A stretch of 64,000 nucleotides of DNA. Source: Cryobacterium sp. GrIS_2_6 (GTDB lineage: Bacteria; Actinomycetota; Actinomycetes; Actinomycetales; Microbacteriaceae). Numbering within the stretch: position 1 is the first letter of the stretch; the number at the start of each line of letters is the position of its first letter. Under the pieces are notes generated by a model that was given only the letters and a program-made list of their open reading frames with translations, was not told the origin of the DNA and made no database searches. The stretch is from contig NZ_JAXCHP010000001.1 of assembly GCF_035984545.1 (NCBI RefSeq), positions 2,542,001 to 2,606,000 on the forward strand. Direction: 5' to 3'. Of this stretch, positions 1 to 64,000 are shown in pieces. The position numbers were made by a program, and so were the translations under genes.

Positions 1-753
1 GCCCCCGGCGGGAAGACACTCAGCCTTCCCACCGACGCCGCGGAACGCGGTTGTTTCCCGTCCGGCCGGAACTCCTTCGCCGTCGTCGGCGCGACCCTGC
101 CGTCCACGGAGCTGACCCTCGTCGCCGATGACGCCATCTTCAGCAACGACGAGATCACGGCATCCGGTCACGCGGCGCTCGCACTCGGACTGCTCGGGCC
201 GAGCTCCGACCTGATCTGGTACCAGCCGACTCTGGCGGATGTCGCGGCAACCGGCCCGCCGAGCCTCGGCGAGTTGACGCCGGGCTGGGTCACTCCCTCG
301 ATCCTGCTGCTCGCGGTCGTGTTCCTCGCGGCTGCCGTGTGGCAGGGCAGGAGACTCGGACCGCTCGTCGCCGAGAACCTGCCGGTGATCGTGCGCGCGA
401 GCGAGACGATGGAAGGCAGGGCGCGCCTCTATGCCCGCGGCAACGCTCGCCTCCGCGCCCTCGACTCCCTGCGGGTCGCCACCGTGCAGCGCCTCGCGAC
501 CCGGGTCGGGCTGTCCAGGCTCGCGAGCCTCGACGACGTCGTGCTCGCGGTGTCCGCACTGACCGGTCGGGCACCGGCCGAGGTGCGCTTCGTCCTCGTC
601 GACGGGGTCCCGGCGACGGACCGGGACCTCATCGCCCAGTCCGACCTCCTCCAGGACCTGGAGCGAGCCGTGATCGCCGCGAGCGGCCTGCCCGCTGCTC
701 GGCCGGCATCCGCCCCACCCACCGCAACCACCCCCGGAAGAATGGACCCATGA
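1..753 (+). CDS. DUF4350 domain-containing membrane protein (5' partial)
   Basis: The frame is open from base 1, so the start lies upstream; about 250 residues are visible. The visible N-terminal part (GATLPSTELTLVADDAIFSN and following) looks like the extracytoplasmic DUF4350 domain. A single membrane segment follows at about visible residues 99-115 (ILLLAVVFLAAAVW), then a soluble tail beginning RRLGPLVAENLPVIVRASE, a signature I associate with actinobacterial DUF4350 proteins. Its TGA overlaps the ATG of the MoxR gene (ATGA), which indicates translational coupling. The family usually sits with MoxR and DUF58 genes and is thought to act in an envelope assembly or maturation process; the exact role is unknown. 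Confidence 0.85.
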   Translation, partial: APGGKTLSLPTDAAERGCFPSGRNSFAVVGATLPSTELTLVADDAIFSNDEITASGHAALALGLLGPSSDLIWYQPTLADVAATGPPSLGELTPGWVTPSILLLAVVFLAAAVWQGRRLGPLVAENLPVIVRASETMEGRARLYARGNARLRALDSLRVATVQRLATRVGLSRLASLDDVVLAVSALTGRAPAEVRFVLVDGVPATDRDLIAQSDLLQDLERAVIAASGLPAARPASAPPTATTPGRMDP

Positions 754-1721
754 GCACACCGACCGATACCACCGTTTCCCTTCGGGAATCGCTCGCGCAG
801 GTTCGCACCGAGGTCGGCAAGGCCGTCGTCGGCCAGGACGGCGCAGTGACGGGACTCATCATCGCCCTGCTCGCGCGCGGCCACGTGCTGCTCGAGGGCG
901 TGCCCGGTGTCGCCAAGACACTCCTGGTGCGCTCGCTCAGCCACGCGCTCAGCCTCGAGACGAAACGGGTGCAGTTCACGCCTGACCTGATGCCGGGCGA
1001 CGTCACGGGGTCGCTCATCTACGACGCGCGGGCCGGCGAGTTCGAGTTCCGTAAGGGCCCCGTGTTCACGAATATCCTGCTCGCGGACGAGATCAACCGG
1101 ACACCGCCGAAGACCCAGTCCGCACTGCTCGAGGCGATGGAGGAACGCCAGGTCAGCGTCGACGGCCGGACGATTCCGTTGCCGGACCCGTTCATCGTCG
1201 CCGCGACGATGAATCCGATCGAATACGAGGGCACGTACTCGGTGCCCGAGGCGCAGCTCGACCGGTTCCTGCTCAAGCTCGTGCTCGACGTGCCGGAACG
1301 CGACGCGGAGTTCGAGGTGCTCCGCCGCCACGCCGCCGGTTTCAACCCCCGCGACCTCACCGCGGCCGGGGTCACTCCTGTGCTCGGTGCCGAGCAGCTC
1401 ACCGCCGCGCAGGCCGCCGTCATGGGGGTCGGCTCGAGCGCGGACGTGCTCGCCTACATCGTTGATCTCGCGCGCGCGACCCGGCGCAGCCCCTCGGTCA
1501 AGCTCGGCGTGAGTCCCCGCGGGACGACGGCGCTTCTCGCGGCGACGAAAGCCTGGGCCTGGCTCAGCGGCTACGACTCGATCACTCCCGACCACGTCCA
1601 GGCGATGGTCCTCCCAGTCTGGCGGCACCGGATCCAGCTCCAGCCGGAAGCCGAACTCGAGGGCGTGTCCGTGGACGCCATCCTGCGCAGCGTGCTCCAG
1701 CAGGTCCAGGTTCCGATCTAA
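750..1721 (+). CDS. MoxR family AAA+ ATPase
   Basis: A 323-residue cytoplasmic AAA+ ATPase. Walker A is GVPGVAKT near residue 50 and Walker B is ILLADEINR near residue 114, followed by TPPKTQSALLEAMEERQV, which is diagnostic of MoxR proteins. The ATG at 750 overlaps the upstream stop and removes a longer unrelated frame extension. MoxR proteins act as chaperones that mature or insert partners, often a DUF58/VWA-like protein, and such a gene follows immediately. The DUF58 gene begins 1 base after the stop, so the two are almost certainly one operon. Confidence 0.95.
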   Translation: MSTPTDTTVSLRESLAQVRTEVGKAVVGQDGAVTGLIIALLARGHVLLEGVPGVAKTLLVRSLSHALSLETKRVQFTPDLMPGDVTGSLIYDARAGEFEFRKGPVFTNILLADEINRTPPKTQSALLEAMEERQVSVDGRTIPLPDPFIVAATMNPIEYEGTYSVPEAQLDRFLLKLVLDVPERDAEFEVLRRHAAGFNPRDLTAAGVTPVLGAEQLTAAQAAVMGVGSSADVLAYIVDLARATRRSPSVKLGVSPRGTTALLAATKAWAWLSGYDSITPDHVQAMVLPVWRHRIQLQPEAELEGVSVDAILRSVLQQVQVPI

Positions 1722-1722
1722 G

Positions 1723-3030
1723 GTGACGGTCTCCGGTCGGTTCACACTGCTCGTCGCCCTCGGCGTCGTGCCGATTGTGCTGCTCGGACGCAGCCAGGCG
1801 GCCGCGGGCGGTATCCTCGCCCTGTGGCTGCTGCTTTCGGTCGGGCTCGGCCTGCTCGACCTCGCGCTGGCCGGCTCGCCCAGGGCCGTGCGCCTCGAAC
1901 GCAGGCTGCCGGCCAGGGTGAGCCTCGGCGAAACCGTGACGAGCCTGCTCTACGTCACCAATTCCGGCTCCCGTCGCCTCCGGTCTTTTGTGCGGGATGC
2001 CTGGCAACCGTCGGCCGGCGCAGGCAACAACCGCACGGCTCTGTCCATCCCGGCCGGGGAACGCCGGCTCGTGTCCCTCCCGCTGACCCCGCTCCGGAGG
2101 GGAGAACGCCGGGTGGACCGGGTCACGATCCGCTCGTACGGGCCGCTCGGCCTGTGGGCGCGCCAGGCCACGCTCGAGGCGCCCGGGCGCATCCGCGTCC
2201 TGCCGCCCTTCAACGCCCGGAAGCACCTGCCCTCGCGCATCACCCGGCTCAAGGAACTCGACGGGCGCACAAGCGTGCTCGTGCGCGGTCAGGGCACCGA
2301 GTTCGACTCACTGCGGGAGTATGTGCGCGGCGACGACGTGCGCTCGATCGACTGGCGGGCGACGGCGCGGCACAACGACGTCGTCGTGCGCACCTGGCGA
2401 CCGGAGCGCGACCGGCGGGTGGTCATCGTGATCGACACCGGACGCACCTCCGCCGCGCGGATCGACAACGAGACGAGGCTCGACACCGCGTTCGAGGCGG
2501 CGCTGCTGCTCGCCGCGCTCGCGTCGAAGGCCGGAGACCGTGTCGACATGATCGCCTTCGACCGGCGTGTGCGCGGCCGGGTGCAGGGCGCCCAGGGCGC
2601 AGAACTGCTGTCGCGGATAGTCGACACCCTTGCGGTTATCGACCCCGAACTTCTCGAAATGGACTGGGCCGGAGTGCCGGCCCAGGTGCGCGCGATCACG
2701 AGCCAGCGCGCCCTCGTCGTGCTGCTGACCTCGATCGATGCCGCGGGGGCATCGACCGGACTGCTCGCGGTGCTGCCCCAGCTGACCCGCCGCCACACCG
2801 TCGTCGTCGCGTCGGTCACCGACCCGACGACCGTGCAGGCGACCCACGAACGCGCCGACAGGGAGCAGGTCTACCGCGCCGCCGCTGCCGAACGGGCGCT
2901 GCTCGACGTCGCCAGGGTCGCCTCGGCGATCCGCCAGCAGGGCGCCGACGTCGTCACCGGTCCGCCAGCCGACCTGCCGCCCCGCCTCGCCGACCACTAC
3001 CTCGCCCTGAAGCTCGCCGGCCGACTCTAG
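1723..3030 (+). CDS. DUF58 domain-containing protein
   Basis: 435 residues with a GTG start one base after the moxR stop. Two hydrophobic segments lie in the first 50 residues. The DUF58 signature around residues 200-240 is clear (YVRGDDVRSIDWRATAR, then VVRTWRPERDRRVVIVIDTG), and the VIDTG strand begins a von Willebrand A-like fold. DUF58 proteins are the usual partners of MoxR ATPases and are presumed envelope-facing. The sequence shows nothing that assigns a specific substrate. The next gene is convergent, with a 60-bp palindromic repeat between them. Confidence 0.9.
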   Translation: MTVSGRFTLLVALGVVPIVLLGRSQAAAGGILALWLLLSVGLGLLDLALAGSPRAVRLERRLPARVSLGETVTSLLYVTNSGSRRLRSFVRDAWQPSAGAGNNRTALSIPAGERRLVSLPLTPLRRGERRVDRVTIRSYGPLGLWARQATLEAPGRIRVLPPFNARKHLPSRITRLKELDGRTSVLVRGQGTEFDSLREYVRGDDVRSIDWRATARHNDVVVRTWRPERDRRVVIVIDTGRTSAARIDNETRLDTAFEAALLLAALASKAGDRVDMIAFDRRVRGRVQGAQGAELLSRIVDTLAVIDPELLEMDWAGVPAQVRAITSQRALVVLLTSIDAAGASTGLLAVLPQLTRRHTVVVASVTDPTTVQATHERADREQVYRAAAAERALLDVARVASAIRQQGADVVTGPPADLPPRLADHYLALKLAGRL

Positions 3031-3090
3031 CCTGCTCGCCGCTCCCCAACGCCCTCGCGCCCTGCTCCCCTATCGCGGCGCCCTGGCTCG

Positions 3091-3150
3091 CGCGCCACTT
3101 GCGCCGTTCCGCGCCAGGCACGCTTGGCGCGCAGCGGCGCAAGTGGCGCG
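3091..3150. repeat. 60-bp intergenic palindrome, family A copy 1
   Basis: Perfect 16-base arms CGCGCCACTTGCGCCG and CGGCGCAAGTGGCGCG flank a 28-base centre that is itself partly symmetric (GCGCCA/TGGCGC). It lies between the convergent ends of the DUF58 and SpoIIM-like genes. The same layout recurs at 5078-5137 and 31161-31220, each exactly 60 bases. Confidence 0.85.
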
Positions 3151-3178
3151 TGACGCCGCGGGCGAGCGGATGCCGCCC

Positions 3179-4174
3179 TCAGGACGCGTAGATGCGGGTG
3201 CTGCCGGCCTCGAACTCACCGATGTCGCCGGTCTCGCCGGCCCGTGCGGCCCGTCGGCCGAGCACGAGCATGTACGTCAGGAACGCGCACAGCGCGGCGA
3301 AGCCGATGCCGATCTTGACCGGCCACGGCCACGGCGCCGGAGTCACGAAGCCCTCGATCACACCAGAGACGAGGAGGACGAAGACGAGGCCGATCGCAAC
3401 CGTCGCGAGGGCGCGCGAGTCCGCCGCGAGAGCCTGCCCGCGGGTACGCCCACCGGGGGCGATCCAGGACCAGAAGATGCGAAGCCCCGCTGCCGCAGCG
3501 ACGAAGATCGCGGTGAGCTCCAGCATCCCGTGCGGTGCGATGTAGAGGAAGAACACGTCGCCCTTGCCGTATGCGAACATGACCGCGGCGGACGTGCCGA
3601 TGTTCTGGGCATTCGAGAGCACGATGTACGGCACGTAGAGGCCGAGGATGCCGAAGGCGACGCACTGCGCGGCGATCCAGGCGTTGTTCGTCCAGACCTG
3701 GCCGGTGAACGACGCGGCCGGGTTGGCGGAGTAGTAGTCGACGAAGTCCGAGTTAACGAGTTGCTGCAACTGGGCGTCGGAGCCGAGGTTGGCGAGCACC
3801 CGGGGGTCTCCGGTGATCCAGACCGCGTAGAGCACGGCGACAACGACGGTCACGGCCGCGACGCAGAGCGTGAGCCAGCGCAGGCGATAGAGCGCGGCGG
3901 GCAGCTGCAGCACGAAGAACCGTGGCACCTGCGACACGACGTTCGCGCCGGCGCCCGTGAAGCGCAGCCGGGCACGGGACAACGCGACGGAGAGCCGGTC
4001 GCCCGGGATCGTGGAGCCTGCCGTGCTCTTGATTGCGGACAGCTGGGTCGCGCCGGACTGGTACAGCCCGATCAGTTCGTCGGACTGCGCGCCGGAGAGC
4101 CGCCGCTCCCTGCCGAGCTCGGCGAGGCGGTCCCACTGGGCGCGGTGCGCCGTTGAATATGCGTCGAGGTCCAT
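3179..4174 (-). CDS. Stage II sporulation protein M (SpoIIM) family membrane protein
   Basis: 331 residues starting MDLDAYST. A longer frame starting at 4198 (MPCLLLEQ) would overlap the divergent RDD gene, so I chose the internal ATG. About five to six membrane segments follow a roughly 90-residue soluble N-terminal part; YVPYIVLSNAQNIG and YIAPHGMLEL are typical SpoIIM-like (DUF95) motifs. In non-sporulating actinobacteria this family is paired with RDD proteins beside MoxR/DUF58 clusters and its function is unknown. The gene is divergent from the RDD gene with only 17 bases between start codons. Confidence 0.9.
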   Translation of the reverse strand: MDLDAYSTAHRAQWDRLAELGRERRLSGAQSDELIGLYQSGATQLSAIKSTAGSTIPGDRLSVALSRARLRFTGAGANVVSQVPRFFVLQLPAALYRLRWLTLCVAAVTVVVAVLYAVWITGDPRVLANLGSDAQLQQLVNSDFVDYYSANPAASFTGQVWTNNAWIAAQCVAFGILGLYVPYIVLSNAQNIGTSAAVMFAYGKGDVFFLYIAPHGMLELTAIFVAAAAGLRIFWSWIAPGGRTRGQALAADSRALATVAIGLVFVLLVSGVIEGFVTPAPWPWPVKIGIGFAALCAFLTYMLVLGRRAARAGETGDIGEFEAGSTRIYAS

Positions 4175-4191
4175 CTGCTCTAATAGTAGAC
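4175..4191. promoter_or_regulatory. Divergent start region, likely leaderless promoters
   Basis: Only 17 bases separate the two divergent ATGs and neither has a Shine-Dalgarno sequence. On the plus strand TCTAAT (4179-4184, five of six matches to TATAAT) ends 7 bases before the RDD ATG. On the minus strand TACTAT (4188-4183) ends 8 bases before the SpoIIM-like ATG. That is the spacing expected of leaderless actinobacterial transcripts. This is an inference from motif position only. Confidence 0.5.
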
Positions 4192-5046
4192 ATGGCACAC
4201 CCCGGAAACGCGGCGGATCAGGGAGAAAGTTCTCCCTATGAGTACGAACTCGTCACTGGCGAGGCGGTTGCCCTTGATGTGCGGCCGGCGAGTTTCATCC
4301 TGCGCGCGGCCGGCACCATCATCGACTGGCTCGCCTATCTCGGTTTCTTCGTCGGACTCGTCTTCGCGGTCGGCTTCGTCACCGGCGATGCACTCGATCC
4401 AGCGCTCGCGCAGGCCCTGGCGATCTCAGGGCTCGCGTTCTCGATCCTCGTCCTCCCGACCGTCGTCGAGACCGTGACCGGAGGACGCTCGCTCGGCAAG
4501 CTCGCGATCGGCGCCCGCATTGTGCGTGACGACGGCGGGTCCATTCAGTTGCGGCACGCCTTCACCCGGGCGCTCATCGGGATCTTCGAGATCTACCTCA
4601 CCTTCGGCGGCCTCGCCGCCACGACCGCACTGCTGAACGGCAAGTCCAAGCGCCTCGGCGACCTGATGGCCGGCACGTACAGCCAGTATGAACGGGTGGC
4701 CCGGTTCGACGAGCCGGTCCTCGGGCTTCCGCAGGAGCTCACCACCTGGTCGTACACCGTCGATGTCGTGCGGCTGCCTGACCGGCTCTCGCGCCGCATC
4801 GCCCAGTTCCTCCGCCAGTCCGGACGCCTGACCCCGGAGACCCGCGTGCGCGTCGCGAGGGACCTCGCGGGGGAAGCGGCGCCCTTCGTCTCCCCGGTTC
4901 CCGCCGTCGCCCCCGAGGCGTTCCTCGCGGGCGTCGCCGCCGTGCGCCGCAGCCGCGAGTATGCGGCACTCCTCCTTGAACGAGACCGCCTCGAGCGCCT
5001 CCGCCCGGTGCTCACGCGCCTCCCCCACGACTTCCCCAACCGCTGA
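4192..5046 (+). CDS. RDD family membrane protein
   Basis: 284 residues starting MAHPGNAAD. The RDD domain occupies about residues 25-165: R-ASFILRAAGTIIDWLAYLG at its start holds the conserved Arg and Asp, then the TGGRSLGKLAIGARIVRDDG loop, then NGKSKRLGDLMAGTYSQYER at its end. Three or four membrane segments lie in this half. The C-terminal 120 residues are soluble and charged. RDD proteins are often transport-associated; no substrate can be named. It is divergent from the SpoIIM-like gene and convergent with the rRNA operon. Confidence 0.9.
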   Translation: MAHPGNAADQGESSPYEYELVTGEAVALDVRPASFILRAAGTIIDWLAYLGFFVGLVFAVGFVTGDALDPALAQALAISGLAFSILVLPTVVETVTGGRSLGKLAIGARIVRDDGGSIQLRHAFTRALIGIFEIYLTFGGLAATTALLNGKSKRLGDLMAGTYSQYERVARFDEPVLGLPQELTTWSYTVDVVRLPDRLSRRIAQFLRQSGRLTPETRVRVARDLAGEAAPFVSPVPAVAPEAFLAGVAAVRRSREYAALLLERDRLERLRPVLTRLPHDFPNR

Positions 5047-5077
5047 GCGGATGCTGCGGCGCTCCACCGCGGGTTGG

Positions 5078-5137
5078 GCGCCAGTTGCGCCGTTACGCGC
5101 CCGGCGTGCCTGGGGCGTAGCGGCGCAAGTGTCGCGC
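5078..5137. repeat. 60-bp intergenic palindrome, family A copy 2
   Basis: Left arm GCGCCAGTTGCGCCG and right arm beginning CGGCGCAAGTGTCGCGC match family A copy 1 with a few substitutions, and the spacing is the same. It lies between the RDD gene and the terminator of the rRNA operon. Confidence 0.8.
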
Positions 5138-5186
5138 GGGGCCGACGGGTGGCCTGCGGATGTCGGCTGCGTTTCGCGGGTTAAAG

Positions 5187-5218
5187 CAGAAAAGCCACCC
5201 CGTGGGGTGGCTTTTCTG
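5187..5218. terminator. Bidirectional intrinsic terminator at the rRNA operon end
   Basis: A perfect hairpin with 15-base arms, CAGAAAAGCCACCCC and GGGGTGGCTTTTCTG, and a 2-base loop. The A/T-rich outer stems give a T-tract in either direction. It lies just beyond the 5S 3' end on the minus strand and also downstream of the plus-strand RDD gene. Confidence 0.85.
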
Positions 5219-5234
5219 GTGTTTCTAAGTTAAG

Positions 5235-5352
5235 TCCGGCGGTGTCCTACTCTCCCACAGGGTCCCCCCTGCAGTACCATCGGCGCTGAGAGTCTTAGCT
5301 TCCGGGTTCGGAATGTGACCGGGCGTTTCCCTCTCGCTATAGCCGCCGAAAC
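5235..5352 (-). rRNA. rrf: 5S ribosomal RNA
   Basis: The minus strand begins GTTTCGGCGGCTATAGCG, contains the conserved CCGAACCCGGAAG core, and ends with the complementary CGCCGGAC. The length of about 118 bases fits actinobacterial 5S. Ends are placed from the terminal stem and may be off by a few bases. Confidence 0.93.
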
Positions 5353-5430
5353 ATCTTTCGATGGATCGATTCTATATTTTTCAGTTATAGATCCCGGCTG
5401 TTATGCCGGGGTTGTTCTCGACCGTACGTC

Positions 5431-5450
5431 GAGAACCACATAGTGGACGC
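5431..5450 (-). other. 3' half of the 23S processing stem
   Basis: On the transcript this reads GCGTCCACTATGTGGTTCTC. It is complementary to 8743-8724 in the 16S-23S spacer apart from one wobble pair and one mismatch over 20 bases. The two halves bracket 23S and form the expected RNase III processing stem. Confidence 0.75.
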
Positions 5451-5484
5451 TTGCAGCTTATTCAAACTGGTGTGTTATCAAATT

Positions 5485-8605
<3,121 letters not shown>

Positions 8606-8723
8606 CATGAGTTTGAATCGATTAAGAATCGTAAAACTTTCGTCTCACGATCGAAATTGACCAATGATCTATAAATAGATCTTTGTAATTTGCAGTCCGA
8701 AGACTGTCAAATTTAAGATGCTC

Positions 8724-8743
8724 GCGTCCACTGTGTAGTTCTC
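8724..8743 (-). other. 5' half of the 23S processing stem
   Basis: On the transcript this reads GAGAACTACACAGTGGACGC, pairing with 5450-5431 downstream of 23S. It is the upstream strand of the RNase III stem that excises pre-23S rRNA. Confidence 0.75.
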
Positions 8744-8838
8744 AAAGTACGGGCGGTACCCTCACCCAGCCACGATTGATGTGACTGAGAAAAGGTCCAG
8801 AGAAACAGTCCAACCAGGCAAAACCCAGTCGTTCCGGT

Positions 8839-8861
8839 CCCTCAGGACCCAACAGCGTGCA
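8839..8861 (-). other. 3' half of the 16S processing stem
   Basis: A transcript segment containing TGCACGCTGTTGGGTCC is complementary, with a few wobble pairs, to the leader segment at 10799-10777 upstream of 16S. Together they form the stem that brackets pre-16S rRNA. Confidence 0.7.
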
Positions 8862-9047
8862 TATACGTCTCCTTACGCAACCCGACCTTTCCAACGAGGC
8901 ACCGCAAGCGGTACCAGGCGTACTGGATCAAGAAGCGAACTCCTCGTATCAATGTCAATGTTCCACCCATGAGCGCCATCGAAGAACATTCGTCTTCGTA
9001 TGGCTTGGCAGTGTTACTCCGCTGTATACAGACGGCACTGCTGTGCT

Positions 9048-10573
<1,526 letters not shown>

Positions 10574-10776
10574 TGTTTGATTGCACAAGACCCGAAAGCC
10601 CCGGCACATCTAGTGTGACTGACCGCCGGAATAGGCGAACCAGACACAAGTTTGAAACTGACAGAACAAATCATTACTGACTTGCTTTGTTGTTATAAAT
10701 GTTTTCCAAAGGAATCTCTTGATTCTTCACCGCTAGAAACGGATCCAAACCACGAGGTTTTTGGCATTTGACATTG

Positions 10777-10799
10777 TGCACGCTGTTGAGTTCTCAAGG
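10777..10799 (-). other. 5' half of the 16S processing stem
   Basis: The transcript reads CCTTGAGAACTCAACAGCGT and continues GCA. It pairs with the spacer segment 8861-8839 downstream of 16S across 23 positions with a few wobbles, as expected for the RNase III stem around pre-16S rRNA. Confidence 0.7.
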
Positions 10800-10867
10800 A
10801 TCGGACACCTCGGCTTCAGGCCACACCGTAACCGGCTCAGTGGCTGTCGCTCCGAGGCAACTTGTCT

Positions 10868-10896
10868 AACTTACCGATCCGATCAGTCCCTGTCAA
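10868..10896 (-). promoter_or_regulatory. rRNA operon promoter
   Basis: On the minus strand a perfect -35 box TTGACA (10896-10891), a 17-base spacer and a -10 box TAAGTT (10873-10868) lie about 295 bases upstream of mature 16S, before the leader processing stem. This is the strongest sigma-A-type promoter in the region. Confidence 0.75.
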
Positions 10897-11196
10897 ATCC
10901 GGTGAATCCCGCCCTCCGAGCACGCCAAAGCGAACTCGAAACACCGAACACCGACCCGACAAACGACCGAAAGGAAGGAGAGTTACCAGCCTAGACCTCC
11001 CACACCGGTTACCCCAGCAAAGGGGACAAACAAGGCGAAGAAGATAAAAACCGTGGTCCCACGTGAGGCCGGAAAGCACTGCGGCTTTTCCGCACCTTTG
11101 GGGTACGTGAAGACAGTACGTGCCCCCACCACCCCCGTCAAAACCCATGCACTCCCGGGCGTGTCACGCCTGGGAACAGGCCGGCGCATACGACAG

Positions 11197-11235
11197 AGCG
11201 CCCGCAACCGCCGCAGAGCGGTGGATGCGGGCGCT
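11197..11235 (-). terminator. Possible hairpin terminator of ahcY
   Basis: Inverted arms AGCGCCCGCA and TGCGGGCGCT enclose a 19-base, partly self-complementary loop about 20 bases beyond the ahcY stop codon. No T-tract follows, so it may be only an RNA 3'-end stabilising hairpin. Confidence 0.4.
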
Positions 11236-11254
11236 GCGAAGCGACGTGCGCGGG

Positions 11255-12754
11255 TCAGTAGCGGTACTGGTCGACCTTGTATGGACCGTCGATGGGCACG
11301 CCGATGTAGGCGGACTGCTCGGGGCTCAGCACAGTCAGTTCGACGCCGAGGGCGTCGAGGTGCAGCCGGGCGACCTTCTCGTCGAGGTGCTTCGGCAGCA
11401 CGTACACGCCGACCGGGTACTTCTCCGGGTAGCAGTACAGCTCGATCTGGGCGAGCACCTGGTTCGTGAAGGAGTTGCTCATCACGAAGGAGGGGTGTCC
11501 GGTCGCGTTGCCGAGGTTCATCAGGCGCCCCTCGGAGAGCACGAGGATGCTGCGCCCGCTCGGCAGGTGCCACTCGTCGACCTGCGGCTTGATCTCCACC
11601 CGCACGGCGCCTTCGAGGGTCTCGAGCGCAGCCATGTCGATTTCGTTGTCGAAGTGGCCGACGTTCGCGATGATCGCAAGGTGCTTCATCTTGAGCATGT
11701 GCTCGGTGCGGATGACGTTGAAGTTGCCGGTGCCGCTCACGAAGATGTCGACCTGCTCGACGACCGACTCCAGCCGGGCGACCTGGAAGCCGTCCATCGC
11801 GGCCTGCAGGGCGTTGATCGGGTCGATCTCGCTTACGATCACGCGCGCGCCCTGGCCGCGCAGAGCCTCGGCCGCACCCTTGCCCACGTCGCCGTATCCG
11901 GCGACAAAGACGACCTTGCCTCCAATGAGCACGTCGGTCGCCCGGTTGAGTCCGTCGGGCAGGGAGTGGCGGATGCCGTACTTGTTGTCGAACTTCGACT
12001 TCGTCACCGAGTCATTCACATTGATCGCGGGGAAGAGCAGTTCGTGGGCGCTGGCCAGTTCGTACAGGCGGTGGACGCCCGTCGTGGTCTCCTCGGTCAC
12101 GCCGGCGAGGCCGGCGGCGATCTCGGTCCAGCGGTCGGAGGATTCAGCGAGCGAGTGCCGGAGGACGTCCAGTACCACCCGGTACTCGTGGCTGTCGGAC
12201 GCGGTCGCCTCGGGGACGGCGCCGGCGAGTTCGAATTCGCGGCCCTTGTGCACGAGCATGGTGGCGTCGCCGCCATCGTCGAGGATCATGTTCGGTCCGG
12301 CCCAGGTCTCCCCCGCCGCAGCGGCCTCGATGCTCCAGCAGAAGATCTGCTGGGTGCACCACCAGTAGTCCTCGAGCGATTCGCCCTTCCAGGCGAAGAC
12401 GGGAACGCCGGCCGGGTTCTCGGGAGTTCCGGTCGGGCCGACCGCGATGGCCGCCGCAGCATCATCCTGGGTGGAGAAGATGTTGCAGCTCGCCCAGCGC
12501 ACCTGCGCGCCGAGGACCACGAGGGTCTCGATGAGGACGGCGGTCTGCACGGTCATGTGCAGGGACCCGGCGATGCGCGCGCCGGTGAGCGGCTTCGATT
12601 CGCCGAACTCGGCGCGGAGGGCCATCAGGCCGGGCATCTCATTCTCGGCGAGACGCAACTGGTGCCGGCCCGCCTCGGCGAGCTGCGGGTCGGCGATCTT
12701 GAAGATGGGCGCGAGCGAGGGCGCGGTGGATACAGGGGACGAGGCGACAGTCAT
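11255..12754 (-). CDS. ahcY: Adenosylhomocysteinase (S-adenosyl-L-homocysteine hydrolase)
   Basis: 499 residues starting MTVASSPVS. It hydrolyses S-adenosylhomocysteine to adenosine and homocysteine and so recycles the product of all SAM methyltransferases. The NAD-binding motif [18 protein letters not shown] lies mid-protein, the catalytic region carries [13 protein letters not shown] and [14 protein letters not shown], and the C-terminus ends DQYRY like other bacterial AhcY (K/R-Y terminus). The internal ATG at 12754 was chosen because the upstream 38 residues are low-complexity Arg/Pro. The length fits the longer actinobacterial form. No SAH riboswitch is evident in the 79 bases upstream. 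Confidence 0.97.
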
Positions 12755-12833
12755 GCGACCATCATGCCATTCCCTGCGCCGCCCCGGCTGGGTGTGTCCC
12801 ATGGCCGGGGGTTCGCGCTCGCCCGACCTGGGT

Positions 12834-13076
12834 TCAGGCGTCGGGGCCGCCCGGGGCATCCGCTTCACTCATCGCGCCCATCGTGCTGAGGCGGATGAGC
12901 TGCCAGCCGTGCGGGACGCTCGTCAGGCGGGCGTGCCGGTCGCAGAGGTCGAAGGCATGCGGTTCACGCTCGATCGAGAGCGGGCCGAGCACGGCCATGG
13001 AGTCGCCGTAATCGAAGGTGAGCGTCGCGACGGACTCGTCCGGACAGGCGACGCGGGAGCATGGGCGGAATGACAT
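12834..13076 (-). CDS. DUF3499 family protein (probable zinc-binding)
   Basis: 80 residues, [13 protein letters not shown] to the end. Cys6, Cys11, Cys45 and His48 (CDRH) form a likely zinc site. It matches the actinobacterial DUF3499 family, whose Mycobacterium member (Rv3258c) sits beside the zincin-like Rv3259 in the same divergent arrangement seen here. No function is established. The start codon lies 45 bases from the divergent zincin-like gene. Confidence 0.85.
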
Positions 13077-13121
13077 TACCGTTCAGGCTACCCGCGTCGG
13101 CACCAGAAGTAAGATGAAGGC

Positions 13122-13574
13122 ATGTCCCGATCCCGTCGATCTGCCGCGCCGCCGCCCGCGCCGATGCAGCGCGGAAGCGGGCGCGATCGGCACGGTCGCG
13201 GCATCCGCAGCTCGGCGACGGGGCCGTTCCTGCCCCCGCTGAACACCCGAATCGACCTGTTCGACATGACCGTCGCCTCGACCGTCGACTACCTGCGTTC
13301 GGTCTGGCCGGACCAGCTCGCCGACGTGGCCTTCGAGGTCGCGGCAGGCCCCTATTCTGTCGTTCCGGGCGTCGGCGTCGAACGCTGGGCCGTGCACGCC
13401 GCCGAACGGCGCATCGTGTTCTACCGGCTGCCGATCCAGCGCCTCACCCGGCCGCACCGCAACGACGACCTGCACCGCCGCATGGTGATCGAGAGCTGCG
13501 TCTTCCGCGCGATCGCCGAGTTGCTCGGCAAGGATCCGTGGGACCTCGCGCCCGATCGCTTCCGCCACTTCTAA
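13122..13574 (+). CDS. Metallopeptidase-like (zincin_1/DUF1025-type) protein with altered active site
   Basis: 150 residues. The first 35 are basic and Ser/Pro-rich. The rest resembles the small actinobacterial metallopeptidase-like family of Rv3259: YSVVPGVGVERWAVHA, then IVFYRLPIQRLTR, then the C-terminal helix VIESCVFRAIAELLGKDPWD. Where active zincins of this family have HExxH, the helix here reads VIESCVFRA, so there is no HExxH and probably no zinc protease activity. The divergent pairing with DUF3499 is conserved across actinobacteria and suggests a shared, unknown role. Confidence 0.8.
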   Translation: MSRSRRSAAPPPAPMQRGSGRDRHGRGIRSSATGPFLPPLNTRIDLFDMTVASTVDYLRSVWPDQLADVAFEVAAGPYSVVPGVGVERWAVHAAERRIVFYRLPIQRLTRPHRNDDLHRRMVIESCVFRAIAELLGKDPWDLAPDRFRHF

Positions 13575-13710
13575 CAGCGCCACTTCTCACAGTGAATGCG
13601 GGCGAGCGGATGCCGCCCAAAAAGTAATTCCAAACCGATTCCGTGTCGGGGCCGAACCATTGTCAGCACCACAGACAACCACTTCCCCCACAGACACGAA
13701 GGATCACATC

Positions 13711-14385
13711 ATGCGCACTTTCCAGAAGGCAACCGTCAGCTTCGCCGCAGCAGCCCTCCTCCTCGGAGGCCTCGCCGCCTGCTCCAGCACCGCGACCGCA
13801 GGCTCTGCAGCGTCGACCCCCTCCGCAACTTCCTCTGCCGCTCCGACGCCCGTCGCGTCGATCCCCTCCCTCAAGGGCGTCGACACGGCCGTCCTCCTCG
13901 ACGGCGACTTCGCCGCTGCGCTCAAGAGCCTCGGCCTGACCGCGGGCACCGTCGGCACCGCCACCCTCACCGACGGCAGCCTGCACTTCCCGATCACCGG
14001 CGGCAACGTGAACTACTACGACCCCGCACAGAGCTACCGCCCGTTCGTCCAGGGTTCGATCAAGCACGAGGGTTCCGGCTTCTCGCTCACGGCCGGCTCG
14101 ACCGTCGTCGAACTGACCAACTTCACGATCGACCCCGGCACCTCGAAGCTCTTCGGTGACGTCTCGGTCAACGGCACCTCCGCCGCCACCCAGGTCCTCC
14201 TGTTCGACCTCTACGGCGGAACCCTGAAGCCGCTGCAGATGGACGGCAACAACGCCATCCTCGAGGGCACGACCGTGCACATCTCGTCCGTCGCCGCCGG
14301 CCTGCTCAACAAGACCTTCGGAACCGACGCCGTCAAGGACCAGCTCCTCGTCGGCATCGCGAAGATCACCGTCGCCACCAAGTAA
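13711..14385 (+). CDS. Predicted secreted lipoprotein, function unknown
   Basis: 224 residues starting MRTFQKATV, with GAAGGA as ribosome binding site about 8 bases upstream. A signal peptide of about 21 residues ends in the lipobox LLLGGLAAC, so the mature protein would be lipidated on Cys and anchored outside the membrane. A Ser/Thr/Ala-rich linker follows, then a beta-rich domain of about 170 residues (FPITGGNVNYYDPAQSYRP, GSGFSLTAGSTVVELTNFT) that I do not recognise with certainty. It stands alone, followed by a strong hairpin. Confidence 0.75.
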   Translation: MRTFQKATVSFAAAALLLGGLAACSSTATAGSAASTPSATSSAAPTPVASIPSLKGVDTAVLLDGDFAAALKSLGLTAGTVGTATLTDGSLHFPITGGNVNYYDPAQSYRPFVQGSIKHEGSGFSLTAGSTVVELTNFTIDPGTSKLFGDVSVNGTSAATQVLLFDLYGGTLKPLQMDGNNAILEGTTVHISSVAAGLLNKTFGTDAVKDQLLVGIAKITVATK

Positions 14386-14418
14386 CACCGCTCGACGCGG
14401 GGCCCGACCGGCCCGGTT

Positions 14419-14473
14419 GAATTGCGGACAAAGCACCTTCGTCGACACGACGAAGGTGCTTTGTCCGCAATTC
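14419..14473. terminator. Long perfect hairpin between convergent genes
   Basis: Perfect inverted arms of 26 bases (14419-14444 and 14448-14473) with a 3-base loop ACA; the arm core is GACAAAGCACCTTCGTCG. It lies between the convergent lipoprotein and GT87-like genes, so a bidirectional terminator is likely. Its length and perfection are unusual for a terminator and suggest a repeat-family member. Confidence 0.8.
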
Positions 14474-14518
14474 GGCGTTAACCGGCCTGTTTCTGGGGCG
14501 GGGTGCGCTGGCGGAGGC

Positions 14519-15919
14519 CTAGCGCGGGGGGCGCAGGAAGCGCACGGCGCGGAGCGGCGCACCGAGCATCCGGGCCCGCACGGCGGGATCGAGCCGGACG
14601 GCCGACCCTGCGAGAACGATGACGAGAGCGGCCGTGATCGCCCAGGTGAGCTCGAGCGAAGGCAGGATCTGCCGAAGGGTGAGTGCGAGCGGGATGCCGA
14701 GCCACTCCCAGCGACCGCTGAGCGCGACGAACGGCAGCAGCAGCAGCGCGTACCACGGGTACCGCGGGCTCAGGATGAGCAGGGTGCTGCCGATCATCAC
14801 GAGCTGGCCGAGCCAGGGCCGGTCGGGATCGGTCCTCCAGAACACGAGCGCCGCAATGATCACGAGCAGGCCGCCCGCGACGAAGATCGCGGCACCGCCG
14901 GGGGCCACGAGCGAGACGAGCGCGAAGCGTTTGCCGTTGTCGTAGCCCTCCTCGCTGAGATAGCCGGGCAGGTAGCCGAGCACGCCGATCCCGGTCGTGA
15001 GCACGTACGGCACGTAGAGCGCGAAGAACGTGACGACCGCGGCGAGGCCGACCTTCCAGCCCTGCCTGCGGAGCATCGCCGGGGCCGCGATCACGGGGAC
15101 GAGCTTCACGGCGATCGCGATTCCGAGGGCGATGCCGCCCCGCCAATACCGGGCCCGGGTGACGAGGAGCGCCGCGGCGAGGGTGAACACCACGCCGAGC
15201 TGGTCGACATGCGAATTCGTGATCGCCTCGGAGGCCACGAGCGGGCACCACGCCCAGTACGCGGCGAACCGCGGGTCGATGCCGCGGCGCCGCATCCCGG
15301 CGAGCAGCAGCACGGTCGTTCCGAGGCTGAGCACCAGCCCGCCGAGTTGCAGCGGCCAGTAGGTCGCCGTCGGCGGCACCAGAAAGCGGATGCCCGCAAA
15401 GTAGAGCTCCGCCGCCGGCGGGTAGATCGTCGGGACGGTCGGCCGGTTGAGCGCGGTGCAGAGCACCGCGTCCGAGGCGGTCTTGTGCGTGACCACGATG
15501 CGCTGGCCCTGGCAGGTCTCCGGCACCGTACCCGACGGCACCGTCGCCGGGAACAACCACTCCGGGCGAAGGGAGTCGAGCCGGTCGTCGGCCGGGACGT
15601 AAGCGTACGGCAAGATCCCGGCGTTCTGCACGATGCCGTCCCAGGCATACCTCGCCGAGTCGGTGCTCGTATTCGGCGGCCCGATCATCGCCGCGACCCC
15701 GATGCCGAGTGACCCGGCGAGCACGAGCACCACCACCGCCCGCCCGCGCACCCCGCGCAGCAGGAACACGGCGCCGGCGAACAGCACCCAGAGGGCCCCG
15801 GTGCAGACCAGGAGGGGGACCGTGTCCCGCGTCGGTTGGAAGAGCGAGAAGACCAGTACGCAGTACCCGGTCAGTGTCGCACTCGCGGCCAGGAGGAGGG
15901 AGATGATCGTAATGCGCAC
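14519..15919 (-). CDS. Multi-pass membrane glycosyltransferase (GT87/DUF2029-like)
   Basis: 466 residues from the GTG at 15919 (MRITIISLLLAAS). About ten to twelve membrane segments, an extracytoplasmic loop after the third segment (STDSARYAWDGIVQNAGILP) and an acidic/aromatic motif region fit a polyprenyl-phosphate-mannose dependent GT-C mannosyltransferase such as those in GT87. The donor and acceptor are unknown. A much longer frame upstream to 16594 overlaps the divergent molybdoenzyme gene and was rejected. It is divergent from the membrane molybdoenzyme gene with 117 bases between the starts. Confidence 0.65.
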   Translation of the reverse strand: MRITIISLLLAASATLTGYCVLVFSLFQPTRDTVPLLVCTGALWVLFAGAVFLLRGVRGRAVVVLVLAGSLGIGVAAMIGPPNTSTDSARYAWDGIVQNAGILPYAYVPADDRLDSLRPEWLFPATVPSGTVPETCQGQRIVVTHKTASDAVLCTALNRPTVPTIYPPAAELYFAGIRFLVPPTATYWPLQLGGLVLSLGTTVLLLAGMRRRGIDPRFAAYWAWCPLVASEAITNSHVDQLGVVFTLAAALLVTRARYWRGGIALGIAIAVKLVPVIAAPAMLRRQGWKVGLAAVVTFFALYVPYVLTTGIGVLGYLPGYLSEEGYDNGKRFALVSLVAPGGAAIFVAGGLLVIIAALVFWRTDPDRPWLGQLVMIGSTLLILSPRYPWYALLLLPFVALSGRWEWLGIPLALTLRQILPSLELTWAITAALVIVLAGSAVRLDPAVRARMLGAPLRAVRFLRPPR

Positions 15920-16036
15920 GTGGCCATCCTGTCGGAGTTCCGCGGCGAGCGCCGCAGAATCCCGGTTCGGAGAGCCGAACGGACCCATCCCGTCACGGAA
16001 CCGTAAGGTGTCGACCCGCCCGCGCGCATCCGCTGG

Positions 16037-17419
16037 ATGGTCCAATGGAACATGCGCCAAGTGATGTACGAAGCCCAGCGAGCGCTGGCCTCCCCCGTGC
16101 GAAACCCGCGGTTGGCGACCGTGATCGGTCGGCTGCTCGGGCTCGCCTTCGTGCTGTGCTTCGGCACCGGGCTGTACAGCCATTTTCTGCAGGAGCCGCT
16201 GCCGGGCATGCACTTCGCGACCCGGCCGGAGCTGCTGTACCAGTTCACCCAGGGCACCCACATCATCGCGGGCATCGCCTGCTTCCCGCTGCTGCTCGCG
16301 AAGCTGTACGTCGTCTTCCCCGACCTGTTCCAGCAGCCGCCGGTGAAATCGTTCCTCAATGTCCTCGAACGCGCGTCGATCGCCCTGTTCGTGGGCGCCT
16401 CGCTCGTGCAGATCACGATCGGCCTGCTCAACACCTACCAGTGGTACCCGTGGCCGTTCCCGTTCCGGGAGACGCACTTCGCGCTCGGCTGGGTGCTGAT
16501 CGGATCGCTCGCCCTGCACATCGGCATCAAGCTGCCCATCATCGCCCGGGTCTGGCGCAAACAAGCCGACGATGGCTCCGGCGACGACGATCACCTGACG
16601 GATGCCGTCGCCCGCGACCGCGCGGCGATGCCAGAGGCCGTTCGCCTGTTCGGTTCGAGCCGCCCGACCGGGGTCACCGGCCGGCTGCTCGCCTGGATCG
16701 ACGCGACACCGGGCCTTCGGGCGGACGCCACTGCGGCACGCGCGCCGTCAGGGCCCGACACAGGATCCGACGCCGCTCCCCGGGACGACACGGGCGACGC
16801 AGCGCGCACGGCTCGCACGCACCTCAGCCGGCGCGGCTTCCTCACGACGGTCGGGGTGAGCGTCGGCACTGTCGTCGTGCTGACCGCCGGGCAGACGGTC
16901 GCCCCGCTTGACGCGGTCAATGCCTTCGCACCGCGGAAGAAGGGCGTCGGTCAACAGGAGGTGCCGGTCAACCGCACCTCGAAGCAGGCAGATGTGGCCG
17001 CGGACGCCCTCGCGGCCGGCTGGGTGCTGACGGTGGCGCACGCCGGGGTGGAGCGCAGCTTCAGCCGGTCCGAACTCCTCGCCATGCCCCAGACCGAGGT
17101 CGAGCTGCCGATCGCCTGCGTCGAGGGCTGGAGCCAGCTGGCGCGGTGGCGCGGGGTTCGCTTGAGCGAACTGGCCGATCTGGTGTCGGCGGATGCCGCG
17201 GCATCCTTTCGCCTGACCAGTCTCGAGAAGAAGGGCGGGTACCGCCAGACCACGATGGGGTCGGAGTACGTGCGCGACCCGCTCACGCTCGTCGCTCTCG
17301 AGCTCAACGGGGAGACCCTCGACCTCGAGCACGGCTACCCGGCCCGGATGATCGCCCCCGGGCGGCCCGGGGTGCTGCAAACCAAATGGCTGAGCCGGAT
17401 CGAGGCGATGGACGCATGA
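16037..17419 (+). CDS. Cytochrome b-like membrane domain fused to sulfite-oxidase-type molybdopterin domain
   Basis: 460 residues. Residues 25-165 form four membrane helices with candidate haem ligands His75, His147 and His161 (also His49, His59), like b561/hydrogenase-type cytochromes. A soluble linker follows (about 166-262). Then comes a twin-arginine-like motif (LSRRGFLTTVGVSVG, about 264-280) with a fifth helix, and an oxidoreductase molybdopterin-binding domain (about 305-460) whose molybdenum-ligand Cys is Cys361 in PIACVEGWS. An extracytoplasmic redox reaction feeding or drawing on the quinone pool through the haem domain is the natural reading; the substrate is unknown. The TGA overlaps the next ATG. 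Confidence 0.85.
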   Translation: MVQWNMRQVMYEAQRALASPVRNPRLATVIGRLLGLAFVLCFGTGLYSHFLQEPLPGMHFATRPELLYQFTQGTHIIAGIACFPLLLAKLYVVFPDLFQQPPVKSFLNVLERASIALFVGASLVQITIGLLNTYQWYPWPFPFRETHFALGWVLIGSLALHIGIKLPIIARVWRKQADDGSGDDDHLTDAVARDRAAMPEAVRLFGSSRPTGVTGRLLAWIDATPGLRADATAARAPSGPDTGSDAAPRDDTGDAARTARTHLSRRGFLTTVGVSVGTVVVLTAGQTVAPLDAVNAFAPRKKGVGQQEVPVNRTSKQADVAADALAAGWVLTVAHAGVERSFSRSELLAMPQTEVELPIACVEGWSQLARWRGVRLSELADLVSADAAASFRLTSLEKKGGYRQTTMGSEYVRDPLTLVALELNGETLDLEHGYPARMIAPGRPGVLQTKWLSRIEAMDA

Positions 17420-17913
17420 GTACCGCACGCACTGCAGGGAACCGAAGCGTCGAAGCATCCGGAGCCGGCGAACTGGGGCCGGCGCTCCGCGTCACGCGGA
17501 TCGTGCTGATCACGCTCGGCCTCGCGGGCCTCGCCTGGGGCGCCTACGTACTGGTCGACAGCGTGAAGCCCGCGCGGATTCCCGGTATCGTCCTGTGGAT
17601 GGGCGCGGCGATCGTGCTGCACGACGGGGTGATCTCGCCGCTCGTATTCTTCTGCGGGATCCTGCTGCGCCGCGCCGGCCACCGGATCAGCGGAACGGTC
17701 ATCCTCGTCCTGCAGGGAGCGCTCGTGGTCGGCTCCGTCATGAGCCTCATCGTGGTGCCGTTGCTGATCGCCCAGTCGCGCGGCACCGGCAACCCGACGG
17801 TGTTGCCCCTCGACTACGGCGTGAACTTCGCCGTGTTCTGGGCAGCTGTCGCCGTCGTGACCGCGGCCGTGTCGTTCGCGCTCTACGCGCGGGGCCGGCG
17901 GCGGCTGCGCTGA
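17416..17913 (+). CDS. Small membrane protein coupled to the molybdoenzyme
   Basis: 165 residues, ATG overlapping the molybdoenzyme stop (ATGA). Four membrane helices are visible (LITLGLAGLAWGAYVLV, GIVLWMGAAIVLHD with LVFFCGILL, ILVLQGALVVGSVMSLIVV, NFAVFWAAVAVVTAAVSFAL). I do not recognise a named family. The coupling suggests it assembles with or serves the upstream enzyme. The gene is convergent with the methyltransferase gene. Confidence 0.75.
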   Translation: MSTARTAGNRSVEASGAGELGPALRVTRIVLITLGLAGLAWGAYVLVDSVKPARIPGIVLWMGAAIVLHDGVISPLVFFCGILLRRAGHRISGTVILVLQGALVVGSVMSLIVVPLLIAQSRGTGNPTVLPLDYGVNFAVFWAAVAVVTAAVSFALYARGRRRLR

Positions 17914-17996
17914 CGCGCGTCGCGGGTGCGGATGCCCGGGGAAGGCGCTGCGCCCATCTCGGTTGACGCGGGTCTCGCGGGCGCGGGTGTCGCGCG

Positions 17997-18024
17997 GTTG
18001 CGCGGATAGTGGATCGCGCGCAAC
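17997..18024. terminator. Possible hairpin between convergent genes
   Basis: Arms GTTGCGCG and CGCGCAAC enclose a 12-base loop in the 159-base gap between the convergent membrane-protein and methyltransferase genes. There is no T-tract, so the assignment as a terminator is weak. Confidence 0.35.
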
Positions 18025-18072
18025 GGCGGAACCCACGCGGTCGGTCGGGTCCAGGCGTGGTCTCGGAGAGGC

Positions 18073-18831
18073 CTAGGCGTGGAGGAGGCGGGCGAACCAG
18101 CGCCCGTCCAGGCGCCAGTCGTGCGCGACCCGGAGCCCCGCGTCGGCGGCATGGCCGGCGAGGGCGTCGACGCCGACCTCCGCCCAGGGGAAGACGTCGC
18201 TGAGGAGTCCGGAGGCATCCTCGAGCCGGCCGTCGTAGCGTTCATTGCGGGCCGGGTCGTGGCTGACCTCGACGAGGAGCGCGCCCCGGGGTGCGAGCAG
18301 TTCTGCGCAGCGGGTCAGGAGCGCGGTCACGTCGCCGCCGATGCCGATGTTCCCGTCGACGAGGAGCGCGCCGGCCCAGCCGCCCTCGAGGGGCATCGGG
18401 TCGAAGACGCTGCGCTTGAGCACGCTGAGGCCGGCATCGACGGCGATCCGCACGGCGGTCGGCGAGACGTCGATTCCGAGCGCGGACAGGCCGCGGTCCA
18501 TCGCGGCCCGCACCATCCGGCCGGGGCCGCAGCCGATGTCGAGGACGGGACCGGTCAGGCCGTCGAGCAGGCGCTGGTCGGTGTCATCGGCGTCGGCGCT
18601 CCACCGGGCGGCGTCCATGGTTGCGGCGGCGGTGAGGCCGCCGTCTCGGGATCGGCGGAGGTAGAGCACGTTGTCGGCGTTGCGGAGCGCGGCCGCATAG
18701 GGTTCCGCCCCGCCGGCGCCGAAGGTCGCGGGGGCGAGGTCGAGGGCGGATGCCCGCTCGCCGGGGAGGTTGTCGAGGCGATCGGGTTCGAGGATGTCCC
18801 GTTCGAGGAGGCCGGCGACCTGCACGTTCAT
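18073..18831 (-). CDS. Class I SAM-dependent methyltransferase
   Basis: 252 residues. The Rossmann motif I is VLDIGCGPGRMV near residue 96, followed by LSALGIDVSPTAV (motif II acidic end) and a post-motif GALLVEVSHDP. The ATG overlaps the DUF2064 stop (ATGA), making it the third gene of a coupled GT2-DUF2064-methyltransferase unit. The acceptor is not predictable from sequence; the genes around it suggest a glycosylated small molecule or lipid. Confidence 0.85.
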   Translation of the reverse strand: MNVQVAGLLERDILEPDRLDNLPGERASALDLAPATFGAGGAEPYAAALRNADNVLYLRRSRDGGLTAAATMDAARWSADADDTDQRLLDGLTGPVLDIGCGPGRMVRAAMDRGLSALGIDVSPTAVRIAVDAGLSVLKRSVFDPMPLEGGWAGALLVDGNIGIGGDVTALLTRCAELLAPRGALLVEVSHDPARNERYDGRLEDASGLLSDVFPWAEVGVDALAGHAADAGLRVAHDWRLDGRWFARLLHA

Positions 18832-19574
18832 GCGCGCACCGGAATTCCGGTGGCGACAGTGCCGGTCGCGGCGCGATCGGCGGGGCGGGCGTCAGTGCGG
18901 GCTGCCACAGCGTCGGGGAGCAGGGCGGCGAGGGTGCGGGCGAAGCGCCCGTCCGGAACCGTGGCGGCAACGGAGTGCGCGTCGGCGATCGTGTCGACAT
19001 CGGTGAGCACGGGCAGGTGGCGCACCCGGAGGCCGGCCTCCTGCAGGCGATCGAGCTGCCGGGCCCCGGTGTCGTCCATCGACATCGCGACGCCGCGAAT
19101 CAGGTCCCCGCGCTGGGAGTGACCGTTCCGGGAGTGACCGCGGCTTGACCCTCCGCGCGTCGCGGCGAGCGCGAGCGCCCAGAAGCCGCCGTCGTCCGCG
19201 AGGCCGAGCCAGGCATCCGTGTCGTCTGACCAGTCGGTGAAGACCGGCGCGAGCAGCTCGGTGGTCACCTGCGGGGTGTCCATGCCGATCAGGACGGTCG
19301 GTTCGTCGAGCCCGTCGAAGATGGCGGCGAGGCGCTCGTCGAGACTTCCGGCGACCTGGGGCAGGATCTCGAACTCCGCGGCCAGGCGCGGCGGGGTGAC
19401 CCCGTCGAAGGCGAGGATGCGGCGCGAGGCCGGGAGGGCGAGCGCTGCGGTCAGGGTGTCGTCGAGGCTCGCGGCGGCGAGCTCGGCGGCCTGCTCGAAG
19501 GAGAGCGCCGGGTGCAGGCGGGTCTTGACCCGGCCGGGCAGGCACTCTTTGGCGATCACGACGAGGGCCGTCAT
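18828..19574 (-). CDS. DUF2064 (TIGR04282-type) glycosyltransferase-like protein
   Basis: 248 residues. The N-terminal VIAKECLPGRVKTRLHP matches the nucleotide-binding start of DUF2064/TIGR04282 proteins; GMDTPQ near residue 97 and DDGGFWALAL are the family's other markers. The fold is GT-A-like and resembles nucleotidyltransferases. TIGR04282 proteins accompany a GT2 (TIGR04283) in arsenosugar-type and other clusters, as here. The segment RGGSSRGHSRNGHSQRGD after DDGGFW is an unusual insertion rich in Ser/Arg/Gly. Both ends overlap neighbours by ATGA-type junctions. Confidence 0.8.
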   Translation of the reverse strand: MTALVVIAKECLPGRVKTRLHPALSFEQAAELAAASLDDTLTAALALPASRRILAFDGVTPPRLAAEFEILPQVAGSLDERLAAIFDGLDEPTVLIGMDTPQVTTELLAPVFTDWSDDTDAWLGLADDGGFWALALAATRGGSSRGHSRNGHSQRGDLIRGVAMSMDDTGARQLDRLQEAGLRVRHLPVLTDVDTIADAHSVAATVPDGRFARTLAALLPDAVAARTDARPADRAATGTVATGIPVRA

Positions 19575-20239
19575 TTCCGGGCCTCGCGCAGCAGGGCGGA
19601 CATGTCACCGATCGCGGTCACGGTTCCGCGGATCGTTCCGGTCAGCTTGCTGCGACCGACCCGCGGCGAATAGGCGGTGTCGACCTCGCGGATGCTCCAT
19701 CCCGCGTCGGACGCACGGAGGAACATCTCGAGCGGGTAACCGCTGCGTCGGTCCTGGAGGTCGAGGGACAGCAGCGCCGGGCGCCGGGCGGCCCGCATGG
19801 GGCCGAGGTCATGTATGTTCACACCGGTTATTCGGCGCAGGCGCCAGGAAAGACTGGAATTGGCCAGGCGGGCGTGCAGCGGCCAGGATCCGCGGGTCGT
19901 CGGGCGGCGGCGGCCGAGCACGAGGTCGGCATCACCGGCGAGGATCGGGCCCACGATGCGCGGCAGTTCGGCAGGGTCCATCGAGGCATCGGCGTCGCAG
20001 AACGCGACGATCGGGGCGGTCGCGGCGAGGAGCCCCGCGTGGGCGGCGGCGCCGAAGCCGCGGCGCTCCTCGTGCACGACGAGGGCGCCCGCCGCTGCGG
20101 CGATCTCGGCCGACCCGTCGGTCGACCCGTTGTCGACGACGATCGCCCGGTAGCCCTCCGGCAGGCGCGACAGCACCCATGGCAGCGCGCCGGCCTCGTT
20201 GAGGCACGGGAGCACGAGGTCGACCTGGATCGGAGTCAT
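19571..20239 (-). CDS. Family 2 glycosyltransferase
   Basis: 222 residues. GT2 motifs: VDLVLPCLNEAGALPWVL at the start, IVVDNGSTDGSAEIA, the DxD in CDADASMDP, and SGYPLEMFLRASDAG. The closest functional class is the TIGR04283/dolichyl-phosphate-mannose-like cytoplasmic GT2. It is the first gene of the coupled unit with DUF2064 and the methyltransferase and is divergent from the response regulator gene. Confidence 0.87.
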   Translation of the reverse strand: MTPIQVDLVLPCLNEAGALPWVLSRLPEGYRAIVVDNGSTDGSAEIAAAAGALVVHEERRGFGAAAHAGLLAATAPIVAFCDADASMDPAELPRIVGPILAGDADLVLGRRRPTTRGSWPLHARLANSSLSWRLRRITGVNIHDLGPMRAARRPALLSLDLQDRRSGYPLEMFLRASDAGWSIREVDTAYSPRVGRSKLTGTIRGTVTAIGDMSALLREARK

Positions 20240-20359
20240 GTTCCGACCCTAAAGGGGCGCCGACCCGGAACAGGGCCGAGAACATTACGGACTGAGGAAG
20301 AACACCGGGAGCAGCCCCGCGGCGTTCCCGCCCGGCCGGGGCCACCGTATCCTGAGATC

Positions 20360-21205
20360 GTGACAGCCCCTTCCACTCCCGCCGCCCCGGTTCTCCCCGC
20401 GCCCCCGGAGGAACGGCGCATCCTCGTGGTCGACGACGACCCGACCGTGCTCGAGATCGTCTGCCGGTACCTCCGCGCCGCCGGGTTCCTGGTCGACGAG
20501 GCCCCGGACGGGCTGAGCGCACTCCGCCTCGCCGAGGAGAAGCGGCCGCACCTCGTGGTGCTCGACCGGATGCTTCCGCTGCTGGACGGGATCGAGGTGT
20601 GCCGCCGGGTGCGCAGCACCTGGGCCATCCCCGTGATCATGCTCACCGCCCTCAACCAGGAGGACGACCGCATCGACGGCCTCGAGGCCGGTGCGGACGA
20701 CTACCTTGCCAAGCCGTTCTCGCCGCGCGAGCTCGTGCTGCGGGTGCAGGCCGTGTTGCGGCGCACCGGCCAGGCCGCCGCCCAGGCTGCCGCGCAATCC
20801 GCCGGACAGGGCGCGGGCGAGGCACCGGGCCTGCCGACCGTGCCGCTCGCGATCGGCGACTTCACCCTCGACACCGCCGCGCACGAACTGCGCCTGCACG
20901 GTACGCCGCTCGTGCTCACGGTGCGCGAATTCGACCTGCTCTCCTACCTGCTCCGGCACCCTCACACGGTCCTCGGCCGTGAGGACCTGCTCCGCTCGGT
21001 GTGGGGGTGGGAATTCGGTGACCTCTCGACCGTGACCGTGCACGTGCGGAGGCTGCGGGAGAAGATCGAGGCCGACCCGGCGCATCCGCTGCTGTTGCAG
21101 ACGGTGTGGGGCGTCGGCTACCGGTTCGACCCTGTCCCGCTCGGCCCGACCGGCAGCCGCGACGCACCGGATTCCGCCACCGCAGCAGACGGGACGATCT
21201 CGTGA
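20360..21205 (+). CDS. OmpR/PhoB family response regulator
   Basis: 281 residues from GTG at 20360. A receiver domain covers about 20-135 with the phospho-acceptor Asp69 (LVVLDRMLPLLDG), acidic pocket DDD at 25-27 and conserved Lys in LAKPFSPREL. An Ala/Gln/Gly-rich linker (QAAAQAAAQSAGQGAGEA) joins it to a winged-helix DNA-binding domain with LTVREFDLLSYLLRHP and STVTVHVRRLREKIE. It is transcribed with the histidine kinase (GTGA overlap). Position between two glycan/nucleoside units suggests it controls them. Confidence 0.92.
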   Translation: MTAPSTPAAPVLPAPPEERRILVVDDDPTVLEIVCRYLRAAGFLVDEAPDGLSALRLAEEKRPHLVVLDRMLPLLDGIEVCRRVRSTWAIPVIMLTALNQEDDRIDGLEAGADDYLAKPFSPRELVLRVQAVLRRTGQAAAQAAAQSAGQGAGEAPGLPTVPLAIGDFTLDTAAHELRLHGTPLVLTVREFDLLSYLLRHPHTVLGREDLLRSVWGWEFGDLSTVTVHVRRLREKIEADPAHPLLLQTVWGVGYRFDPVPLGPTGSRDAPDSATAADGTIS

Positions 21206-22341
21206 CGACCGAAGTGCTCGTCATCGTCGCGCTGAACGCCCTCGCGTGCGCGGTCGTCACCGGCGCGCTCGGCCTGCTCGCGCTGCGGATGATGAAGCGG
21301 TCCTCGTTCGTTGTGCAGCTCATGCTCGTCGCCCTCGCGGCGATCGTCTCCGTCGTCGGGGGGATGTCGGCGGTCGCCACCCAGATGTACGTCTCGACCC
21401 ACGACCTCGGCGTCTTCTACTCGGTCGCCGCGGTCGCCGGACTCGTGTCGCTCGTGATGGCCGCGCTCCTCGGGCGCACCCTCGTGCGCGACAGCAGGCA
21501 CCTGCGCAGCGCGGCCGAACGCCTCGGCCGCGGCGAATCGGTCGCGGCCGCCGGCGACGCCGCGGCCCCGCGGCACAGCACGACCGAGTTCAGCGACCTC
21601 GCCGGGGAACTGGCCGCGACGGGGGCCCGCCTCGCTGAGTCCCGGGCCCGCGAACGACGCGTGGAGGAATCCCGACGCGAACTGATCGCGTGGATCTCCC
21701 ACGACCTGCGGACCCCGCTCGCCGGCATCCGCGCCATGGCGGAGGCGCTCGAGGACGGGATGGTCGAGGACCCCGCCCGGTATTACCCGCGGATGCGCGA
21801 CCAGGTCGACCGGTTGAGCGGGATGGTCGACGACCTCTTCGAACTGTCGCGGATCCACTCAGGGACGCTGCGCCTCGCGCTCGAGCCGGTCGCGCTCTAC
21901 GACCTGATCAGCGACACCGTCGCGGGTTTCGGACCCGTCGCGCAGGCGAAGTCCCTCGACCTGCGATTCGCGGGCGAGATGGGGCTGACGGTCCTCGCCG
22001 ATCCGCGCGAACTGTCCCGCGTGGTCGGGAACCTCGTGATGAACGCGATCCAGCATTCGCCGTCCGGGAGCCCGATCACGGTGTCGGTGCGCGAACGGGG
22101 GGACGGCGGGGCCGTGATCTCCGTCGAGGACGCGGCCGGCGGCATCCCGGAACAGGACATCGACCGGGTGTTCGAGGCCGGCTGGCGGGCGAGCGAGCCG
22201 CGCACCCCCGGCGGGGCTGGGCTCGGCCTCGCCATCGTGCAGGGCATCGTCACCGCGCACCAGGGTGAGGTGATCGTGCAGAACGTGCCGAACGGATGCC
22301 GTTTCGACGTGCTGCTGCCGCGGCGCGCGGTCGCCGTCTAG
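21202..22341 (+). CDS. Sensor histidine kinase
   Basis: 379 residues, GTG overlapping the regulator stop. Two or three membrane helices in the first 80 residues leave only a very short external loop (TQMYVSTHDLGVF), so it may sense a membrane or intracellular signal. A HAMP-like segment follows, then HisKA with the phospho-acceptor in WISHDLRTPLAG near residue 172. The HATPase domain has N-box NLVMNAIQHSP and a G-box GGAGLGLAIVQGI. It is convergent with the epimerase gene, 27 bases apart. Confidence 0.92.
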   Translation: MTTEVLVIVALNALACAVVTGALGLLALRMMKRSSFVVQLMLVALAAIVSVVGGMSAVATQMYVSTHDLGVFYSVAAVAGLVSLVMAALLGRTLVRDSRHLRSAAERLGRGESVAAAGDAAAPRHSTTEFSDLAGELAATGARLAESRARERRVEESRRELIAWISHDLRTPLAGIRAMAEALEDGMVEDPARYYPRMRDQVDRLSGMVDDLFELSRIHSGTLRLALEPVALYDLISDTVAGFGPVAQAKSLDLRFAGEMGLTVLADPRELSRVVGNLVMNAIQHSPSGSPITVSVRERGDGGAVISVEDAAGGIPEQDIDRVFEAGWRASEPRTPGGAGLGLAIVQGIVTAHQGEVIVQNVPNGCRFDVLLPRRAVAV

Positions 22342-22368
22342 GCATCCGCTCGCGCCAGCGCCCGGAAG

Positions 22369-23433
22369 TCAGCGGCGGACGGCGGCCCGGAGGGGGGCCG
22401 TGGCGAAGGCGCGCATGCCGTCCTCGAAGGTGACGGCGGGCATCCAGCCGAGCTCGGTGCGGAGCCGCTCGGAGGACGCGGTGATGTGCCGCACGTCACC
22501 GAGCCGGTACTCCCCCGTCGTGACGGGGTCGGGGCCGCCAGCCGCGCGGCTGAGCGCCCCGGCCATGTCCCCGATCGTGTGCACGACCCCCGAGCCCACG
22601 TTGAACGCCCGGAACAGGGCGGCGGGGGCGTCCGCGGTGTGCTCGAGCGCGGCGAGGTTGGCGGATGCGACGTCGGCGACGTGCACGAAGTCGCGGCGCT
22701 GCCTGCCATCTTCGAAGACGCGCGGTGCCTCTCCGCGTTCGAGGGCCGACCGGAACAGGGACGCGACCCCGGCGTACGGCGTGTTCTGCGGCATCCCCGG
22801 CCCGTAGACGTTGTGGTAGCGGAGGGCGATCGCGCGCCCGCCCGTCGAGCGGGCCCAACTGCTCGCGAGGTACTCCTGGCCGAGCTTGCTCGAGGCGTAG
22901 ACGTTGCGGGGGTCGAGCGGGTCGTCCTCGGTGACGAGCAGCGGTTCGAGCGGCTCGCCGGTCTCCGGGTCCAGCGGGTCGAACCGGCCGGCGGCGAGGT
23001 CGGTCTCCCGGCGCGGGCCGGGCCGGGTGAAGCCGTGCGAGCCGCGGTAGCTGCCTTCGCCGTAGACGACCATGGACGAGGCGAGCACGAGCCGGTCGAT
23101 GCCCGCGGTGGTCATGCCCGCGAGGAGCACGGCCGTGCCGAACTCGTTGCTGCGGACGTAGTCCGGCGCGTCGGAGAAGGCGACGCCGAGGCCGACCTTC
23201 GCGGCCTGGTGGCAGACCGCGTCGACACCGGAGAGGGCCAGGTCTACGGTCGCCGGGTCCGTCGTGTCGCCGACGAGCAGGTCGACCCGCTCATCGATCG
23301 TGGGCAGGCCGCCGTGCACGTCTGGGCGCAGGGAGTCGAGCACACGCACGTCCCAGCCGTGAGTGAGCGCCTGGCTCACGAGGACTCCGCCGATGAACCC
23401 GGCGCCGCCCGTGACGAGCAGCCGGGGGCTCAC
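22369..23433 (-). CDS. NAD-dependent epimerase/dehydratase
   Basis: 354 residues of the extended short-chain dehydrogenase family. Rossmann motif TGGAGFIGG at residue 8, catalytic Ser in ASSMVVYGEG, and catalytic YxxxK in YASSKLGQEY. A nucleotide-sugar substrate is usual for the family but not proven here. The insert FTRPGPRRETDLAAGRFDPL before the YxxxK is longer than in GalE. It is translationally coupled to the upstream phosphorylase (ATGA). Confidence 0.87.
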   Translation of the reverse strand: MSPRLLVTGGAGFIGGVLVSQALTHGWDVRVLDSLRPDVHGGLPTIDERVDLLVGDTTDPATVDLALSGVDAVCHQAAKVGLGVAFSDAPDYVRSNEFGTAVLLAGMTTAGIDRLVLASSMVVYGEGSYRGSHGFTRPGPRRETDLAAGRFDPLDPETGEPLEPLLVTEDDPLDPRNVYASSKLGQEYLASSWARSTGGRAIALRYHNVYGPGMPQNTPYAGVASLFRSALERGEAPRVFEDGRQRRDFVHVADVASANLAALEHTADAPAALFRAFNVGSGVVHTIGDMAGALSRAAGGPDPVTTGEYRLGDVRHITASSERLRTELGWMPAVTFEDGMRAFATAPLRAAVRR

Positions 23434-24524
23434 CGGGCAGGCCCGGGTTCGGTCGTCGGCGCGGGCACAGGAACGGGATGCGGAACGGGAGGAGTGCCAG
23501 GGGCCGGCCGGAGAATCGGTTTTCGCTCGGTGCCGGGCTCCGTTTCCGTGTCCGTTGCCGTCTCCGTCGAGAGCCGGGTGGGCTGCCCGGGCCGGACCGG
23601 TCGCACGGGCCGGTCCAGCACGGCCCGGACCAGCTCGGGATCGATCAGGGTCCGCGAGGCGTAGCCGTCGGGAATGCCCCGGAGGATGCCGTCGATGGCC
23701 GCGAGGATCCGGGGCTGCGCCGCGGCCAGCCGAGCGAAGACGAGCTCGGCCGTGACGGCATCCGTCTCGGTAGTCTCGGGCAGGGCGGACTCGGGCAGGT
23801 GCGCCTCGAGAGCGGATGCCGCCGCGTTCGCGCCGGGTTCGGCGGGGACGAGTCCGGCGTCCGCATCGGTGACGAAGGAGAGGTTGACGGTTCCGATGCC
23901 CAGTTCGGATGCGAGCACGACCTCGGGGTACTGGGTCATGTTGACGATATGGGCGCCGGCCGCGCGGAACCAGAGGGACTCGGCCCGGGTGGAGAACCGG
24001 GGGCCCTGGATCACGACGACGGTCCCGGTGGGCGCGAATCGCTCGCCGAGTGCGTCCAGGGCGGCGACCGCGGTGCGTCGGAGCACCGGGTCGAAGGGGT
24101 CGGCAGCGGCGAGGTGCGCGACGACGCCTTCGTCGAAGAAGGTGTCGGCGCGGCCGCTCGTGCGGTCGATGAACTGGTCGGTGACGACGAGCAGCCCCGG
24201 CGGGTACTCGGGGCTGACGCCGCCGACGGCGGAGGAGGAGATGATCGCACGGACACCGAGGGAGGCGAGCGCCCAGATATTGGCGCGGTAGTTGATCCGG
24301 TGCGGTGCCTCGGTGTGCCCCGCTCCATGCCGGGGCAGGAATGCGACCCGACGGCCGGCGCGCTCGCCGACCGTGATCGGCGCGGAGGTCGGCCCATACG
24401 GGGTGTCGAGGATGATCGAGGTGACGGTGCCGGCGTCGAAGAGCCGGTACAGTCCGGATCCGCCGATCACGGCGATCTCCACCGGGGCATGCGCGAGTGG
24501 TTGCGCGGGAGTCTGCTCGGTCAC
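23430..24524 (-). CDS. S-methyl-5'-thioadenosine / purine nucleoside phosphorylase family protein
   Basis: 364 residues from GTG at 24524, with GAGGAG as ribosome binding site. Family-2 phosphorylase motifs: GGSGLYRLF near residue 19, FLPRHGAGHTEAPHRINYRAN (phosphate and nucleoside site), SSSAVGG, and NMTQYPEVVLASELG. The catalytic core ends near residue 300. The last 55 or so residues are a Pro/Thr/Glu-rich tail (TETATDTETEPGTERKP) not found in usual MTA phosphorylases. It would split MTA or a related nucleoside with phosphate. Its coupling to an epimerase is unexpected for housekeeping methionine salvage. Confidence 0.85.
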   Translation of the reverse strand: MTEQTPAQPLAHAPVEIAVIGGSGLYRLFDAGTVTSIILDTPYGPTSAPITVGERAGRRVAFLPRHGAGHTEAPHRINYRANIWALASLGVRAIISSSAVGGVSPEYPPGLLVVTDQFIDRTSGRADTFFDEGVVAHLAAADPFDPVLRRTAVAALDALGERFAPTGTVVVIQGPRFSTRAESLWFRAAGAHIVNMTQYPEVVLASELGIGTVNLSFVTDADAGLVPAEPGANAAASALEAHLPESALPETTETDAVTAELVFARLAAAQPRILAAIDGILRGIPDGYASRTLIDPELVRAVLDRPVRPVRPGQPTRLSTETATDTETEPGTERKPILRPAPGTPPVPHPVPVPAPTTEPGPAR

Positions 24525-24614
24525 TCTGTGCTCCTCGTTCGGCGGGCGGGGTGTCCAGTCTTGCATCCCGCGCCGGCGCGCGCTGAACTCCGTCCGGGCA
24601 ACGCCGACCGCGTC

Positions 24615-24666
24615 ACCTTTCCGGTCGACAGGTCCCGTTACGCGGGTCACTCTCGACCGGAAAGGT
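24615..24666. repeat. Intergenic inverted repeat
   Basis: Arms ACCTTTCCGGTCGA and TCGACCGGAAAGGT (perfect 14 bases) around a 24-base centre with a small inner palindrome (CCCGTTACGCGGG). It lies between the DUF5719 stop and the phosphorylase start, so it could terminate the DUF5719 transcript or act as an operator. Confidence 0.65.
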
Positions 24667-24687
24667 ACCGGTCGGTGCGTATAGACG

Positions 24688-26169
24688 TCAGTGCGTGTAG
24701 ACGCGGATCGACTCGGCGAGCGGGCCCGGCGGGCGCACCGGGAACGAGGCGACCATGCCGGCATCCGCATAGCCGACCGACGACACCGTCTCGGAGCCGC
24801 CCGACACGATGTACCGCGTCGACGCGAAGAGCGGCAGGGCTCCGGCCGCACCGGCCGCGACCGTCACGCTGCCGGATGCACCGTTCTCGGCGGTCGCCGT
24901 GTAGGTCACGTCCTTGGTGCCCTGGTTCAGCAGGTTGAGCAGCGGCGAGGGTCCTGGCGCCGTAACGACGGCGAAGTCGCCGGTGAGCGCGGCGGAGGAT
25001 GCGAACCAGGCGAAGTCGCGGCCGTTGGTACCGGTCGCCGAGCCGAGGGCCGAGGCCACGACGGGCTGGTCGCTCGACACGGTGAGCGAATAGCTGCCGA
25101 CGGCGAGTCCGGAGAGCGGCACGTCCGTCGCGAGTCCGGGCTGGAGGGTGACCTCGAGGGAGGTACCCGCGGCCTGGCCTCCCTCGCTCATAACGCCGAT
25201 CTGCACGGTCGCCGCCGTGTCGCCGGGGGCGAGCAGACGCAGAGAGGGTGTGTCACTCGCGACCCCTCCCGCGTCGCTTCCGGCGTCGTCTGCTGGAAGG
25301 TTCTCGATGCGCAGGCCGGCGATGCTCTGCTCGAGGCTCGGGTCGACGGATGTCCCGAGCAGGTCGACCCCGCCGGTCGCGAGGCCGCGCACGATGCTCT
25401 GCTGCAGGGTGGCCACCACCTGGCCGCCGTGGGTCGTCACGTGCACGACGGGCGAGCGGAGGTTCGGCGCGAGGCCGGCGAGCGAGACGACGCGCTGGGC
25501 GCCGGGCTGGACGAGTATCCCGGTGGAGCCTGGCGCGGGGACCCGGCCCGATTCGCCGAAGACGTCGAGGTCGACGGTTGCAACGACCGTTGTCGGATTG
25601 CTGAGCAGCACGAGGGTCGTGCGGCCGACATCCGTCGACCCGCCGACGAGCCAGGATTCGCCGGTGGCCTCGCCGCAGGCCGCGACGGCGAGCCCGCCGA
25701 GGACGGCCTCCGCCGCGACGGACTGGGACTGGCTGCCGGCAACGAGCGGTGCCGTGGACGCGCCCTTCGCGACGGGGATGTTGAGCTTGACGGGGGCGCC
25801 GTCCGTGGTCTTGCGGTTGTCGACGGCGCTCAGCAGGCTCGCGGACGGTGCGCTCCATGCGCCCGCGGGGACCGCGGCCTTGGCTGCGGTCGTGGCGGGA
25901 GCCCAGGCGCCGGATGCGGTGTCCGGGCGCCCGAGCGAGCTCGCGGACTTCGCCTGGGTCGAGTCCTCTGCGAGGGTGAGCAGCGGACCCGGGCAGACCC
26001 GGACCTGCTCGCTCGGAACCGGCGCGACGGCGAGGTAGGCCGGCGCGGTGCCGAAGGCGGGCCAGGGAACGACGACGGCGGCCGCTCCGAGCACGCCGGC
26101 GACGCCGAGCACGCCGAAGGCGATGAGGAACCGTGCACCGGTCCGGGCGATGGCGCGCTTACCTGGCAT
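24688..26169 (-). CDS. DUF5719 family secreted/anchored protein
   Basis: 493 residues starting MPGKRAIART, with GGAGG 9 bases upstream; the start lies inside the end of the giant GT gene (11-base overlap). One N-terminal hydrophobic segment (FLIAFGVLGVAGVLGAAAVV) acts as signal anchor. The rest is a beta-rich, Ala/Val/Ser/Gly-rich extracytoplasmic region with few motifs. DUF5719 genes in actinobacteria regularly follow the large GT2 membrane protein next to whiB, as here, so it probably works with that protein in the envelope. Confidence 0.8.
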   Translation of the reverse strand: MPGKRAIARTGARFLIAFGVLGVAGVLGAAAVVVPWPAFGTAPAYLAVAPVPSEQVRVCPGPLLTLAEDSTQAKSASSLGRPDTASGAWAPATTAAKAAVPAGAWSAPSASLLSAVDNRKTTDGAPVKLNIPVAKGASTAPLVAGSQSQSVAAEAVLGGLAVAACGEATGESWLVGGSTDVGRTTLVLLSNPTTVVATVDLDVFGESGRVPAPGSTGILVQPGAQRVVSLAGLAPNLRSPVVHVTTHGGQVVATLQQSIVRGLATGGVDLLGTSVDPSLEQSIAGLRIENLPADDAGSDAGGVASDTPSLRLLAPGDTAATVQIGVMSEGGQAAGTSLEVTLQPGLATDVPLSGLAVGSYSLTVSSDQPVVASALGSATGTNGRDFAWFASSAALTGDFAVVTAPGPSPLLNLLNQGTKDVTYTATAENGASGSVTVAAGAAGALPLFASTRYIVSGGSETVSSVGYADAGMVASFPVRPPGPLAESIRVYTH

Positions 26170-29100
26170 TGTTCGGGTCCTCCTGTCCACTCGGACGGTC
26201 GGCAGGCTCGACGGGGTCCGTCGCCTTCTCCCGGTCGGGTGACGCGGCCGGTTCTTTGGGCGGAGCAGTGCCGGGGGCGACGTGCTCGGTAGTCTCGCCT
26301 GCGGTCACGTCGGCAGGGTAGTCCTCGGTCTCGTGGGCGTGGCCCGAAGTGAGGGCGAGGTCGGACGAGCGCTCCAGTTCCGCGGCGTGCGCGAGTTCGA
26401 CAGCGGCGGCGAGCTCGCCGGCCTCCGCGGCCTCCGCGGCTTCGGCGGCTTCCGCAGACTCGATCGCCTGGGCGGCCGGGGTGCCCTCTTCCGGAACGAT
26501 CGCGCCGGCCTTCACGCTGCGCCGCAGTGCGGCACGAGCCTCGGAGCGGGCAGACCGCGCCTCGGACTTCGCACTGCGTTCTTCGCGGTGGAGATCCCGT
26601 GCCTCGGCCTTGCGGTCCTGGGTGTCCGAGCGGGCCGAGCGGCGCATGGCGTCGCGGTTCGCCTGGCGCACTGCTTCGGGGCCTGCCCCGGTCGGGATCG
26701 ACAGCAGCAGGGCTGAGCCGACCGTGATCGCGGCAAGAAGCAGGGCGGCGAGAGAGAAGACTCCCCCGGCGTGGGCCGGGACCTCGCTCGCCGTGACACC
26801 GGCAGCAGACGCCGGCCCGTCATGGCGCCAGAGCCGCCCGTACGCGGTGTCCCCGACGGGAACGAGCGCTGCCTCGCCGTCGAGCGCGGTCGTCGCCCTC
26901 GCAAGGGTCTCCGTGGCCGCGACGCTTGCCGCCGCGGTACCTCTGCCGGTGTCGGTGAGGGCGGCCGGCCGCAGCAGCACGAAGCGGATGCCGAGGTCGG
27001 CCAGTCCGGCCGAGGCATCCAGTCCGCTGCGCGAGGCCAGGTTTCCCGCGAGCGTGGCGAGTTCCTTGTCCGCCGCGGAGAGCGTGGTCGTGGTGTTGAC
27101 GAGGGTGCTCTGCTCGTTGAGGGTGGTGCCCGCGCCGCGTACGATCGTGGCGAGGATGCCGCCATTGGACTGCGGGACGATTTCGAGGGTGCCGACCCGG
27201 GCATCCGTCTGCGCTTCTGCCGTCACGAAGGCGGGCTGGGTGCGGTCGCTGCCCTCGTGGACGGCGCTCAGCTCGAGCGGGAGTGCTCCGGCGAGCGGGA
27301 CGACGGCGACAGCGAGAAGGACGGTTGCGGCCACGGCGGGGGCGACGGCGAAGCGGCGGAACTCGCGCAGGGCGAAGATCACGGCGCCGACGAGGCCGAG
27401 CCAGTACAGGCTGAGTCCGGAGCCGGGCCAGATGCTGACGCTCGCGGCACCCGTCGTCGTGAGGCTCAGCTGTGTCGCGGCGATCGCGGTGCCGGCGCCG
27501 AGCAGGGCTGTCAGGACCGCGACGCTCGCGTTGCGGATGCTGGGCAGGAACAACGAGAGTGCGGCGAGGATCGCGAGCGGGGCGAACAGGACCGGGATGA
27601 TCCAGGACAGCGGAAGGCTTTGCAGGGCGGGGGCCTGACCCAGCAGCGTGCTCCAGCCGCCGAAGTCGCCGGTCGGGAAGCCGAGCAGCAGCTGCCAGTC
27701 CGGGGCGGGGGTGCTCGGCACCGGCACCCCGGGGTCGGCGAGGAGCGCGAGCCACGATCCGCGGAGGCCCTGGTCCAGGATCAGCGGGAGCGCGAGGGCG
27801 AGGGCGGGCAGTGGGATGCCGATGAACCGGGCGATGCCGCGTCCGCTGGCGACCGAGCAGAGCAACCACAGGATGAGCAGCGCGGGCGTGAGCGAGGGGG
27901 CGCAGAACAGCACGGCGGCGAAGAGCAGGGAGGCTGTCGCCGACGCGGACCACGACCGGCCGGCGGAATAGCCGGCGAAGAACAGCCAGGGCAGCAGCAG
28001 GTGCGCGAGGATCGCGGAGGGGCGACCAGCCGAGAACGCTGTGAGGAAGGTCGGGGCGAGCACCCACAGTGCTGCGGCGGTGAAGCGGAGGTACCCGCGG
28101 TCGGTCAGGCGGGTCGCCGCGAGCCAGGCGCCGAGTGCCGCGAGTGGGAGGGCGACGAAGTAGAGCAGCACGAGCGAGTACGACGGGGCCCAGAACGTGA
28201 GCGAGCCGAGCACGGCGAGCACGGCGGCGAAAGGATCCGCGGCGCCGACGAAGCCGAGGCCGAGGTCGCGCCAACCGTAGCCGACGCTCGCCCAGAGCCC
28301 GGCCGGGGTGCTCGACAGCGGCAGCAGTCCCCCGCCGGCGAGGTTCCGCGCGCCGAGCAGTGCGGCGAACATGATGATTCCGACGAGCGCAGCCGCGAGC
28401 ACGGTCCAGGCGCCGCCGCTCGCGAAGAAGCGGATCTCCGGCCGGTCGGCGCCGAGGCCGACGAGCACCGCTTCGCGCTTGAGGGCGTGCCTGCGGCGGA
28501 CTTCGGCATTCGTCACGCGCAGGGACGCGATCGACCCCCAGCCGAGCGTGCGGGTCCCGGCGAGTCGACGGCGGGCGTTGTGCACCCGGGAGCCGCTGAA
28601 CGCGGTGCGGAATGCGGCCGAGAACTCGCCGGGAATCGCGCCGGGCTCCTTCTGCAGCAGCGCTCCGATGGAGCGGAAGAAGGCGAACGGCACGAGCGCG
28701 ATCCAGTGCAGGGGGATCAGCCACCCCGCGGAGTAGACGAGGCGCCGGTGCAGCTGTGCGGTCCTGGCCACCCGGAGTCGCTTGCGGCGGGCCCGACCAC
28801 GCGAGGACCCGCTGAGCCCGGCGACACCGTCGCCCGCCGAGGCGACGCGCGCCGCGGCGACGACGGACACCCGGCGGCCGGACAGGCGCACACGCACGCA
28901 GAAGTCGAGGGCGTCGTCTGCGGACGGCAGGCCGGGGTCGAAACCGCCGAGCTGGTTCCAGACGCTGTGGCGCACGAGCATTCCGCCGGCGTCGACGGCG
29001 AGCACGTCGCTCATGCCGTCGTGCTGGCCCTGGTCGAGTTCGCTCTCGACGAGGGTCACGGTCGCCCCGCCCGGCGTCATCGACAGGCCGACGTCGTGAA

Positions 29101-29491
29101 TGTAGTCGTGGGCACGCCAGTCCATGATCTTGGGTCCCGCGACGGCGACGGAGGGTGCGATCTCGAGTTCGCCGAGCAGCGCTTCGAGCGCGCCGGGTTC
29201 GGGGGCACTGTCCTGGGCGAGCAGCCAGAGCATCTCGCTGTCGGATTCCGGCGGCGCCATCACGCGCACGGCGGCCGCGATCGCCTGCCCGAAGGTCAGG
29301 TCGGAGTCGGCGGAGATGAAGTGCGTCGGACCGTGCGCGGCGAGGAGCTGGGCCGTCGCGTCGCTGGATCCGCAGTCGACGGTGATGACGACATCCGGCT
29401 GACGGGTTTGCCGACTCAGAGCCTCGAGAGTGCGCTCAAGGTGTTTCGCGCCGTTGCGGGCGACAAGGATGGCTGTGACTCGTGCATGCAT
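26159..29491 (-). CDS. Giant GT2 glycosyltransferase with multi-pass membrane region
   Basis: 1110 residues. An N-terminal GT2 domain (about 1-240) has ILVARNGAKHLERTLEAL, ITVDCGSSDATAQLL and the acidic LAQDSAPEPGALEALL. A membrane region with about a dozen or more helices follows (about 260-940, with an extracytoplasmic part near 740-920). The C-terminal 160 residues are a charged cytoplasmic tail rich in Arg/Glu/Ala (SARSEARAALRRSV, AEAAEAAEAAEAGEL) that may form a coiled coil. This architecture, next to whiB and DUF5719, is conserved in actinobacteria; a role in cell-wall polysaccharide synthesis is inferred. The acceptor is unknown. Confidence 0.85.
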   Translation of the reverse strand: MHARVTAILVARNGAKHLERTLEALSRQTRQPDVVITVDCGSSDATAQLLAAHGPTHFISADSDLTFGQAIAAAVRVMAPPESDSEMLWLLAQDSAPEPGALEALLGELEIAPSVAVAGPKIMDWRAHDYIHDVGLSMTPGGATVTLVESELDQGQHDGMSDVLAVDAGGMLVRHSVWNQLGGFDPGLPSADDALDFCVRVRLSGRRVSVVAAARVASAGDGVAGLSGSSRGRARRKRLRVARTAQLHRRLVYSAGWLIPLHWIALVPFAFFRSIGALLQKEPGAIPGEFSAAFRTAFSGSRVHNARRRLAGTRTLGWGSIASLRVTNAEVRRRHALKREAVLVGLGADRPEIRFFASGGAWTVLAAALVGIIMFAALLGARNLAGGGLLPLSSTPAGLWASVGYGWRDLGLGFVGAADPFAAVLAVLGSLTFWAPSYSLVLLYFVALPLAALGAWLAATRLTDRGYLRFTAAALWVLAPTFLTAFSAGRPSAILAHLLLPWLFFAGYSAGRSWSASATASLLFAAVLFCAPSLTPALLILWLLCSVASGRGIARFIGIPLPALALALPLILDQGLRGSWLALLADPGVPVPSTPAPDWQLLLGFPTGDFGGWSTLLGQAPALQSLPLSWIIPVLFAPLAILAALSLFLPSIRNASVAVLTALLGAGTAIAATQLSLTTTGAASVSIWPGSGLSLYWLGLVGAVIFALREFRRFAVAPAVAATVLLAVAVVPLAGALPLELSAVHEGSDRTQPAFVTAEAQTDARVGTLEIVPQSNGGILATIVRGAGTTLNEQSTLVNTTTTLSAADKELATLAGNLASRSGLDASAGLADLGIRFVLLRPAALTDTGRGTAAASVAATETLARATTALDGEAALVPVGDTAYGRLWRHDGPASAAGVTASEVPAHAGGVFSLAALLLAAITVGSALLLSIPTGAGPEAVRQANRDAMRRSARSDTQDRKAEARDLHREERSAKSEARSARSEARAALRRSVKAGAIVPEEGTPAAQAIESAEAAEAAEAAEAGELAAAVELAHAAELERSSDLALTSGHAHETEDYPADVTAGETTEHVAPGTAPPKEPAASPDREKATDPVEPADRPSGQEDPNNAR

Positions 29492-29595
29492 ATCAAGCCA
29501 AGCCTAGGTTGCATCGTCGTTGTGCGGTGGCCCCTGGACGGGCGTGCCCGATATGCACGGCCCGATTCACGCGGCCGATGTGTGTGGGAACGGCG

Positions 29596-29934
29596 TCAGC
29601 TGGCGCGCTTGCGCAGTTTGCGCCGCTCGCGTTCGGAGAGACCGCCCCAGATGCCGAAGCGTTCGTCGTTGGCGAGCGCATACTGCAGGCACTGGGTGCG
29701 CACCTCACACGAGGTGCAGATCTTCTTCGCGTCCCGGGTGGAGCCGCCCTTTTCGGGGAAGAACGCCTCGGGGTCGGTCTGGGCGCACAGCGAATCCGCC
29801 TGCCAGGCGAGGGCGTCGCCTTCGTCGGGAAGCGTGTGTCCGGTGCTGTCCTTGCGAATTCCGGGAATGCCCAAGCGAACAGGATCGACGAACCAGTCCT
29901 CGGGTACTCCGGAACGATACTCGGCTTGCGTCAT
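29596..29934 (-). CDS. WhiB-family iron-sulfur transcriptional regulator (WhiB2/WhmD-like)
   Basis: 112 residues from ATG at 29934 (MTQAEYRSG). Four Fe-S ligands Cys50, Cys73, Cys76 and Cys82 in the C-x22-C-x2-C-x5-C pattern; LCAQTDPEAFFPEKGGSTR and the turn FGIWGGLSERERRKLRK are close to WhiB2/WhmD. That subgroup controls septation and division genes together with WhiA in other actinobacteria. A longer in-frame extension upstream crosses the promoter and was rejected. The gene is monocistronic or reads toward the giant GT gene 104 bases downstream. Confidence 0.93.
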   Translation of the reverse strand: MTQAEYRSGVPEDWFVDPVRLGIPGIRKDSTGHTLPDEGDALAWQADSLCAQTDPEAFFPEKGGSTRDAKKICTSCEVRTQCLQYALANDERFGIWGGLSERERRKLRKRAS

Positions 29935-29983
29935 ATCGTCGCCCACCCCTTGCAATACGTGCCCAAATAACTCGTCCGCACTA

Positions 29984-30012
29984 ATTACAGCCGTGTAATT
30001 CCCCCACGTCAA
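29984..30012 (-). promoter_or_regulatory. whiB promoter with palindromic element over the -10
   Basis: On the minus strand TTGACG (30012-30007), a 17-base spacer, and TGTAAT (29989-29984) form a good sigma-A promoter 50 bases before the whiB ATG. The -10 is one arm of an 18-base inverted repeat (29983-30000, core ATTACACGGCTGTAAT), a likely operator that would block polymerase. Confidence 0.6.
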
Positions 30013-30113
30013 GTCGCGATAATAAACCCTCAATGTCGGCTGGAGAGTTTCGACTCGCCCAAAGACAGAAAATGTGACCTCGCCGGGGGCTTGACGAATA
30101 TGCGTCCCGACCC

Positions 30114-31082
30114 CTATGAAACGGATGCCGCCTGCCGCGATTCCCAGGCGCTGCGCACCATTTCTTCGAGGCTGTGCCGCATCTTCCAGTCGAGGTCGCG
30201 TGCCGCGAGCGCGCCGCTCGTGACGATGCGGTCGGGGTCGCCGGCCCGGCGGGGACCGATGTCGGGCGTGAAGTCGATGCCGGTCACGCGGGCGACCGTC
30301 GTCATGATCTCGCCGACGGAGACGCCGTCGCCGCTGCCGAGGTTGTAGACGGGTTCGATCGCCGTGCCGGCGTCGAGGAGTCGGGCGGCCGCGACGTGCG
30401 AGACGGCGAGGTCGGCGACGTGGATGTAGTCGCGCACGCAGGTGCCGTCGGGGGTCGCGTAGTCGTTGCCGTTGATCCGCGGGGTGCGGCCGGCGAGGAG
30501 TGCGTCGAAGATGATCGGGAACAGGTTGTGCGGGCTCGTGTCGCGGAGTTCGCGGGCGCCGGAGCCGACGACGTTGAAGTATCGGAGCGCGGTGTAGCTG
30601 AGCCCGGCCGCGACGGCCTGGTCGCGAAGCAGCCACTCGCCGATGAGCTTGGTCTCGCCGTACGGGGACTCCGGGCTCTTCCGGGTCTCCTCGGTGACGA
30701 GCGAGGTCGTCGGGGTGCCGTAGACGGCCGCGCTCGAGGAGAACACCATCCGCTTCACATCGGCTTCCTGCATCGCAGCGAGGAGGGTGGCCATGGCCGT
30801 GACATTCTGCTCATAGGTGTGCAGCGGGCGCTGCACCGAGACCCCGGCGTACTTGAAACCGGCGACGTGCACGACGCCCGTGATCGGGTGATCAGCAAAG
30901 GTGTTGAGGAGGAGGGGGCCGTCGAGCAGGTCGCCGTGAACGAACGGCACGGACTCCGGGACGAATTCGGCGTGGCCGCTCGAGACGTCGTCGACCACGA
31001 CGACGTCGATGCCCTCAGCGAGGAACGCGCGGACGATATGGGATCCGATATAGCCGGCTCCGCCGGTGACAAGCCACGCCAT
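30114..31082 (-). CDS. galE: UDP-glucose 4-epimerase
   Basis: 322 residues from the ATG at 31082 (MAWLVTGGAGYIGS), with GAGGG 6 bases upstream; an in-frame ATG 27 bases further upstream has no such site. It interconverts UDP-glucose and UDP-galactose in the cytoplasm. NAD motif GGAGYIGS, substrate/NAD loop HVAGFKYAGVSVQRP, catalytic Ser in SSSAAVYG, and YGETK for the Tyr-Lys pair are all present, with LRYFNVVGSG and NLGSGDG. The length is slightly short compared with the 335-340 residues of enterobacterial GalE. It may supply the surface-glycan locus further right. Confidence 0.93.
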   Translation of the reverse strand: MAWLVTGGAGYIGSHIVRAFLAEGIDVVVVDDVSSGHAEFVPESVPFVHGDLLDGPLLLNTFADHPITGVVHVAGFKYAGVSVQRPLHTYEQNVTAMATLLAAMQEADVKRMVFSSSAAVYGTPTTSLVTEETRKSPESPYGETKLIGEWLLRDQAVAAGLSYTALRYFNVVGSGARELRDTSPHNLFPIIFDALLAGRTPRINGNDYATPDGTCVRDYIHVADLAVSHVAAARLLDAGTAIEPVYNLGSGDGVSVGEIMTTVARVTGIDFTPDIGPRRAGDPDRIVTSGALAARDLDWKMRHSLEEMVRSAWESRQAASVS

Positions 31083-31160
31083 GTGTACCCTCGCAGGATC
31101 GCTCGGCAACCTAGCGATGCCGATGCTGCCAGCCTAGCGTTCGGGCCGATTCCGGCGCTG

Positions 31161-31220
31161 CGCGCCACCTGCGCCGCTTCGCGCCAGGCGTGCCAGGTGC
31201 GGAGCGGCGGAAGTGGCGCG
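31161..31220. repeat. 60-bp intergenic palindrome, family A copy 3
   Basis: Arms CGCGCCACCTGCGCCG and CGGCGGAAGTGGCGCG with two arm mismatches. The length and central sequence (TTCGCGCCAGGCGTGCC) match copies 1 and 2. It lies upstream of galE and downstream of the small membrane-protein gene, so it is not restricted to convergent gaps. Confidence 0.82.
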
Positions 31221-31250
31221 CACGGCATGGGTTGCGCGCGTGGGTCAGGG

Positions 31251-31385
31251 TCAGTCGTCGTCGGGGCCGTGGGTGCGCCGGGCGATCTGCGGGTCGCCGT
31301 AGCCGTCGCGGGTCACCGTGCTGAACGTCGCGACGACGCTCCAGAGGGTGAGGAGGGCGAGAACCAGGACCAGGAATGTGATCAT
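31251..31385 (-). CDS. Small single-pass membrane protein
   Basis: 44 residues: a hydrophobic helix at 2-23 (ITFLVLVLALLTLWSVVATF) and a charged, hydrophilic tail ending THGPDDD. It overlaps no other plausible gene and is divergent from the GlxA-type regulator. Single-helix proteins of this kind are common in Microbacteriaceae genomes, but I do not recognise a family. No convincing ribosome binding site is visible, so it is a moderate call. Confidence 0.55.
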   Translation of the reverse strand: MITFLVLVLALLTLWSVVATFSTVTRDGYGDPQIARRTHGPDDD

Positions 31386-31412
31386 GGCAGGAACTCTAGG
31401 CATTGCGATATC

Positions 31413-31448
31413 CTGCCGCGAGTGGCAGTCTTGCCAGTGTTCGACACT
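31413..31448 (+). promoter_or_regulatory. Candidate operator region before the GlxA-type regulator
   Basis: Two short inverted repeats lie in the 93-base divergent gap: CTGCC-GCGAGT-GGCAG (31413-31428) and the perfect 13-base AGTGTTCGACACT (31436-31448). AraC-type regulators often bind such sites near their own promoters. This rests on symmetry only. Confidence 0.35.
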
Positions 31449-31478
31449 TTCCTGCCAACGCCGTTTCCGGAGGTTCGC

Positions 31479-32459
31479 ATGCCCGCCGCGCTCGCCCCTA
31501 CCTCGCTCAACAAGGTCGTCTGCATCGCCCTGCCCGACATGGCGCCGTTCGAGTTCGGCGTGATCTGCGAGGTCTTCGGCATCGACAGGAGCGACACCGG
31601 CGGTCCCGTCTTCGACTTCCACGTCACGGCCGCCGAGCCCGGGCCGATCCGCACCAAGCTTGGCTTCGACATCATCGTGACGGAAGACCTCTCCGCGGCG
31701 GCCGACGCCGACCTGCTCGCGATTCCCGCCTTCGACAAGGGCACACCGGTGCATCCCGCCGTACTGCAGGCCGTGCGGGACGCCGAGGCCCGGGGCGCCT
31801 GGGTGCTGAGTGTCTGCAGCGGCGCGTTCGTGCTCGGCGAGGCGGGCATCCTTGATGGCCGGCGCAGCACCACGCACTGGATGTACACGGATGCCCTCGC
31901 GCGCCGATTCCCCCAGACCCGGGTCGACCCCGACGTGCTCTTCGTCGAGGACCGCCGCGTGGTGACCGGGGCCGGTACTGCGGCCGGCATCGACGCGTGC
32001 CTGCACATCGTGCGGAAGGTGCTCGGGGCATCCGTCGCCAACAACATCGCCAGGCGGATGGTCGTGCCGCCTCAGCGCGACGGCGGCCAGTGCCAGTTCA
32101 TCGAGGCGCCCGTCGTCGACTGCGACAGCGACTCGTTCGCGAGCGTGACCGCGTGGATGCTCGAGAACCTCGACCGCGAGCTGCCCGTCGAGGAGCTCGC
32201 CCGGCGCTCGCTGATGTCGCCGCGCACCTTCGCCCGGCGCTTCCGCGCGGAGCTCGGCACGACGCCGACGGCGTGGCTCAACCGGCAGCGCCTGCTGCGG
32301 GCGCAGCAGTTGCTCGAGGAGAGTACGCGGAGCCTCGAGGAGATCGCCGGCGACACCGGGTTCGGCGGGGCCGCCGTGATGCGGCACCACTTCCTCAAGG
32401 TGCTGCAGACCACCCCGACCGCGTACCGGCGCACCTTCGGGGCCCGCCGCGCCGGCTGA
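31479..32459 (+). CDS. GlxA-type transcriptional regulator (DJ-1/PfpI + AraC HTH)
   Basis: 326 residues from ATG at 31479 with GGAGG 6 bases upstream. The N-terminal DJ-1/PfpI-like domain (about 10-180) keeps the nucleophile-elbow motif VLSVCSGAFVLGEAG but is not expected to be catalytic in this family. The C-terminal AraC helix-turn-helix pair (about 225-320) has MSPRTFARRFRAELGTTP and IAGDTGFGGAAVMRHHF. Such regulators respond to small amines or amino-acid derivatives; the effector here is unknown. It is convergent with manA, with a long palindrome between. Confidence 0.92.
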   Translation: MPAALAPTSLNKVVCIALPDMAPFEFGVICEVFGIDRSDTGGPVFDFHVTAAEPGPIRTKLGFDIIVTEDLSAAADADLLAIPAFDKGTPVHPAVLQAVRDAEARGAWVLSVCSGAFVLGEAGILDGRRSTTHWMYTDALARRFPQTRVDPDVLFVEDRRVVTGAGTAAGIDACLHIVRKVLGASVANNIARRMVVPPQRDGGQCQFIEAPVVDCDSDSFASVTAWMLENLDRELPVEELARRSLMSPRTFARRFRAELGTTPTAWLNRQRLLRAQQLLEESTRSLEEIAGDTGFGGAAVMRHHFLKVLQTTPTAYRRTFGARRAG

Positions 32460-32467
32460 CCGCCGAA

Positions 32468-32548
32468 CCAATTCGACGGAGTTTTTGCTCGGAAAGCTCT
32501 TAGATCGCGCTCTTACGTGTCCAGAACCCAAAAACTCCGTCGAATTGG
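32468..32548. repeat. Long inverted repeat, family B copy 1 (intact)
   Basis: Perfect 20-base arms (32468-32487, CCAATTCGACGGAGTTTTTG, and its complement at 32529-32548) enclose a 41-base centre. It lies between convergent genes, and the T5/A5 runs inside the arms would make it a terminator in both directions. A second copy, split by an IS, is at 36261-37852. Confidence 0.85.
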
Positions 32549-32574
32549 CTCGGGGAACCGGGGCAGAGCGGGGG

Positions 32575-33900
32575 CTAGGGGGTTGTGGCGAGGAAGACGT
32601 CTCCGGCGCCCGCGAAGGTGAGGGTGCCCTCGTCGGGGGTGATGTAGACCGACTCGCCGCGCTTGAGGGTGACGGATGCCGTGGCACCGGCCACGAGGAA
32701 CCCTCCGGCCGTGCAGAGCGCGATTCCCGGTCCCGTGAGCGTGAACTGGCGCATCGGGACGCCGGCCGCGGGAGCCGCGCCGGCGCCGACGACGGGAGCG
32801 GCAGCATCCGCCGCCGAGGCCTCGATGTGCACGAGCGCGAAGTCGTCCACGTCGGGCCGGTACTCGGACACGCCGGGCGTGTGCACGATCGGGGCCAGGT
32901 AGGGCACCGGAACCGGGGAGAAGTCGAGCACGTCGAGCAGTTCGTCGACGTCGATGTGCTTGGGGGTGAGCCCGCCGCGGAGCACGTTGTCCGACGCCGC
33001 CATGAGTTCGATGCCGAGCCCGAGCAGGTAGGCGTGGATGTTGCCGGCCGGCAGATAAAGGACCTCTCCGCGCTTCAGGGAGACCCGGTTGGTCAGGAGG
33101 GAGATCACGATGCCGGGGTCGCCGGGATACGCCACGGCGAGGTCGCGCACGGTCGCGAGCTCGAGCGGGAACCGGATCGCGGCCCCGCCCTCTGCGAGGT
33201 ACACGGCGTCCTTCGCGAGGCTGACCACGCGCTCGACGAGCCAGGAGACCTCGCCGGTGTCGCCGCCGCGCCCGTCGCGCAGCAGCCAGTCCACGGTGTC
33301 GCGCAGGCCGGTGTCGCCGAGCAGCCGGCTCTCGAGGGCGTCGAGGGCTCCGGGCTGCGGGTTCTCCGACGCGGCGTCGAGGGCGCGAAGCTCCCCCACG
33401 GTGCGCCGCACCTCGCCGAGCTCGCGGAAACCGCAGAGCGCCTCGAAGGTCTCGCTCAGCGCGAAGATGATCTCGGGTTTGTGGAACTGGTCGCGGTAGT
33501 TGCGGTCGAAGGCGTCGACGGGGACGCCCGCGGCGTTCTCGAGGGCGAAGCCGGTGCGCGCCCGCTCGCTCGTGGGATGCGCCTGCAGCGAGAGCGGGCT
33601 CGCGGCGGCGAGCACCTTGAGCAGGAACGGCAGCCGCGGCGGCACCGACCCTGCGTCGGTCTCCTCGGCAACGAGCGCGGAGCCGAGCGCCCGCTCGGGG
33701 TCGGCGAGGATCCAGTCGACGAGGGTCCCGGCCCCGCCCGTGCGGGAGGGGTCCGTGATCACCGACGGCGAACCCGGGTGCGCCCCGAGCCAGAGTTCGG
33801 CCTCCGGCTTGCCAGACGGAGTAGTGCCGAGCAGCCCCGAGATCGCGGTCGTCGAGCCCCACGCGTAGTCCCGCGGTGTATTGCTGATGCCCACAAACAT
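32575..33900 (-). CDS. manA: Mannose-6-phosphate isomerase, class I
   Basis: 441 residues from ATG at 33900 (MFVGISNTPRDYAWGS). It interconverts fructose-6-phosphate and mannose-6-phosphate, the entry to GDP-mannose. Zinc ligands of type I PMI are visible: Gln and His in LSLQAHPTSE, Glu in FHKPEIIFAL, and His in LPAGNIHAYLLGLG. The Arg active-site region is in the C-terminal cupin. An Ala/Gly-rich insert (SAADAAAPVVGAGAAPAAG) sits before the last cupin strands. Mannose donors would feed the mannosyltransferase-like proteins in this window. Confidence 0.94.
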   Translation of the reverse strand: MFVGISNTPRDYAWGSTTAISGLLGTTPSGKPEAELWLGAHPGSPSVITDPSRTGGAGTLVDWILADPERALGSALVAEETDAGSVPPRLPFLLKVLAAASPLSLQAHPTSERARTGFALENAAGVPVDAFDRNYRDQFHKPEIIFALSETFEALCGFRELGEVRRTVGELRALDAASENPQPGALDALESRLLGDTGLRDTVDWLLRDGRGGDTGEVSWLVERVVSLAKDAVYLAEGGAAIRFPLELATVRDLAVAYPGDPGIVISLLTNRVSLKRGEVLYLPAGNIHAYLLGLGIELMAASDNVLRGGLTPKHIDVDELLDVLDFSPVPVPYLAPIVHTPGVSEYRPDVDDFALVHIEASAADAAAPVVGAGAAPAAGVPMRQFTLTGPGIALCTAGGFLVAGATASVTLKRGESVYITPDEGTLTFAGAGDVFLATTP

Positions 33901-33979
33901 GACTGCTCCTGTACGTCTCGTGCGACTCGGTTGAGTCCAAACTATCAAGGCGCCCACGGATGCCCCGCTTCGGTCCCCC

Positions 33980-34030
33980 TTGACACTCGATACCTTAACC
34001 GGTTTAGTGGGGAGTGCTGAACCGGTTCAG
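33980..34030 (+). promoter_or_regulatory. Promoter overlapped by two LacI-type operators
   Basis: TTGACA (33980-33985), a 17-base spacer and TTTAGT (34003-34008) form the promoter. Operator 1, CTTAACCGGTTTAG (33994-34007), covers the spacer and -10. Operator 2, CTGAACCGGTTCAG (34017-34030), is a perfect 14-base palindrome just downstream. Their centres are 23 bases apart, about two helical turns. The central CG step is typical of LacI/GalR operators. No LacI gene is in the window. Confidence 0.7.
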
Positions 34031-34050
34031 TACTCGAAGGAGAGTCACGC

Positions 34051-36219
34051 ATGACGCACAGTGCTGTTCGTTTCCGTTCCACCCCGCGCCGATCGGCGCT
34101 GGGTTCCGTCGCCCTCGCGAGCGCGGTCTCCCTGCTGTTGTGGGGAGCGGGTGCCGGAGCCGCGTCCGCGCAGCCCGGCCGGCCGGCCGCATCCGTCGCC
34201 GGCGGCACCGCAACCGCGGTCGACGGCACAACGCCGCCGGCCCCCGCCGCCGGCCGGCCACTCACCAACCTCGCGCACCTGGACTTCCTGCTCGACGCGG
34301 TCCCGCTCACGCAGACCGCGGAGCACACGACCTACCGCCTCGCCGAACAGCCGACCGCGCAGGCGCCGTGGACCTACGCCAACCGCAACGCGGACGGGAG
34401 CTACACCCGCATCGGCGGCGGCTCCCTCGACGTCGGCACCGGCCACTGGAGCCAGGGCGCATACAACGCCGACGACATCGCCCGCACCGCCGTCGTCTAC
34501 CTGCGGCACTGGAAGCTCACCGGCGACACGGCGAGCCGCGACCACGCGGTGCAGACCCTGCGCGCCCTGACCTACCTGCAGACCGCGACTGGCCCGAACG
34601 CCGGCAACGTCGTGCTCTGGCAGCAAGCCGACGGCACCCTGACCCCGAGCGCAACGCCCAAGGAACTGCCGGACCCGAGCGACTCCGCGGAATCGTACTG
34701 GGTGGCCCGCACCCTCTGGGCCCTCGGCGAGGGCTACGCGGCCTTCTCGGGAACCGCCGCGGGCGCAGACCCCGCCTTCGCCGCGTTCCTCCAGGACCGG
34801 CTGCACCTCAGCCTCGACGCGCTCAACCGGCAGTCCCTCGCCCGGTACGGCACCTTCGACGTCGCAGACGGCGTGAAGGTCCCGGCCTGGCTCGTCGCCG
34901 GCGGGGCGGATGCCTCGGCAGAGGCCGCCCTCGGCCTCGCCGCCTTCAGCGCGGCCGACCCCGGCGATACCGGGGTGCGCACCGCGCTCACCCGGCTGAC
35001 CGAGGGCGTCGCCGCGATGTCCTCCGGTTCGCTCACCCAGTGGCCGTTCGGCGCGATCCTGCCGTGGAGCAAGTCACAGTCGCTCTGGCATGCCTGGGGC
35101 GGCCTGGCCCCTGCCGCCGTCGCCACGGCCGGGGCCGTGCTCGGCCGGTCCGACCTGCTTAAGGCCGCCGTCGCCAACTCGGCCCAGTTCACCCCGCAGC
35201 TCCTTGCCGCGGGCGGCGCCGACAACGCGTGGAGCCCGACCCCCGGCGAGGCGCAGATCGCCTACGGCGTCGACTCCCGGGTCGAAGGCCTCGTCGCGAC
35301 CGCGAAGGCCGCGAACGCGCCCGGCCTGCTCGACGTCGCCGCGATCTACGCCGGCTGGTTCTTCGGCGCCAACCGCAGCGGCCTCCCGGCATACAACCCG
35401 GCGACAGGCACCGCGATAGACGGCATCGAGCGCGACGGCCGGGTCAACCCGAACTCGGGCGCCGAATCCACGATCCACACCCTGCTGACCATGCTCGCCC
35501 TCGACGCGAACCCCGAGCTCAGGGCCAAGGCGCTCGGAATCGAGAAGACCGTCGCGACCGCGGGGCTCAGCGTCGTCGAAGCCGAGGCCGGCACGATCGG
35601 CGGCGGCAGCGCAGGCGGCACCGGCGGCTTGGTCGTCACCCCCGCATCGGCGTGGACCGGGGAGGCCAACCTCTCCGGCGGCGCATACGTGAGCCTCACG
35701 AAGGGCGGAACGCTCAGCATCCCCGTCCCCGCGAGCGACCAGGCCCGCAACGTGTACCCGATCGTGAACCAGACCGAAGCCCGGTCCGGGAACACGGGCT
35801 GGGCATCCGCCCGGGCAGCGCTCGGCAGCACGGCGAACGGTGGGGCGGGCGCGCAGGGAATCACGGATGCCCCCGGCCGGCTGCTGCCGCTCTCACTGTC
35901 CCGCACGCTGCCGGCCGGCGCGACCGCCGTCACCGGCACGTCGAGCGGGGCGGCGGCGATCGACGCGCTGCTGCTGCAGCCGCTCGTGTCCACGGTCACG
36001 GTGACCGGACCGGCCGGCGATTCGACGCTGTACGTGAGCGCCGCGCGGGAGTCCAGCGTGCGGCCCGTGCTCGTGCCGCGCGGGTTCCGGCTGGAGCAGG
36101 CCGCTTACGATGCCGCTGGCCGGCCCGTCACCCACGCGGATGAGCGGGGGAACCCGGCGCGGGCATCCGTCACGGTCGCCCCCGGCGGCTTCACGGTCAC
36201 GCACCTGACCCGGCGCTGA
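34051..36219 (+). CDS. Secreted (alpha/alpha)-barrel glycan-active protein with CBM-like domain
   Basis: 722 residues, ATG preceded by AAGGAGAG. A signal peptide of about 40 residues ends ASAQP and has TPRRSALG before the hydrophobic core, so Sec or Tat export is possible. Residues about 70-510 are helical repeats with conserved aromatic and acidic patches (HWSQGAYNADDIARTAVVYL, DSAESYWVARTLWALGEGY, GVDSRVEGLVATAKAA), as in (alpha/alpha)6 glycoside hydrolases. About 510-650 resembles a CBM6/35-like jelly roll (VEAEAGTIGGGS, GGAYVSLTKGGTLSIPVP). Catalytic residues cannot be assigned. LacI-type operators suggest induction by a sugar. Confidence 0.65.
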   Translation: MTHSAVRFRSTPRRSALGSVALASAVSLLLWGAGAGAASAQPGRPAASVAGGTATAVDGTTPPAPAAGRPLTNLAHLDFLLDAVPLTQTAEHTTYRLAEQPTAQAPWTYANRNADGSYTRIGGGSLDVGTGHWSQGAYNADDIARTAVVYLRHWKLTGDTASRDHAVQTLRALTYLQTATGPNAGNVVLWQQADGTLTPSATPKELPDPSDSAESYWVARTLWALGEGYAAFSGTAAGADPAFAAFLQDRLHLSLDALNRQSLARYGTFDVADGVKVPAWLVAGGADASAEAALGLAAFSAADPGDTGVRTALTRLTEGVAAMSSGSLTQWPFGAILPWSKSQSLWHAWGGLAPAAVATAGAVLGRSDLLKAAVANSAQFTPQLLAAGGADNAWSPTPGEAQIAYGVDSRVEGLVATAKAANAPGLLDVAAIYAGWFFGANRSGLPAYNPATGTAIDGIERDGRVNPNSGAESTIHTLLTMLALDANPELRAKALGIEKTVATAGLSVVEAEAGTIGGGSAGGTGGLVVTPASAWTGEANLSGGAYVSLTKGGTLSIPVPASDQARNVYPIVNQTEARSGNTGWASARAALGSTANGGAGAQGITDAPGRLLPLSLSRTLPAGATAVTGTSSGAAAIDALLLQPLVSTVTVTGPAGDSTLYVSAARESSVRPVLVPRGFRLEQAAYDAAGRPVTHADERGNPARASVTVAPGGFTVTHLTRR

Positions 36220-36350
36220 TGCCCCGCCCGCCCGCCCGGACCCCGAACGCTCGCCCCCAACCAATTCGACGGAGTTTTTGAGTTTCCGGCACGTGAAAAC
36301 GCGCATTAAGCGCTTTCCGCTCGATGTCAAGCTGTGTGGAGTCACGTGGG

Positions 36351-37307
36351 CTAGCTTTTGACAGTTTCCTTGGGGATGTTGATTCCAACGGTGCCGGCTG
36401 GTGCGGGTGTAGTCGGCCGCGAGTGGAATCGTTCCGGGTGGTTCTGGTGGTAGGTCTGCAGTGCCATGTCGCGGATGCGGTGGGCCTGCTTCCAGGAGCC
36501 GTCGTGGACTTGCTGGGGCGTGAATAACGCGATGCCGGAATGCTTGTGGGTCGTGTTGTACCAAGGCACGTACTCGGCCAGGTGGTCGCGGGCGGCCTGA
36601 AGACTCTCGAACGTTCCGGGGTAGTTGGGCCGGTACTTCATTGTGCGAAATTCAGACTCGGAGAACGGGTTGTCGTTGGACACATAGGGCCGGTTGTGGG
36701 TTTTAGTCACCTTGTGCTCGGCGAGGAGATCGGCCAGAGCGCCCGAACGCATCGCGGGCCCGGAATCGGCGTGCACGAACTTGGGGGTGCCGTATTGGTC
36801 GAACGCGCTCTGGAACATCTCCACGGCGAGGTGGTCGCTCTCGCGTTCCTCGACCCGCCAGCCGACGATCGTGCGCGAGTAGATATCGATGATGGAATAC
36901 GCCTTGAACGTTGTGCCCCGCCACGGGCAGCGGAGGTCGGTGATGTCCCAGGACCACACCTGCCCAGGCCCGGTCGCTACCAGCACCGGCTTCTGGCGGG
37001 GTGTTCGAGACCCACGCCCGGTGGGCACGACGGGGCGGGTGCTCTGATCGGTGAGGTCGGCGGCGATCCGCCACCAGGACCGGCGCCCGGCGAGCATCAC
37101 ACCCTGGTCCCAGACGCTCGCAAAGGTGTGATCGACGGAATGCCCCGCCGTCCACCCCGTCGTGATCTGTTCCGCGATCACCTTCCGATCCGTCGTGGGG
37201 ATCCGAGACAAGTACGCGCGGTCTTTCTGCGCGATGGGTTCGGGCACCCGGGCGCGGGGCTTCTGCCGGTACTGCCACGTTGAGCGGGCCACGCCCGCGA
37301 GGACCAA
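36351..37307 (-). CDS. IS3-family transposase OrfB (DDE integrase domain)
   Basis: 318 residues from a TTG at 37307; the frame stays open upstream to about 37395, in the -1 frame of OrfA. An N-terminal HTH_21-like part is followed by the rve integrase core. Catalytic triad: Asp121 (SWDITDL), Asp181 (FVHADSG) and Glu217 (NDNPFSESEF), with the DD(35)E spacing of IS3 elements. YNTTHKHSGIALFTP is the typical post-catalytic motif. The active form is probably an OrfAB fusion made by -1 frameshifting. Confidence 0.92.
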   Translation of the reverse strand: MVLAGVARSTWQYRQKPRARVPEPIAQKDRAYLSRIPTTDRKVIAEQITTGWTAGHSVDHTFASVWDQGVMLAGRRSWWRIAADLTDQSTRPVVPTGRGSRTPRQKPVLVATGPGQVWSWDITDLRCPWRGTTFKAYSIIDIYSRTIVGWRVEERESDHLAVEMFQSAFDQYGTPKFVHADSGPAMRSGALADLLAEHKVTKTHNRPYVSNDNPFSESEFRTMKYRPNYPGTFESLQAARDHLAEYVPWYNTTHKHSGIALFTPQQVHDGSWKQAHRIRDMALQTYHQNHPERFHSRPTTPAPAGTVGINIPKETVKS

Positions 37308-37366
37308 AGCGCGGCGTTGCGACCCCGTTAAACGCGTCAGGTCACCGACGAGCGTGTTCTCGAGCT

Positions 37367-37771
37367 TCAGGAACCGGACGGATCGGATGTCGTCGGGGTG
37401 GGTGCGGGCTCTTCCTCGCTCATCGCGTGCAAGAGCCCGATAGCTTTCCCCAGCGTGTTGTTCGTGTCCTCCAACTCGCGCACCCGCGCGCTCAGTTTCG
37501 CAACCTCAGCCGCGTGCGCCGCGCGCTCAGCGGCCCGTGATTTCTCCAGCGCCGTGCGCTTACGAGGGGGAACAGTCATAGCCCTACCCTCTCGCGGAAC
37601 CAGACCCCGGTCCAGATCACCGCCATACACCGCGGCGCTCCACCGCGTCAGCATCGCATGCGAGACCGGCTGTCCCGCTAACCAGGCACCTTTCTGACCA
37701 TGCGGTTGCCGGTGATACTCATGAACAAACTCGCGGATCTCCACCACAGTGAACCCTGGACTAATCGACAT
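37367..37771 (-). CDS. IS3-family transposase OrfA (DNA-binding subunit)
   Basis: 134 residues. The N-terminal half holds a helix-turn-helix (FVHEYHRQPHGQKGAWLAG, VSHAMLTRWSAAVYGG). The second half is a leucine-zipper-like coiled coil (AAHAAEVAKLSARVRELED, NNTLGKAIGLLHAM). OrfB is open in the -1 frame across the OrfA end, so translational frameshifting is likely, but I did not identify a clear slippery heptamer. Confidence 0.88.
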   Translation of the reverse strand: MSISPGFTVVEIREFVHEYHRQPHGQKGAWLAGQPVSHAMLTRWSAAVYGGDLDRGLVPREGRAMTVPPRKRTALEKSRAAERAAHAAEVAKLSARVRELEDTNNTLGKAIGLLHAMSEEEPAPTPTTSDPSGS

Positions 37772-37871
37772 TCCTCTGACTCCTACTGATCGTGAACTGA
37801 CTCACAACCAGCTTGACGCAGAGGGTTCCGGACAGAATCTCCGTCGAATTGGTCAGGGGTAGCGGGACCGG

Positions 37872-38492
<621 letters not shown>

Positions 38493-38496
<4 letters not shown>

Positions 38497-40259
38497 GCGA
38501 CGATCCTTTCGGTGGAGAGAGTAGGAACTACGGGGGAAACAGGAGGAGCAGAAGCGACCGCGGCGCGGGGCGACGCGGCGAGCGCCGCGGCCCCCGCCGC
38601 CCAGGTTTTGTAGCCTCCATCGAGGTTACGCACCTCACGGCCGAGCTGGCTGAGCAGCCGCGCGGCGGTGTGTCCGCGCTGCCCGACCTGGCAGTGCACC
38701 ACGAGCGGCCCGGCCGGCAGGTCGCCGAACCGGTCGCGGAGCTCATCGAGCGGCACATTGATCGCCCCCGGGATACTCCCGGCCGCGAACTCGCCCGCCG
38801 TGCGCACATCGACCAACACCTCGCCCGCGGCGAGCGCGGCTGCCAGTTCGTGCCACTGCAGGCTGCGGGTGGTGCCGGCCGCGAGGTTGTCCGCGACGTA
38901 GCCGAGCTGGTTGATCGGGTCCTTCGCCGAGCCGTACTGCGGCGCATAGGCGAGCTCCAGCCGACTGAGAGCGGATGCCGTCAGCCCGCCGGCCATCGCC
39001 GTCGCGATCACGTCGATCCGCTTGTCGACCCCGTGACCGCCCACGATCTGGGCGCCGAGGATCGCGTCCGTCGCGGCATCGACCAGGAGCTTGACCGACA
39101 TCTGCTCGGCCCCCGGGTAGTAACCGGCGTGGTCGCTCGGGTGGGTGTGCACGACCCGGTGCCCCCGGCCGGAAGCCAGCAGGCGCCGTTCACTCCAGCC
39201 GACCATGGCGACGGTCGTGCCGAAGACGCCGACGATCGCGACGCCGAAGGCCGGCTCCGCGGCGACGGCGACCCCGGAAGCGCCGGCTGCGCTGTCGCCG
39301 GCACTGTCGGCAATGCTGTCCGCGGCGGCGCGACCGTGCCGGTTGGCGAGCCCGGCCATCGCGATCCGGGTCGGCCCGCCACTGATCGCATCGACCTTCT
39401 CGGCGCCGTCGCCGACGGCATAGATGAGCGGGTCGCTCGTCCGCTGGGTGTCGTCCACCCAGATCGCACCGCTCTCGCCGATCCGCAGTCCGGCCGCAGC
39501 GGCGAGCGAGGTGTCGGGAAGCACTCCGGTCGCCTCGATGATCAGGTCCGCCCCGACATCCGTTCCGTCGCTGAGCAGCACGCGCCCGGCGGATGCGCCC
39601 CGCACCGAGGTGTCCACCCGCACGTCCACGCCGTGCGCCTTCAGCACCGCGGCAACCGGGGCCGCCATCTCGGGGTCGAGCGGCCCGAGCACCTGCCCGG
39701 CGAATTCGACGGCCGTCACCTGCACGCCGCGCAGGACGAGGTTCTCCACAGCTTCGAGGCCGATGAAGCCGGCGCCGATCACGACGGCGGAGACCGTGGC
39801 GGCGGGGCCCGGCCCGGTCGCGCGCGTGAGGAGCGCGGTGATCTGGTCGACATCGTCGACCGTGCGCAGGGTGTGCACCGGCAGGTCTGACCCGGCAGGG
39901 AGCACGCTGCGGGTCGTCGCCCCTGCCGCGAGCACCAGCCGGTCATAGCCTTCGGTCGTGACGGTCCCCGTGACCGCGTCCCGCACGCTGACCGTCCTGG
40001 CCGCACGGTCGATGCCGATGACCTCGTGGTCGATGCGCACGTCGAGGCGGAAACGACTCGCGAGCGACTCGGGCGTCTGCAGCAGCAGCGCCGACCGGTC
40101 TTCGATGAGGCCGCCCACGTAGTACGGCAGCCCGCAGTTCGCGAAGGACACGTAGTGCCCGCGCTCGAATACGATGATTTCTGCCGCTTCGTCGAGCCGG
40201 CGCATCCGCGTCGCAGCGGACATGCCGCCCGCCACTCCGCCCACAATAAGAATCTTCAT
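38493..40259 (-). CDS. CoA-disulfide reductase fused to rhodanese (CoADR-Rhd)
   Basis: 588 residues. FAD motif GGVAGGMSAATRMRRL at 7-22, the single redox Cys42 in SFANCGLPYY, and NAD(P)H motif VVIGAGFIGLEAVENL define the flavin disulfide reductase. A dimerisation domain follows, and then a C-terminal rhodanese domain (about 475-565) with active loop CQVGQRGH, Cys523. The Ala/Ser-rich insert ADSIADSAGDSAAGASG (about 313-330) is unusual. CoADR-Rhd enzymes reduce CoA or small-thiol persulfides and polysulfides. First gene of a three-gene operon, with an operator 9 bases before the start. Confidence 0.92.
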
Positions 40260-40267
40260 GACTGAAC

Positions 40268-40285
40268 TATACCCCCATGGGTATA
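40268..40285 (-). promoter_or_regulatory. CstR/CsoR-type operator over the persulfide operon promoter
   Basis: The 18-base TATACCCCCATGGGTATA has 7-base arms TATACCC/GGGTATA, the C/G tract flanked by AT expected for CsoR-family operators. On the minus strand it contains the likely -10 (TATAGT) of the operon, 9 bases before the reductase ATG. Binding there would block transcription, consistent with repression by the operon's own CstR-like protein. Confidence 0.8.
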
Positions 40286-40351
40286 AAAATGTCTGGGTGG
40301 CTGTGTGCTCGACAGCAGCCGGGCGGGAACCCCGGCAGTACTCTAGAACTC

Positions 40352-41656
40352 ATGCCCGTCGTACAGAGCCGTTTCGTCGTCCGGTCCTTTGCGACGCTCG
40401 TGTTCTTCACGGCCCTCGCCGGTCAATTCTGGCGCAACCTGCTCGGCTGGTGGGGCTTCGGCGCCATCGCGGTCGTGGTTCTCATCGGCAGCGTGGTGTT
40501 GCTCGTTCGCCTGAAGCCGGACTGGGTCTGGTCGAAGTTCCCGCGCTCGATCGGCGTCTTCCTCGTGATCACGACGCTGTCCATCGCCTGGTCCTTCTAC
40601 CCGGGCGCCTCGGCCATCGGCGTCGGCGTGCTCTGGGCCACGACGATCGCCGCGCTCTTCCTCGCCCTCGTTCTCAGCTGGGCCGAACTGCTCCGCACCC
40701 TGGCCGCGGCGCTCCGCTGGGTGATCGCCCTGTCGCTGCTCTTCGAGGTGATCGTCGGCGCTTTCGTGCGGCAGCCGGTGCTCCCGCTCTGGGTGTCCTA
40801 CCCCGGCGAGAAGATCCCGGACGCGTTCTACTGGTCCCGCGGCCTGCTCTTCCACGGCGGCCCGATCGAGGGCATCGTCGCCAACCGCAACCTGCTCGGT
40901 TTCGTCGCTCTCCTCGCGGTCATCGTCTTCGCGGTACAGCTCGCCGCCCGCACAGTCCGGCGCGGCTGGGGCATCGCCTGGCTCGCCGCCGCCGCGGTCG
41001 TGCTGGTGCTGACCCGCTCGGCGACCGTGACCCTCGCCGCCGGCTTCGTCGCGATCGTGCTGATCTTCGCCCTCTGGACCCGCCGCCGCGGCCCGCAGCG
41101 CCGCCGTCCCGTCTATGTCGCCGCCACAGGCCTCATCGTCGCCGGCGGGGTCGCGGTGGCAACCCTGTCGCCGTGGCTGCTCAGCCTCTTCGGTAAGAGC
41201 GAGGACCTCACCGGCCGCCTCGACATCTGGGCGAGCGTCACCGGCCTCGCCGTGCAGCGGCCGGCATTCGGCTGGGGCTGGGTCAGCTACTGGGTGCCGT
41301 GGGCCGAACCCTTCGCGGGCCTCGCGAACCGCAAGGGCGTCGTCTACCTGCAGGCGCACAACGCCTGGCTCGACGTCTGGTTCCAGGTCGGGGTGATCGG
41401 CCTCATCGCCTTCGTCGCGATCGTCGCCGGTGCACTCTGGCGGTCCTGGTTCCTCGCGGTCGACCGGCCGCGCACGAGCGTCTCCGACACCGCCCCGTAC
41501 ACCGTCTCCGCCCTGCTCCCGCTGCTCCTGATGGCCGCGCTCATCGCCCAGAGTGTCGCCGAGAGCCGGCTGCTCATCGAATACGGCTGGGTTCTCCTCG
41601 TGCTCGTCAGCGTCACCACCAAGAGGCAGCAGGCCTTGAACCGGCCGATGCCCTAG
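40352..41656 (+). CDS. O-antigen ligase/polymerase-like membrane protein 1
   Basis: 434 residues from ATG at 40352. About ten to twelve membrane helices and a large extracytoplasmic loop. PF04932-type features: GIVANRNLLGFVALL, LTRSATVTLA, and GRLDIWASVTGLAVQRPAFGWGW in the loop. Proteins of this family polymerise or ligate undecaprenyl-linked glycans on the outer side of the membrane. It is followed by a paralogue 68 bases downstream. The role, Wzy-like polymerase or ligase, is not resolved by sequence. Confidence 0.87.
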   Translation: MPVVQSRFVVRSFATLVFFTALAGQFWRNLLGWWGFGAIAVVVLIGSVVLLVRLKPDWVWSKFPRSIGVFLVITTLSIAWSFYPGASAIGVGVLWATTIAALFLALVLSWAELLRTLAAALRWVIALSLLFEVIVGAFVRQPVLPLWVSYPGEKIPDAFYWSRGLLFHGGPIEGIVANRNLLGFVALLAVIVFAVQLAARTVRRGWGIAWLAAAAVVLVLTRSATVTLAAGFVAIVLIFALWTRRRGPQRRRPVYVAATGLIVAGGVAVATLSPWLLSLFGKSEDLTGRLDIWASVTGLAVQRPAFGWGWVSYWVPWAEPFAGLANRKGVVYLQAHNAWLDVWFQVGVIGLIAFVAIVAGALWRSWFLAVDRPRTSVSDTAPYTVSALLPLLLMAALIAQSVAESRLLIEYGWVLLVLVSVTTKRQQALNRPMP

Positions 41657-41724
41657 GCATCCGTGTGACTGCGAAACACGCCAGACCCGGCGGGGCGGAT
41701 GCCGGCGGGTAGCCTAGGAAGCCC

Positions 41725-43041
41725 ATGAACTCCCGCGCGCACTCCCCCGAACTACCGAGGGCACTCATGCGGCTCTTCCGGGGCCCGCACTTCGCCACGG
41801 CGCTGACCCAGGCGACGATCGCGACGGCGTTCGGCTCAGTCTTCCTGCGCGGGCTGGTCGGCTGGCCCGGCCTGATCGGCGTGCTCGGCGGACTCGTCGT
41901 GCTCGCCGCGTTCTCCCTCGTCGCCCGCAGGAAACAGATCGAATGGCACGGGCTGTTGCCGATCTCGATCCTGGTGTTCCTCGGCTGGTGCGCGCTGTCC
42001 CTGCTCTGGACCGGGTACCCGTTCGCAACGGCGATCGGGCTCATCTACCAGCTCGCCTTCGCCTTCCTCGCGCTCTACATCGTGCTCGCGCGCACCATGA
42101 TCCAGATCGTGCGGGCGACAGGGGACGTGCTCCGGGCGCTGCTCGCGACCTCCCTCGCCCTCGAGATCGTCGCCGGACTGCTGCTCGACGCGCCGATCCG
42201 GTTCCTCGACATCCAGGGGCATCTTGACGAGCTCGGCCCGATCCAGGGCATCTTCGGCTCCCGCAACGCGCTCGGGTTCGCGGCCCTCATCGCGGGCGTC
42301 ACCTTCGTGATCGAGCTGCGGACCCGGTCGGTGCGGCGCGGGGTGGGAATCGTCTCGCTGATCGGGGCGACCGCCTGCCTCCTGCTCACCGGGTCTCCGG
42401 TCATCTTCATCGTCGCGGTCTTCGTCGGTCTCGCCGGTCTCGCCCTGACCTGGCTGCGCAACACCCCCCAGCCGCGCCGTCGGCTGCTGCAGTTCGCCCT
42501 CCTCGGCGTGACCGTCGTCGCCGGGGTCGTCGCGTTCCTCACCCGCGGGGCCATCGTCGAAGCGCTCAACGCCCGCAGCGAATTCGGCGTGCGCGCGACC
42601 CTGTGGCGGGAGATGTGGCGCCTCGTGGGCCTGCACCCGCTCGAGGGCTGGGGCTGGTCGGGCCTGTGGCCGGGCAGCGCGACCCCGTACGGCTGGCTCG
42701 ACTTCAGCACCCGCCGTCACTACGAGACCGGACTGAACGCGTTCCTCGATGTGTACTTCCAGCTCGGCCTGATCGGCTTCCTGAGCTTCCTGGTCCTCGT
42801 CGTGCTCGCCTTCTGGCGGTCCTGGGTGCTCGCCTCCAACAAGCGCACCCTCATCTACGCGTGGGCGCCGCTCATCCTCGTGGTGCTGATCGTCACGAGC
42901 CTCGCGGAGAGCACCGTTCTCGTGGAGGCCGGCTGGCTGCTGCTCCTGATCTGCGCCCTCACGGCCGCGCAGGGCAAGAGCTGGCGCAGCGGGCTGCAGC
43001 CCAGGCCCCGCCCGCCCGAGACCGACGACGGGGCCGAGTAG
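41725..43041 (+). CDS. O-antigen ligase/polymerase-like membrane protein 2
   Basis: 438 residues, ATG at 41725. Same topology as the upstream gene. Aligned landmarks are GIFGSRNALGFAALIAG, RTRSVRRGVGIVSLIG, LLTGSPVIF and LEGWGWSGLWPGSA in the loop, so the pair arose by tandem duplication followed by divergence. One may polymerise and the other ligate the glycan. It ends 8 bases before the convergent GT2 gene. Confidence 0.87.
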   Translation: MNSRAHSPELPRALMRLFRGPHFATALTQATIATAFGSVFLRGLVGWPGLIGVLGGLVVLAAFSLVARRKQIEWHGLLPISILVFLGWCALSLLWTGYPFATAIGLIYQLAFAFLALYIVLARTMIQIVRATGDVLRALLATSLALEIVAGLLLDAPIRFLDIQGHLDELGPIQGIFGSRNALGFAALIAGVTFVIELRTRSVRRGVGIVSLIGATACLLLTGSPVIFIVAVFVGLAGLALTWLRNTPQPRRRLLQFALLGVTVVAGVVAFLTRGAIVEALNARSEFGVRATLWREMWRLVGLHPLEGWGWSGLWPGSATPYGWLDFSTRRHYETGLNAFLDVYFQLGLIGFLSFLVLVVLAFWRSWVLASNKRTLIYAWAPLILVVLIVTSLAESTVLVEAGWLLLLICALTAAQGKSWRSGLQPRPRPPETDDGAE

Positions 43042-43049
43042 AGCTGTCG

Positions 43050-44231
43050 CTAGCGCGGGCGACGGATGTCGATGGACAGGATCCCGAGGAACATCCCCGA
43101 CATCGCGGTCTGGAACCCGAGCATCATGAACAGGGCGGCCGGAACCGCGAGCCGCATCGTGTCGACGGGGTCCTGGGCGCCGAATCCGGAGGCGGCCCAG
43201 ACGCTCAGCTGGAGGATGGCAACGGCGAAGCCGATCACGAAGAGGATCAGGCCGACGATCACGCCGCTTTCGAGGCTCGCCCGCTGGGCGAACCGTTCGA
43301 AGGCCCGGCTGCGCGGCAGGTGGAAGCCCTCGTGTTGCGCATAGAGCTTCGTCAGAAGCGCAAAGAGCATCGCCTGGTAGCCCACGACGGCGAGCGCAGC
43401 GAGATAGACCTGGCTGGACACGTCGAGGCCCACTGTGCCGATCTTCACCGGACCGAAGGCGAGCAGGATGGAGCCGAGGATTCCGAGGGCGAACGCGACG
43501 GAACCGGGGATCAGGAACAGCCAGCGCGGGTTGAAGAGCAGCAGGAACCGGAGGTGGCGCCAGCCGTCGTGCCAGCTGCGAAGGTGCGGCGGACGGCTGC
43601 GGCCGTCCTTCTTGAGCGTCGTGGGCACTTCGCTCACCCGGAGGCCGTCGAGGGTCGACTTGACGACGATCTCGCTGGCGAATTCCATGCCGGTCGTGAT
43701 CAGGCCGAGGTCGAGGATCGACTGCCGGTTGAAGCCGCGCAGGCCGCAGTGGAAGTCGCGGATCTCCGAGCGGAACAGCATCCGCCCGATGGTCGAGAGC
43801 ACGGGATTGCCGAGGTACTTGTGCAGGGGCGGCATGGCGCCGGGCTCGATGCCGCCGCGGAACCGGTTGCCCATCACGAGTTCGTCGCCAGCCCTGAGCC
43901 GTTCGACGAACTGGTCGAGGGAGCTGAAGTCGTAGCTGTCGTCGGCGTCACCCATGATCACGTAGGTGCCGGTGGCGGCTTCGATGCCGCCCATCAGGGC
44001 GTTGCCGTAGCCCTTGGCCGCGACGTCGACGACGCGGGCGCCGTGCTCGATCGCGATCTGCTGGGATCCGTCGGTGCTGCCGTTGTCGGCGATGACGACT
44101 TCTCCGCGGACTCCCGACCGCGTCAGGTAACCCTGGGCTTTGTCGATGCAGATCGCCAGCGTCTCGGCCTCATTCAGGCACGGCATGACGATGGACAGTT
44201 CGAGCTCGGCGACAGACGTGTCGGACATCAT
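43050..44231 (-). CDS. GT2 glycosyltransferase with C-terminal membrane domain (DPM/GtrB-like)
   Basis: 393 residues. Residues about 10-235 are GT2: ELSIVMPCLNEAETLAICID, VVIADNGSTDGSQQIA, DxD in MGDADDSYDF, GNRFRGGIEPGAMPPLHKYL, and HCGLRGFNRQSILDLGL. About 245-390 contains four membrane helices. It resembles dolichyl/undecaprenyl-phosphate mannosyl or glucosyl transferases, which make a lipid-linked donor for GT-C enzymes outside the membrane. There are several such enzymes in this window. The second Met could be the true start. Confidence 0.88.
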   Translation of the reverse strand: MMSDTSVAELELSIVMPCLNEAETLAICIDKAQGYLTRSGVRGEVVIADNGSTDGSQQIAIEHGARVVDVAAKGYGNALMGGIEAATGTYVIMGDADDSYDFSSLDQFVERLRAGDELVMGNRFRGGIEPGAMPPLHKYLGNPVLSTIGRMLFRSEIRDFHCGLRGFNRQSILDLGLITTGMEFASEIVVKSTLDGLRVSEVPTTLKKDGRSRPPHLRSWHDGWRHLRFLLLFNPRWLFLIPGSVAFALGILGSILLAFGPVKIGTVGLDVSSQVYLAALAVVGYQAMLFALLTKLYAQHEGFHLPRSRAFERFAQRASLESGVIVGLILFVIGFAVAILQLSVWAASGFGAQDPVDTMRLAVPAALFMMLGFQTAMSGMFLGILSIDIRRPR

Positions 44232-44267
44232 TTCCTTCGGGACGGCGGGTACAGCTAATCCTTCACC

Positions 44268-45530
44268 CTAGACGAGTGGAACATGGATGCCGCGCGGGGC
44301 ATCCGCCTGCACGCGCCCGAACGATGCCGCGATGACCCACACTGCGGTCACGGTATACCCGGAGATGACTCCGGCCACGGCCGCCCACGACCCGGTCAGG
44401 ACCGGCGTGCCCGCGACCATGACGATCAGGCCGACGACCAGGCCGACGACCGAGGCTGCCGTCGCAACCCGGGTGCGCCCCGTCGTCAGCAGGTATGCCG
44501 TGGCGACCAGGGAGATCGAGAAGGCGAAGACGCCGATCAGGAGGAAGGCCATGATCGGTGCGGCTTCCCGGTAGGTCGCGTGGAAGACGACGTCGACGAC
44601 GATCGGGCTGGCGAGGGCGACAGCTCCGAAGACGGCGCCGAGGCCGAGGAACATCACTCCGAACACGATCAGGTACCGGCGCCGCGAGGCGACCCGATCG
44701 GCCGCCACCCACTCGGTGAAGCGCGGGATGAGCACCTGGGTGATGGCCTGGCTGAGCATCGACGCGGGGGTGGCGAGCGACATCGCCGCGGCGAACAACC
44801 CGGCCGTGAGCGGTGGCTCGACGATGAATACAAACACCATCGCGAACTGGATCAGCCCGTTCGAGGCGAGCAATCCGAGGGAATTCCAGGAGATGAACTT
44901 CAGGATGCGCGCCGGCTCCAGCCCACTCTCCTGCCGGAGCTCGTCGTGGCCGAGGTGTGCGCCACGGAGCGAGTGCAGGGCGAAGACGGCGTAGCCGATC
45001 GCGATCGGCCAGAGGAGCGCCCCGGGAAGGCGTGTCACCAGGACGATCGTCAGGAGCCCGATCGTCGTCGCCGAGGAGATAACGTCCCAGACTGCCGCAG
45101 ACGTGATCCGGCCGAGGCCGACCTCGATCCCCCGAGCGAGGACATAGCCGGACCACGTCACGATCAGAACCCCGATCGCGATGGTGTCGCCGATGTCTGC
45201 CCCGAGCGCGATCATGGCGACGGGAAACCCGATCAGCAGCATTCCGGCGCAGGAGATCCAGAACGAGCGCTGGATCAGTCGGAGGGCGGGCACAGGAGAA
45301 TGGCCGAGCGCGCGTTCGTGCGCGAGGAAGTGCGCTGCCGCGTTTCCCGCCCCGGTCGGCCAGAGCAGCGAGAGGATCAGGGCCAGGGCGATCCAGGCCG
45401 AAACGTGAGCCAGATCTTCCGGCCCCATCACGCGACCGATCAGCACCGTATAGGCAAAACGGGCCAGTCCCTGGGCGAGGACACCACCGGTGGAGATGGC
45501 TGCCTGGGACATGAGCGAAGATGGTTTCAC
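44268..45530 (-). CDS. Wzx-like polysaccharide flippase (MOP superfamily)
   Basis: 420 residues with about twelve membrane helices across the whole length and short loops. AAISTGGVLAQGLARFAYT at the start and LLASNGLIQFAMVFVFIVEPPLTAG fit PF01943/PF13440-type lipid-linked oligosaccharide flippases. The start codon lies 67 bases from the divergent GT2 gene start. With the two ligase-like proteins it supplies the export step of a Wzx/Wzy-type pathway. Confidence 0.82.
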   Translation of the reverse strand: MKPSSLMSQAAISTGGVLAQGLARFAYTVLIGRVMGPEDLAHVSAWIALALILSLLWPTGAGNAAAHFLAHERALGHSPVPALRLIQRSFWISCAGMLLIGFPVAMIALGADIGDTIAIGVLIVTWSGYVLARGIEVGLGRITSAAVWDVISSATTIGLLTIVLVTRLPGALLWPIAIGYAVFALHSLRGAHLGHDELRQESGLEPARILKFISWNSLGLLASNGLIQFAMVFVFIVEPPLTAGLFAAAMSLATPASMLSQAITQVLIPRFTEWVAADRVASRRRYLIVFGVMFLGLGAVFGAVALASPIVVDVVFHATYREAAPIMAFLLIGVFAFSISLVATAYLLTTGRTRVATAASVVGLVVGLIVMVAGTPVLTGSWAAVAGVISGYTVTAVWVIAASFGRVQADAPRGIHVPLV

Positions 45531-45597
45531 CTGTGAATGCTACTCGGCGAACACGGAAGCAGCGGTTCCGATACCGGATGCCGCGAGGGAGAACCGC

Positions 45598-46509
45598 GTG
45601 ACACTCGACATCATGATGCCGTTCTACGGCCGCGTCGACCATTTCCGCATCGCCGTGGAGAGCGTCCTCGCGCAGACGGATCCCGACTGGCGTCTCGTCG
45701 TCATCGACGACTGCTATCCCGACGTCACGGCCGGCGAGTGGCTCGTCGGCCTCGCAGACCCGCGGATCGTCTACCGGCGCAACCCGGTGAACGCGGGCAT
45801 CAACGTGAACTTCCAGGCCTCGATCGACCTGGCCGTGAACGAGTGGCTGACCATCTTCGGCTGCGACGACGTGATGCTGCCCGGCTATGTCGCCCGGGTC
45901 AAGGCGCTCGGCCAGGCGCATCCGACCGCGGACTTCATCCACCCGGGCACCCGGGTCATCGACGGCGACGGCCGGGTCTACCGGCCGCTCGTCGACCGGA
46001 TGAAGGCGCTCTACCGCCCGCACGTGCGCGGCACCATCGAGCTGGGCGGCGAGAAGCTCGCCGTGAGCGTGACGAGGGGCAACTGGATGAACTTCCCCGC
46101 GATCGCCTGGCGCCGCTCGGCCGTTGCCGCGGTGGGGTTCCGGCCGAACCTCTCGGTCATCCAGGACCTCGGCCTCGCCCTCGACGTGGCGTTCCAGGGC
46201 GGCAGCCTGCTGCTCGACGACGAGGTCGTCTTCGAGTATCGCCGCCACGCCTCGAGCGTCTCGTCGTGGCGGGCAGCGGAGGGCAGCAGGTTCGTCGAAG
46301 AGCAGCGCTTCTTCCGGGCACTTGCCGCCGAGTTCGAAGAGCACGGCTGGCCTCGAGCGGCCCGCACGGCCCGCTGGCACATCTCCTCGCGGATCAATGC
46401 CCTCACGCGCCTGCCCGAGGCCGTCTCCGCCCGTCAGACGGCCGGAATCCGCATTCTGGCCAGGCACGCCCTCGGCCTGAGCCTCGCCGAGCGGGCCGAA
46501 CGCCGGTAG
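45598..46509 (+). CDS. Family 2 glycosyltransferase
   Basis: 303 residues from GTG at 45598, with GAGGGAG 8 bases upstream; an in-frame ATG at 45490 would overlap the divergent flippase gene. GT2 motifs: LDIMMPFYGRVDHFRIAVES, LVVIDDCYPD, NPVNAGINVNFQASIDLA, FGCDDVMLPGYV (acidic metal site). EYRRHASSVSSWRAAEGSRF toward the end is typical of GT2 capsular transferases. It is convergent with the large membrane protein gene. Confidence 0.87.
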   Translation: MTLDIMMPFYGRVDHFRIAVESVLAQTDPDWRLVVIDDCYPDVTAGEWLVGLADPRIVYRRNPVNAGINVNFQASIDLAVNEWLTIFGCDDVMLPGYVARVKALGQAHPTADFIHPGTRVIDGDGRVYRPLVDRMKALYRPHVRGTIELGGEKLAVSVTRGNWMNFPAIAWRRSAVAAVGFRPNLSVIQDLGLALDVAFQGGSLLLDDEVVFEYRRHASSVSSWRAAEGSRFVEEQRFFRALAAEFEEHGWPRAARTARWHISSRINALTRLPEAVSARQTAGIRILARHALGLSLAERAERR

Positions 46510-46537
46510 GTGCCGGCGAGAGCCGGGCGACGTGTTT

Positions 46538-48622
46538 CTAGCGCGGGACGACCTGGTAGATCTCCAGGGTCGCCTTCGGCAGCTCGAAAGCCTGCATGGG
46601 CTTCAAGCAGGTCGAGTCAAGACGGTGGTCGTCTGCGAGCACGTAGCCCACGTTCGCCTGCGCGAACACGGAGCAGGCGTCGAAGGTGACCCGGATCTGG
46701 TCCTCAGCGGGATTGGAAACCACGGGCTCCCCGGGGCCTGCGACCCAGCTCACGCCGGCGAGTCGGTTCCACTGGAAGGCGTACTGGTTCGCCGGGTCGA
46801 TGACGCCCCACATTGCGCGGGAGGGTGCACCCTGGAAGCCGTTCTCCGCACGCACGCCGGACTCCAGCAGCACCGCAGTCGTGAGTCCGCCGCCGATACC
46901 GACCCAGGTCTTCGGCGCCGAAACGTCGAGGGCGACGACGGCCCGGGACACCGCAGTCTCACGCAGATCGAGCACCCCGCTGTAGATCGGGTTGGTCAGG
47001 CCAGAGCCGGCGATCGTCACGATCAGGAACGCGGTCGCCGCGAGCCTCGGCTGACGGCGCGCGGCGAAGTAGATGGCCGCCGCTGAGAGCAGCGCCCAGA
47101 GCCACCAGAGCTGCACGGCCTCGAGCATTCCGGGGAGATGCCGGATGGCCACGTATCCGATCGCGGCCTGGGAGAGCGCGAAGAGGCCGGCCGAGATCGC
47201 GGCGATCCAGAAGCCTGCGCGCACCCGGTGTTCGTCGAGGTAGCGCAGCACGTAGGCGAGCAGGCCGAGGGACGCAAGCCCCATGCCCAGCCGCACGCGG
47301 TTCTGGCTGGTCTTGTCGAGCAGCAGGAGCCGGGCGATCGCATCCCATCCGGGCACGTACAGGTAGGCGAGCAGCAGCAGGACCACCGCGGTGAGCCCGA
47401 TGAGCGTCCAGGGCAGCATCCGCTTCGCCCTGGCCTGCCTGAACACGATCCAACCGACGACAGGCAGCAGGTAGATACCGATGTAGAAGAAGGTCGATGC
47501 TTCAGAGCCGTTCGCTCCGAGCAGGCCTGGGCGCTGCGCATTGAGAGTCTGCGTGAACGAGGATGCGATCGCCGAGGCGAAACTCAGCAGGCTGCCGCCA
47601 CCGGTCGGTGTCACCCGGTTGCCCGGGTACGTGGTGCCGAGGAACGCCTCGACGGTCGTGAGTTTGGTCGCGAGCCAGAGAACCGTGACGGCGGATGCCG
47701 CGACGCCGGCCACGAGCACCGGTCCGACCCGCGAGAGCACTGCCCGCAGCCCAGGGTTCTCCCGGCGACGCTCGATCACGAGGCCGACCGCGAAGAACAA
47801 CACGACAAGTACCGCCGGAACGATGAAGGGCACGTAGATGCCCGTCGCCATGACCACCGTGAGGTAGCCCACGAGGGCCGCCCAGCCCCATCGGGACCGC
47901 AGGGAGCTGCTCGAGAACGCGTGGATCAACGCTGTCATGGCGGTGAGTGCCCACACGACCGGCCACAGCGTCGTGGACAGGTACCACCACTGGAAGAGCG
48001 GGCTGTAGAGGAATCCAACTGCGATCATCGCGGAGACGCCGGGCCGCCTGGGCAGCAACGTGACGAGGAACATATACGCGGCGGCCGCGAGCGCGAGCCC
48101 GGGCAGCCACCATTTGAAGGCGATCGCGTGGTCGACGTCCATGACCATGAATCCCCAGAGGTGCGGCCGGAAGGCCACCGTCCAGTCGACCCGGGGCAGG
48201 TCCTGCGGCAACGTCGCATCCATCCCGCCGGGGAACGTCTCGTTCACGAGCGGAAGCCCCTGCTGAACCTGGGCGATCGCCCACACGGTCTGCACGTTCC
48301 ATTCATCGGACCTGGTGAACTGTGGCGTGCCCGCGATCAGGCTCGAGTCGCTGCCGTAGGCGATCTGGCTGTGGAAGACGCCCGAGGACGACCCGTTGAT
48401 TCCGAGTGCGACGAGCACGATGCCCAGGATCAGGAGCAGCGCGGGGAAGGCGAGGAGGACCCGCGTGCGCGGCAGGCCGTCCGTGCCCGGTTCGGTGAAC
48501 CGCCGATAGCCGTCGCGCCAGGCGTGCAGTCGCGATCGCCCGACAACGGGCGTCAGATCCTGTGGCACGGCGAGTTCCTCCATCACTTGCGCGGAATACG
48601 TCCGCATCGGGGCCACGGGCAC
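46538..48622 (-). CDS. Large multi-pass membrane protein, GT-C-like
   Basis: 694 residues. A soluble N-terminus of about 50 residues, then about twelve membrane helices, then an extracytoplasmic C-terminal domain of roughly 150 residues beginning near SRAVVALDVSAPKTWVGIG. The first extracytoplasmic loop holds TPQFTRSDEWNVQTVWAIAQ and GGMDATLPQDLPRVDWTV with several acidic residues, as in GT-C enzymes. I do not recognise a characterised family. GTG at 48622 has GAGGG upstream; internal ATGs at residues 6 and 14 are possible. Confidence 0.7.
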   Translation of the reverse strand: MPVAPMRTYSAQVMEELAVPQDLTPVVGRSRLHAWRDGYRRFTEPGTDGLPRTRVLLAFPALLLILGIVLVALGINGSSSGVFHSQIAYGSDSSLIAGTPQFTRSDEWNVQTVWAIAQVQQGLPLVNETFPGGMDATLPQDLPRVDWTVAFRPHLWGFMVMDVDHAIAFKWWLPGLALAAAAYMFLVTLLPRRPGVSAMIAVGFLYSPLFQWWYLSTTLWPVVWALTAMTALIHAFSSSSLRSRWGWAALVGYLTVVMATGIYVPFIVPAVLVVLFFAVGLVIERRRENPGLRAVLSRVGPVLVAGVAASAVTVLWLATKLTTVEAFLGTTYPGNRVTPTGGGSLLSFASAIASSFTQTLNAQRPGLLGANGSEASTFFYIGIYLLPVVGWIVFRQARAKRMLPWTLIGLTAVVLLLLAYLYVPGWDAIARLLLLDKTSQNRVRLGMGLASLGLLAYVLRYLDEHRVRAGFWIAAISAGLFALSQAAIGYVAIRHLPGMLEAVQLWWLWALLSAAAIYFAARRQPRLAATAFLIVTIAGSGLTNPIYSGVLDLRETAVSRAVVALDVSAPKTWVGIGGGLTTAVLLESGVRAENGFQGAPSRAMWGVIDPANQYAFQWNRLAGVSWVAGPGEPVVSNPAEDQIRVTFDACSVFAQANVGYVLADDHRLDSTCLKPMQAFELPKATLEIYQVVPR

Positions 48623-48679
48623 CCCCGGCGCCGGCCCTCACCCAGAGTAGACGATTGGTGAGAGGGCCATCGAAAGGGC

Positions 48680-49690
48680 CTAGACGGGCTGCACAAGGTC
48701 GCGCAGCACGTCCTGGGCGCCACGCCCGAACCGGGCGTAGCGTCCGGTACGCCACTCACGGACAACGGGGAGGATGCGCGCCGCGTACGCTGCGGGCAAC
48801 GAACTGCGCATCAGCTCATGATCGAGCTTGTCGTTAATGAGTGCGAGCTCGGTCGGTCCAGGTTGTGGGGCGAGTTCAGGTGCGCGTTGGGCGAGAACCT
48901 CAGCCCTCTCCAGCAGGCGCTGGTTTCGTTCACTGCGGGATGCCTGCAGGCGCCCGAGTCGACCCGCGGCATCCAAGGTCGTCACTCCGATCTGATTGCC
49001 ACCGTGCTGCCGGTAGTCGACGAGTTGCTCGTCGAGGAGATCCATGCTCCCGGTCGCCGCAGCCACGATCGCCAGCCATTCGTCGTGTACCCACGCGCCC
49101 GGAAACGGGCGGGCGCGTTCGAGGAGCTCCCGCCGCAGCATCGTGGTGGCCCCCGTGACGATGTTGCGTCGGAGGAGGAGTTCGAAGGCCCGGCCCTGAT
49201 GTTCCAGGGTCCGTTCCGCGTCGGTCACACCGAGGGTCTGCAGGAGGGTGGTGCCGAGCGGATGCCCGTCGCCGTCCACGAGCCGGGCGTCGGTGTGCAC
49301 GAGCAGTAGTTCGGGGCGCCGACCGAATTCTGTCTTCATCCGTTCCAGTCGGTTCGGCTTCCAGACATCGTCCTGGTCGCTCAGCGCAAGGAGGTCGCCG
49401 GTGCATGCGCCCAGAGCCTGCTCGAAGTTCACTGCCACGCCCAGTGGTTCGGGGTTCCGGATGATGACGAGCTCGATGCCGAGCCCCGCGTTCGTCCTGC
49501 GCCACTCGCGAACGACACGATCGATCACATCCAGGGTCGCGTCGTTTGACCCATCATCCGAAACAACGATCTGGTCGGGCCGGAGCGTCTGGCCCAGGAT
49601 GCTGGCGAGTTGCTCACCGACGTATGCGGCCCCGTTGTACGTGCACAAAGCAACCGAAACGTGTGAGGGTGGTGTGGATTCGCCAGTCAT
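48680..49690 (-). CDS. Family 2 glycosyltransferase (rhamnosyltransferase-like)
   Basis: 336 residues. SVALCTYNGAAYVGEQLASI, IVVSDDGSNDATLDVI, LALSDQDDVWKPNRLERM (metal site), and VHDEWLAIVAAATGSMDLLDEQL match GT2 proteins often annotated as rhamnosyl or capsular transferases. Acceptor and donor are unknown. It lies on the same strand as the methyltransferase-GT fusion, 30 bases away. Confidence 0.87.
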   Translation of the reverse strand: MTGESTPPSHVSVALCTYNGAAYVGEQLASILGQTLRPDQIVVSDDGSNDATLDVIDRVVREWRRTNAGLGIELVIIRNPEPLGVAVNFEQALGACTGDLLALSDQDDVWKPNRLERMKTEFGRRPELLLVHTDARLVDGDGHPLGTTLLQTLGVTDAERTLEHQGRAFELLLRRNIVTGATTMLRRELLERARPFPGAWVHDEWLAIVAAATGSMDLLDEQLVDYRQHGGNQIGVTTLDAAGRLGRLQASRSERNQRLLERAEVLAQRAPELAPQPGPTELALINDKLDHELMRSSLPAAYAARILPVVREWRTGRYARFGRGAQDVLRDLVQPV

Positions 49691-49720
49691 CGTGCCCTCT
49701 CCCCGCAGACCCCGCCGGTC

Positions 49721-51577
49721 CTATTGGACGCGACGCGCCCGTCTCATCCAGGACGTCGTTCGCCAGGACCGCGATGCCTCGAGCTTCTGGATCGTCGATG
49801 CCAGCTCGTCCGTGGAGTAGGTGACGCAGTCGCTCATGCGAAGGGCCGGTCCGCCGCCGAAGAGCTGCGACAGGGCACGCATGGGCGCCTGGATGCGCCA
49901 CGATCGCGATTCGAGGATGGTCGCGATCCGCCGCAGCAGCCCGATCCGAAGGTGCGTGTTGGTCTGGAATGCCGAATTGTGGTCCTCATGGCCGCCATTC
50001 CCCGCCCGTCCTGTCACGAGGTCCCGTACCGCGCGGGCCTCCCCGATCGGCAGAAGTATGGGTAAGGCATCGAGCTTCCGGTCGATGGCGAGATGGTTGA
50101 GTTGCCACTCGCGGGATTCATGTTCCGTTCTCGAGGACTCTTCGGTCTCCCACCAGTGATAGATCGCGGTGATCTTCTTGGAGTCCTCCACGCCGACGAT
50201 CGCCGCACTGCGCAGGATCAGGTCCCAGTCCTCGGTGGTCGTCATGGTCTCGTCGAAGGTCATTCCGAGGTCGTCGAAAATCCCTCGCGGGAAAGCGATC
50301 GACATAAGCGGCGTGCTGTTGCTCACGAGGTGCGATGTGAACGAAAAACTCGGGGCGTATGGGAACTTGGGGCTGCCGATCGCCCGGATCCCCGGAACCT
50401 GACGCACCGTGACCCGATCGACCGATTGCATGGTCGCGACCGCGCGCAGGAGCGCACCGGGCTTCCTTCTCTCGCTGGTCAGGAAGGCCTCGACCCAGTG
50501 GGCGAACACATTGTCGTCGTCATCCAGCACGACAACATAGCGACCGCGGGCAGACTTCATTCCGACGTTCAGCGGGGTCGCACGCCCGCCGTGGTCGACC
50601 TTGACGTACCGGATCCGTTCTCGGAGCCACCGCGGATTGTCCTCGATGGCTTGTTCCACCTGGATTTGGTCAGCGGTGAGCACTTTGTGCCCGAGGACGA
50701 GGACCTCGAAGTCGTCAGACGTCTGGCCCGCGAGACAGTTGAACACTTCCCGCAGCTCTGCAATGCGCCGGCCCTGTGTTCGCGTGAGAATCGTCAGGAA
50801 CGGGCGGTCGTCCTGGACGTCGGTGCTGTCGACAAGATGAGACGCCTGCGCGGGACCCGCAACGCAGGACCACACGAATTGGTTCACGCGGCCATTGGAC
50901 TCGGCGGATTCACGGACGTAGCGGAGGAAGGAGTTGAGAGTCGTTCCGTCCTGCAACGCAGGATGGGTGGACGGGAAATGCTGGTCACTCTGCGACAGCT
51001 CGACGTTCTGCATCCCGACCCTGTGCAGTCCGGCAGCGCCCAACTTCGCCACGAGGGACTTTTCGCTGAAGAATTCGATGTGCGTCGCGTCGAGGAGACC
51101 GGACACGGTGTAGTCCCACTCGCCGAGCAGAAGCTTGTGGGTCACGTCCTGGTGCGTGACGTTGGGCACGCTGACGACGACGTGCGCGTCGTTGCTGCGG
51201 CAGAGCTGGGCGATGACGTCGAGAAGGCCGCTCGCGGTGCCGATGTGCTCGAGCCCGTCCAGGATGGAGATGGAACGCACCCTGCGACCGGCCAGGATCT
51301 TCTCGATGAACGAGAACGTGTCCGGCAGTGTCAGGTCGTGAGCGTGCATCTCGAGGCCACGGGCGCGTGCCGAGCGGAGACCCTCGGAATCGAGGTCAAC
51401 CCCCACGTACTGCCTGCCCAGTTCCGATTGGACGACCTCGCCGATGACGCCGAATCCGGCCGCGAGGTCGAGGTGGACACCGTCCCCGTCGGAAATCCGG
51501 TACTCCTTGAGGAGTGCGATCGTGTGCCCATAGACGTTGTCCACCGCATAGGCGTTGTCATACGGGTTGCCGCTCAT
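49721..51577 (-). CDS. Methyltransferase-GT2 fusion protein
   Basis: 618 residues. Residues about 1-240 form a SAM methyltransferase (VHLDLAAGFGVIGEVVQ motif I, YVGVDLDSEGL, ISILDGLEHIG). About 255-510 is a GT2 domain (FLTILTRTQGRRIAELREVF, VVLDDDDNVFAHW as the acidic metal site, DETMTTTEDWDLILR). The C-terminal 60 residues hold an amphipathic helix (LASTIQKLEASRSWRTT). A glycosyl transfer coupled to methylation of the same chain, perhaps as a capping step, is a reasonable inference. Overlaps the next gene's stop by 4 bases. Confidence 0.87.
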   Translation of the reverse strand: MSGNPYDNAYAVDNVYGHTIALLKEYRISDGDGVHLDLAAGFGVIGEVVQSELGRQYVGVDLDSEGLRSARARGLEMHAHDLTLPDTFSFIEKILAGRRVRSISILDGLEHIGTASGLLDVIAQLCRSNDAHVVVSVPNVTHQDVTHKLLLGEWDYTVSGLLDATHIEFFSEKSLVAKLGAAGLHRVGMQNVELSQSDQHFPSTHPALQDGTTLNSFLRYVRESAESNGRVNQFVWSCVAGPAQASHLVDSTDVQDDRPFLTILTRTQGRRIAELREVFNCLAGQTSDDFEVLVLGHKVLTADQIQVEQAIEDNPRWLRERIRYVKVDHGGRATPLNVGMKSARGRYVVVLDDDDNVFAHWVEAFLTSERRKPGALLRAVATMQSVDRVTVRQVPGIRAIGSPKFPYAPSFSFTSHLVSNSTPLMSIAFPRGIFDDLGMTFDETMTTTEDWDLILRSAAIVGVEDSKKITAIYHWWETEESSRTEHESREWQLNHLAIDRKLDALPILLPIGEARAVRDLVTGRAGNGGHEDHNSAFQTNTHLRIGLLRRIATILESRSWRIQAPMRALSQLFGGGPALRMSDCVTYSTDELASTIQKLEASRSWRTTSWMRRARRVQ

Positions 51578-52482
51578 AGAAGGTACCTGTGCTTCGCGTA
51601 TTCGTTCGTCGGAGTGAACACTCCGACGACATGGTCGGAATCCACCTGGGGGGCGAGTAAACCGGCAAGACGCCGCCGCTCATACTCGGCGACCGCGCGA
51701 AGCAGTGTCTCGTCCTTGGAAGAGCGGAAGTAGCCGGCTATCTTCTCGACGAGGTCATCGCGAGACCACTTGTGCGCCAGGAGGAGCCCTGCCTCAGCCG
51801 AGTAATACTGCTCGGCCGAGGTGGGCTGCCACTGTCCGTCGTCGCCGAGGCGCTTGTCATGGAACACCGTCGCGGCGGGCTGGAAGACGACCAGCCGGCC
51901 GGCTAGACGAACACGCCACGAGAAGTCCACATCATCGCAGTACATGAAGAAGGTGTCGCTGTCGAAGCCGCCGAGTTCGACGAAGAGATCGCGCGGGATC
52001 AGCGCGCAGGCCGTGGTAGCCCACATCGTCTCCCCGGTCACCGGGTCGTAGTCCTTGGGGTGTTCGATGGGGAGCTGTTTCGCCTCGGCCATGCCCACGA
52101 GCGGGTCGTCCAGGGAACGGATCAGGAACCCGAGGGCACGGGGGGCGAGCACGACATCCGGGTTCATGATGAGGACGAGGTCCGTGTCCAGATGCTCGGC
52201 AATGAGATTGTGCCCGAGAGCGGAACCGGTATTCCTGCCGAACCATTCGTAGCGGATTCGGAGGGAGGGAAACCTCTCGGCCCAGGCCTCAAGGACGTCG
52301 GTGTCGAGCAGGGGACGCCGGGACGCATCCCCGTAGGCCACCTGCATAGGCCAGACGGCTCCCTCGGGGACGGCCAGTTCAGCGCAGCGGTTGAGACTTT
52401 CGAGTGCCCGTTCGATGGCGCCGACGTCGTTGTTGTAGAGGACGCACTGAACGGTGACGGACTGTTCAGCGTACTCAGGCAC
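51574..52482 (-). CDS. Family 2 glycosyltransferase
   Basis: 302 residues. VQCVLYNNDVGAIERALESL opens the domain; WFGRNTGSALGHNLIAEHL and LVLIMNPDVVLAPRAL carry the NxD-type acidic site, and FFMYCDDVDFSWRVRLAGR is the GT2 acceptor/base motif, common in rhamnosyl/galactofuranosyl transferases. Its end overlaps the methyltransferase-GT2 start (ATGA) and its start overlaps the epimerase end by 8 bases, forming a coupled trio. Confidence 0.88.
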   Translation of the reverse strand: MPEYAEQSVTVQCVLYNNDVGAIERALESLNRCAELAVPEGAVWPMQVAYGDASRRPLLDTDVLEAWAERFPSLRIRYEWFGRNTGSALGHNLIAEHLDTDLVLIMNPDVVLAPRALGFLIRSLDDPLVGMAEAKQLPIEHPKDYDPVTGETMWATTACALIPRDLFVELGGFDSDTFFMYCDDVDFSWRVRLAGRLVVFQPAATVFHDKRLGDDGQWQPTSAEQYYSAEAGLLLAHKWSRDDLVEKIAGYFRSSKDETLLRAVAEYERRRLAGLLAPQVDSDHVVGVFTPTNEYAKHRYLL

Positions 52483-53527
52483 GGATGTCTTCCAGCCAGG
52501 AGATGAGTTCGGTCAGCCCTTCATCGAGGGAGACTCGCGGCGACCAGCCGAGGTCCGCAGTCGCAGCGGAATTGTCCGCAAACGCGGCGCGGACATCGCC
52601 CGGACGGTACTGGCCGGTGACCGTGGGGGCCGGCGCGGAATACCTGTCCGCGATCATCGTGGCGACCTGGCCGATCGTCGCCGGGACTCCGGATCCGATG
52701 TCCCAGAGTCCGCTGCGTCCGTGAACGATCGCCAGGCGGATGCTTTCAACGACGTCGCTGACGTGAACGAAGTCACGCAGGATCTCGCCGTCCTCGTAGA
52801 CCGGAATGCTCTCACCGCTTCTGGCGACGCCGCAGAACAGCGGGAGAATTCCCGTGTACGAATTCGTCGGCGACTGGCCCGCACCGTAGACGTTCTGAAG
52901 CCGGACGATTCCGAGAGCAACATCGCGCGGGGTGCACCATGCCCTGAGCAGGAGCTCCTGCGCGACCTTGGTGGCACCGTAGATACTGACCGGGCGTGTC
53001 TGCGTGAAGCGCGCGTCCATGGCAACAGGTTCGGAGCCCGCCGCAGCCCAGATTCCCTGGGTGAGGTCTGCTGTGGTCCGCGGTTCCGCGGGCACGACGA
53101 TGCCGTCGGCGTTGCGGAGGGATCCTTCCCCGTACACGGCACGGCTGCTGGCGAGCACGATCTCCTCGGGCAGTGCTCCGGACGCACCGAGGGCGTCCAG
53201 CATGCGGGTCGTCCCGACCACGTTGGTCATGCTGTGGAGCGTGGCTTCGTCGTAGGACTGGGCTGTGCCCGTCTCGGCGGCCAGATGCACGACGACGCGA
53301 GGGTGGGTACGGTCGAGGACGCGGTTCCACGTCTCGACCTCGGTCACATCGCCTTCGATGACAACCGCGGCGGGATGGAGGTCCTCGGAGTGCCGGCGGC
53401 CGTTGTGCACCTGCGGACTGAAGTTGTCCACGATGACGACCTCGTCAAAATGGTTGATGAGCGAATGTGAGAGTCGCGAGCCGATGAAGCCCGCTCCTCC
53501 CGTAATCAGTACAGTGCCAGCCGACAT
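52475..53527 (-). CDS. NAD-dependent nucleotide-sugar epimerase/dehydratase
   Basis: 350 residues. GGAGFIGSRLSHSL, HLAAETGTAQSYDEATLHSM, catalytic SSRAVYGEG, and YGATKVAQELL show an intact extended SDR. The insertion between the catalytic Ser and Tyr (VVPAEPRTTADLTQGIWAAA) is also seen in the 22369-23433 epimerase. VRLQNVYGAGQSP and GQYRPGDVRAAFADNS support a nucleotide-sugar substrate such as dTDP- or UDP-linked hexose. First gene of the epimerase-GT2-fusion trio. Confidence 0.9.
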   Translation of the reverse strand: MSAGTVLITGGAGFIGSRLSHSLINHFDEVVIVDNFSPQVHNGRRHSEDLHPAAVVIEGDVTEVETWNRVLDRTHPRVVVHLAAETGTAQSYDEATLHSMTNVVGTTRMLDALGASGALPEEIVLASSRAVYGEGSLRNADGIVVPAEPRTTADLTQGIWAAAGSEPVAMDARFTQTRPVSIYGATKVAQELLLRAWCTPRDVALGIVRLQNVYGAGQSPTNSYTGILPLFCGVARSGESIPVYEDGEILRDFVHVSDVVESIRLAIVHGRSGLWDIGSGVPATIGQVATMIADRYSAPAPTVTGQYRPGDVRAAFADNSAATADLGWSPRVSLDEGLTELISWLEDIRA

Positions 53528-53625
53528 GGTGTGACCGTCCTCCCCCTGCCCCGTTTGGACAACTCGACCAGTCTAGACGCCCCGTGGAAAGCCCCGTAGT
53601 CGCGGCGGAGCACCACTTTGGGTCG

Positions 53626-54003
53626 TCAGCGGGGTGGAGGCTGCCGTTCGGGCACCTCTCCTTCGACGTCGCGCAGCCGCAGTTCGAGCAGGGCGATGGA
53701 TTCCGCGAGACTTCTCGCCCGCCCCTCCATGCGGGTCAGCTCGGAACTGTGCTGAAGGCAGACGAGGAAGAGGATCGCGATGCTCACGAAGAAAACGAGG
53801 TTCGTCGGAACCTGAATACCGAGGAGCTGCGCGGTCCACTCGAGCGTGACCGGGAAGATGCTGGCCAGGAGCGCGGCAATGCCGGCGACCATCCACCAGA
53901 CGGCATGCCTCTCGCGCAGGCGTCCTCGGCGGAGCAGTTCGACGACGATGACCAGTGTCAGGAGCGCGGCGGCTATCCCGAGCACATAGCTCGTCAGGGT
54001 CAT
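53626..54003 (-). CDS. DUF2304 membrane protein
   Basis: 125 residues from ATG at 54003. Three membrane helices (VLGIAAALLTLVIVVELL, WWMVAGIAALLASIFP, NLVFFVSIAILFLVCLQ) followed by a coiled-coil-like tail (HSSELTRMEGRARSLAESIA). The ATG overlaps the GT2 stop (ATGA). DUF2304 genes are regularly paired with a GT2 gene like this; the small protein may anchor or regulate the transferase. Confidence 0.87.
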   Translation of the reverse strand: MTLTSYVLGIAAALLTLVIVVELLRRGRLRERHAVWWMVAGIAALLASIFPVTLEWTAQLLGIQVPTNLVFFVSIAILFLVCLQHSSELTRMEGRARSLAESIALLELRLRDVEGEVPERQPPPR

Positions 54004-54746
54004 GCTGTGCCGCCCTCGGCGCGTCGGCCCAGTGGGGGTCTCAGGAGGGCGAACAACAGTGCGATCATCGCCCTGCCGAGATAGACCGCCGACTTGCCGG
54101 CGCCATGCGAGGGCGTTCCGCCGGATCGCACGCGCATGGATGCGGGAACCTGCATGACACGACACCCTCCACGAACGGCAATGACGAGAGACTCGACCGT
54201 GTCGCCGAGGTACTCGGCCGGATAGTGCTTCGAAAAGAGCATGACCGCTCGGGGGCCACTGGCTCTCAGGCCGGACGTGGTGTCGGTGAGCCTGGTCCCG
54301 GATATTCTGCTCAAGAGTGACGAGAGAACGATCATCGCCCACCGTCTGGGACCGGACGCCACATACTCTCCTGCCCCGGCGAATCGGGCGCCGATGACCA
54401 GATCCGCGTCTGCGAGACCGGCGAGCATCGCCGGTACGGTGCCCGGATCGTGCTGGCCATCGGAATCGATTTGGACGACGTTCGAGTAGCCATGTTCGAG
54501 GGCGTAGCGAAATCCCAGTCGCATCGCCCCACCCACGCCCAGGTTGATCGGCAGAACGGCCACCAGCGCTCCCGCCGCACGCGCCGCAACGGCCGTGTTG
54601 TCTGACGAGCCATCGTCAACCACGAGGCACCCGGCACCGGGCAGCTGGTCGAGTACTTCACGGACGACGGCGCCCACCGATTCTTCCTCGTTGAATGCAG
54701 GCATCACGATGAGGGTTTTCTCCAAAGCCGTTTGCACGTGCTCCAT
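54000..54746 (-). CDS. GT2 glycosyltransferase paired with DUF2304
   Basis: 248 residues. LIVMPAFNEEESVGAVVREV, CLVVDDGSSDNTAVAARAAG, VLPINLGVGGAMRLGFRYAL, and DSDGQHDPGTVPAML are typical of polyprenyl-phosphate glycosyltransferases of the DPM1 kind. GTRLTDTTSGLRASG follows the same pattern. The product is likely a lipid-linked sugar donor used outside the membrane. Confidence 0.9.
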   Translation of the reverse strand: MEHVQTALEKTLIVMPAFNEEESVGAVVREVLDQLPGAGCLVVDDGSSDNTAVAARAAGALVAVLPINLGVGGAMRLGFRYALEHGYSNVVQIDSDGQHDPGTVPAMLAGLADADLVIGARFAGAGEYVASGPRRWAMIVLSSLLSRISGTRLTDTTSGLRASGPRAVMLFSKHYPAEYLGDTVESLVIAVRGGCRVMQVPASMRVRSGGTPSHGAGKSAVYLGRAMIALLFALLRPPLGRRAEGGTA

Positions 54747-54747
54747 C

Positions 54748-55953
54748 TTATTCTCGGCCCGTCACGTCTTCCGGGCGCGTGGGGGCGCCCGGAGTCTGCG
54801 TTGTGTCCCCGCCATGCAGGCGCGAGACGATCGCGAGATATTCCCGAGCCCGGCTCGCCCATGCCCAGTGGGCCTCCAGAACGGGCCTGGGCATGGCGGG
54901 CAATGGGCGTCGCAAGGCATCCCGAACGCCGTCAATGAGTGGTTGCAGTGAGAGCTCGCGGACTTCACGCACGGGACCTCCATCCGCACGAATAGGCGCA
55001 ACCGACGGAACCGGAAACGAAACGATCTGGGCACCGGATGCTGCGGCCTCGAGCAGCGTGATCTGGAATCCCTCCGCCAGCCGGCTGGGGTTGACGAGCA
55101 CCGAACCGTGCAGGACTGACCTGATGACCGCGGTATCCGCGTGGCCGTAGAGATGGACACGACCGTCAATCCCGCGAGACCGAATCCGCGTCCGGAGATT
55201 CTCACGGTCCGGCCCGTCACCGAGCATATGGACCTGAAGCCCGTCGAACTCGGGTTCCGTCAGAAGCGTCGCTGCAACGTCGACGAATTCCTCCCATCCC
55301 TTTCCCCCCACCAGCCGGCCGATGAACGCTATTCCAGTCGGCGGGGCATCATCGGCAAACGCGGGCCAGTCCTCCATCCGGAGGGCGTTGGGGAAGATTA
55401 CAGACTCCCGGCGAGCGAGCGCGGAAACGAACTCGGCAACCGGTGCCGACACGGCGAGCACTGCAGCCGCACGCCGCAGGACGGTCCGGCCGACGCTGAG
55501 GTCGACCAGACGTGAGGCAAGTTGGATGACGCGGGAAGGGGTTCGGACGAACCCGGCTCCGTGCTCCGTGTGGATCACGGGAATGCCCGCGAGCCGCGCG
55601 GCCCGGAGCCCGACGTAGGACATCGGGAAGAAGCGCGTGTGGGTGGACACTACAGTCGCACCGATCGTTGACAGCAGGATACTGAGCCGACGAGCCGTTC
55701 CCCACGCCGGAAACGATATGACGGATGCGACCGGGACATGCCTGCGCAACCGGACAACACGAATTCCGTCCTCGTCGACGTCGGAGGGGGTGACGTCCAG
55801 TGTCACCACCGTCACCCGTGCGCCCGCAGCGCGCACGGCGTTGGCCAGCTGGAAGACGTGGCTCTCGAGTCCGCCCAGGCGTGGGGGATAACTGTTGACG
55901 ATGATCGCCACGTGAACGGCACCAGAGTCACCCGGTTCGATCTCTATCGCCAC
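54748..55953 (-). CDS. Family 4 glycosyltransferase
   Basis: 401 residues, GT-B fold. N-terminal acceptor domain: NSYPPRLGGLESHVFQLANA, VSTHTRFFPMSYVGLRAA, HTEHGAGF. Donor domain: FIGRLVGGKGWEEFVDVAAT, GDGPDRENLR, LYGHADTAVIRSVL, and the retaining signature SRLAEGFQITLLEAAASG (E-x7-E). The last 30 residues are disordered. It is the only stand-alone GT4 in the window. It is divergent from the DUF2142 gene. Confidence 0.92.
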   Translation of the reverse strand: MAIEIEPGDSGAVHVAIIVNSYPPRLGGLESHVFQLANAVRAAGARVTVVTLDVTPSDVDEDGIRVVRLRRHVPVASVISFPAWGTARRLSILLSTIGATVVSTHTRFFPMSYVGLRAARLAGIPVIHTEHGAGFVRTPSRVIQLASRLVDLSVGRTVLRRAAAVLAVSAPVAEFVSALARRESVIFPNALRMEDWPAFADDAPPTGIAFIGRLVGGKGWEEFVDVAATLLTEPEFDGLQVHMLGDGPDRENLRTRIRSRGIDGRVHLYGHADTAVIRSVLHGSVLVNPSRLAEGFQITLLEAAASGAQIVSFPVPSVAPIRADGGPVREVRELSLQPLIDGVRDALRRPLPAMPRPVLEAHWAWASRAREYLAIVSRLHGGDTTQTPGAPTRPEDVTGRE

Positions 55954-56101
55954 GGTGCTCCCCCGGATATCCGTTTTCGCTCTGAGTCTATTCCCCCTGC
56001 GGTTCGCGTCGACGGGGACGGTCGCGGGGCATCCGCTCGGGGCGGCATCCGCGGTCCGGTGTTCCGGACGACCGCGAACGGGCGGCAGGTAAGCTCACCA
56101 C

Positions 56102-57616
56102 GTGACACTCACTGTGATTTCTCCTGCGCAGGCGCGGATGTTGACGGCGGTGATGGTTCCCCTCCTCGCTCTCGTGGCTCTCCTGAGCTGGGCGACAGCC
56201 TCGCCTGTCGGCGCGAGCCCCGATGACGACTTTCACCTCGCGAGCATCTGGTGCGGGGACGGACTGCGTGCGGGCCTCTGTGAGACGGGGCCGTCGGAGG
56301 CAGAGCGAGTTGTGCCTGAATCGGTGACGACCTCCGCGTGTTACGCGTTCAAACCCACGGAGACCGCGTCCTGCCAGGGCGGAGACATCGCATCCAGCGT
56401 CACGACGATGATCGCGACTGGTCGCGGCAACTGGACCGGCGCATACCCCCCACTGTTCTATTCCGTCATGGGGATGTTTGCCGGGCCGAACATCACGATC
56501 TCAGTCCTCCTGATGCGAGCGTTCAACGCCCTCCTGTTCGTCGCGTTCACGACGGCGTTGTTCTGGCTGTTGCCACCCGCCAGACGACCGCTGTTACCCA
56601 TCGCCCTGGTCGTCTCGGTCGTTCCACTGGGTATGTTCCTGATCCCGTCGACCAATCCCGGCAGTTGGGCGATTCTTTCGGCCGGCACCCTCTGGATCTC
56701 CCTTCTGGGATACTTTGAGACGCACGGTCGGCGCCGTCTGGGACTCGGCCTGCTAGCCGCAGCAGCCACGGTCATCGGATCTGCGGCGCGAGCCGATGCC
56801 GCCCTCTACGCAGTCCTTGCCATCGGGATTGTCGTCCTGATCGCCGCCCGGCGAACCCGGCGTTTTCTGGTGTCATTGTCCCTGCCTGTCGCCCTGGCGC
56901 TGACGGCTGCGTTCTTCTACTTCTCGTCGGGCCAGTCTTCGTTTGCCGAATCCGGGCTTGCCTCGAACGCAAGCGGAAGCGATTGGCAGCAGCTTCTGTT
57001 CGTGAACGTCCTCGATGTTCCCCAACTCTGGGCAGGTGCCCTGGGCTTCTGGGGACTCGGCTGGCTGGACACCACTCTGCCAGGTGTTGTCTGGGTCCTG
57101 GCTGTGTCCGTCTTCAGCGCGACAGTGTTCACCGGCCTGCAGTCGACGTCGTGGCGAAAGGGTCTGGCGACCTCGGCCGTATTCGGCATGATGTGGGCCA
57201 TTCCGACCTATGTGCTCGTGCGTTCCCGGGCGTTCGTGGGTGAACAGGTCCAGCCCCGGTACATCCTGCCGCTCATGATCCTGCTGGCGGGGATCACCCT
57301 TCTCCAGCCCGCCGGGCGCGCGTTCGCGCTCGGACGGGTTCAAGCAGTTCTTATCGTCGTCGGTCTTGGTGTCGCCAATTCCGTGGCATTGCACGTCAAC
57401 CTGCGGCGTTATGTCACAGGGACAGATGCCATCGGTTGGAATCTCAACGCCGGCCTCGAATGGTGGTGGGGGGTCGGCCCGGCCCCGATGGCCGTCTGGA
57501 TCGTCGGGACCGCGGCGTTCGCGGGTGTTGCAGCCGGTCTGCTGGTGCTGACTCAATCCCGTACGTCGGCCCCGTCGAGGTATAGCCCACCGCCCGCGCG
57601 CACCACCGGCCGATGA
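56102..57616 (+). CDS. DUF2142 family membrane protein
   Basis: 504 residues from GTG at 56102. About ten to twelve membrane helices. The first loop has PVGASPDDDFHLASIWCGDG, close to the DUF2142 motif, and a second conserved loop motif RGNWTGAYPPLFYSVMGMF. The family is GT-C-like and associates with cell-surface polysaccharide loci. Function is unproven. The four cysteines in the first loop could form disulfides outside the cell. An internal ATG (56138) is an alternative start. Confidence 0.82.
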   Translation: MTLTVISPAQARMLTAVMVPLLALVALLSWATASPVGASPDDDFHLASIWCGDGLRAGLCETGPSEAERVVPESVTTSACYAFKPTETASCQGGDIASSVTTMIATGRGNWTGAYPPLFYSVMGMFAGPNITISVLLMRAFNALLFVAFTTALFWLLPPARRPLLPIALVVSVVPLGMFLIPSTNPGSWAILSAGTLWISLLGYFETHGRRRLGLGLLAAAATVIGSAARADAALYAVLAIGIVVLIAARRTRRFLVSLSLPVALALTAAFFYFSSGQSSFAESGLASNASGSDWQQLLFVNVLDVPQLWAGALGFWGLGWLDTTLPGVVWVLAVSVFSATVFTGLQSTSWRKGLATSAVFGMMWAIPTYVLVRSRAFVGEQVQPRYILPLMILLAGITLLQPAGRAFALGRVQAVLIVVGLGVANSVALHVNLRRYVTGTDAIGWNLNAGLEWWWGVGPAPMAVWIVGTAAFAGVAAGLLVLTQSRTSAPSRYSPPPARTTGR

Positions 57617-57632
57617 CAGACGGGTCGGCCTC

Positions 57633-60122
57633 CTAGCGCATGTAGCTGATCCGGCTCCGGACCTTCTTGGCCACTGCTCTGACGCCTCCGGCGCGCCAGT
57701 AGTGCACAAAGAGGCCGGCGTCATGGCGAAGGCCGTGCTTCTTGCGGCGCACTTCGGGACGTCGATGCGACTTCCTGGCCTCCCCGGGAGTCACAACGCC
57801 GCTGGCCAGGAGATCGGGCGAATGACGGGGATCGGCGACGAAATCCACGAGTGGGGCAAGAACCGTCTTCCATTCGTAGTCAGCGCGCACCCGCTGAATG
57901 TTCGCCCGTGCTTCCTGGGCGAACTCATCGTCGAACAAGACTCTCTCCAGGGCGGCCGCGAGTGCACCGATGTCATTGGGCGGTACGACAATACCGAGGC
58001 CTTCACTCTGGACGAGGGCCGCGAAGTGATCACCCTCTGTGACGACCATGGGGAGTCCGGCCCACAGGTAGTCCAGGATCCGGGTGCGGAACGAGAAGGT
58101 CGTCTCGACGTGGGCGAAGTGGGTGCTGACACCCGCATCGGCCTCGCCGAGGTAGTTGTGCCGTTCCGCGTAGTCCACCCACGAGGAATTGAAGAAGACG
58201 CTGCTGTCGAGCACGCCGAGTTCAGAGGCGAGCGACCGTGATTCAGCGACGATGCCCATCTCGGGCACGCCCGGGTGCGGATGCTTCGTCCCCTGGAAAT
58301 AGAGCCGGACATTGTCGTGAGTCTCCGACAGCCGGGCAACGGCACGAATCAGTGTTTCCGGGTCGAACCAGTTGTAGAGGCCTCCGCTCCAGAGCAGAAG
58401 CTTGTCTGTCGCTTCGATCCCCGGCAGGACGCCCTTGAGGACCGGCCGGGTCGCAGGAGGAAAGACCCCGTCGAGGCCGAACGGCACGACTTCGATCAGA
58501 CCGGTCAGATCCGGATCGGAGGCATAGTTCGCGGGGTTCAGCCGGCCAAGGGCCGCGAGCTGGCCGAGATAGAAATGCCGCTGGCGCTCAGAGGCGCACA
58601 TGAAGAAGTCGCCGCGGAGGAGTTGTTCATTCAGAACATCAGTCGCATCGGAAACCTGCTTGTTCCACTGAACCGCGCCCTGCTCGCGGCCCTGCTCCAG
58701 TTGTTCAAGGTGCATCGGGTCGTAGATATCGGCCACGACGATTTTGTTGGTCTTCCTCAGCGAATCGAAGAGTGCCATCGCGAGCCCCTGGAAGACAATC
58801 ACGTCCGCCCGCTGCTCCAGGCGACCCATCGTTCGGTCATCACCCGGGCGAATATGCACGATCTCGAACGGAGCATCCACGGGTTCGGCCCCGGCAAGGG
58901 TGACCAGAGTGACCTCATTGCCCCTGGCCAGGGCGGCGGCCATGTTCCAGGCTCGAATTGCGGGACCGGCCATCTTGGCGCCGATGGGATCGCCCGTGAT
59001 CACGAGGACACGCGTCACGACCGGAGTGTCCGTGACCCCGAACGCGTTGACGATCTTTTCATAGCCCTTCAGATAATGCTCTGAATGGTAGGACGGGGCG
59101 TCGGTCTCACCGAAGAATCGCCAGATGGTCTTGTCGGGAACGACACGAGTCGACTGGATCAGGTCCCGAGACTCCACGAGGGATGGCAGGTTCTCGACGA
59201 ATTGGTCAATGGCGTAGACACCGGCGAGGGTATCCCTGGCGACTTCCTGAACGGGTCCGTTGTCGCCACCCTTGCGAAGATCGAGTGACGTCGAATCTAA
59301 TTTGCCACGAGCCACTGCCCGACGAACAGTCAGCGCCAGGGTCGCTGGAAAGATCTTCGCGAGCGCCTCGTCGCCGAGGTTCTTGTACTGGGTGAACAGT
59401 GCGTTTCGTTCGAGAAGATAGGTTTCCTTGAAGGCGCCGAACGACGTCATGGACGCGTGGTGTTTGTGGAACGCCAGCGACGCCGGCTCGTACACGAAAC
59501 GCCATCCGCGGAGGTTGAGTCTCCAGCCGAAGTCGACATCCTCGAAGAACATGAAGAATCGCTCATCGAACCCGCCGAGCGCATCGTAGACACTTCGACG
59601 AACGAACATCGCCGAACCCGTCCCGAAAAGCACGTCGCGCGCGTGGTCTGGTTCGGTGGGGACCGCCTGGGCGGTCAAGGGCTTATAACCCTGCCCGAAC
59701 CAGGTCATGGCCGATCCGATGTAGTCGACGAGAAGACCGTCCCAATCGAGCACTCGACTTGCGATGGCGCCGATCTCTGGATCCTGGTCGAAACGACTGA
59801 TTGCGGACCTCACCCAGGCGGAGTCAGGCTTGGCATCGTTGTTCAGGAACGCCAGAAAATCTCCTGAGGATGCCTTCACGCCCAGATTGCAGCCCCCGGC
59901 GAACCCGAGGTTATCCTTTGATTCGACCAGAACGACGTGAGGTGCTGCGGCTCGGATTCGCGCGGCGCTGTCGTCACCGGAGGCATTCTCGACCACGACG
60001 ATTTCGAGGAGATCTGCCGGCCAATCGATCCGGCCGAGCTGGGCGATGGCCTCTATGGTGTCATCGGTTCCCCGGAAATTAACGAGGATGACGGACACTA
60101 CGCCCGCTTGCTTCTTCGGCAT
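57633..60122 (-). CDS. GT2-GT4 two-domain glycosyltransferase
   Basis: 829 residues. The N-terminal GT2 (about 8-260) has VSVILVNFRGTDDTIEAIAQ, VVVENASGDDSAARIR, DNLGFAGGCNLGVKAS, FLNNDAKPDSAWV and GGFDERFFMFFEDVDFGWRL. A linker of about 110 residues follows. The second half (about 370-745) is a GT-B domain of the GT4 kind, with GDPIGAKMAGPAIRAWNMAA, LLWSGGLYNWFDPETLIRAV and FRTRILDYLWAGLPMVVTEGD. The C-terminal 60 residues are basic. Two successive sugar additions by one polypeptide is the simple reading. Confidence 0.9.
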   Translation of the reverse strand: MPKKQAGVVSVILVNFRGTDDTIEAIAQLGRIDWPADLLEIVVVENASGDDSAARIRAAAPHVVLVESKDNLGFAGGCNLGVKASSGDFLAFLNNDAKPDSAWVRSAISRFDQDPEIGAIASRVLDWDGLLVDYIGSAMTWFGQGYKPLTAQAVPTEPDHARDVLFGTGSAMFVRRSVYDALGGFDERFFMFFEDVDFGWRLNLRGWRFVYEPASLAFHKHHASMTSFGAFKETYLLERNALFTQYKNLGDEALAKIFPATLALTVRRAVARGKLDSTSLDLRKGGDNGPVQEVARDTLAGVYAIDQFVENLPSLVESRDLIQSTRVVPDKTIWRFFGETDAPSYHSEHYLKGYEKIVNAFGVTDTPVVTRVLVITGDPIGAKMAGPAIRAWNMAAALARGNEVTLVTLAGAEPVDAPFEIVHIRPGDDRTMGRLEQRADVIVFQGLAMALFDSLRKTNKIVVADIYDPMHLEQLEQGREQGAVQWNKQVSDATDVLNEQLLRGDFFMCASERQRHFYLGQLAALGRLNPANYASDPDLTGLIEVVPFGLDGVFPPATRPVLKGVLPGIEATDKLLLWSGGLYNWFDPETLIRAVARLSETHDNVRLYFQGTKHPHPGVPEMGIVAESRSLASELGVLDSSVFFNSSWVDYAERHNYLGEADAGVSTHFAHVETTFSFRTRILDYLWAGLPMVVTEGDHFAALVQSEGLGIVVPPNDIGALAAALERVLFDDEFAQEARANIQRVRADYEWKTVLAPLVDFVADPRHSPDLLASGVVTPGEARKSHRRPEVRRKKHGLRHDAGLFVHYWRAGGVRAVAKKVRSRISYMR

Positions 60123-60234
60123 GAATGGCTTCCTGACTTGTGGGTGTGCGCATAAACCCTACCAAGCCCCGGCTGGCGCAACGCCGGACTCTGTCCGGTA
60201 CCACGCTTTCAGCGGCAGTCGCCGCGCCTCCCGT

Positions 60235-62646
60235 TCACGGCACCGCGATGGTTCGACACAGCAGCGGGGTGTCCGCACCCGCGCCGATATTCTGCGCCGT
60301 CACGCACACGTCGTTTGAGCCGGTTTGGGCAGGGATGCGAATCCCATAGCCATGATTGGCGCCGTATCCCGGCATCTGCGCAGCGGCAGCTGCACTCGGG
60401 GCGTCGGCCACCACTGTCGTCTTCGTTCCATTGACCGTGACGATGACAGTGACAGGGCCGGTCGAATCAGGATCGATCGCCCATCCCCACGACTCAACGG
60501 TTCCCGCGGTCGCCCACAGGTCCTGGACGAGGCCCACGGGCGGACCACTCGGCGCCGCGGGCACGATGATGGTCTGGCACCCGAAATTAAGGTTCGCGCC
60601 AGACGCCACGTTGATGCCCCATGCACACACTTCGTGAGCTCCCGGCGCTGCGGCAATCGTGGCGCCGAAACCATGATTGGGTCCGTAGCCGGGATAGGCG
60701 GCGCCGACCGCGGCGTTCGCGGAGTTTGCGCTTAGCACGGTCCATTGTCCGTCGATGCGCACCTGGACCGGGATTGGTCCTGTCTGGTCAGGGTCGAGCG
60801 CCCAACCCCACATGCTCACACCGCCCGCGGTTCCCCACACCTGGTTCAGCGCGCCAACGGGCGAACCCGACAAGACCATGACAGTGCGGCAACCGAGGGC
60901 CAGGTTTGCGCCAAGGCCCTGATTGACGCCCCAGGCGCAGACCGTGTGTTTTCCAGGGGTCGCCTTGATCGTCCCGCCGAATCCGTGGTTCGGACCATAT
61001 GCGGGATAGGCCTGCCCAACGCCCGCGTTCGCTGCGTCGGCAGTGAATACGGTCCAGACGCCGTCGACCGTGACGTGAACCGGGATGGCAGCGACGGTGT
61101 CGGGATCAAGTGCCCAACCCCACATGCTGATTCCAGTAGGAGTGGTCCACATGTCGCTCATGACACCGATCGGCGAACCTGACGGCACGACGACCGTTCG
61201 ACACCCGAGGGTAGTATTCGATCCAGCCCCGATATTCACAGCGTAGACACAGACCGTTGCAGGTCCACCTGCTGCAGGTATGACCCCCCCGAACCCATGG
61301 TTGGAGCCGCTGGCCGGATACGTTCCCAGGCTGGCTGTGCTCGGACTGTTCGCCTGCAGAACGGTCCAGATCCCATTCACCGTGACGTGTATCTGAATCG
61401 GATTCGTCGTGTCCGGGTCCAGTCCCCAACCCCAGAGGCTTACGGACCCGGGGCTGGAAAAAACATCCTTCAGTTCGCCGGCAGGCGAGCCGTCGGGAAC
61501 CGTGATGTTATAGCAACCGAGCTGGGTGTTCTCGCCTGCCCCTTGGTTCACAGCGAAAACGCACACACTGTAGGGACCGGCCTGGGGAACGGCGATGCTT
61601 CCCCCGAAGCCGTGGTTCTGTCCGGCACCCGGATACATCGTTTCGGCGGTTGAATTGGGCGCATCAGCGGTCCAGGCAACCCATTGGTCGTTGACCTTCA
61701 CGTGGATTGCCAGCGCGTTGCTGGAAGCGCTGCCATCGACAGCCCAGCCCCACATATTGATCATGTTGTTGGTCGCCCAGATCTCCTTGACCTGGCCGAC
61801 GGGCGAGCCGAGGGCCGTTGTGCTCGGACCGAACCAATTGTTGAAGAAGACCCAGAAGTTGCGGTTCCCATACGAGGAGCAGTTATCACCCGTGGTGTAC
61901 AGGCTGGCCAAAGAGGCACCATTGGGCTGATAAGGCGTGTAGTTGTACAGGTTTGCCGTTGCCTGGTTCTCGATCGTGACTGTCGATGCCCCACAACTGG
62001 CGTCAGGACTCCACTGGATCCTGGTGGGACCTATGGCGTATGTTCGCGCGGGGAAGTTCGTGTACTGCCGAAACTGCCACGCTGCCTTGTAGACCTGATT
62101 GTAGAATCCGTAGAAGGCCGCGTCGCAGTTACTCGTGTCTGGACAGCCATAGCCCGCCGCCTTCCGGTAGGTGCTCGCCGTCGGGCTGGAACTCGACACG
62201 AGCGACGTCTCTTTCTGGAGAAGGACCAAGAGGACTTGCGGATTGATACCGCACGCCTGTGCCGCTTTGTAGATGATGCTGCTCGCCAGTTCGTTGGGCA
62301 CGCCGTCGTACGCGGCGCAGTGGTCCGGGGCGACGGCTGCACGCGACACCGTGTCCATCCGATAGTCCTTGAGGCAGGTATAGCCCGCATTGCACGCGCT
62401 CTCCTTGCCAACGAGGAACGCCTGAATATCAGCCTCACTCATTGACTGCGTGTTAAAGAAAACCTGATCGCTGATGATATTGCCTGGTTGGAACTGCGAG
62501 CCGGTGACCGCGGCAGCGCTGTCGACCGGGGTGACAAACGTCGGTACGGTGAGCACGGCTGCCACGAGGGACGCCAACGCGATCATTGCCCCGAATCGGC
62601 GCAGCGGCCGCCTGCTCGGTCGAACCTCGCTCACGAGCACTGTCAC
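60235..62646 (-). CDS. Secreted protein with lytic-like domain and five tandem repeats
   Basis: 803 residues, GTG start. Signal peptide about 1-46. The first domain (about 50-275) resembles the secreted domain often annotated hemagglutinin or lysozyme-like in actinobacteria (NIISDQVFFNTQSMSEADIQ, GINPQVLLVLLQKETSL, NFWVFFNNWFGPSTTA); QKETSL may contain the catalytic Glu. From about 280 five repeats of roughly 105 residues follow, each with G-S/P-P-x-G, a W-GWA-x-DPD-like core, an NHGFG motif and paired cysteines. The repeats suggest binding to a surface polymer. Confidence 0.85.
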   Translation of the reverse strand: MTVLVSEVRPSRRPLRRFGAMIALASLVAAVLTVPTFVTPVDSAAAVTGSQFQPGNIISDQVFFNTQSMSEADIQAFLVGKESACNAGYTCLKDYRMDTVSRAAVAPDHCAAYDGVPNELASSIIYKAAQACGINPQVLLVLLQKETSLVSSSSPTASTYRKAAGYGCPDTSNCDAAFYGFYNQVYKAAWQFRQYTNFPARTYAIGPTRIQWSPDASCGASTVTIENQATANLYNYTPYQPNGASLASLYTTGDNCSSYGNRNFWVFFNNWFGPSTTALGSPVGQVKEIWATNNMINMWGWAVDGSASSNALAIHVKVNDQWVAWTADAPNSTAETMYPGAGQNHGFGGSIAVPQAGPYSVCVFAVNQGAGENTQLGCYNITVPDGSPAGELKDVFSSPGSVSLWGWGLDPDTTNPIQIHVTVNGIWTVLQANSPSTASLGTYPASGSNHGFGGVIPAAGGPATVCVYAVNIGAGSNTTLGCRTVVVPSGSPIGVMSDMWTTPTGISMWGWALDPDTVAAIPVHVTVDGVWTVFTADAANAGVGQAYPAYGPNHGFGGTIKATPGKHTVCAWGVNQGLGANLALGCRTVMVLSGSPVGALNQVWGTAGGVSMWGWALDPDQTGPIPVQVRIDGQWTVLSANSANAAVGAAYPGYGPNHGFGATIAAAPGAHEVCAWGINVASGANLNFGCQTIIVPAAPSGPPVGLVQDLWATAGTVESWGWAIDPDSTGPVTVIVTVNGTKTTVVADAPSAAAAAQMPGYGANHGYGIRIPAQTGSNDVCVTAQNIGAGADTPLLCRTIAVP

Positions 62647-62794
62647 AGGTCTACACCGGGAAACGGCTGTGCCGGCAATATCAGTTCTGCGACGGAAAAG
62701 GCTACGATCTCGAACATTGGCTCACCCTGATCTTCCAGCTAGATAGGTACACGTTACGTGCATGCGTGGACGAAAAGGAATCGCAGGGGAACAA

Positions 62795-64000
62795 TCAGCC
62801 GGCGGTCCTCCCAGTGGCGTCGTTCGCACCGTTCACGTCATCGAGCACATCGACGACGGCTTGGAGGGATTCATCCGACACCGGGTGGATCAGAGGAGCA
62901 AAATCTGCGGGCTCGTGGGCGCGGCTCGGTTCGATCGCACCGCGGAGTCCGTTCACCCGCCGTTTCACGAAGCCGGCCACTCGGAGTGCCCCGCGGATGG
63001 GACGCCCGTACCGCCACGCCCGGCTGTGCAGCAATCCGGCAAGCTGCTCGTGAACGCCGAGAAGGGCGAAGGATTTGCGCAGGTAGGGGACGATGTCCCC
63101 GGGCATGATCAGCAGCGAGCTCTCGAGGCGATGGAGCACTTTCGCCTCTGACCAGGCCCAGGACTTCTTGGAATGGTCAGTGTATGACGAGTTGCCACCC
63201 TCCCAGCGACGATAGATGGCCGTCAATGAGTCGACTTCGGTGACGCCCAGGAGCAGGGAACCACGCAGGATCATGTCCCAGTCTTCACACACGGTCAGTT
63301 CTTCGTCGAACTCGAATCCGAGGATTGTGAAGAGCGCCGCAGGAAACGCCCACGACATGAACGGCGAGTAGTTCATTTGCAGGTGGGCCAGCTGATCGAA
63401 TTCGCGCGGGTACTCCGCCTTGGGCCAGGACAGGGTGCGGAAGCCGATCTGGTCCTGTGGCCAGAGCTCCGGTTTGACCGTCTGGGTGGCGACCAAGGAG
63501 CGCAGAAGCCGTCCCTCGCTCGTTCGGGAGGCGACTTTGAACTCTTCCACCCAGTTTCCGAACAGGAGATCGTCATCGTCGTAGACCGCAACGAACCGGC
63601 CCTGTGCAGCGCGGATACCCGCATTCAGTGGCTTTCCACGGTTTCCACCGTGAACTTCAATGAGGGAAATCCGATCGAGAAAGCCTGCCGGCTGTTGAGC
63701 GACAATCGCGCGGACCTCGGCGGCATCTGCCGGGGTGGCATCATGATCGATCACAATGACTTCAAAGTCCTGATCGCTCTGCGCGGCCAGGCACAGCAGG
63801 GCGTCACGGAGGGGTTCTGGTCGTTTTCCCTGAGTCCGCAAGAGCACGCTGAGGAAGACCCCGCCCTCTCGATCATCCGAGATGAGCTGCTTCGCGCTTT
63901 CGAGCGCGTTCCGTAGGCGTGGGTCGATCCGCGGTCCCGACATCAGTTCGGAAAGGAGGATTTGGACGGTCGCCGTCTGGGGAGAATGCCGGTCATCACC
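62795..64000 (-). CDS. GT2 glycosyltransferase (5' partial)
   Basis: At least 401 residues are visible. The frame stays open past an ATG at 63943 to the window edge (TATVQILLSELMSGPR reads as protein), and no ribosome binding site precedes that ATG, so the start probably lies beyond 64000. The GT2 domain shows FLSVLLRTQGKRPEPLRDAL, VIDHDATPADAAEV, VAVYDDDDLLFGNW (metal site), and LTVCEDWDMILRGSLLLG. It is a paralogue of the GT2 half of the fusion at 49721-51577 and could itself be the C-terminal part of a similar methyltransferase fusion. Confidence 0.87.
   Translation of the reverse strand, partial: GDDRHSPQTATVQILLSELMSGPRIDPRLRNALESAKQLISDDREGGVFLSVLLRTQGKRPEPLRDALLCLAAQSDQDFEVIVIDHDATPADAAEVRAIVAQQPAGFLDRISLIEVHGGNRGKPLNAGIRAAQGRFVAVYDDDDLLFGNWVEEFKVASRTSEGRLLRSLVATQTVKPELWPQDQIGFRTLSWPKAEYPREFDQLAHLQMNYSPFMSWAFPAALFTILGFEFDEELTVCEDWDMILRGSLLLGVTEVDSLTAIYRRWEGGNSSYTDHSKKSWAWSEAKVLHRLESSLLIMPGDIVPYLRKSFALLGVHEQLAGLLHSRAWRYGRPIRGALRVAGFVKRRVNGLRGAIEPSRAHEPADFAPLIHPVSDESLQAVVDVLDDVNGANDATGRTAG

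What the first reader, a model, noticed from the sequence alone, without database searches (positions are those of the whole stretch)
18073..24524. Unassigned gene set: GT2, DUF2064, methyltransferase, two-component system, epimerase, MTA-type phosphorylase
Three translationally coupled units sit together: GT2-DUF2064-methyltransferase, response regulator-kinase, and phosphorylase-epimerase, beside the cytochrome b/molybdopterin fusion and its coupled partner. Directly seen: every junction inside the units is an ATGA/GTGA overlap. Known: TIGR04282/DUF2064 and GT2 pairs occur with arsenosugar or related clusters, where a nucleoside phosphorylase acts on a 5'-deoxyadenosyl intermediate. Inference: these genes make a modified sugar or nucleoside-derived glycan precursor, oxidised outside the membrane, under dedicated sensing. 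No radical SAM enzyme is present, so it is not the known arsenosugar pathway.
Basis: partly seen in the sequence, partly recalled or inferred. Interest (0 to 1): 0.72.

Follow-up and report, generated by a model that had tools for sequence, protein, structure and literature searches.

The report
Methylthio-sugar surface decoration gene cluster
This stretch of a Cryobacterium-like genome holds a gene set, found in many actinobacteria, that most likely turns a sulfur-containing waste product into an unusual sugar placed on the cell surface, related to the methylthioxylose cap known from the tuberculosis bacterium but with extra, unexplained enzymes.

Summary
In 150 Microbacteriaceae genomes the epimerase and the GT2 are found in the same 41. 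The MTA-type phosphorylase is found in 34, all inside that set and within 441 bp of the epimerase; the other seven all match MtnK and MtnA, an alternative route to methylthioribose-1-phosphate. The cluster recurs in mycobacteria, Nocardia, Rhodococcus, Gordonia, Williamsia and Nocardioides. Its slow-growing mycobacterial form corresponds to the MtxS/MtxT (methylthioxylose) genes of M. tuberculosis, by a gene order that I recall. So the missing frame is an MTX-type pathway, extended here by a GT87 glycosyltransferase in place of MtxT, a methyltransferase, a sulfite-oxidase-fold molybdoenzyme fused to cytochrome b with a coupled 4-helix partner, and a two-component system with a conserved operator-like site. 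Slow growers lack these extras. Not shown: the sugar, its sulfur, the acceptor, and what the methyltransferase and molybdoenzyme do. Against: two Rhodococcus-group genomes match neither precursor route, and no spermidine synthase was found in this genome. New variant of a known kind.

The parts
14519..15919 (-). GT87-family GT-C glycosyltransferase; stands where an MtxT-type GT-C stands in other clusters; likely the extracytoplasmic transferase
   Evidence: PF09594 43.2 bits, cut-off 25; GT87 and MtxT type together in 0 of 140 loci
15992..16006 (-). possible second response-regulator site (TTACGGTTCCGTGAC, one mismatch) between GT87 and the molybdoenzyme gene
   Evidence: weak: 3 of 25 homologous regions, window included, have a site with at most one mismatch, shuffles mean 0.26
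16037..17419 (+). b-type cytochrome fused to a sulfite-oxidase-fold molybdopterin domain; C361 taken for the Mo ligand (recalled); invariant H75, H147, H161 in the membrane part
17416..17913 (+). four-helix membrane partner of the molybdoenzyme, no known family
   Evidence: ATGA overlap; such an ORF follows the molybdoenzyme gene in 73 of 74 loci examined, 59 with a 4-base overlap; model pLDDT 86.3, no significant fold match
18073..18831 (-). class I SAM-dependent methyltransferase with conserved DGNxGIGG motif; substrate unknown
18828..19574 (-). DUF2064 / CofC-like nucleotidyltransferase; likely activates the sugar-1-phosphate
   Evidence: PF09837 57.7 bits; AKxxxPGxxKTRL and GMDTPQ motifs conserved in an alignment of 126
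19571..20239 (-). GT2, polyprenyl-phosphate-sugar synthase type; syntenic counterpart of the mycobacterial cluster GT2 (MtxS position)
20285..20299 (+). operator-like site TTACGGACTGAGGAA (consensus TKACGRAN4KGAC, one mismatch) in the GT2/response-regulator promoter
   Evidence: 37 of 40 such regions, window included, have it with at most one mismatch; shuffles mean 1.85, maximum 5
20360..21205 (+). OmpR-family response regulator
21202..22341 (+). sensor histidine kinase with membrane helices and, by eye, no large outside domain
22369..23433 (-). SDR-family epimerase characteristic of this cluster; proposed ribo-to-xylo epimerase
23430..24524 (-). MTA-type phosphorylase; proposed source of methylthioribose-1-phosphate
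   Evidence: PF01048; best profiles are MTA phosphorylases but just under their cut-offs

Best explanation
A methylthioxylose-type (MTX-type) pathway. Proposed steps, all inferred for this organism: the phosphorylase cleaves 5'-methylthioadenosine to methylthioribose-1-phosphate; DUF2064 activates it with a nucleotide; the SDR enzyme inverts a ring carbon (ribo to xylo); the GT2 puts the sugar on a polyprenyl phosphate; it is flipped; the GT87 enzyme transfers it outside to an envelope glycan. The methyltransferase acts in the cytoplasm on a sugar intermediate. The cytochrome b/molybdoenzyme and its membrane partner exchange electrons with the quinone pool and act outside, most likely on the sugar's sulfur (thioether/sulfoxide). 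The two-component system controls the GT2/regulator promoter. Shown here: co-occurrence, clustering, complementarity of two precursor routes in one family, mutual exclusion of two GT-C types, a conserved operator-like site. Estimates: MTX-type lipid-linked pentose pathway 0.8; sugar carries the methylthio group 0.6; molybdoenzyme works on its sulfur 0.4.
For: Epimerase and GT2 found in the same 41 of 150 family genomes, on one contig in 41 of 41, within 10 kb in 39. Phosphorylase in 34 of those 41 and 0 of the other 109, within 441 bp of the epimerase in 34 of 34. The 7 cluster genomes without it (4 genera) all have MtnA and MtnK matches; of the 34 with it, 1 has an MtnA match (Fisher 3.6e-7; by genus 3e-4). 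Same set in named mycobacteria, Nocardia, Rhodococcus, Gordonia, Williamsia, Nocardioides; GT2, DUF2064 and methyltransferase each in 19 of 20 loci picked class-wide. MtxS makes MTX-P-C50 and MtxT transfers MTX to LAM caps (PMC8780516 figure legend). MTX and its sulfoxide MSX both occur in M. tuberculosis LAM (PMC8531672 passages). An SDR epimerase decides ribo or xylo in another lipid-linked pentofuranose system (PMC11127046 passages). GT87 and MtxT type together in 0 of 140 loci, with 8 changes on an epimerase tree. Operator-like site in 37 of 40 regions.
Against: Two cluster genomes (Rhodococcus sp. Leaf247, Rhodococcoides trifolii) match neither the phosphorylase nor MtnK. The own genome gives no spermidine synthase match (PF01564), so its MTA source is unknown; MtnN was not searched in the seven genomes with MtnK. 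The phosphorylase is in the fetched locus in only 57 of 80 named and 6 of 20 class-wide loci, and outside this family it also occurs without a cluster epimerase (for example G060 and G082). The MTX antibody S4-20 did not detect Gordonia, Nocardia, Rhodococcus, Tsukamurella or four rapid-growing mycobacteria (PMC6258851 passages), although missing mannose caps may explain part of that. The phosphorylase scores just under MTA-phosphorylase cut-offs (281.3 of 306; 257.4 of 274.85). No M. tuberculosis sequence was compared; its gene order is recalled. No flippase identified. No chemistry was done.
Confidence: 0.65

Rival explanations
1. Same lipid-linked pentofuranose machinery, but the sugar carries no sulfur: the phosphorylase acts on 5'-deoxyadenosine (giving 5-deoxyribose-1-phosphate) or another nucleoside.
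For: No spermidine synthase match in this genome; MTA-type phosphorylases and MtnK/MtnA-like enzymes can also serve 5-deoxyribose (recalled), and five of the seven MtnA matches are under the MtnA cut-off; a plain xylofuranose made by a three-part system with an SDR epimerase is known (PMC11127046 passages).
Against: The slow-growing mycobacterial form of the cluster corresponds to the MTX genes (order recalled); the sulfite-oxidase-fold enzyme suggests sulfur chemistry.
Confidence: 0.22
2. The molybdoenzyme, partner and two-component system are a separate envelope redox module (for example repair of methionine sulfoxide in proteins) that merely sits in the cluster.
For: MsrP and sulfite-dehydrogenase profiles match weakly; E. 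coli MsrPQ is triggered by reactive chlorine species (PMC9302797, abstract start in the listing; control by a two-component system is recalled); methyltransferase and molybdoenzyme vary partly apart: 82 both, 13 methyltransferase only, 12 molybdoenzyme only, 21 neither, of 128 loci with epimerase and GT2.
Against: It is in the fetched locus in 36 of 40 Microbacteriaceae, 41 of 80 named and 18 of 20 class-wide loci.
Confidence: 0.2
3. Housekeeping MTA salvage beside unrelated glycosylation genes.
For: The phosphorylase family is common in the phylum: 198 of 246 genomes match at E 1e-3 (weak purine-phosphorylase hits included).
Against: Found in 0 of 109 family genomes without the epimerase; no MtnA match in the own genome.
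Confidence: 0.04
4. An arsenosugar-type pathway.
For: TIGR04282 and TIGR04283 arsenosugar glycosyltransferase profiles match.
Against: Both under cut-off (91.4 of 134; 38.2 of 182); no radical SAM domain among the ten cluster proteins.
Confidence: 0.02

Closest known systems
Methylthioxylose (MTX) capping of lipoarabinomannan: MtxS (Rv0539) and MtxT (Rv0541c) from PMC8780516; Rv0535 phosphorylase, Rv0536 epimerase, Rv0540 DUF2064 and the gene order are recalled
   Same: Phosphorylase, SDR epimerase, GT2 and DUF2064 in one cluster; GT2 54-58% and epimerase 52-53% identical to those of four clusters from unnamed mycobacteria-like genomes
   Different: GT87 instead of an MtxT-type GT-C; added methyltransferase, molybdoenzyme/cytochrome b, partner and two-component system; acceptor in this organism unknown
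Three-component pentofuranose side-chain systems (Citrobacter youngae O1/O2)
   Same: Lipid-linked furanose donor, SDR epimerase choosing ribo or xylo, GT-C transfer outside (PMC11127046 passages)
   Different: The donor there is made from PRPP by a polyprenyl phosphoribose synthase; here a GT2 with a nucleotidyltransferase is proposed
MsrPQ and its two-component regulator
   Same: Molybdopterin domain of the sulfite oxidase fold with a haem membrane part, and a two-component system nearby (the last for MsrPQ recalled)
   Different: Below the MsrP cut-off; the cytochrome is of the b561/hydrogenase type and fused
Sulfite dehydrogenases SoxC, SorA, SorT
   Same: Fold of the molybdopterin domain
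   Different: Far below their cut-offs

Membership tests
MTX capping pathway | MTA phosphorylase in or supplying the cluster | tested here: inconclusive
   Gene present and linked, but 281.3 bits against a cut-off of 306 (NF005876) and 257.4 against 274.85 (TIGR01694)
MTX capping pathway | GT2 polyprenyl-phosphate-sugar synthase (MtxS) counterpart | tested here: met
   54-58% identity to the GT2 of four clusters from unnamed mycobacteria-like genomes with the same gene set; the M. tuberculosis protein itself was not compared
MTX capping pathway | MtxT-type GT-C transferase | tested here: not met
   GT87 instead; HHalign probability 0.3% between the two families; no MtxT match in the own genome, without positive control; the MtxT type is present in five other Microbacteriaceae loci (L003, L146, L155, L156, L157)
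MTX capping pathway | Product is methylthioxylose on mannose caps of LAM | not testable with these tools
   needs glycan chemistry
MsrPQ | MsrP equivalog cut-off | tested here: not met
   31.9 bits of 207
Sulfite dehydrogenase SoxC/SorA/SorT | Curated cut-offs | tested here: not met
   46 of 420, 27.5 of 600, 23.7 of 570
Sulfite-oxidase-fold molybdoenzymes | Fold of the molybdopterin domain | tested here: met
Arsenosugar pathway | TIGR04282/TIGR04283 cut-offs | tested here: not met
   91.4 of 134 and 38.2 of 182
Arsenosugar pathway | radical SAM partner in the cluster | tested here: not met
   no radical SAM domain in the ten cluster proteins; rest of the genome not searched
GT87 glycosyltransferases | PF09594 gathering score | tested here: met
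   43.2 bits, cut-off 25

The most novel reading that the evidence does not exclude
The full cluster, widespread in Actinomycetes, makes an undescribed envelope sugar: a SAM-derived methylthio pentose further altered by a dedicated methyltransferase and by an extracytoplasmic molybdoenzyme (for example a controlled sulfoxide or an S-methyl sulfonium), switched by its own two-component system. The methylthioxylose of slow-growing mycobacteria would be the simple product of a cluster that has lost these tailoring and control genes.
Probability: 0.35. Interest if true: 0.85.

Novelty: new variant of a known kind. Interest (0 to 1): 0.68.

Why it matters
Methylthioxylose is called the hallmark of M. 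tuberculosis LAM (PMC8531672 abstract) and serves as a diagnostic epitope (PMC6258851). If its pathway is a class-wide actinobacterial system with extra tailoring enzymes, the question of what this sugar is for becomes testable in harmless species, and the spread of the epitope can be predicted from gene content. The molybdoenzyme and its unknown membrane partner would be, to my knowledge, the first candidates for enzymes dedicated to sulfur redox chemistry on a surface glycan.
Full report
Observation. The genes and their 4-base overlaps are as described and the family labels hold. The nearest named epimerase is from Cryobacterium algoricola (95% identity). The system reaches further left than stated: the cytochrome b/molybdopterin fusion (16037-17419), its ATGA-coupled partner (17416-17913) and a divergent GT87 gene (14519-15919) travel with it. 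The right border is the phosphorylase start, since DUF5719 turned up in only 2 of 39 fetched family loci, both of the same genus.

Co-occurrence. In 150 Microbacteriaceae genomes drawn by the tool, the epimerase (E 1e-80) was found in 41 and the GT2 (E 1e-40) in the same 41. They share a contig in 41 of 41, with a gap of at most 10 kb in 39 and of 16 kb at most. The phosphorylase (E 1e-30) was found in 34 of the 41 and 0 of the 109 others, within 441 bp of the epimerase in 34 of 34. Among 40 fetched loci of that family (window not counted) the bit-score thresholds give GT2 38, DUF2064 38, molybdoenzyme 36, partner 35, methyltransferase 33, phosphorylase 33, GT87 27, MtxT type 5, regulator 11, kinase 8. 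The two loci without GT2 (L127, L128) have it 15-16 kb away, outside the stretch fetched. The two-component system is thus the least constant part in this family.

Precursor route. The seven cluster genomes without the phosphorylase (G271, G297, G317, G322, G365, G378, G383; four genera) all match MtnA (five of them under its curated cut-off) and MtnK (six over the cut-off, G271 under it). Of 34 phosphorylase-bearing cluster genomes one matches MtnA (Fisher 3.6e-7; genus level 3e-4), and 11 of 109 non-cluster genomes do. MtnK was run on 47 genomes only: the 41 cluster genomes and six MtnA-positive others, of which five matched. Besides the seven, cluster genomes G341 (over cut-off) and G254 (under it) matched and three had marginal hits near E 1e-4. 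Both routes give methylthioribose-1-phosphate (recalled enzymology; the nucleosidase MtnN was not searched), which points to it, or to 5-deoxyribose-1-phosphate, as the shared precursor. Against universality: of 23 genomes checked outside the family 21 have the phosphorylase, and the two that do not (Rhodococcus sp. Leaf247, Rhodococcoides trifolii) have no MtnK match either (0 of 6 genomes tried there). This genome gives no spermidine synthase match, while 11 of 14 control genomes do, so the source of MTA is open.

Breadth. One scan with an 11-row epimerase alignment whose first row comes from a mycobacteria-like genome returned the best 80 of 578 confirmed loci, with names: mycobacteria, Nocardia, Rhodococcus/Rhodococcoides, Williamsia, Gordonia, Nocardioides and others. 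GT2 is in 68 of the 80, MtxT-type GT-C in 67, DUF2064 in 66, phosphorylase in 57, methyltransferase in 43, molybdoenzyme in 41 (several loci are short contigs). In 296 genomes of the class 140 match the epimerase profile at E 1e-70; a few best hits lie at 247-290 bits and are probably other epimerases. Of these I picked 20 loci from 13 families: GT2, DUF2064 and methyltransferase in 19 each, molybdoenzyme in 18, kinase 14, regulator 13, GT87 8, MtxT type 9, phosphorylase 6.

GT-C replacement. Across the 140 loci GT87 is in 35, the MtxT type in 81, both in none, neither in 24 (some of the 24 are cut short). The two families show no profile similarity (HHalign probability 0.3%), and the type changes 8 times on a FastTree epimerase tree of 128 rows, 13 of them without a GT-C call. 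The simplest reading is that either enzyme does the final transfer.

Link to methylthioxylose. [quoted passage not shown] The order Rv0535-Rv0541c is recalled; no M. tuberculosis sequence was compared, and the name MtxT for the GT-C in the fetched loci rests on position and on its GT-C-like membrane character. The 14 R37-type named loci listed (for example M. gordonae, M. szulgai, M. persicum, M. colombiense, M. genavense) carry phosphorylase, epimerase, GT2, DUF2064 and MtxT-type GT-C but no methyltransferase, molybdoenzyme or two-component system. The 21 other mycobacterial loci listed there all have the methyltransferase, 17 the molybdoenzyme and 19 the two-component system. Species with names in the first group are slow growers and in the second rapid growers (recalled taxonomy).

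A fit with published serology. With the MTX-mannose antibody S4-20 as capture, PMC6258851 (passages) found signal for M. tuberculosis, M. bovis, M. gordonae, M. intracellulare, M. kansasii and, just over threshold, M. avium, and none for M. fortuitum, M. smegmatis, M. abscessus, M. chelonae, Gordonia bronchialis, Nocardia asteroides, Rhodococcus sp. or Tsukamurella paurometabola. This parallels reduced versus full clusters, but it is confounded: M. smegmatis carries phosphoinositol caps and M. chelonae none (PMC7502851 passage), and I did not check the cluster in those exact rapid-growing species.

Partner and control. A hydrophobic ORF of partner size follows the molybdoenzyme in 73 of 74 loci, 59 with a 4-base overlap and the others within -8 to +1 (the script looked only near the stop codon and filtered by length and hydrophobicity). 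It models as four helices (pLDDT 86.3) without a significant fold match. The GT2/regulator intergenic region carries TKACGRAN4KGAC with at most one mismatch in 37 of 40 loci, window included (shuffles mean 1.85, maximum 5). The pattern was derived from the same regions and many rows are related, so the figure overstates independence. In the window the site is 20285-20299.

Verdict. The finding is real and belongs to a known kind, the lipid-linked methylthio-pentose pathway, in a fuller form that I did not find described in the library I could search (listings). The sugar, the acceptor and the roles of the methyltransferase, molybdoenzyme and partner remain to be shown by experiment.

Noticed in passing
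window 41725-60122: A second glycan locus at lower GC (0.63-0.69 against about 0.72 in the cluster) with an O-antigen-ligase-like protein, several GT2 enzymes, a DUF7657/DUF7654 protein, a methyltransferase-GT2 fusion and an SDR enzyme.
   Followed up: no
window 24691-29491: DUF5719 protein overlapping a 1110-aa GT2; DUF5719 lies next to the cluster in two same-genus loci only.
   Followed up: partly
window 38197-40259: Rhodanese gene next to a pyridine-nucleotide disulfide reductase with a rhodanese tail.
   Followed up: no
window 5234-10573: 16S-23S-5S rRNA operon on the minus strand.
   Followed up: no
L003 10160-11621; L156 15804-16394: Molybdoenzyme fusion read in two frames in L003, and only a 197-aa piece picked up in L156: split genes or a frameshift, not resolved.
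   Followed up: partly
G297, G322, G383, G256: Two MtnK-like genes within about 10 kb of each other in each genome; one may serve another pathway.
   Followed up: no
L123, L125, L126, L130, L135, L138, L139, L140, L142: A further gene with weak (about 57-66 bits) similarity to the cytochrome b/molybdopterin fusion lies between GT2 and epimerase in these nine loci.
   Followed up: no
L010 6834-8492 and 4873-6861: R37-type (slow-grower) clusters carry two other genes in the middle; one is DUF7937, the other has no Pfam match.
   Followed up: no
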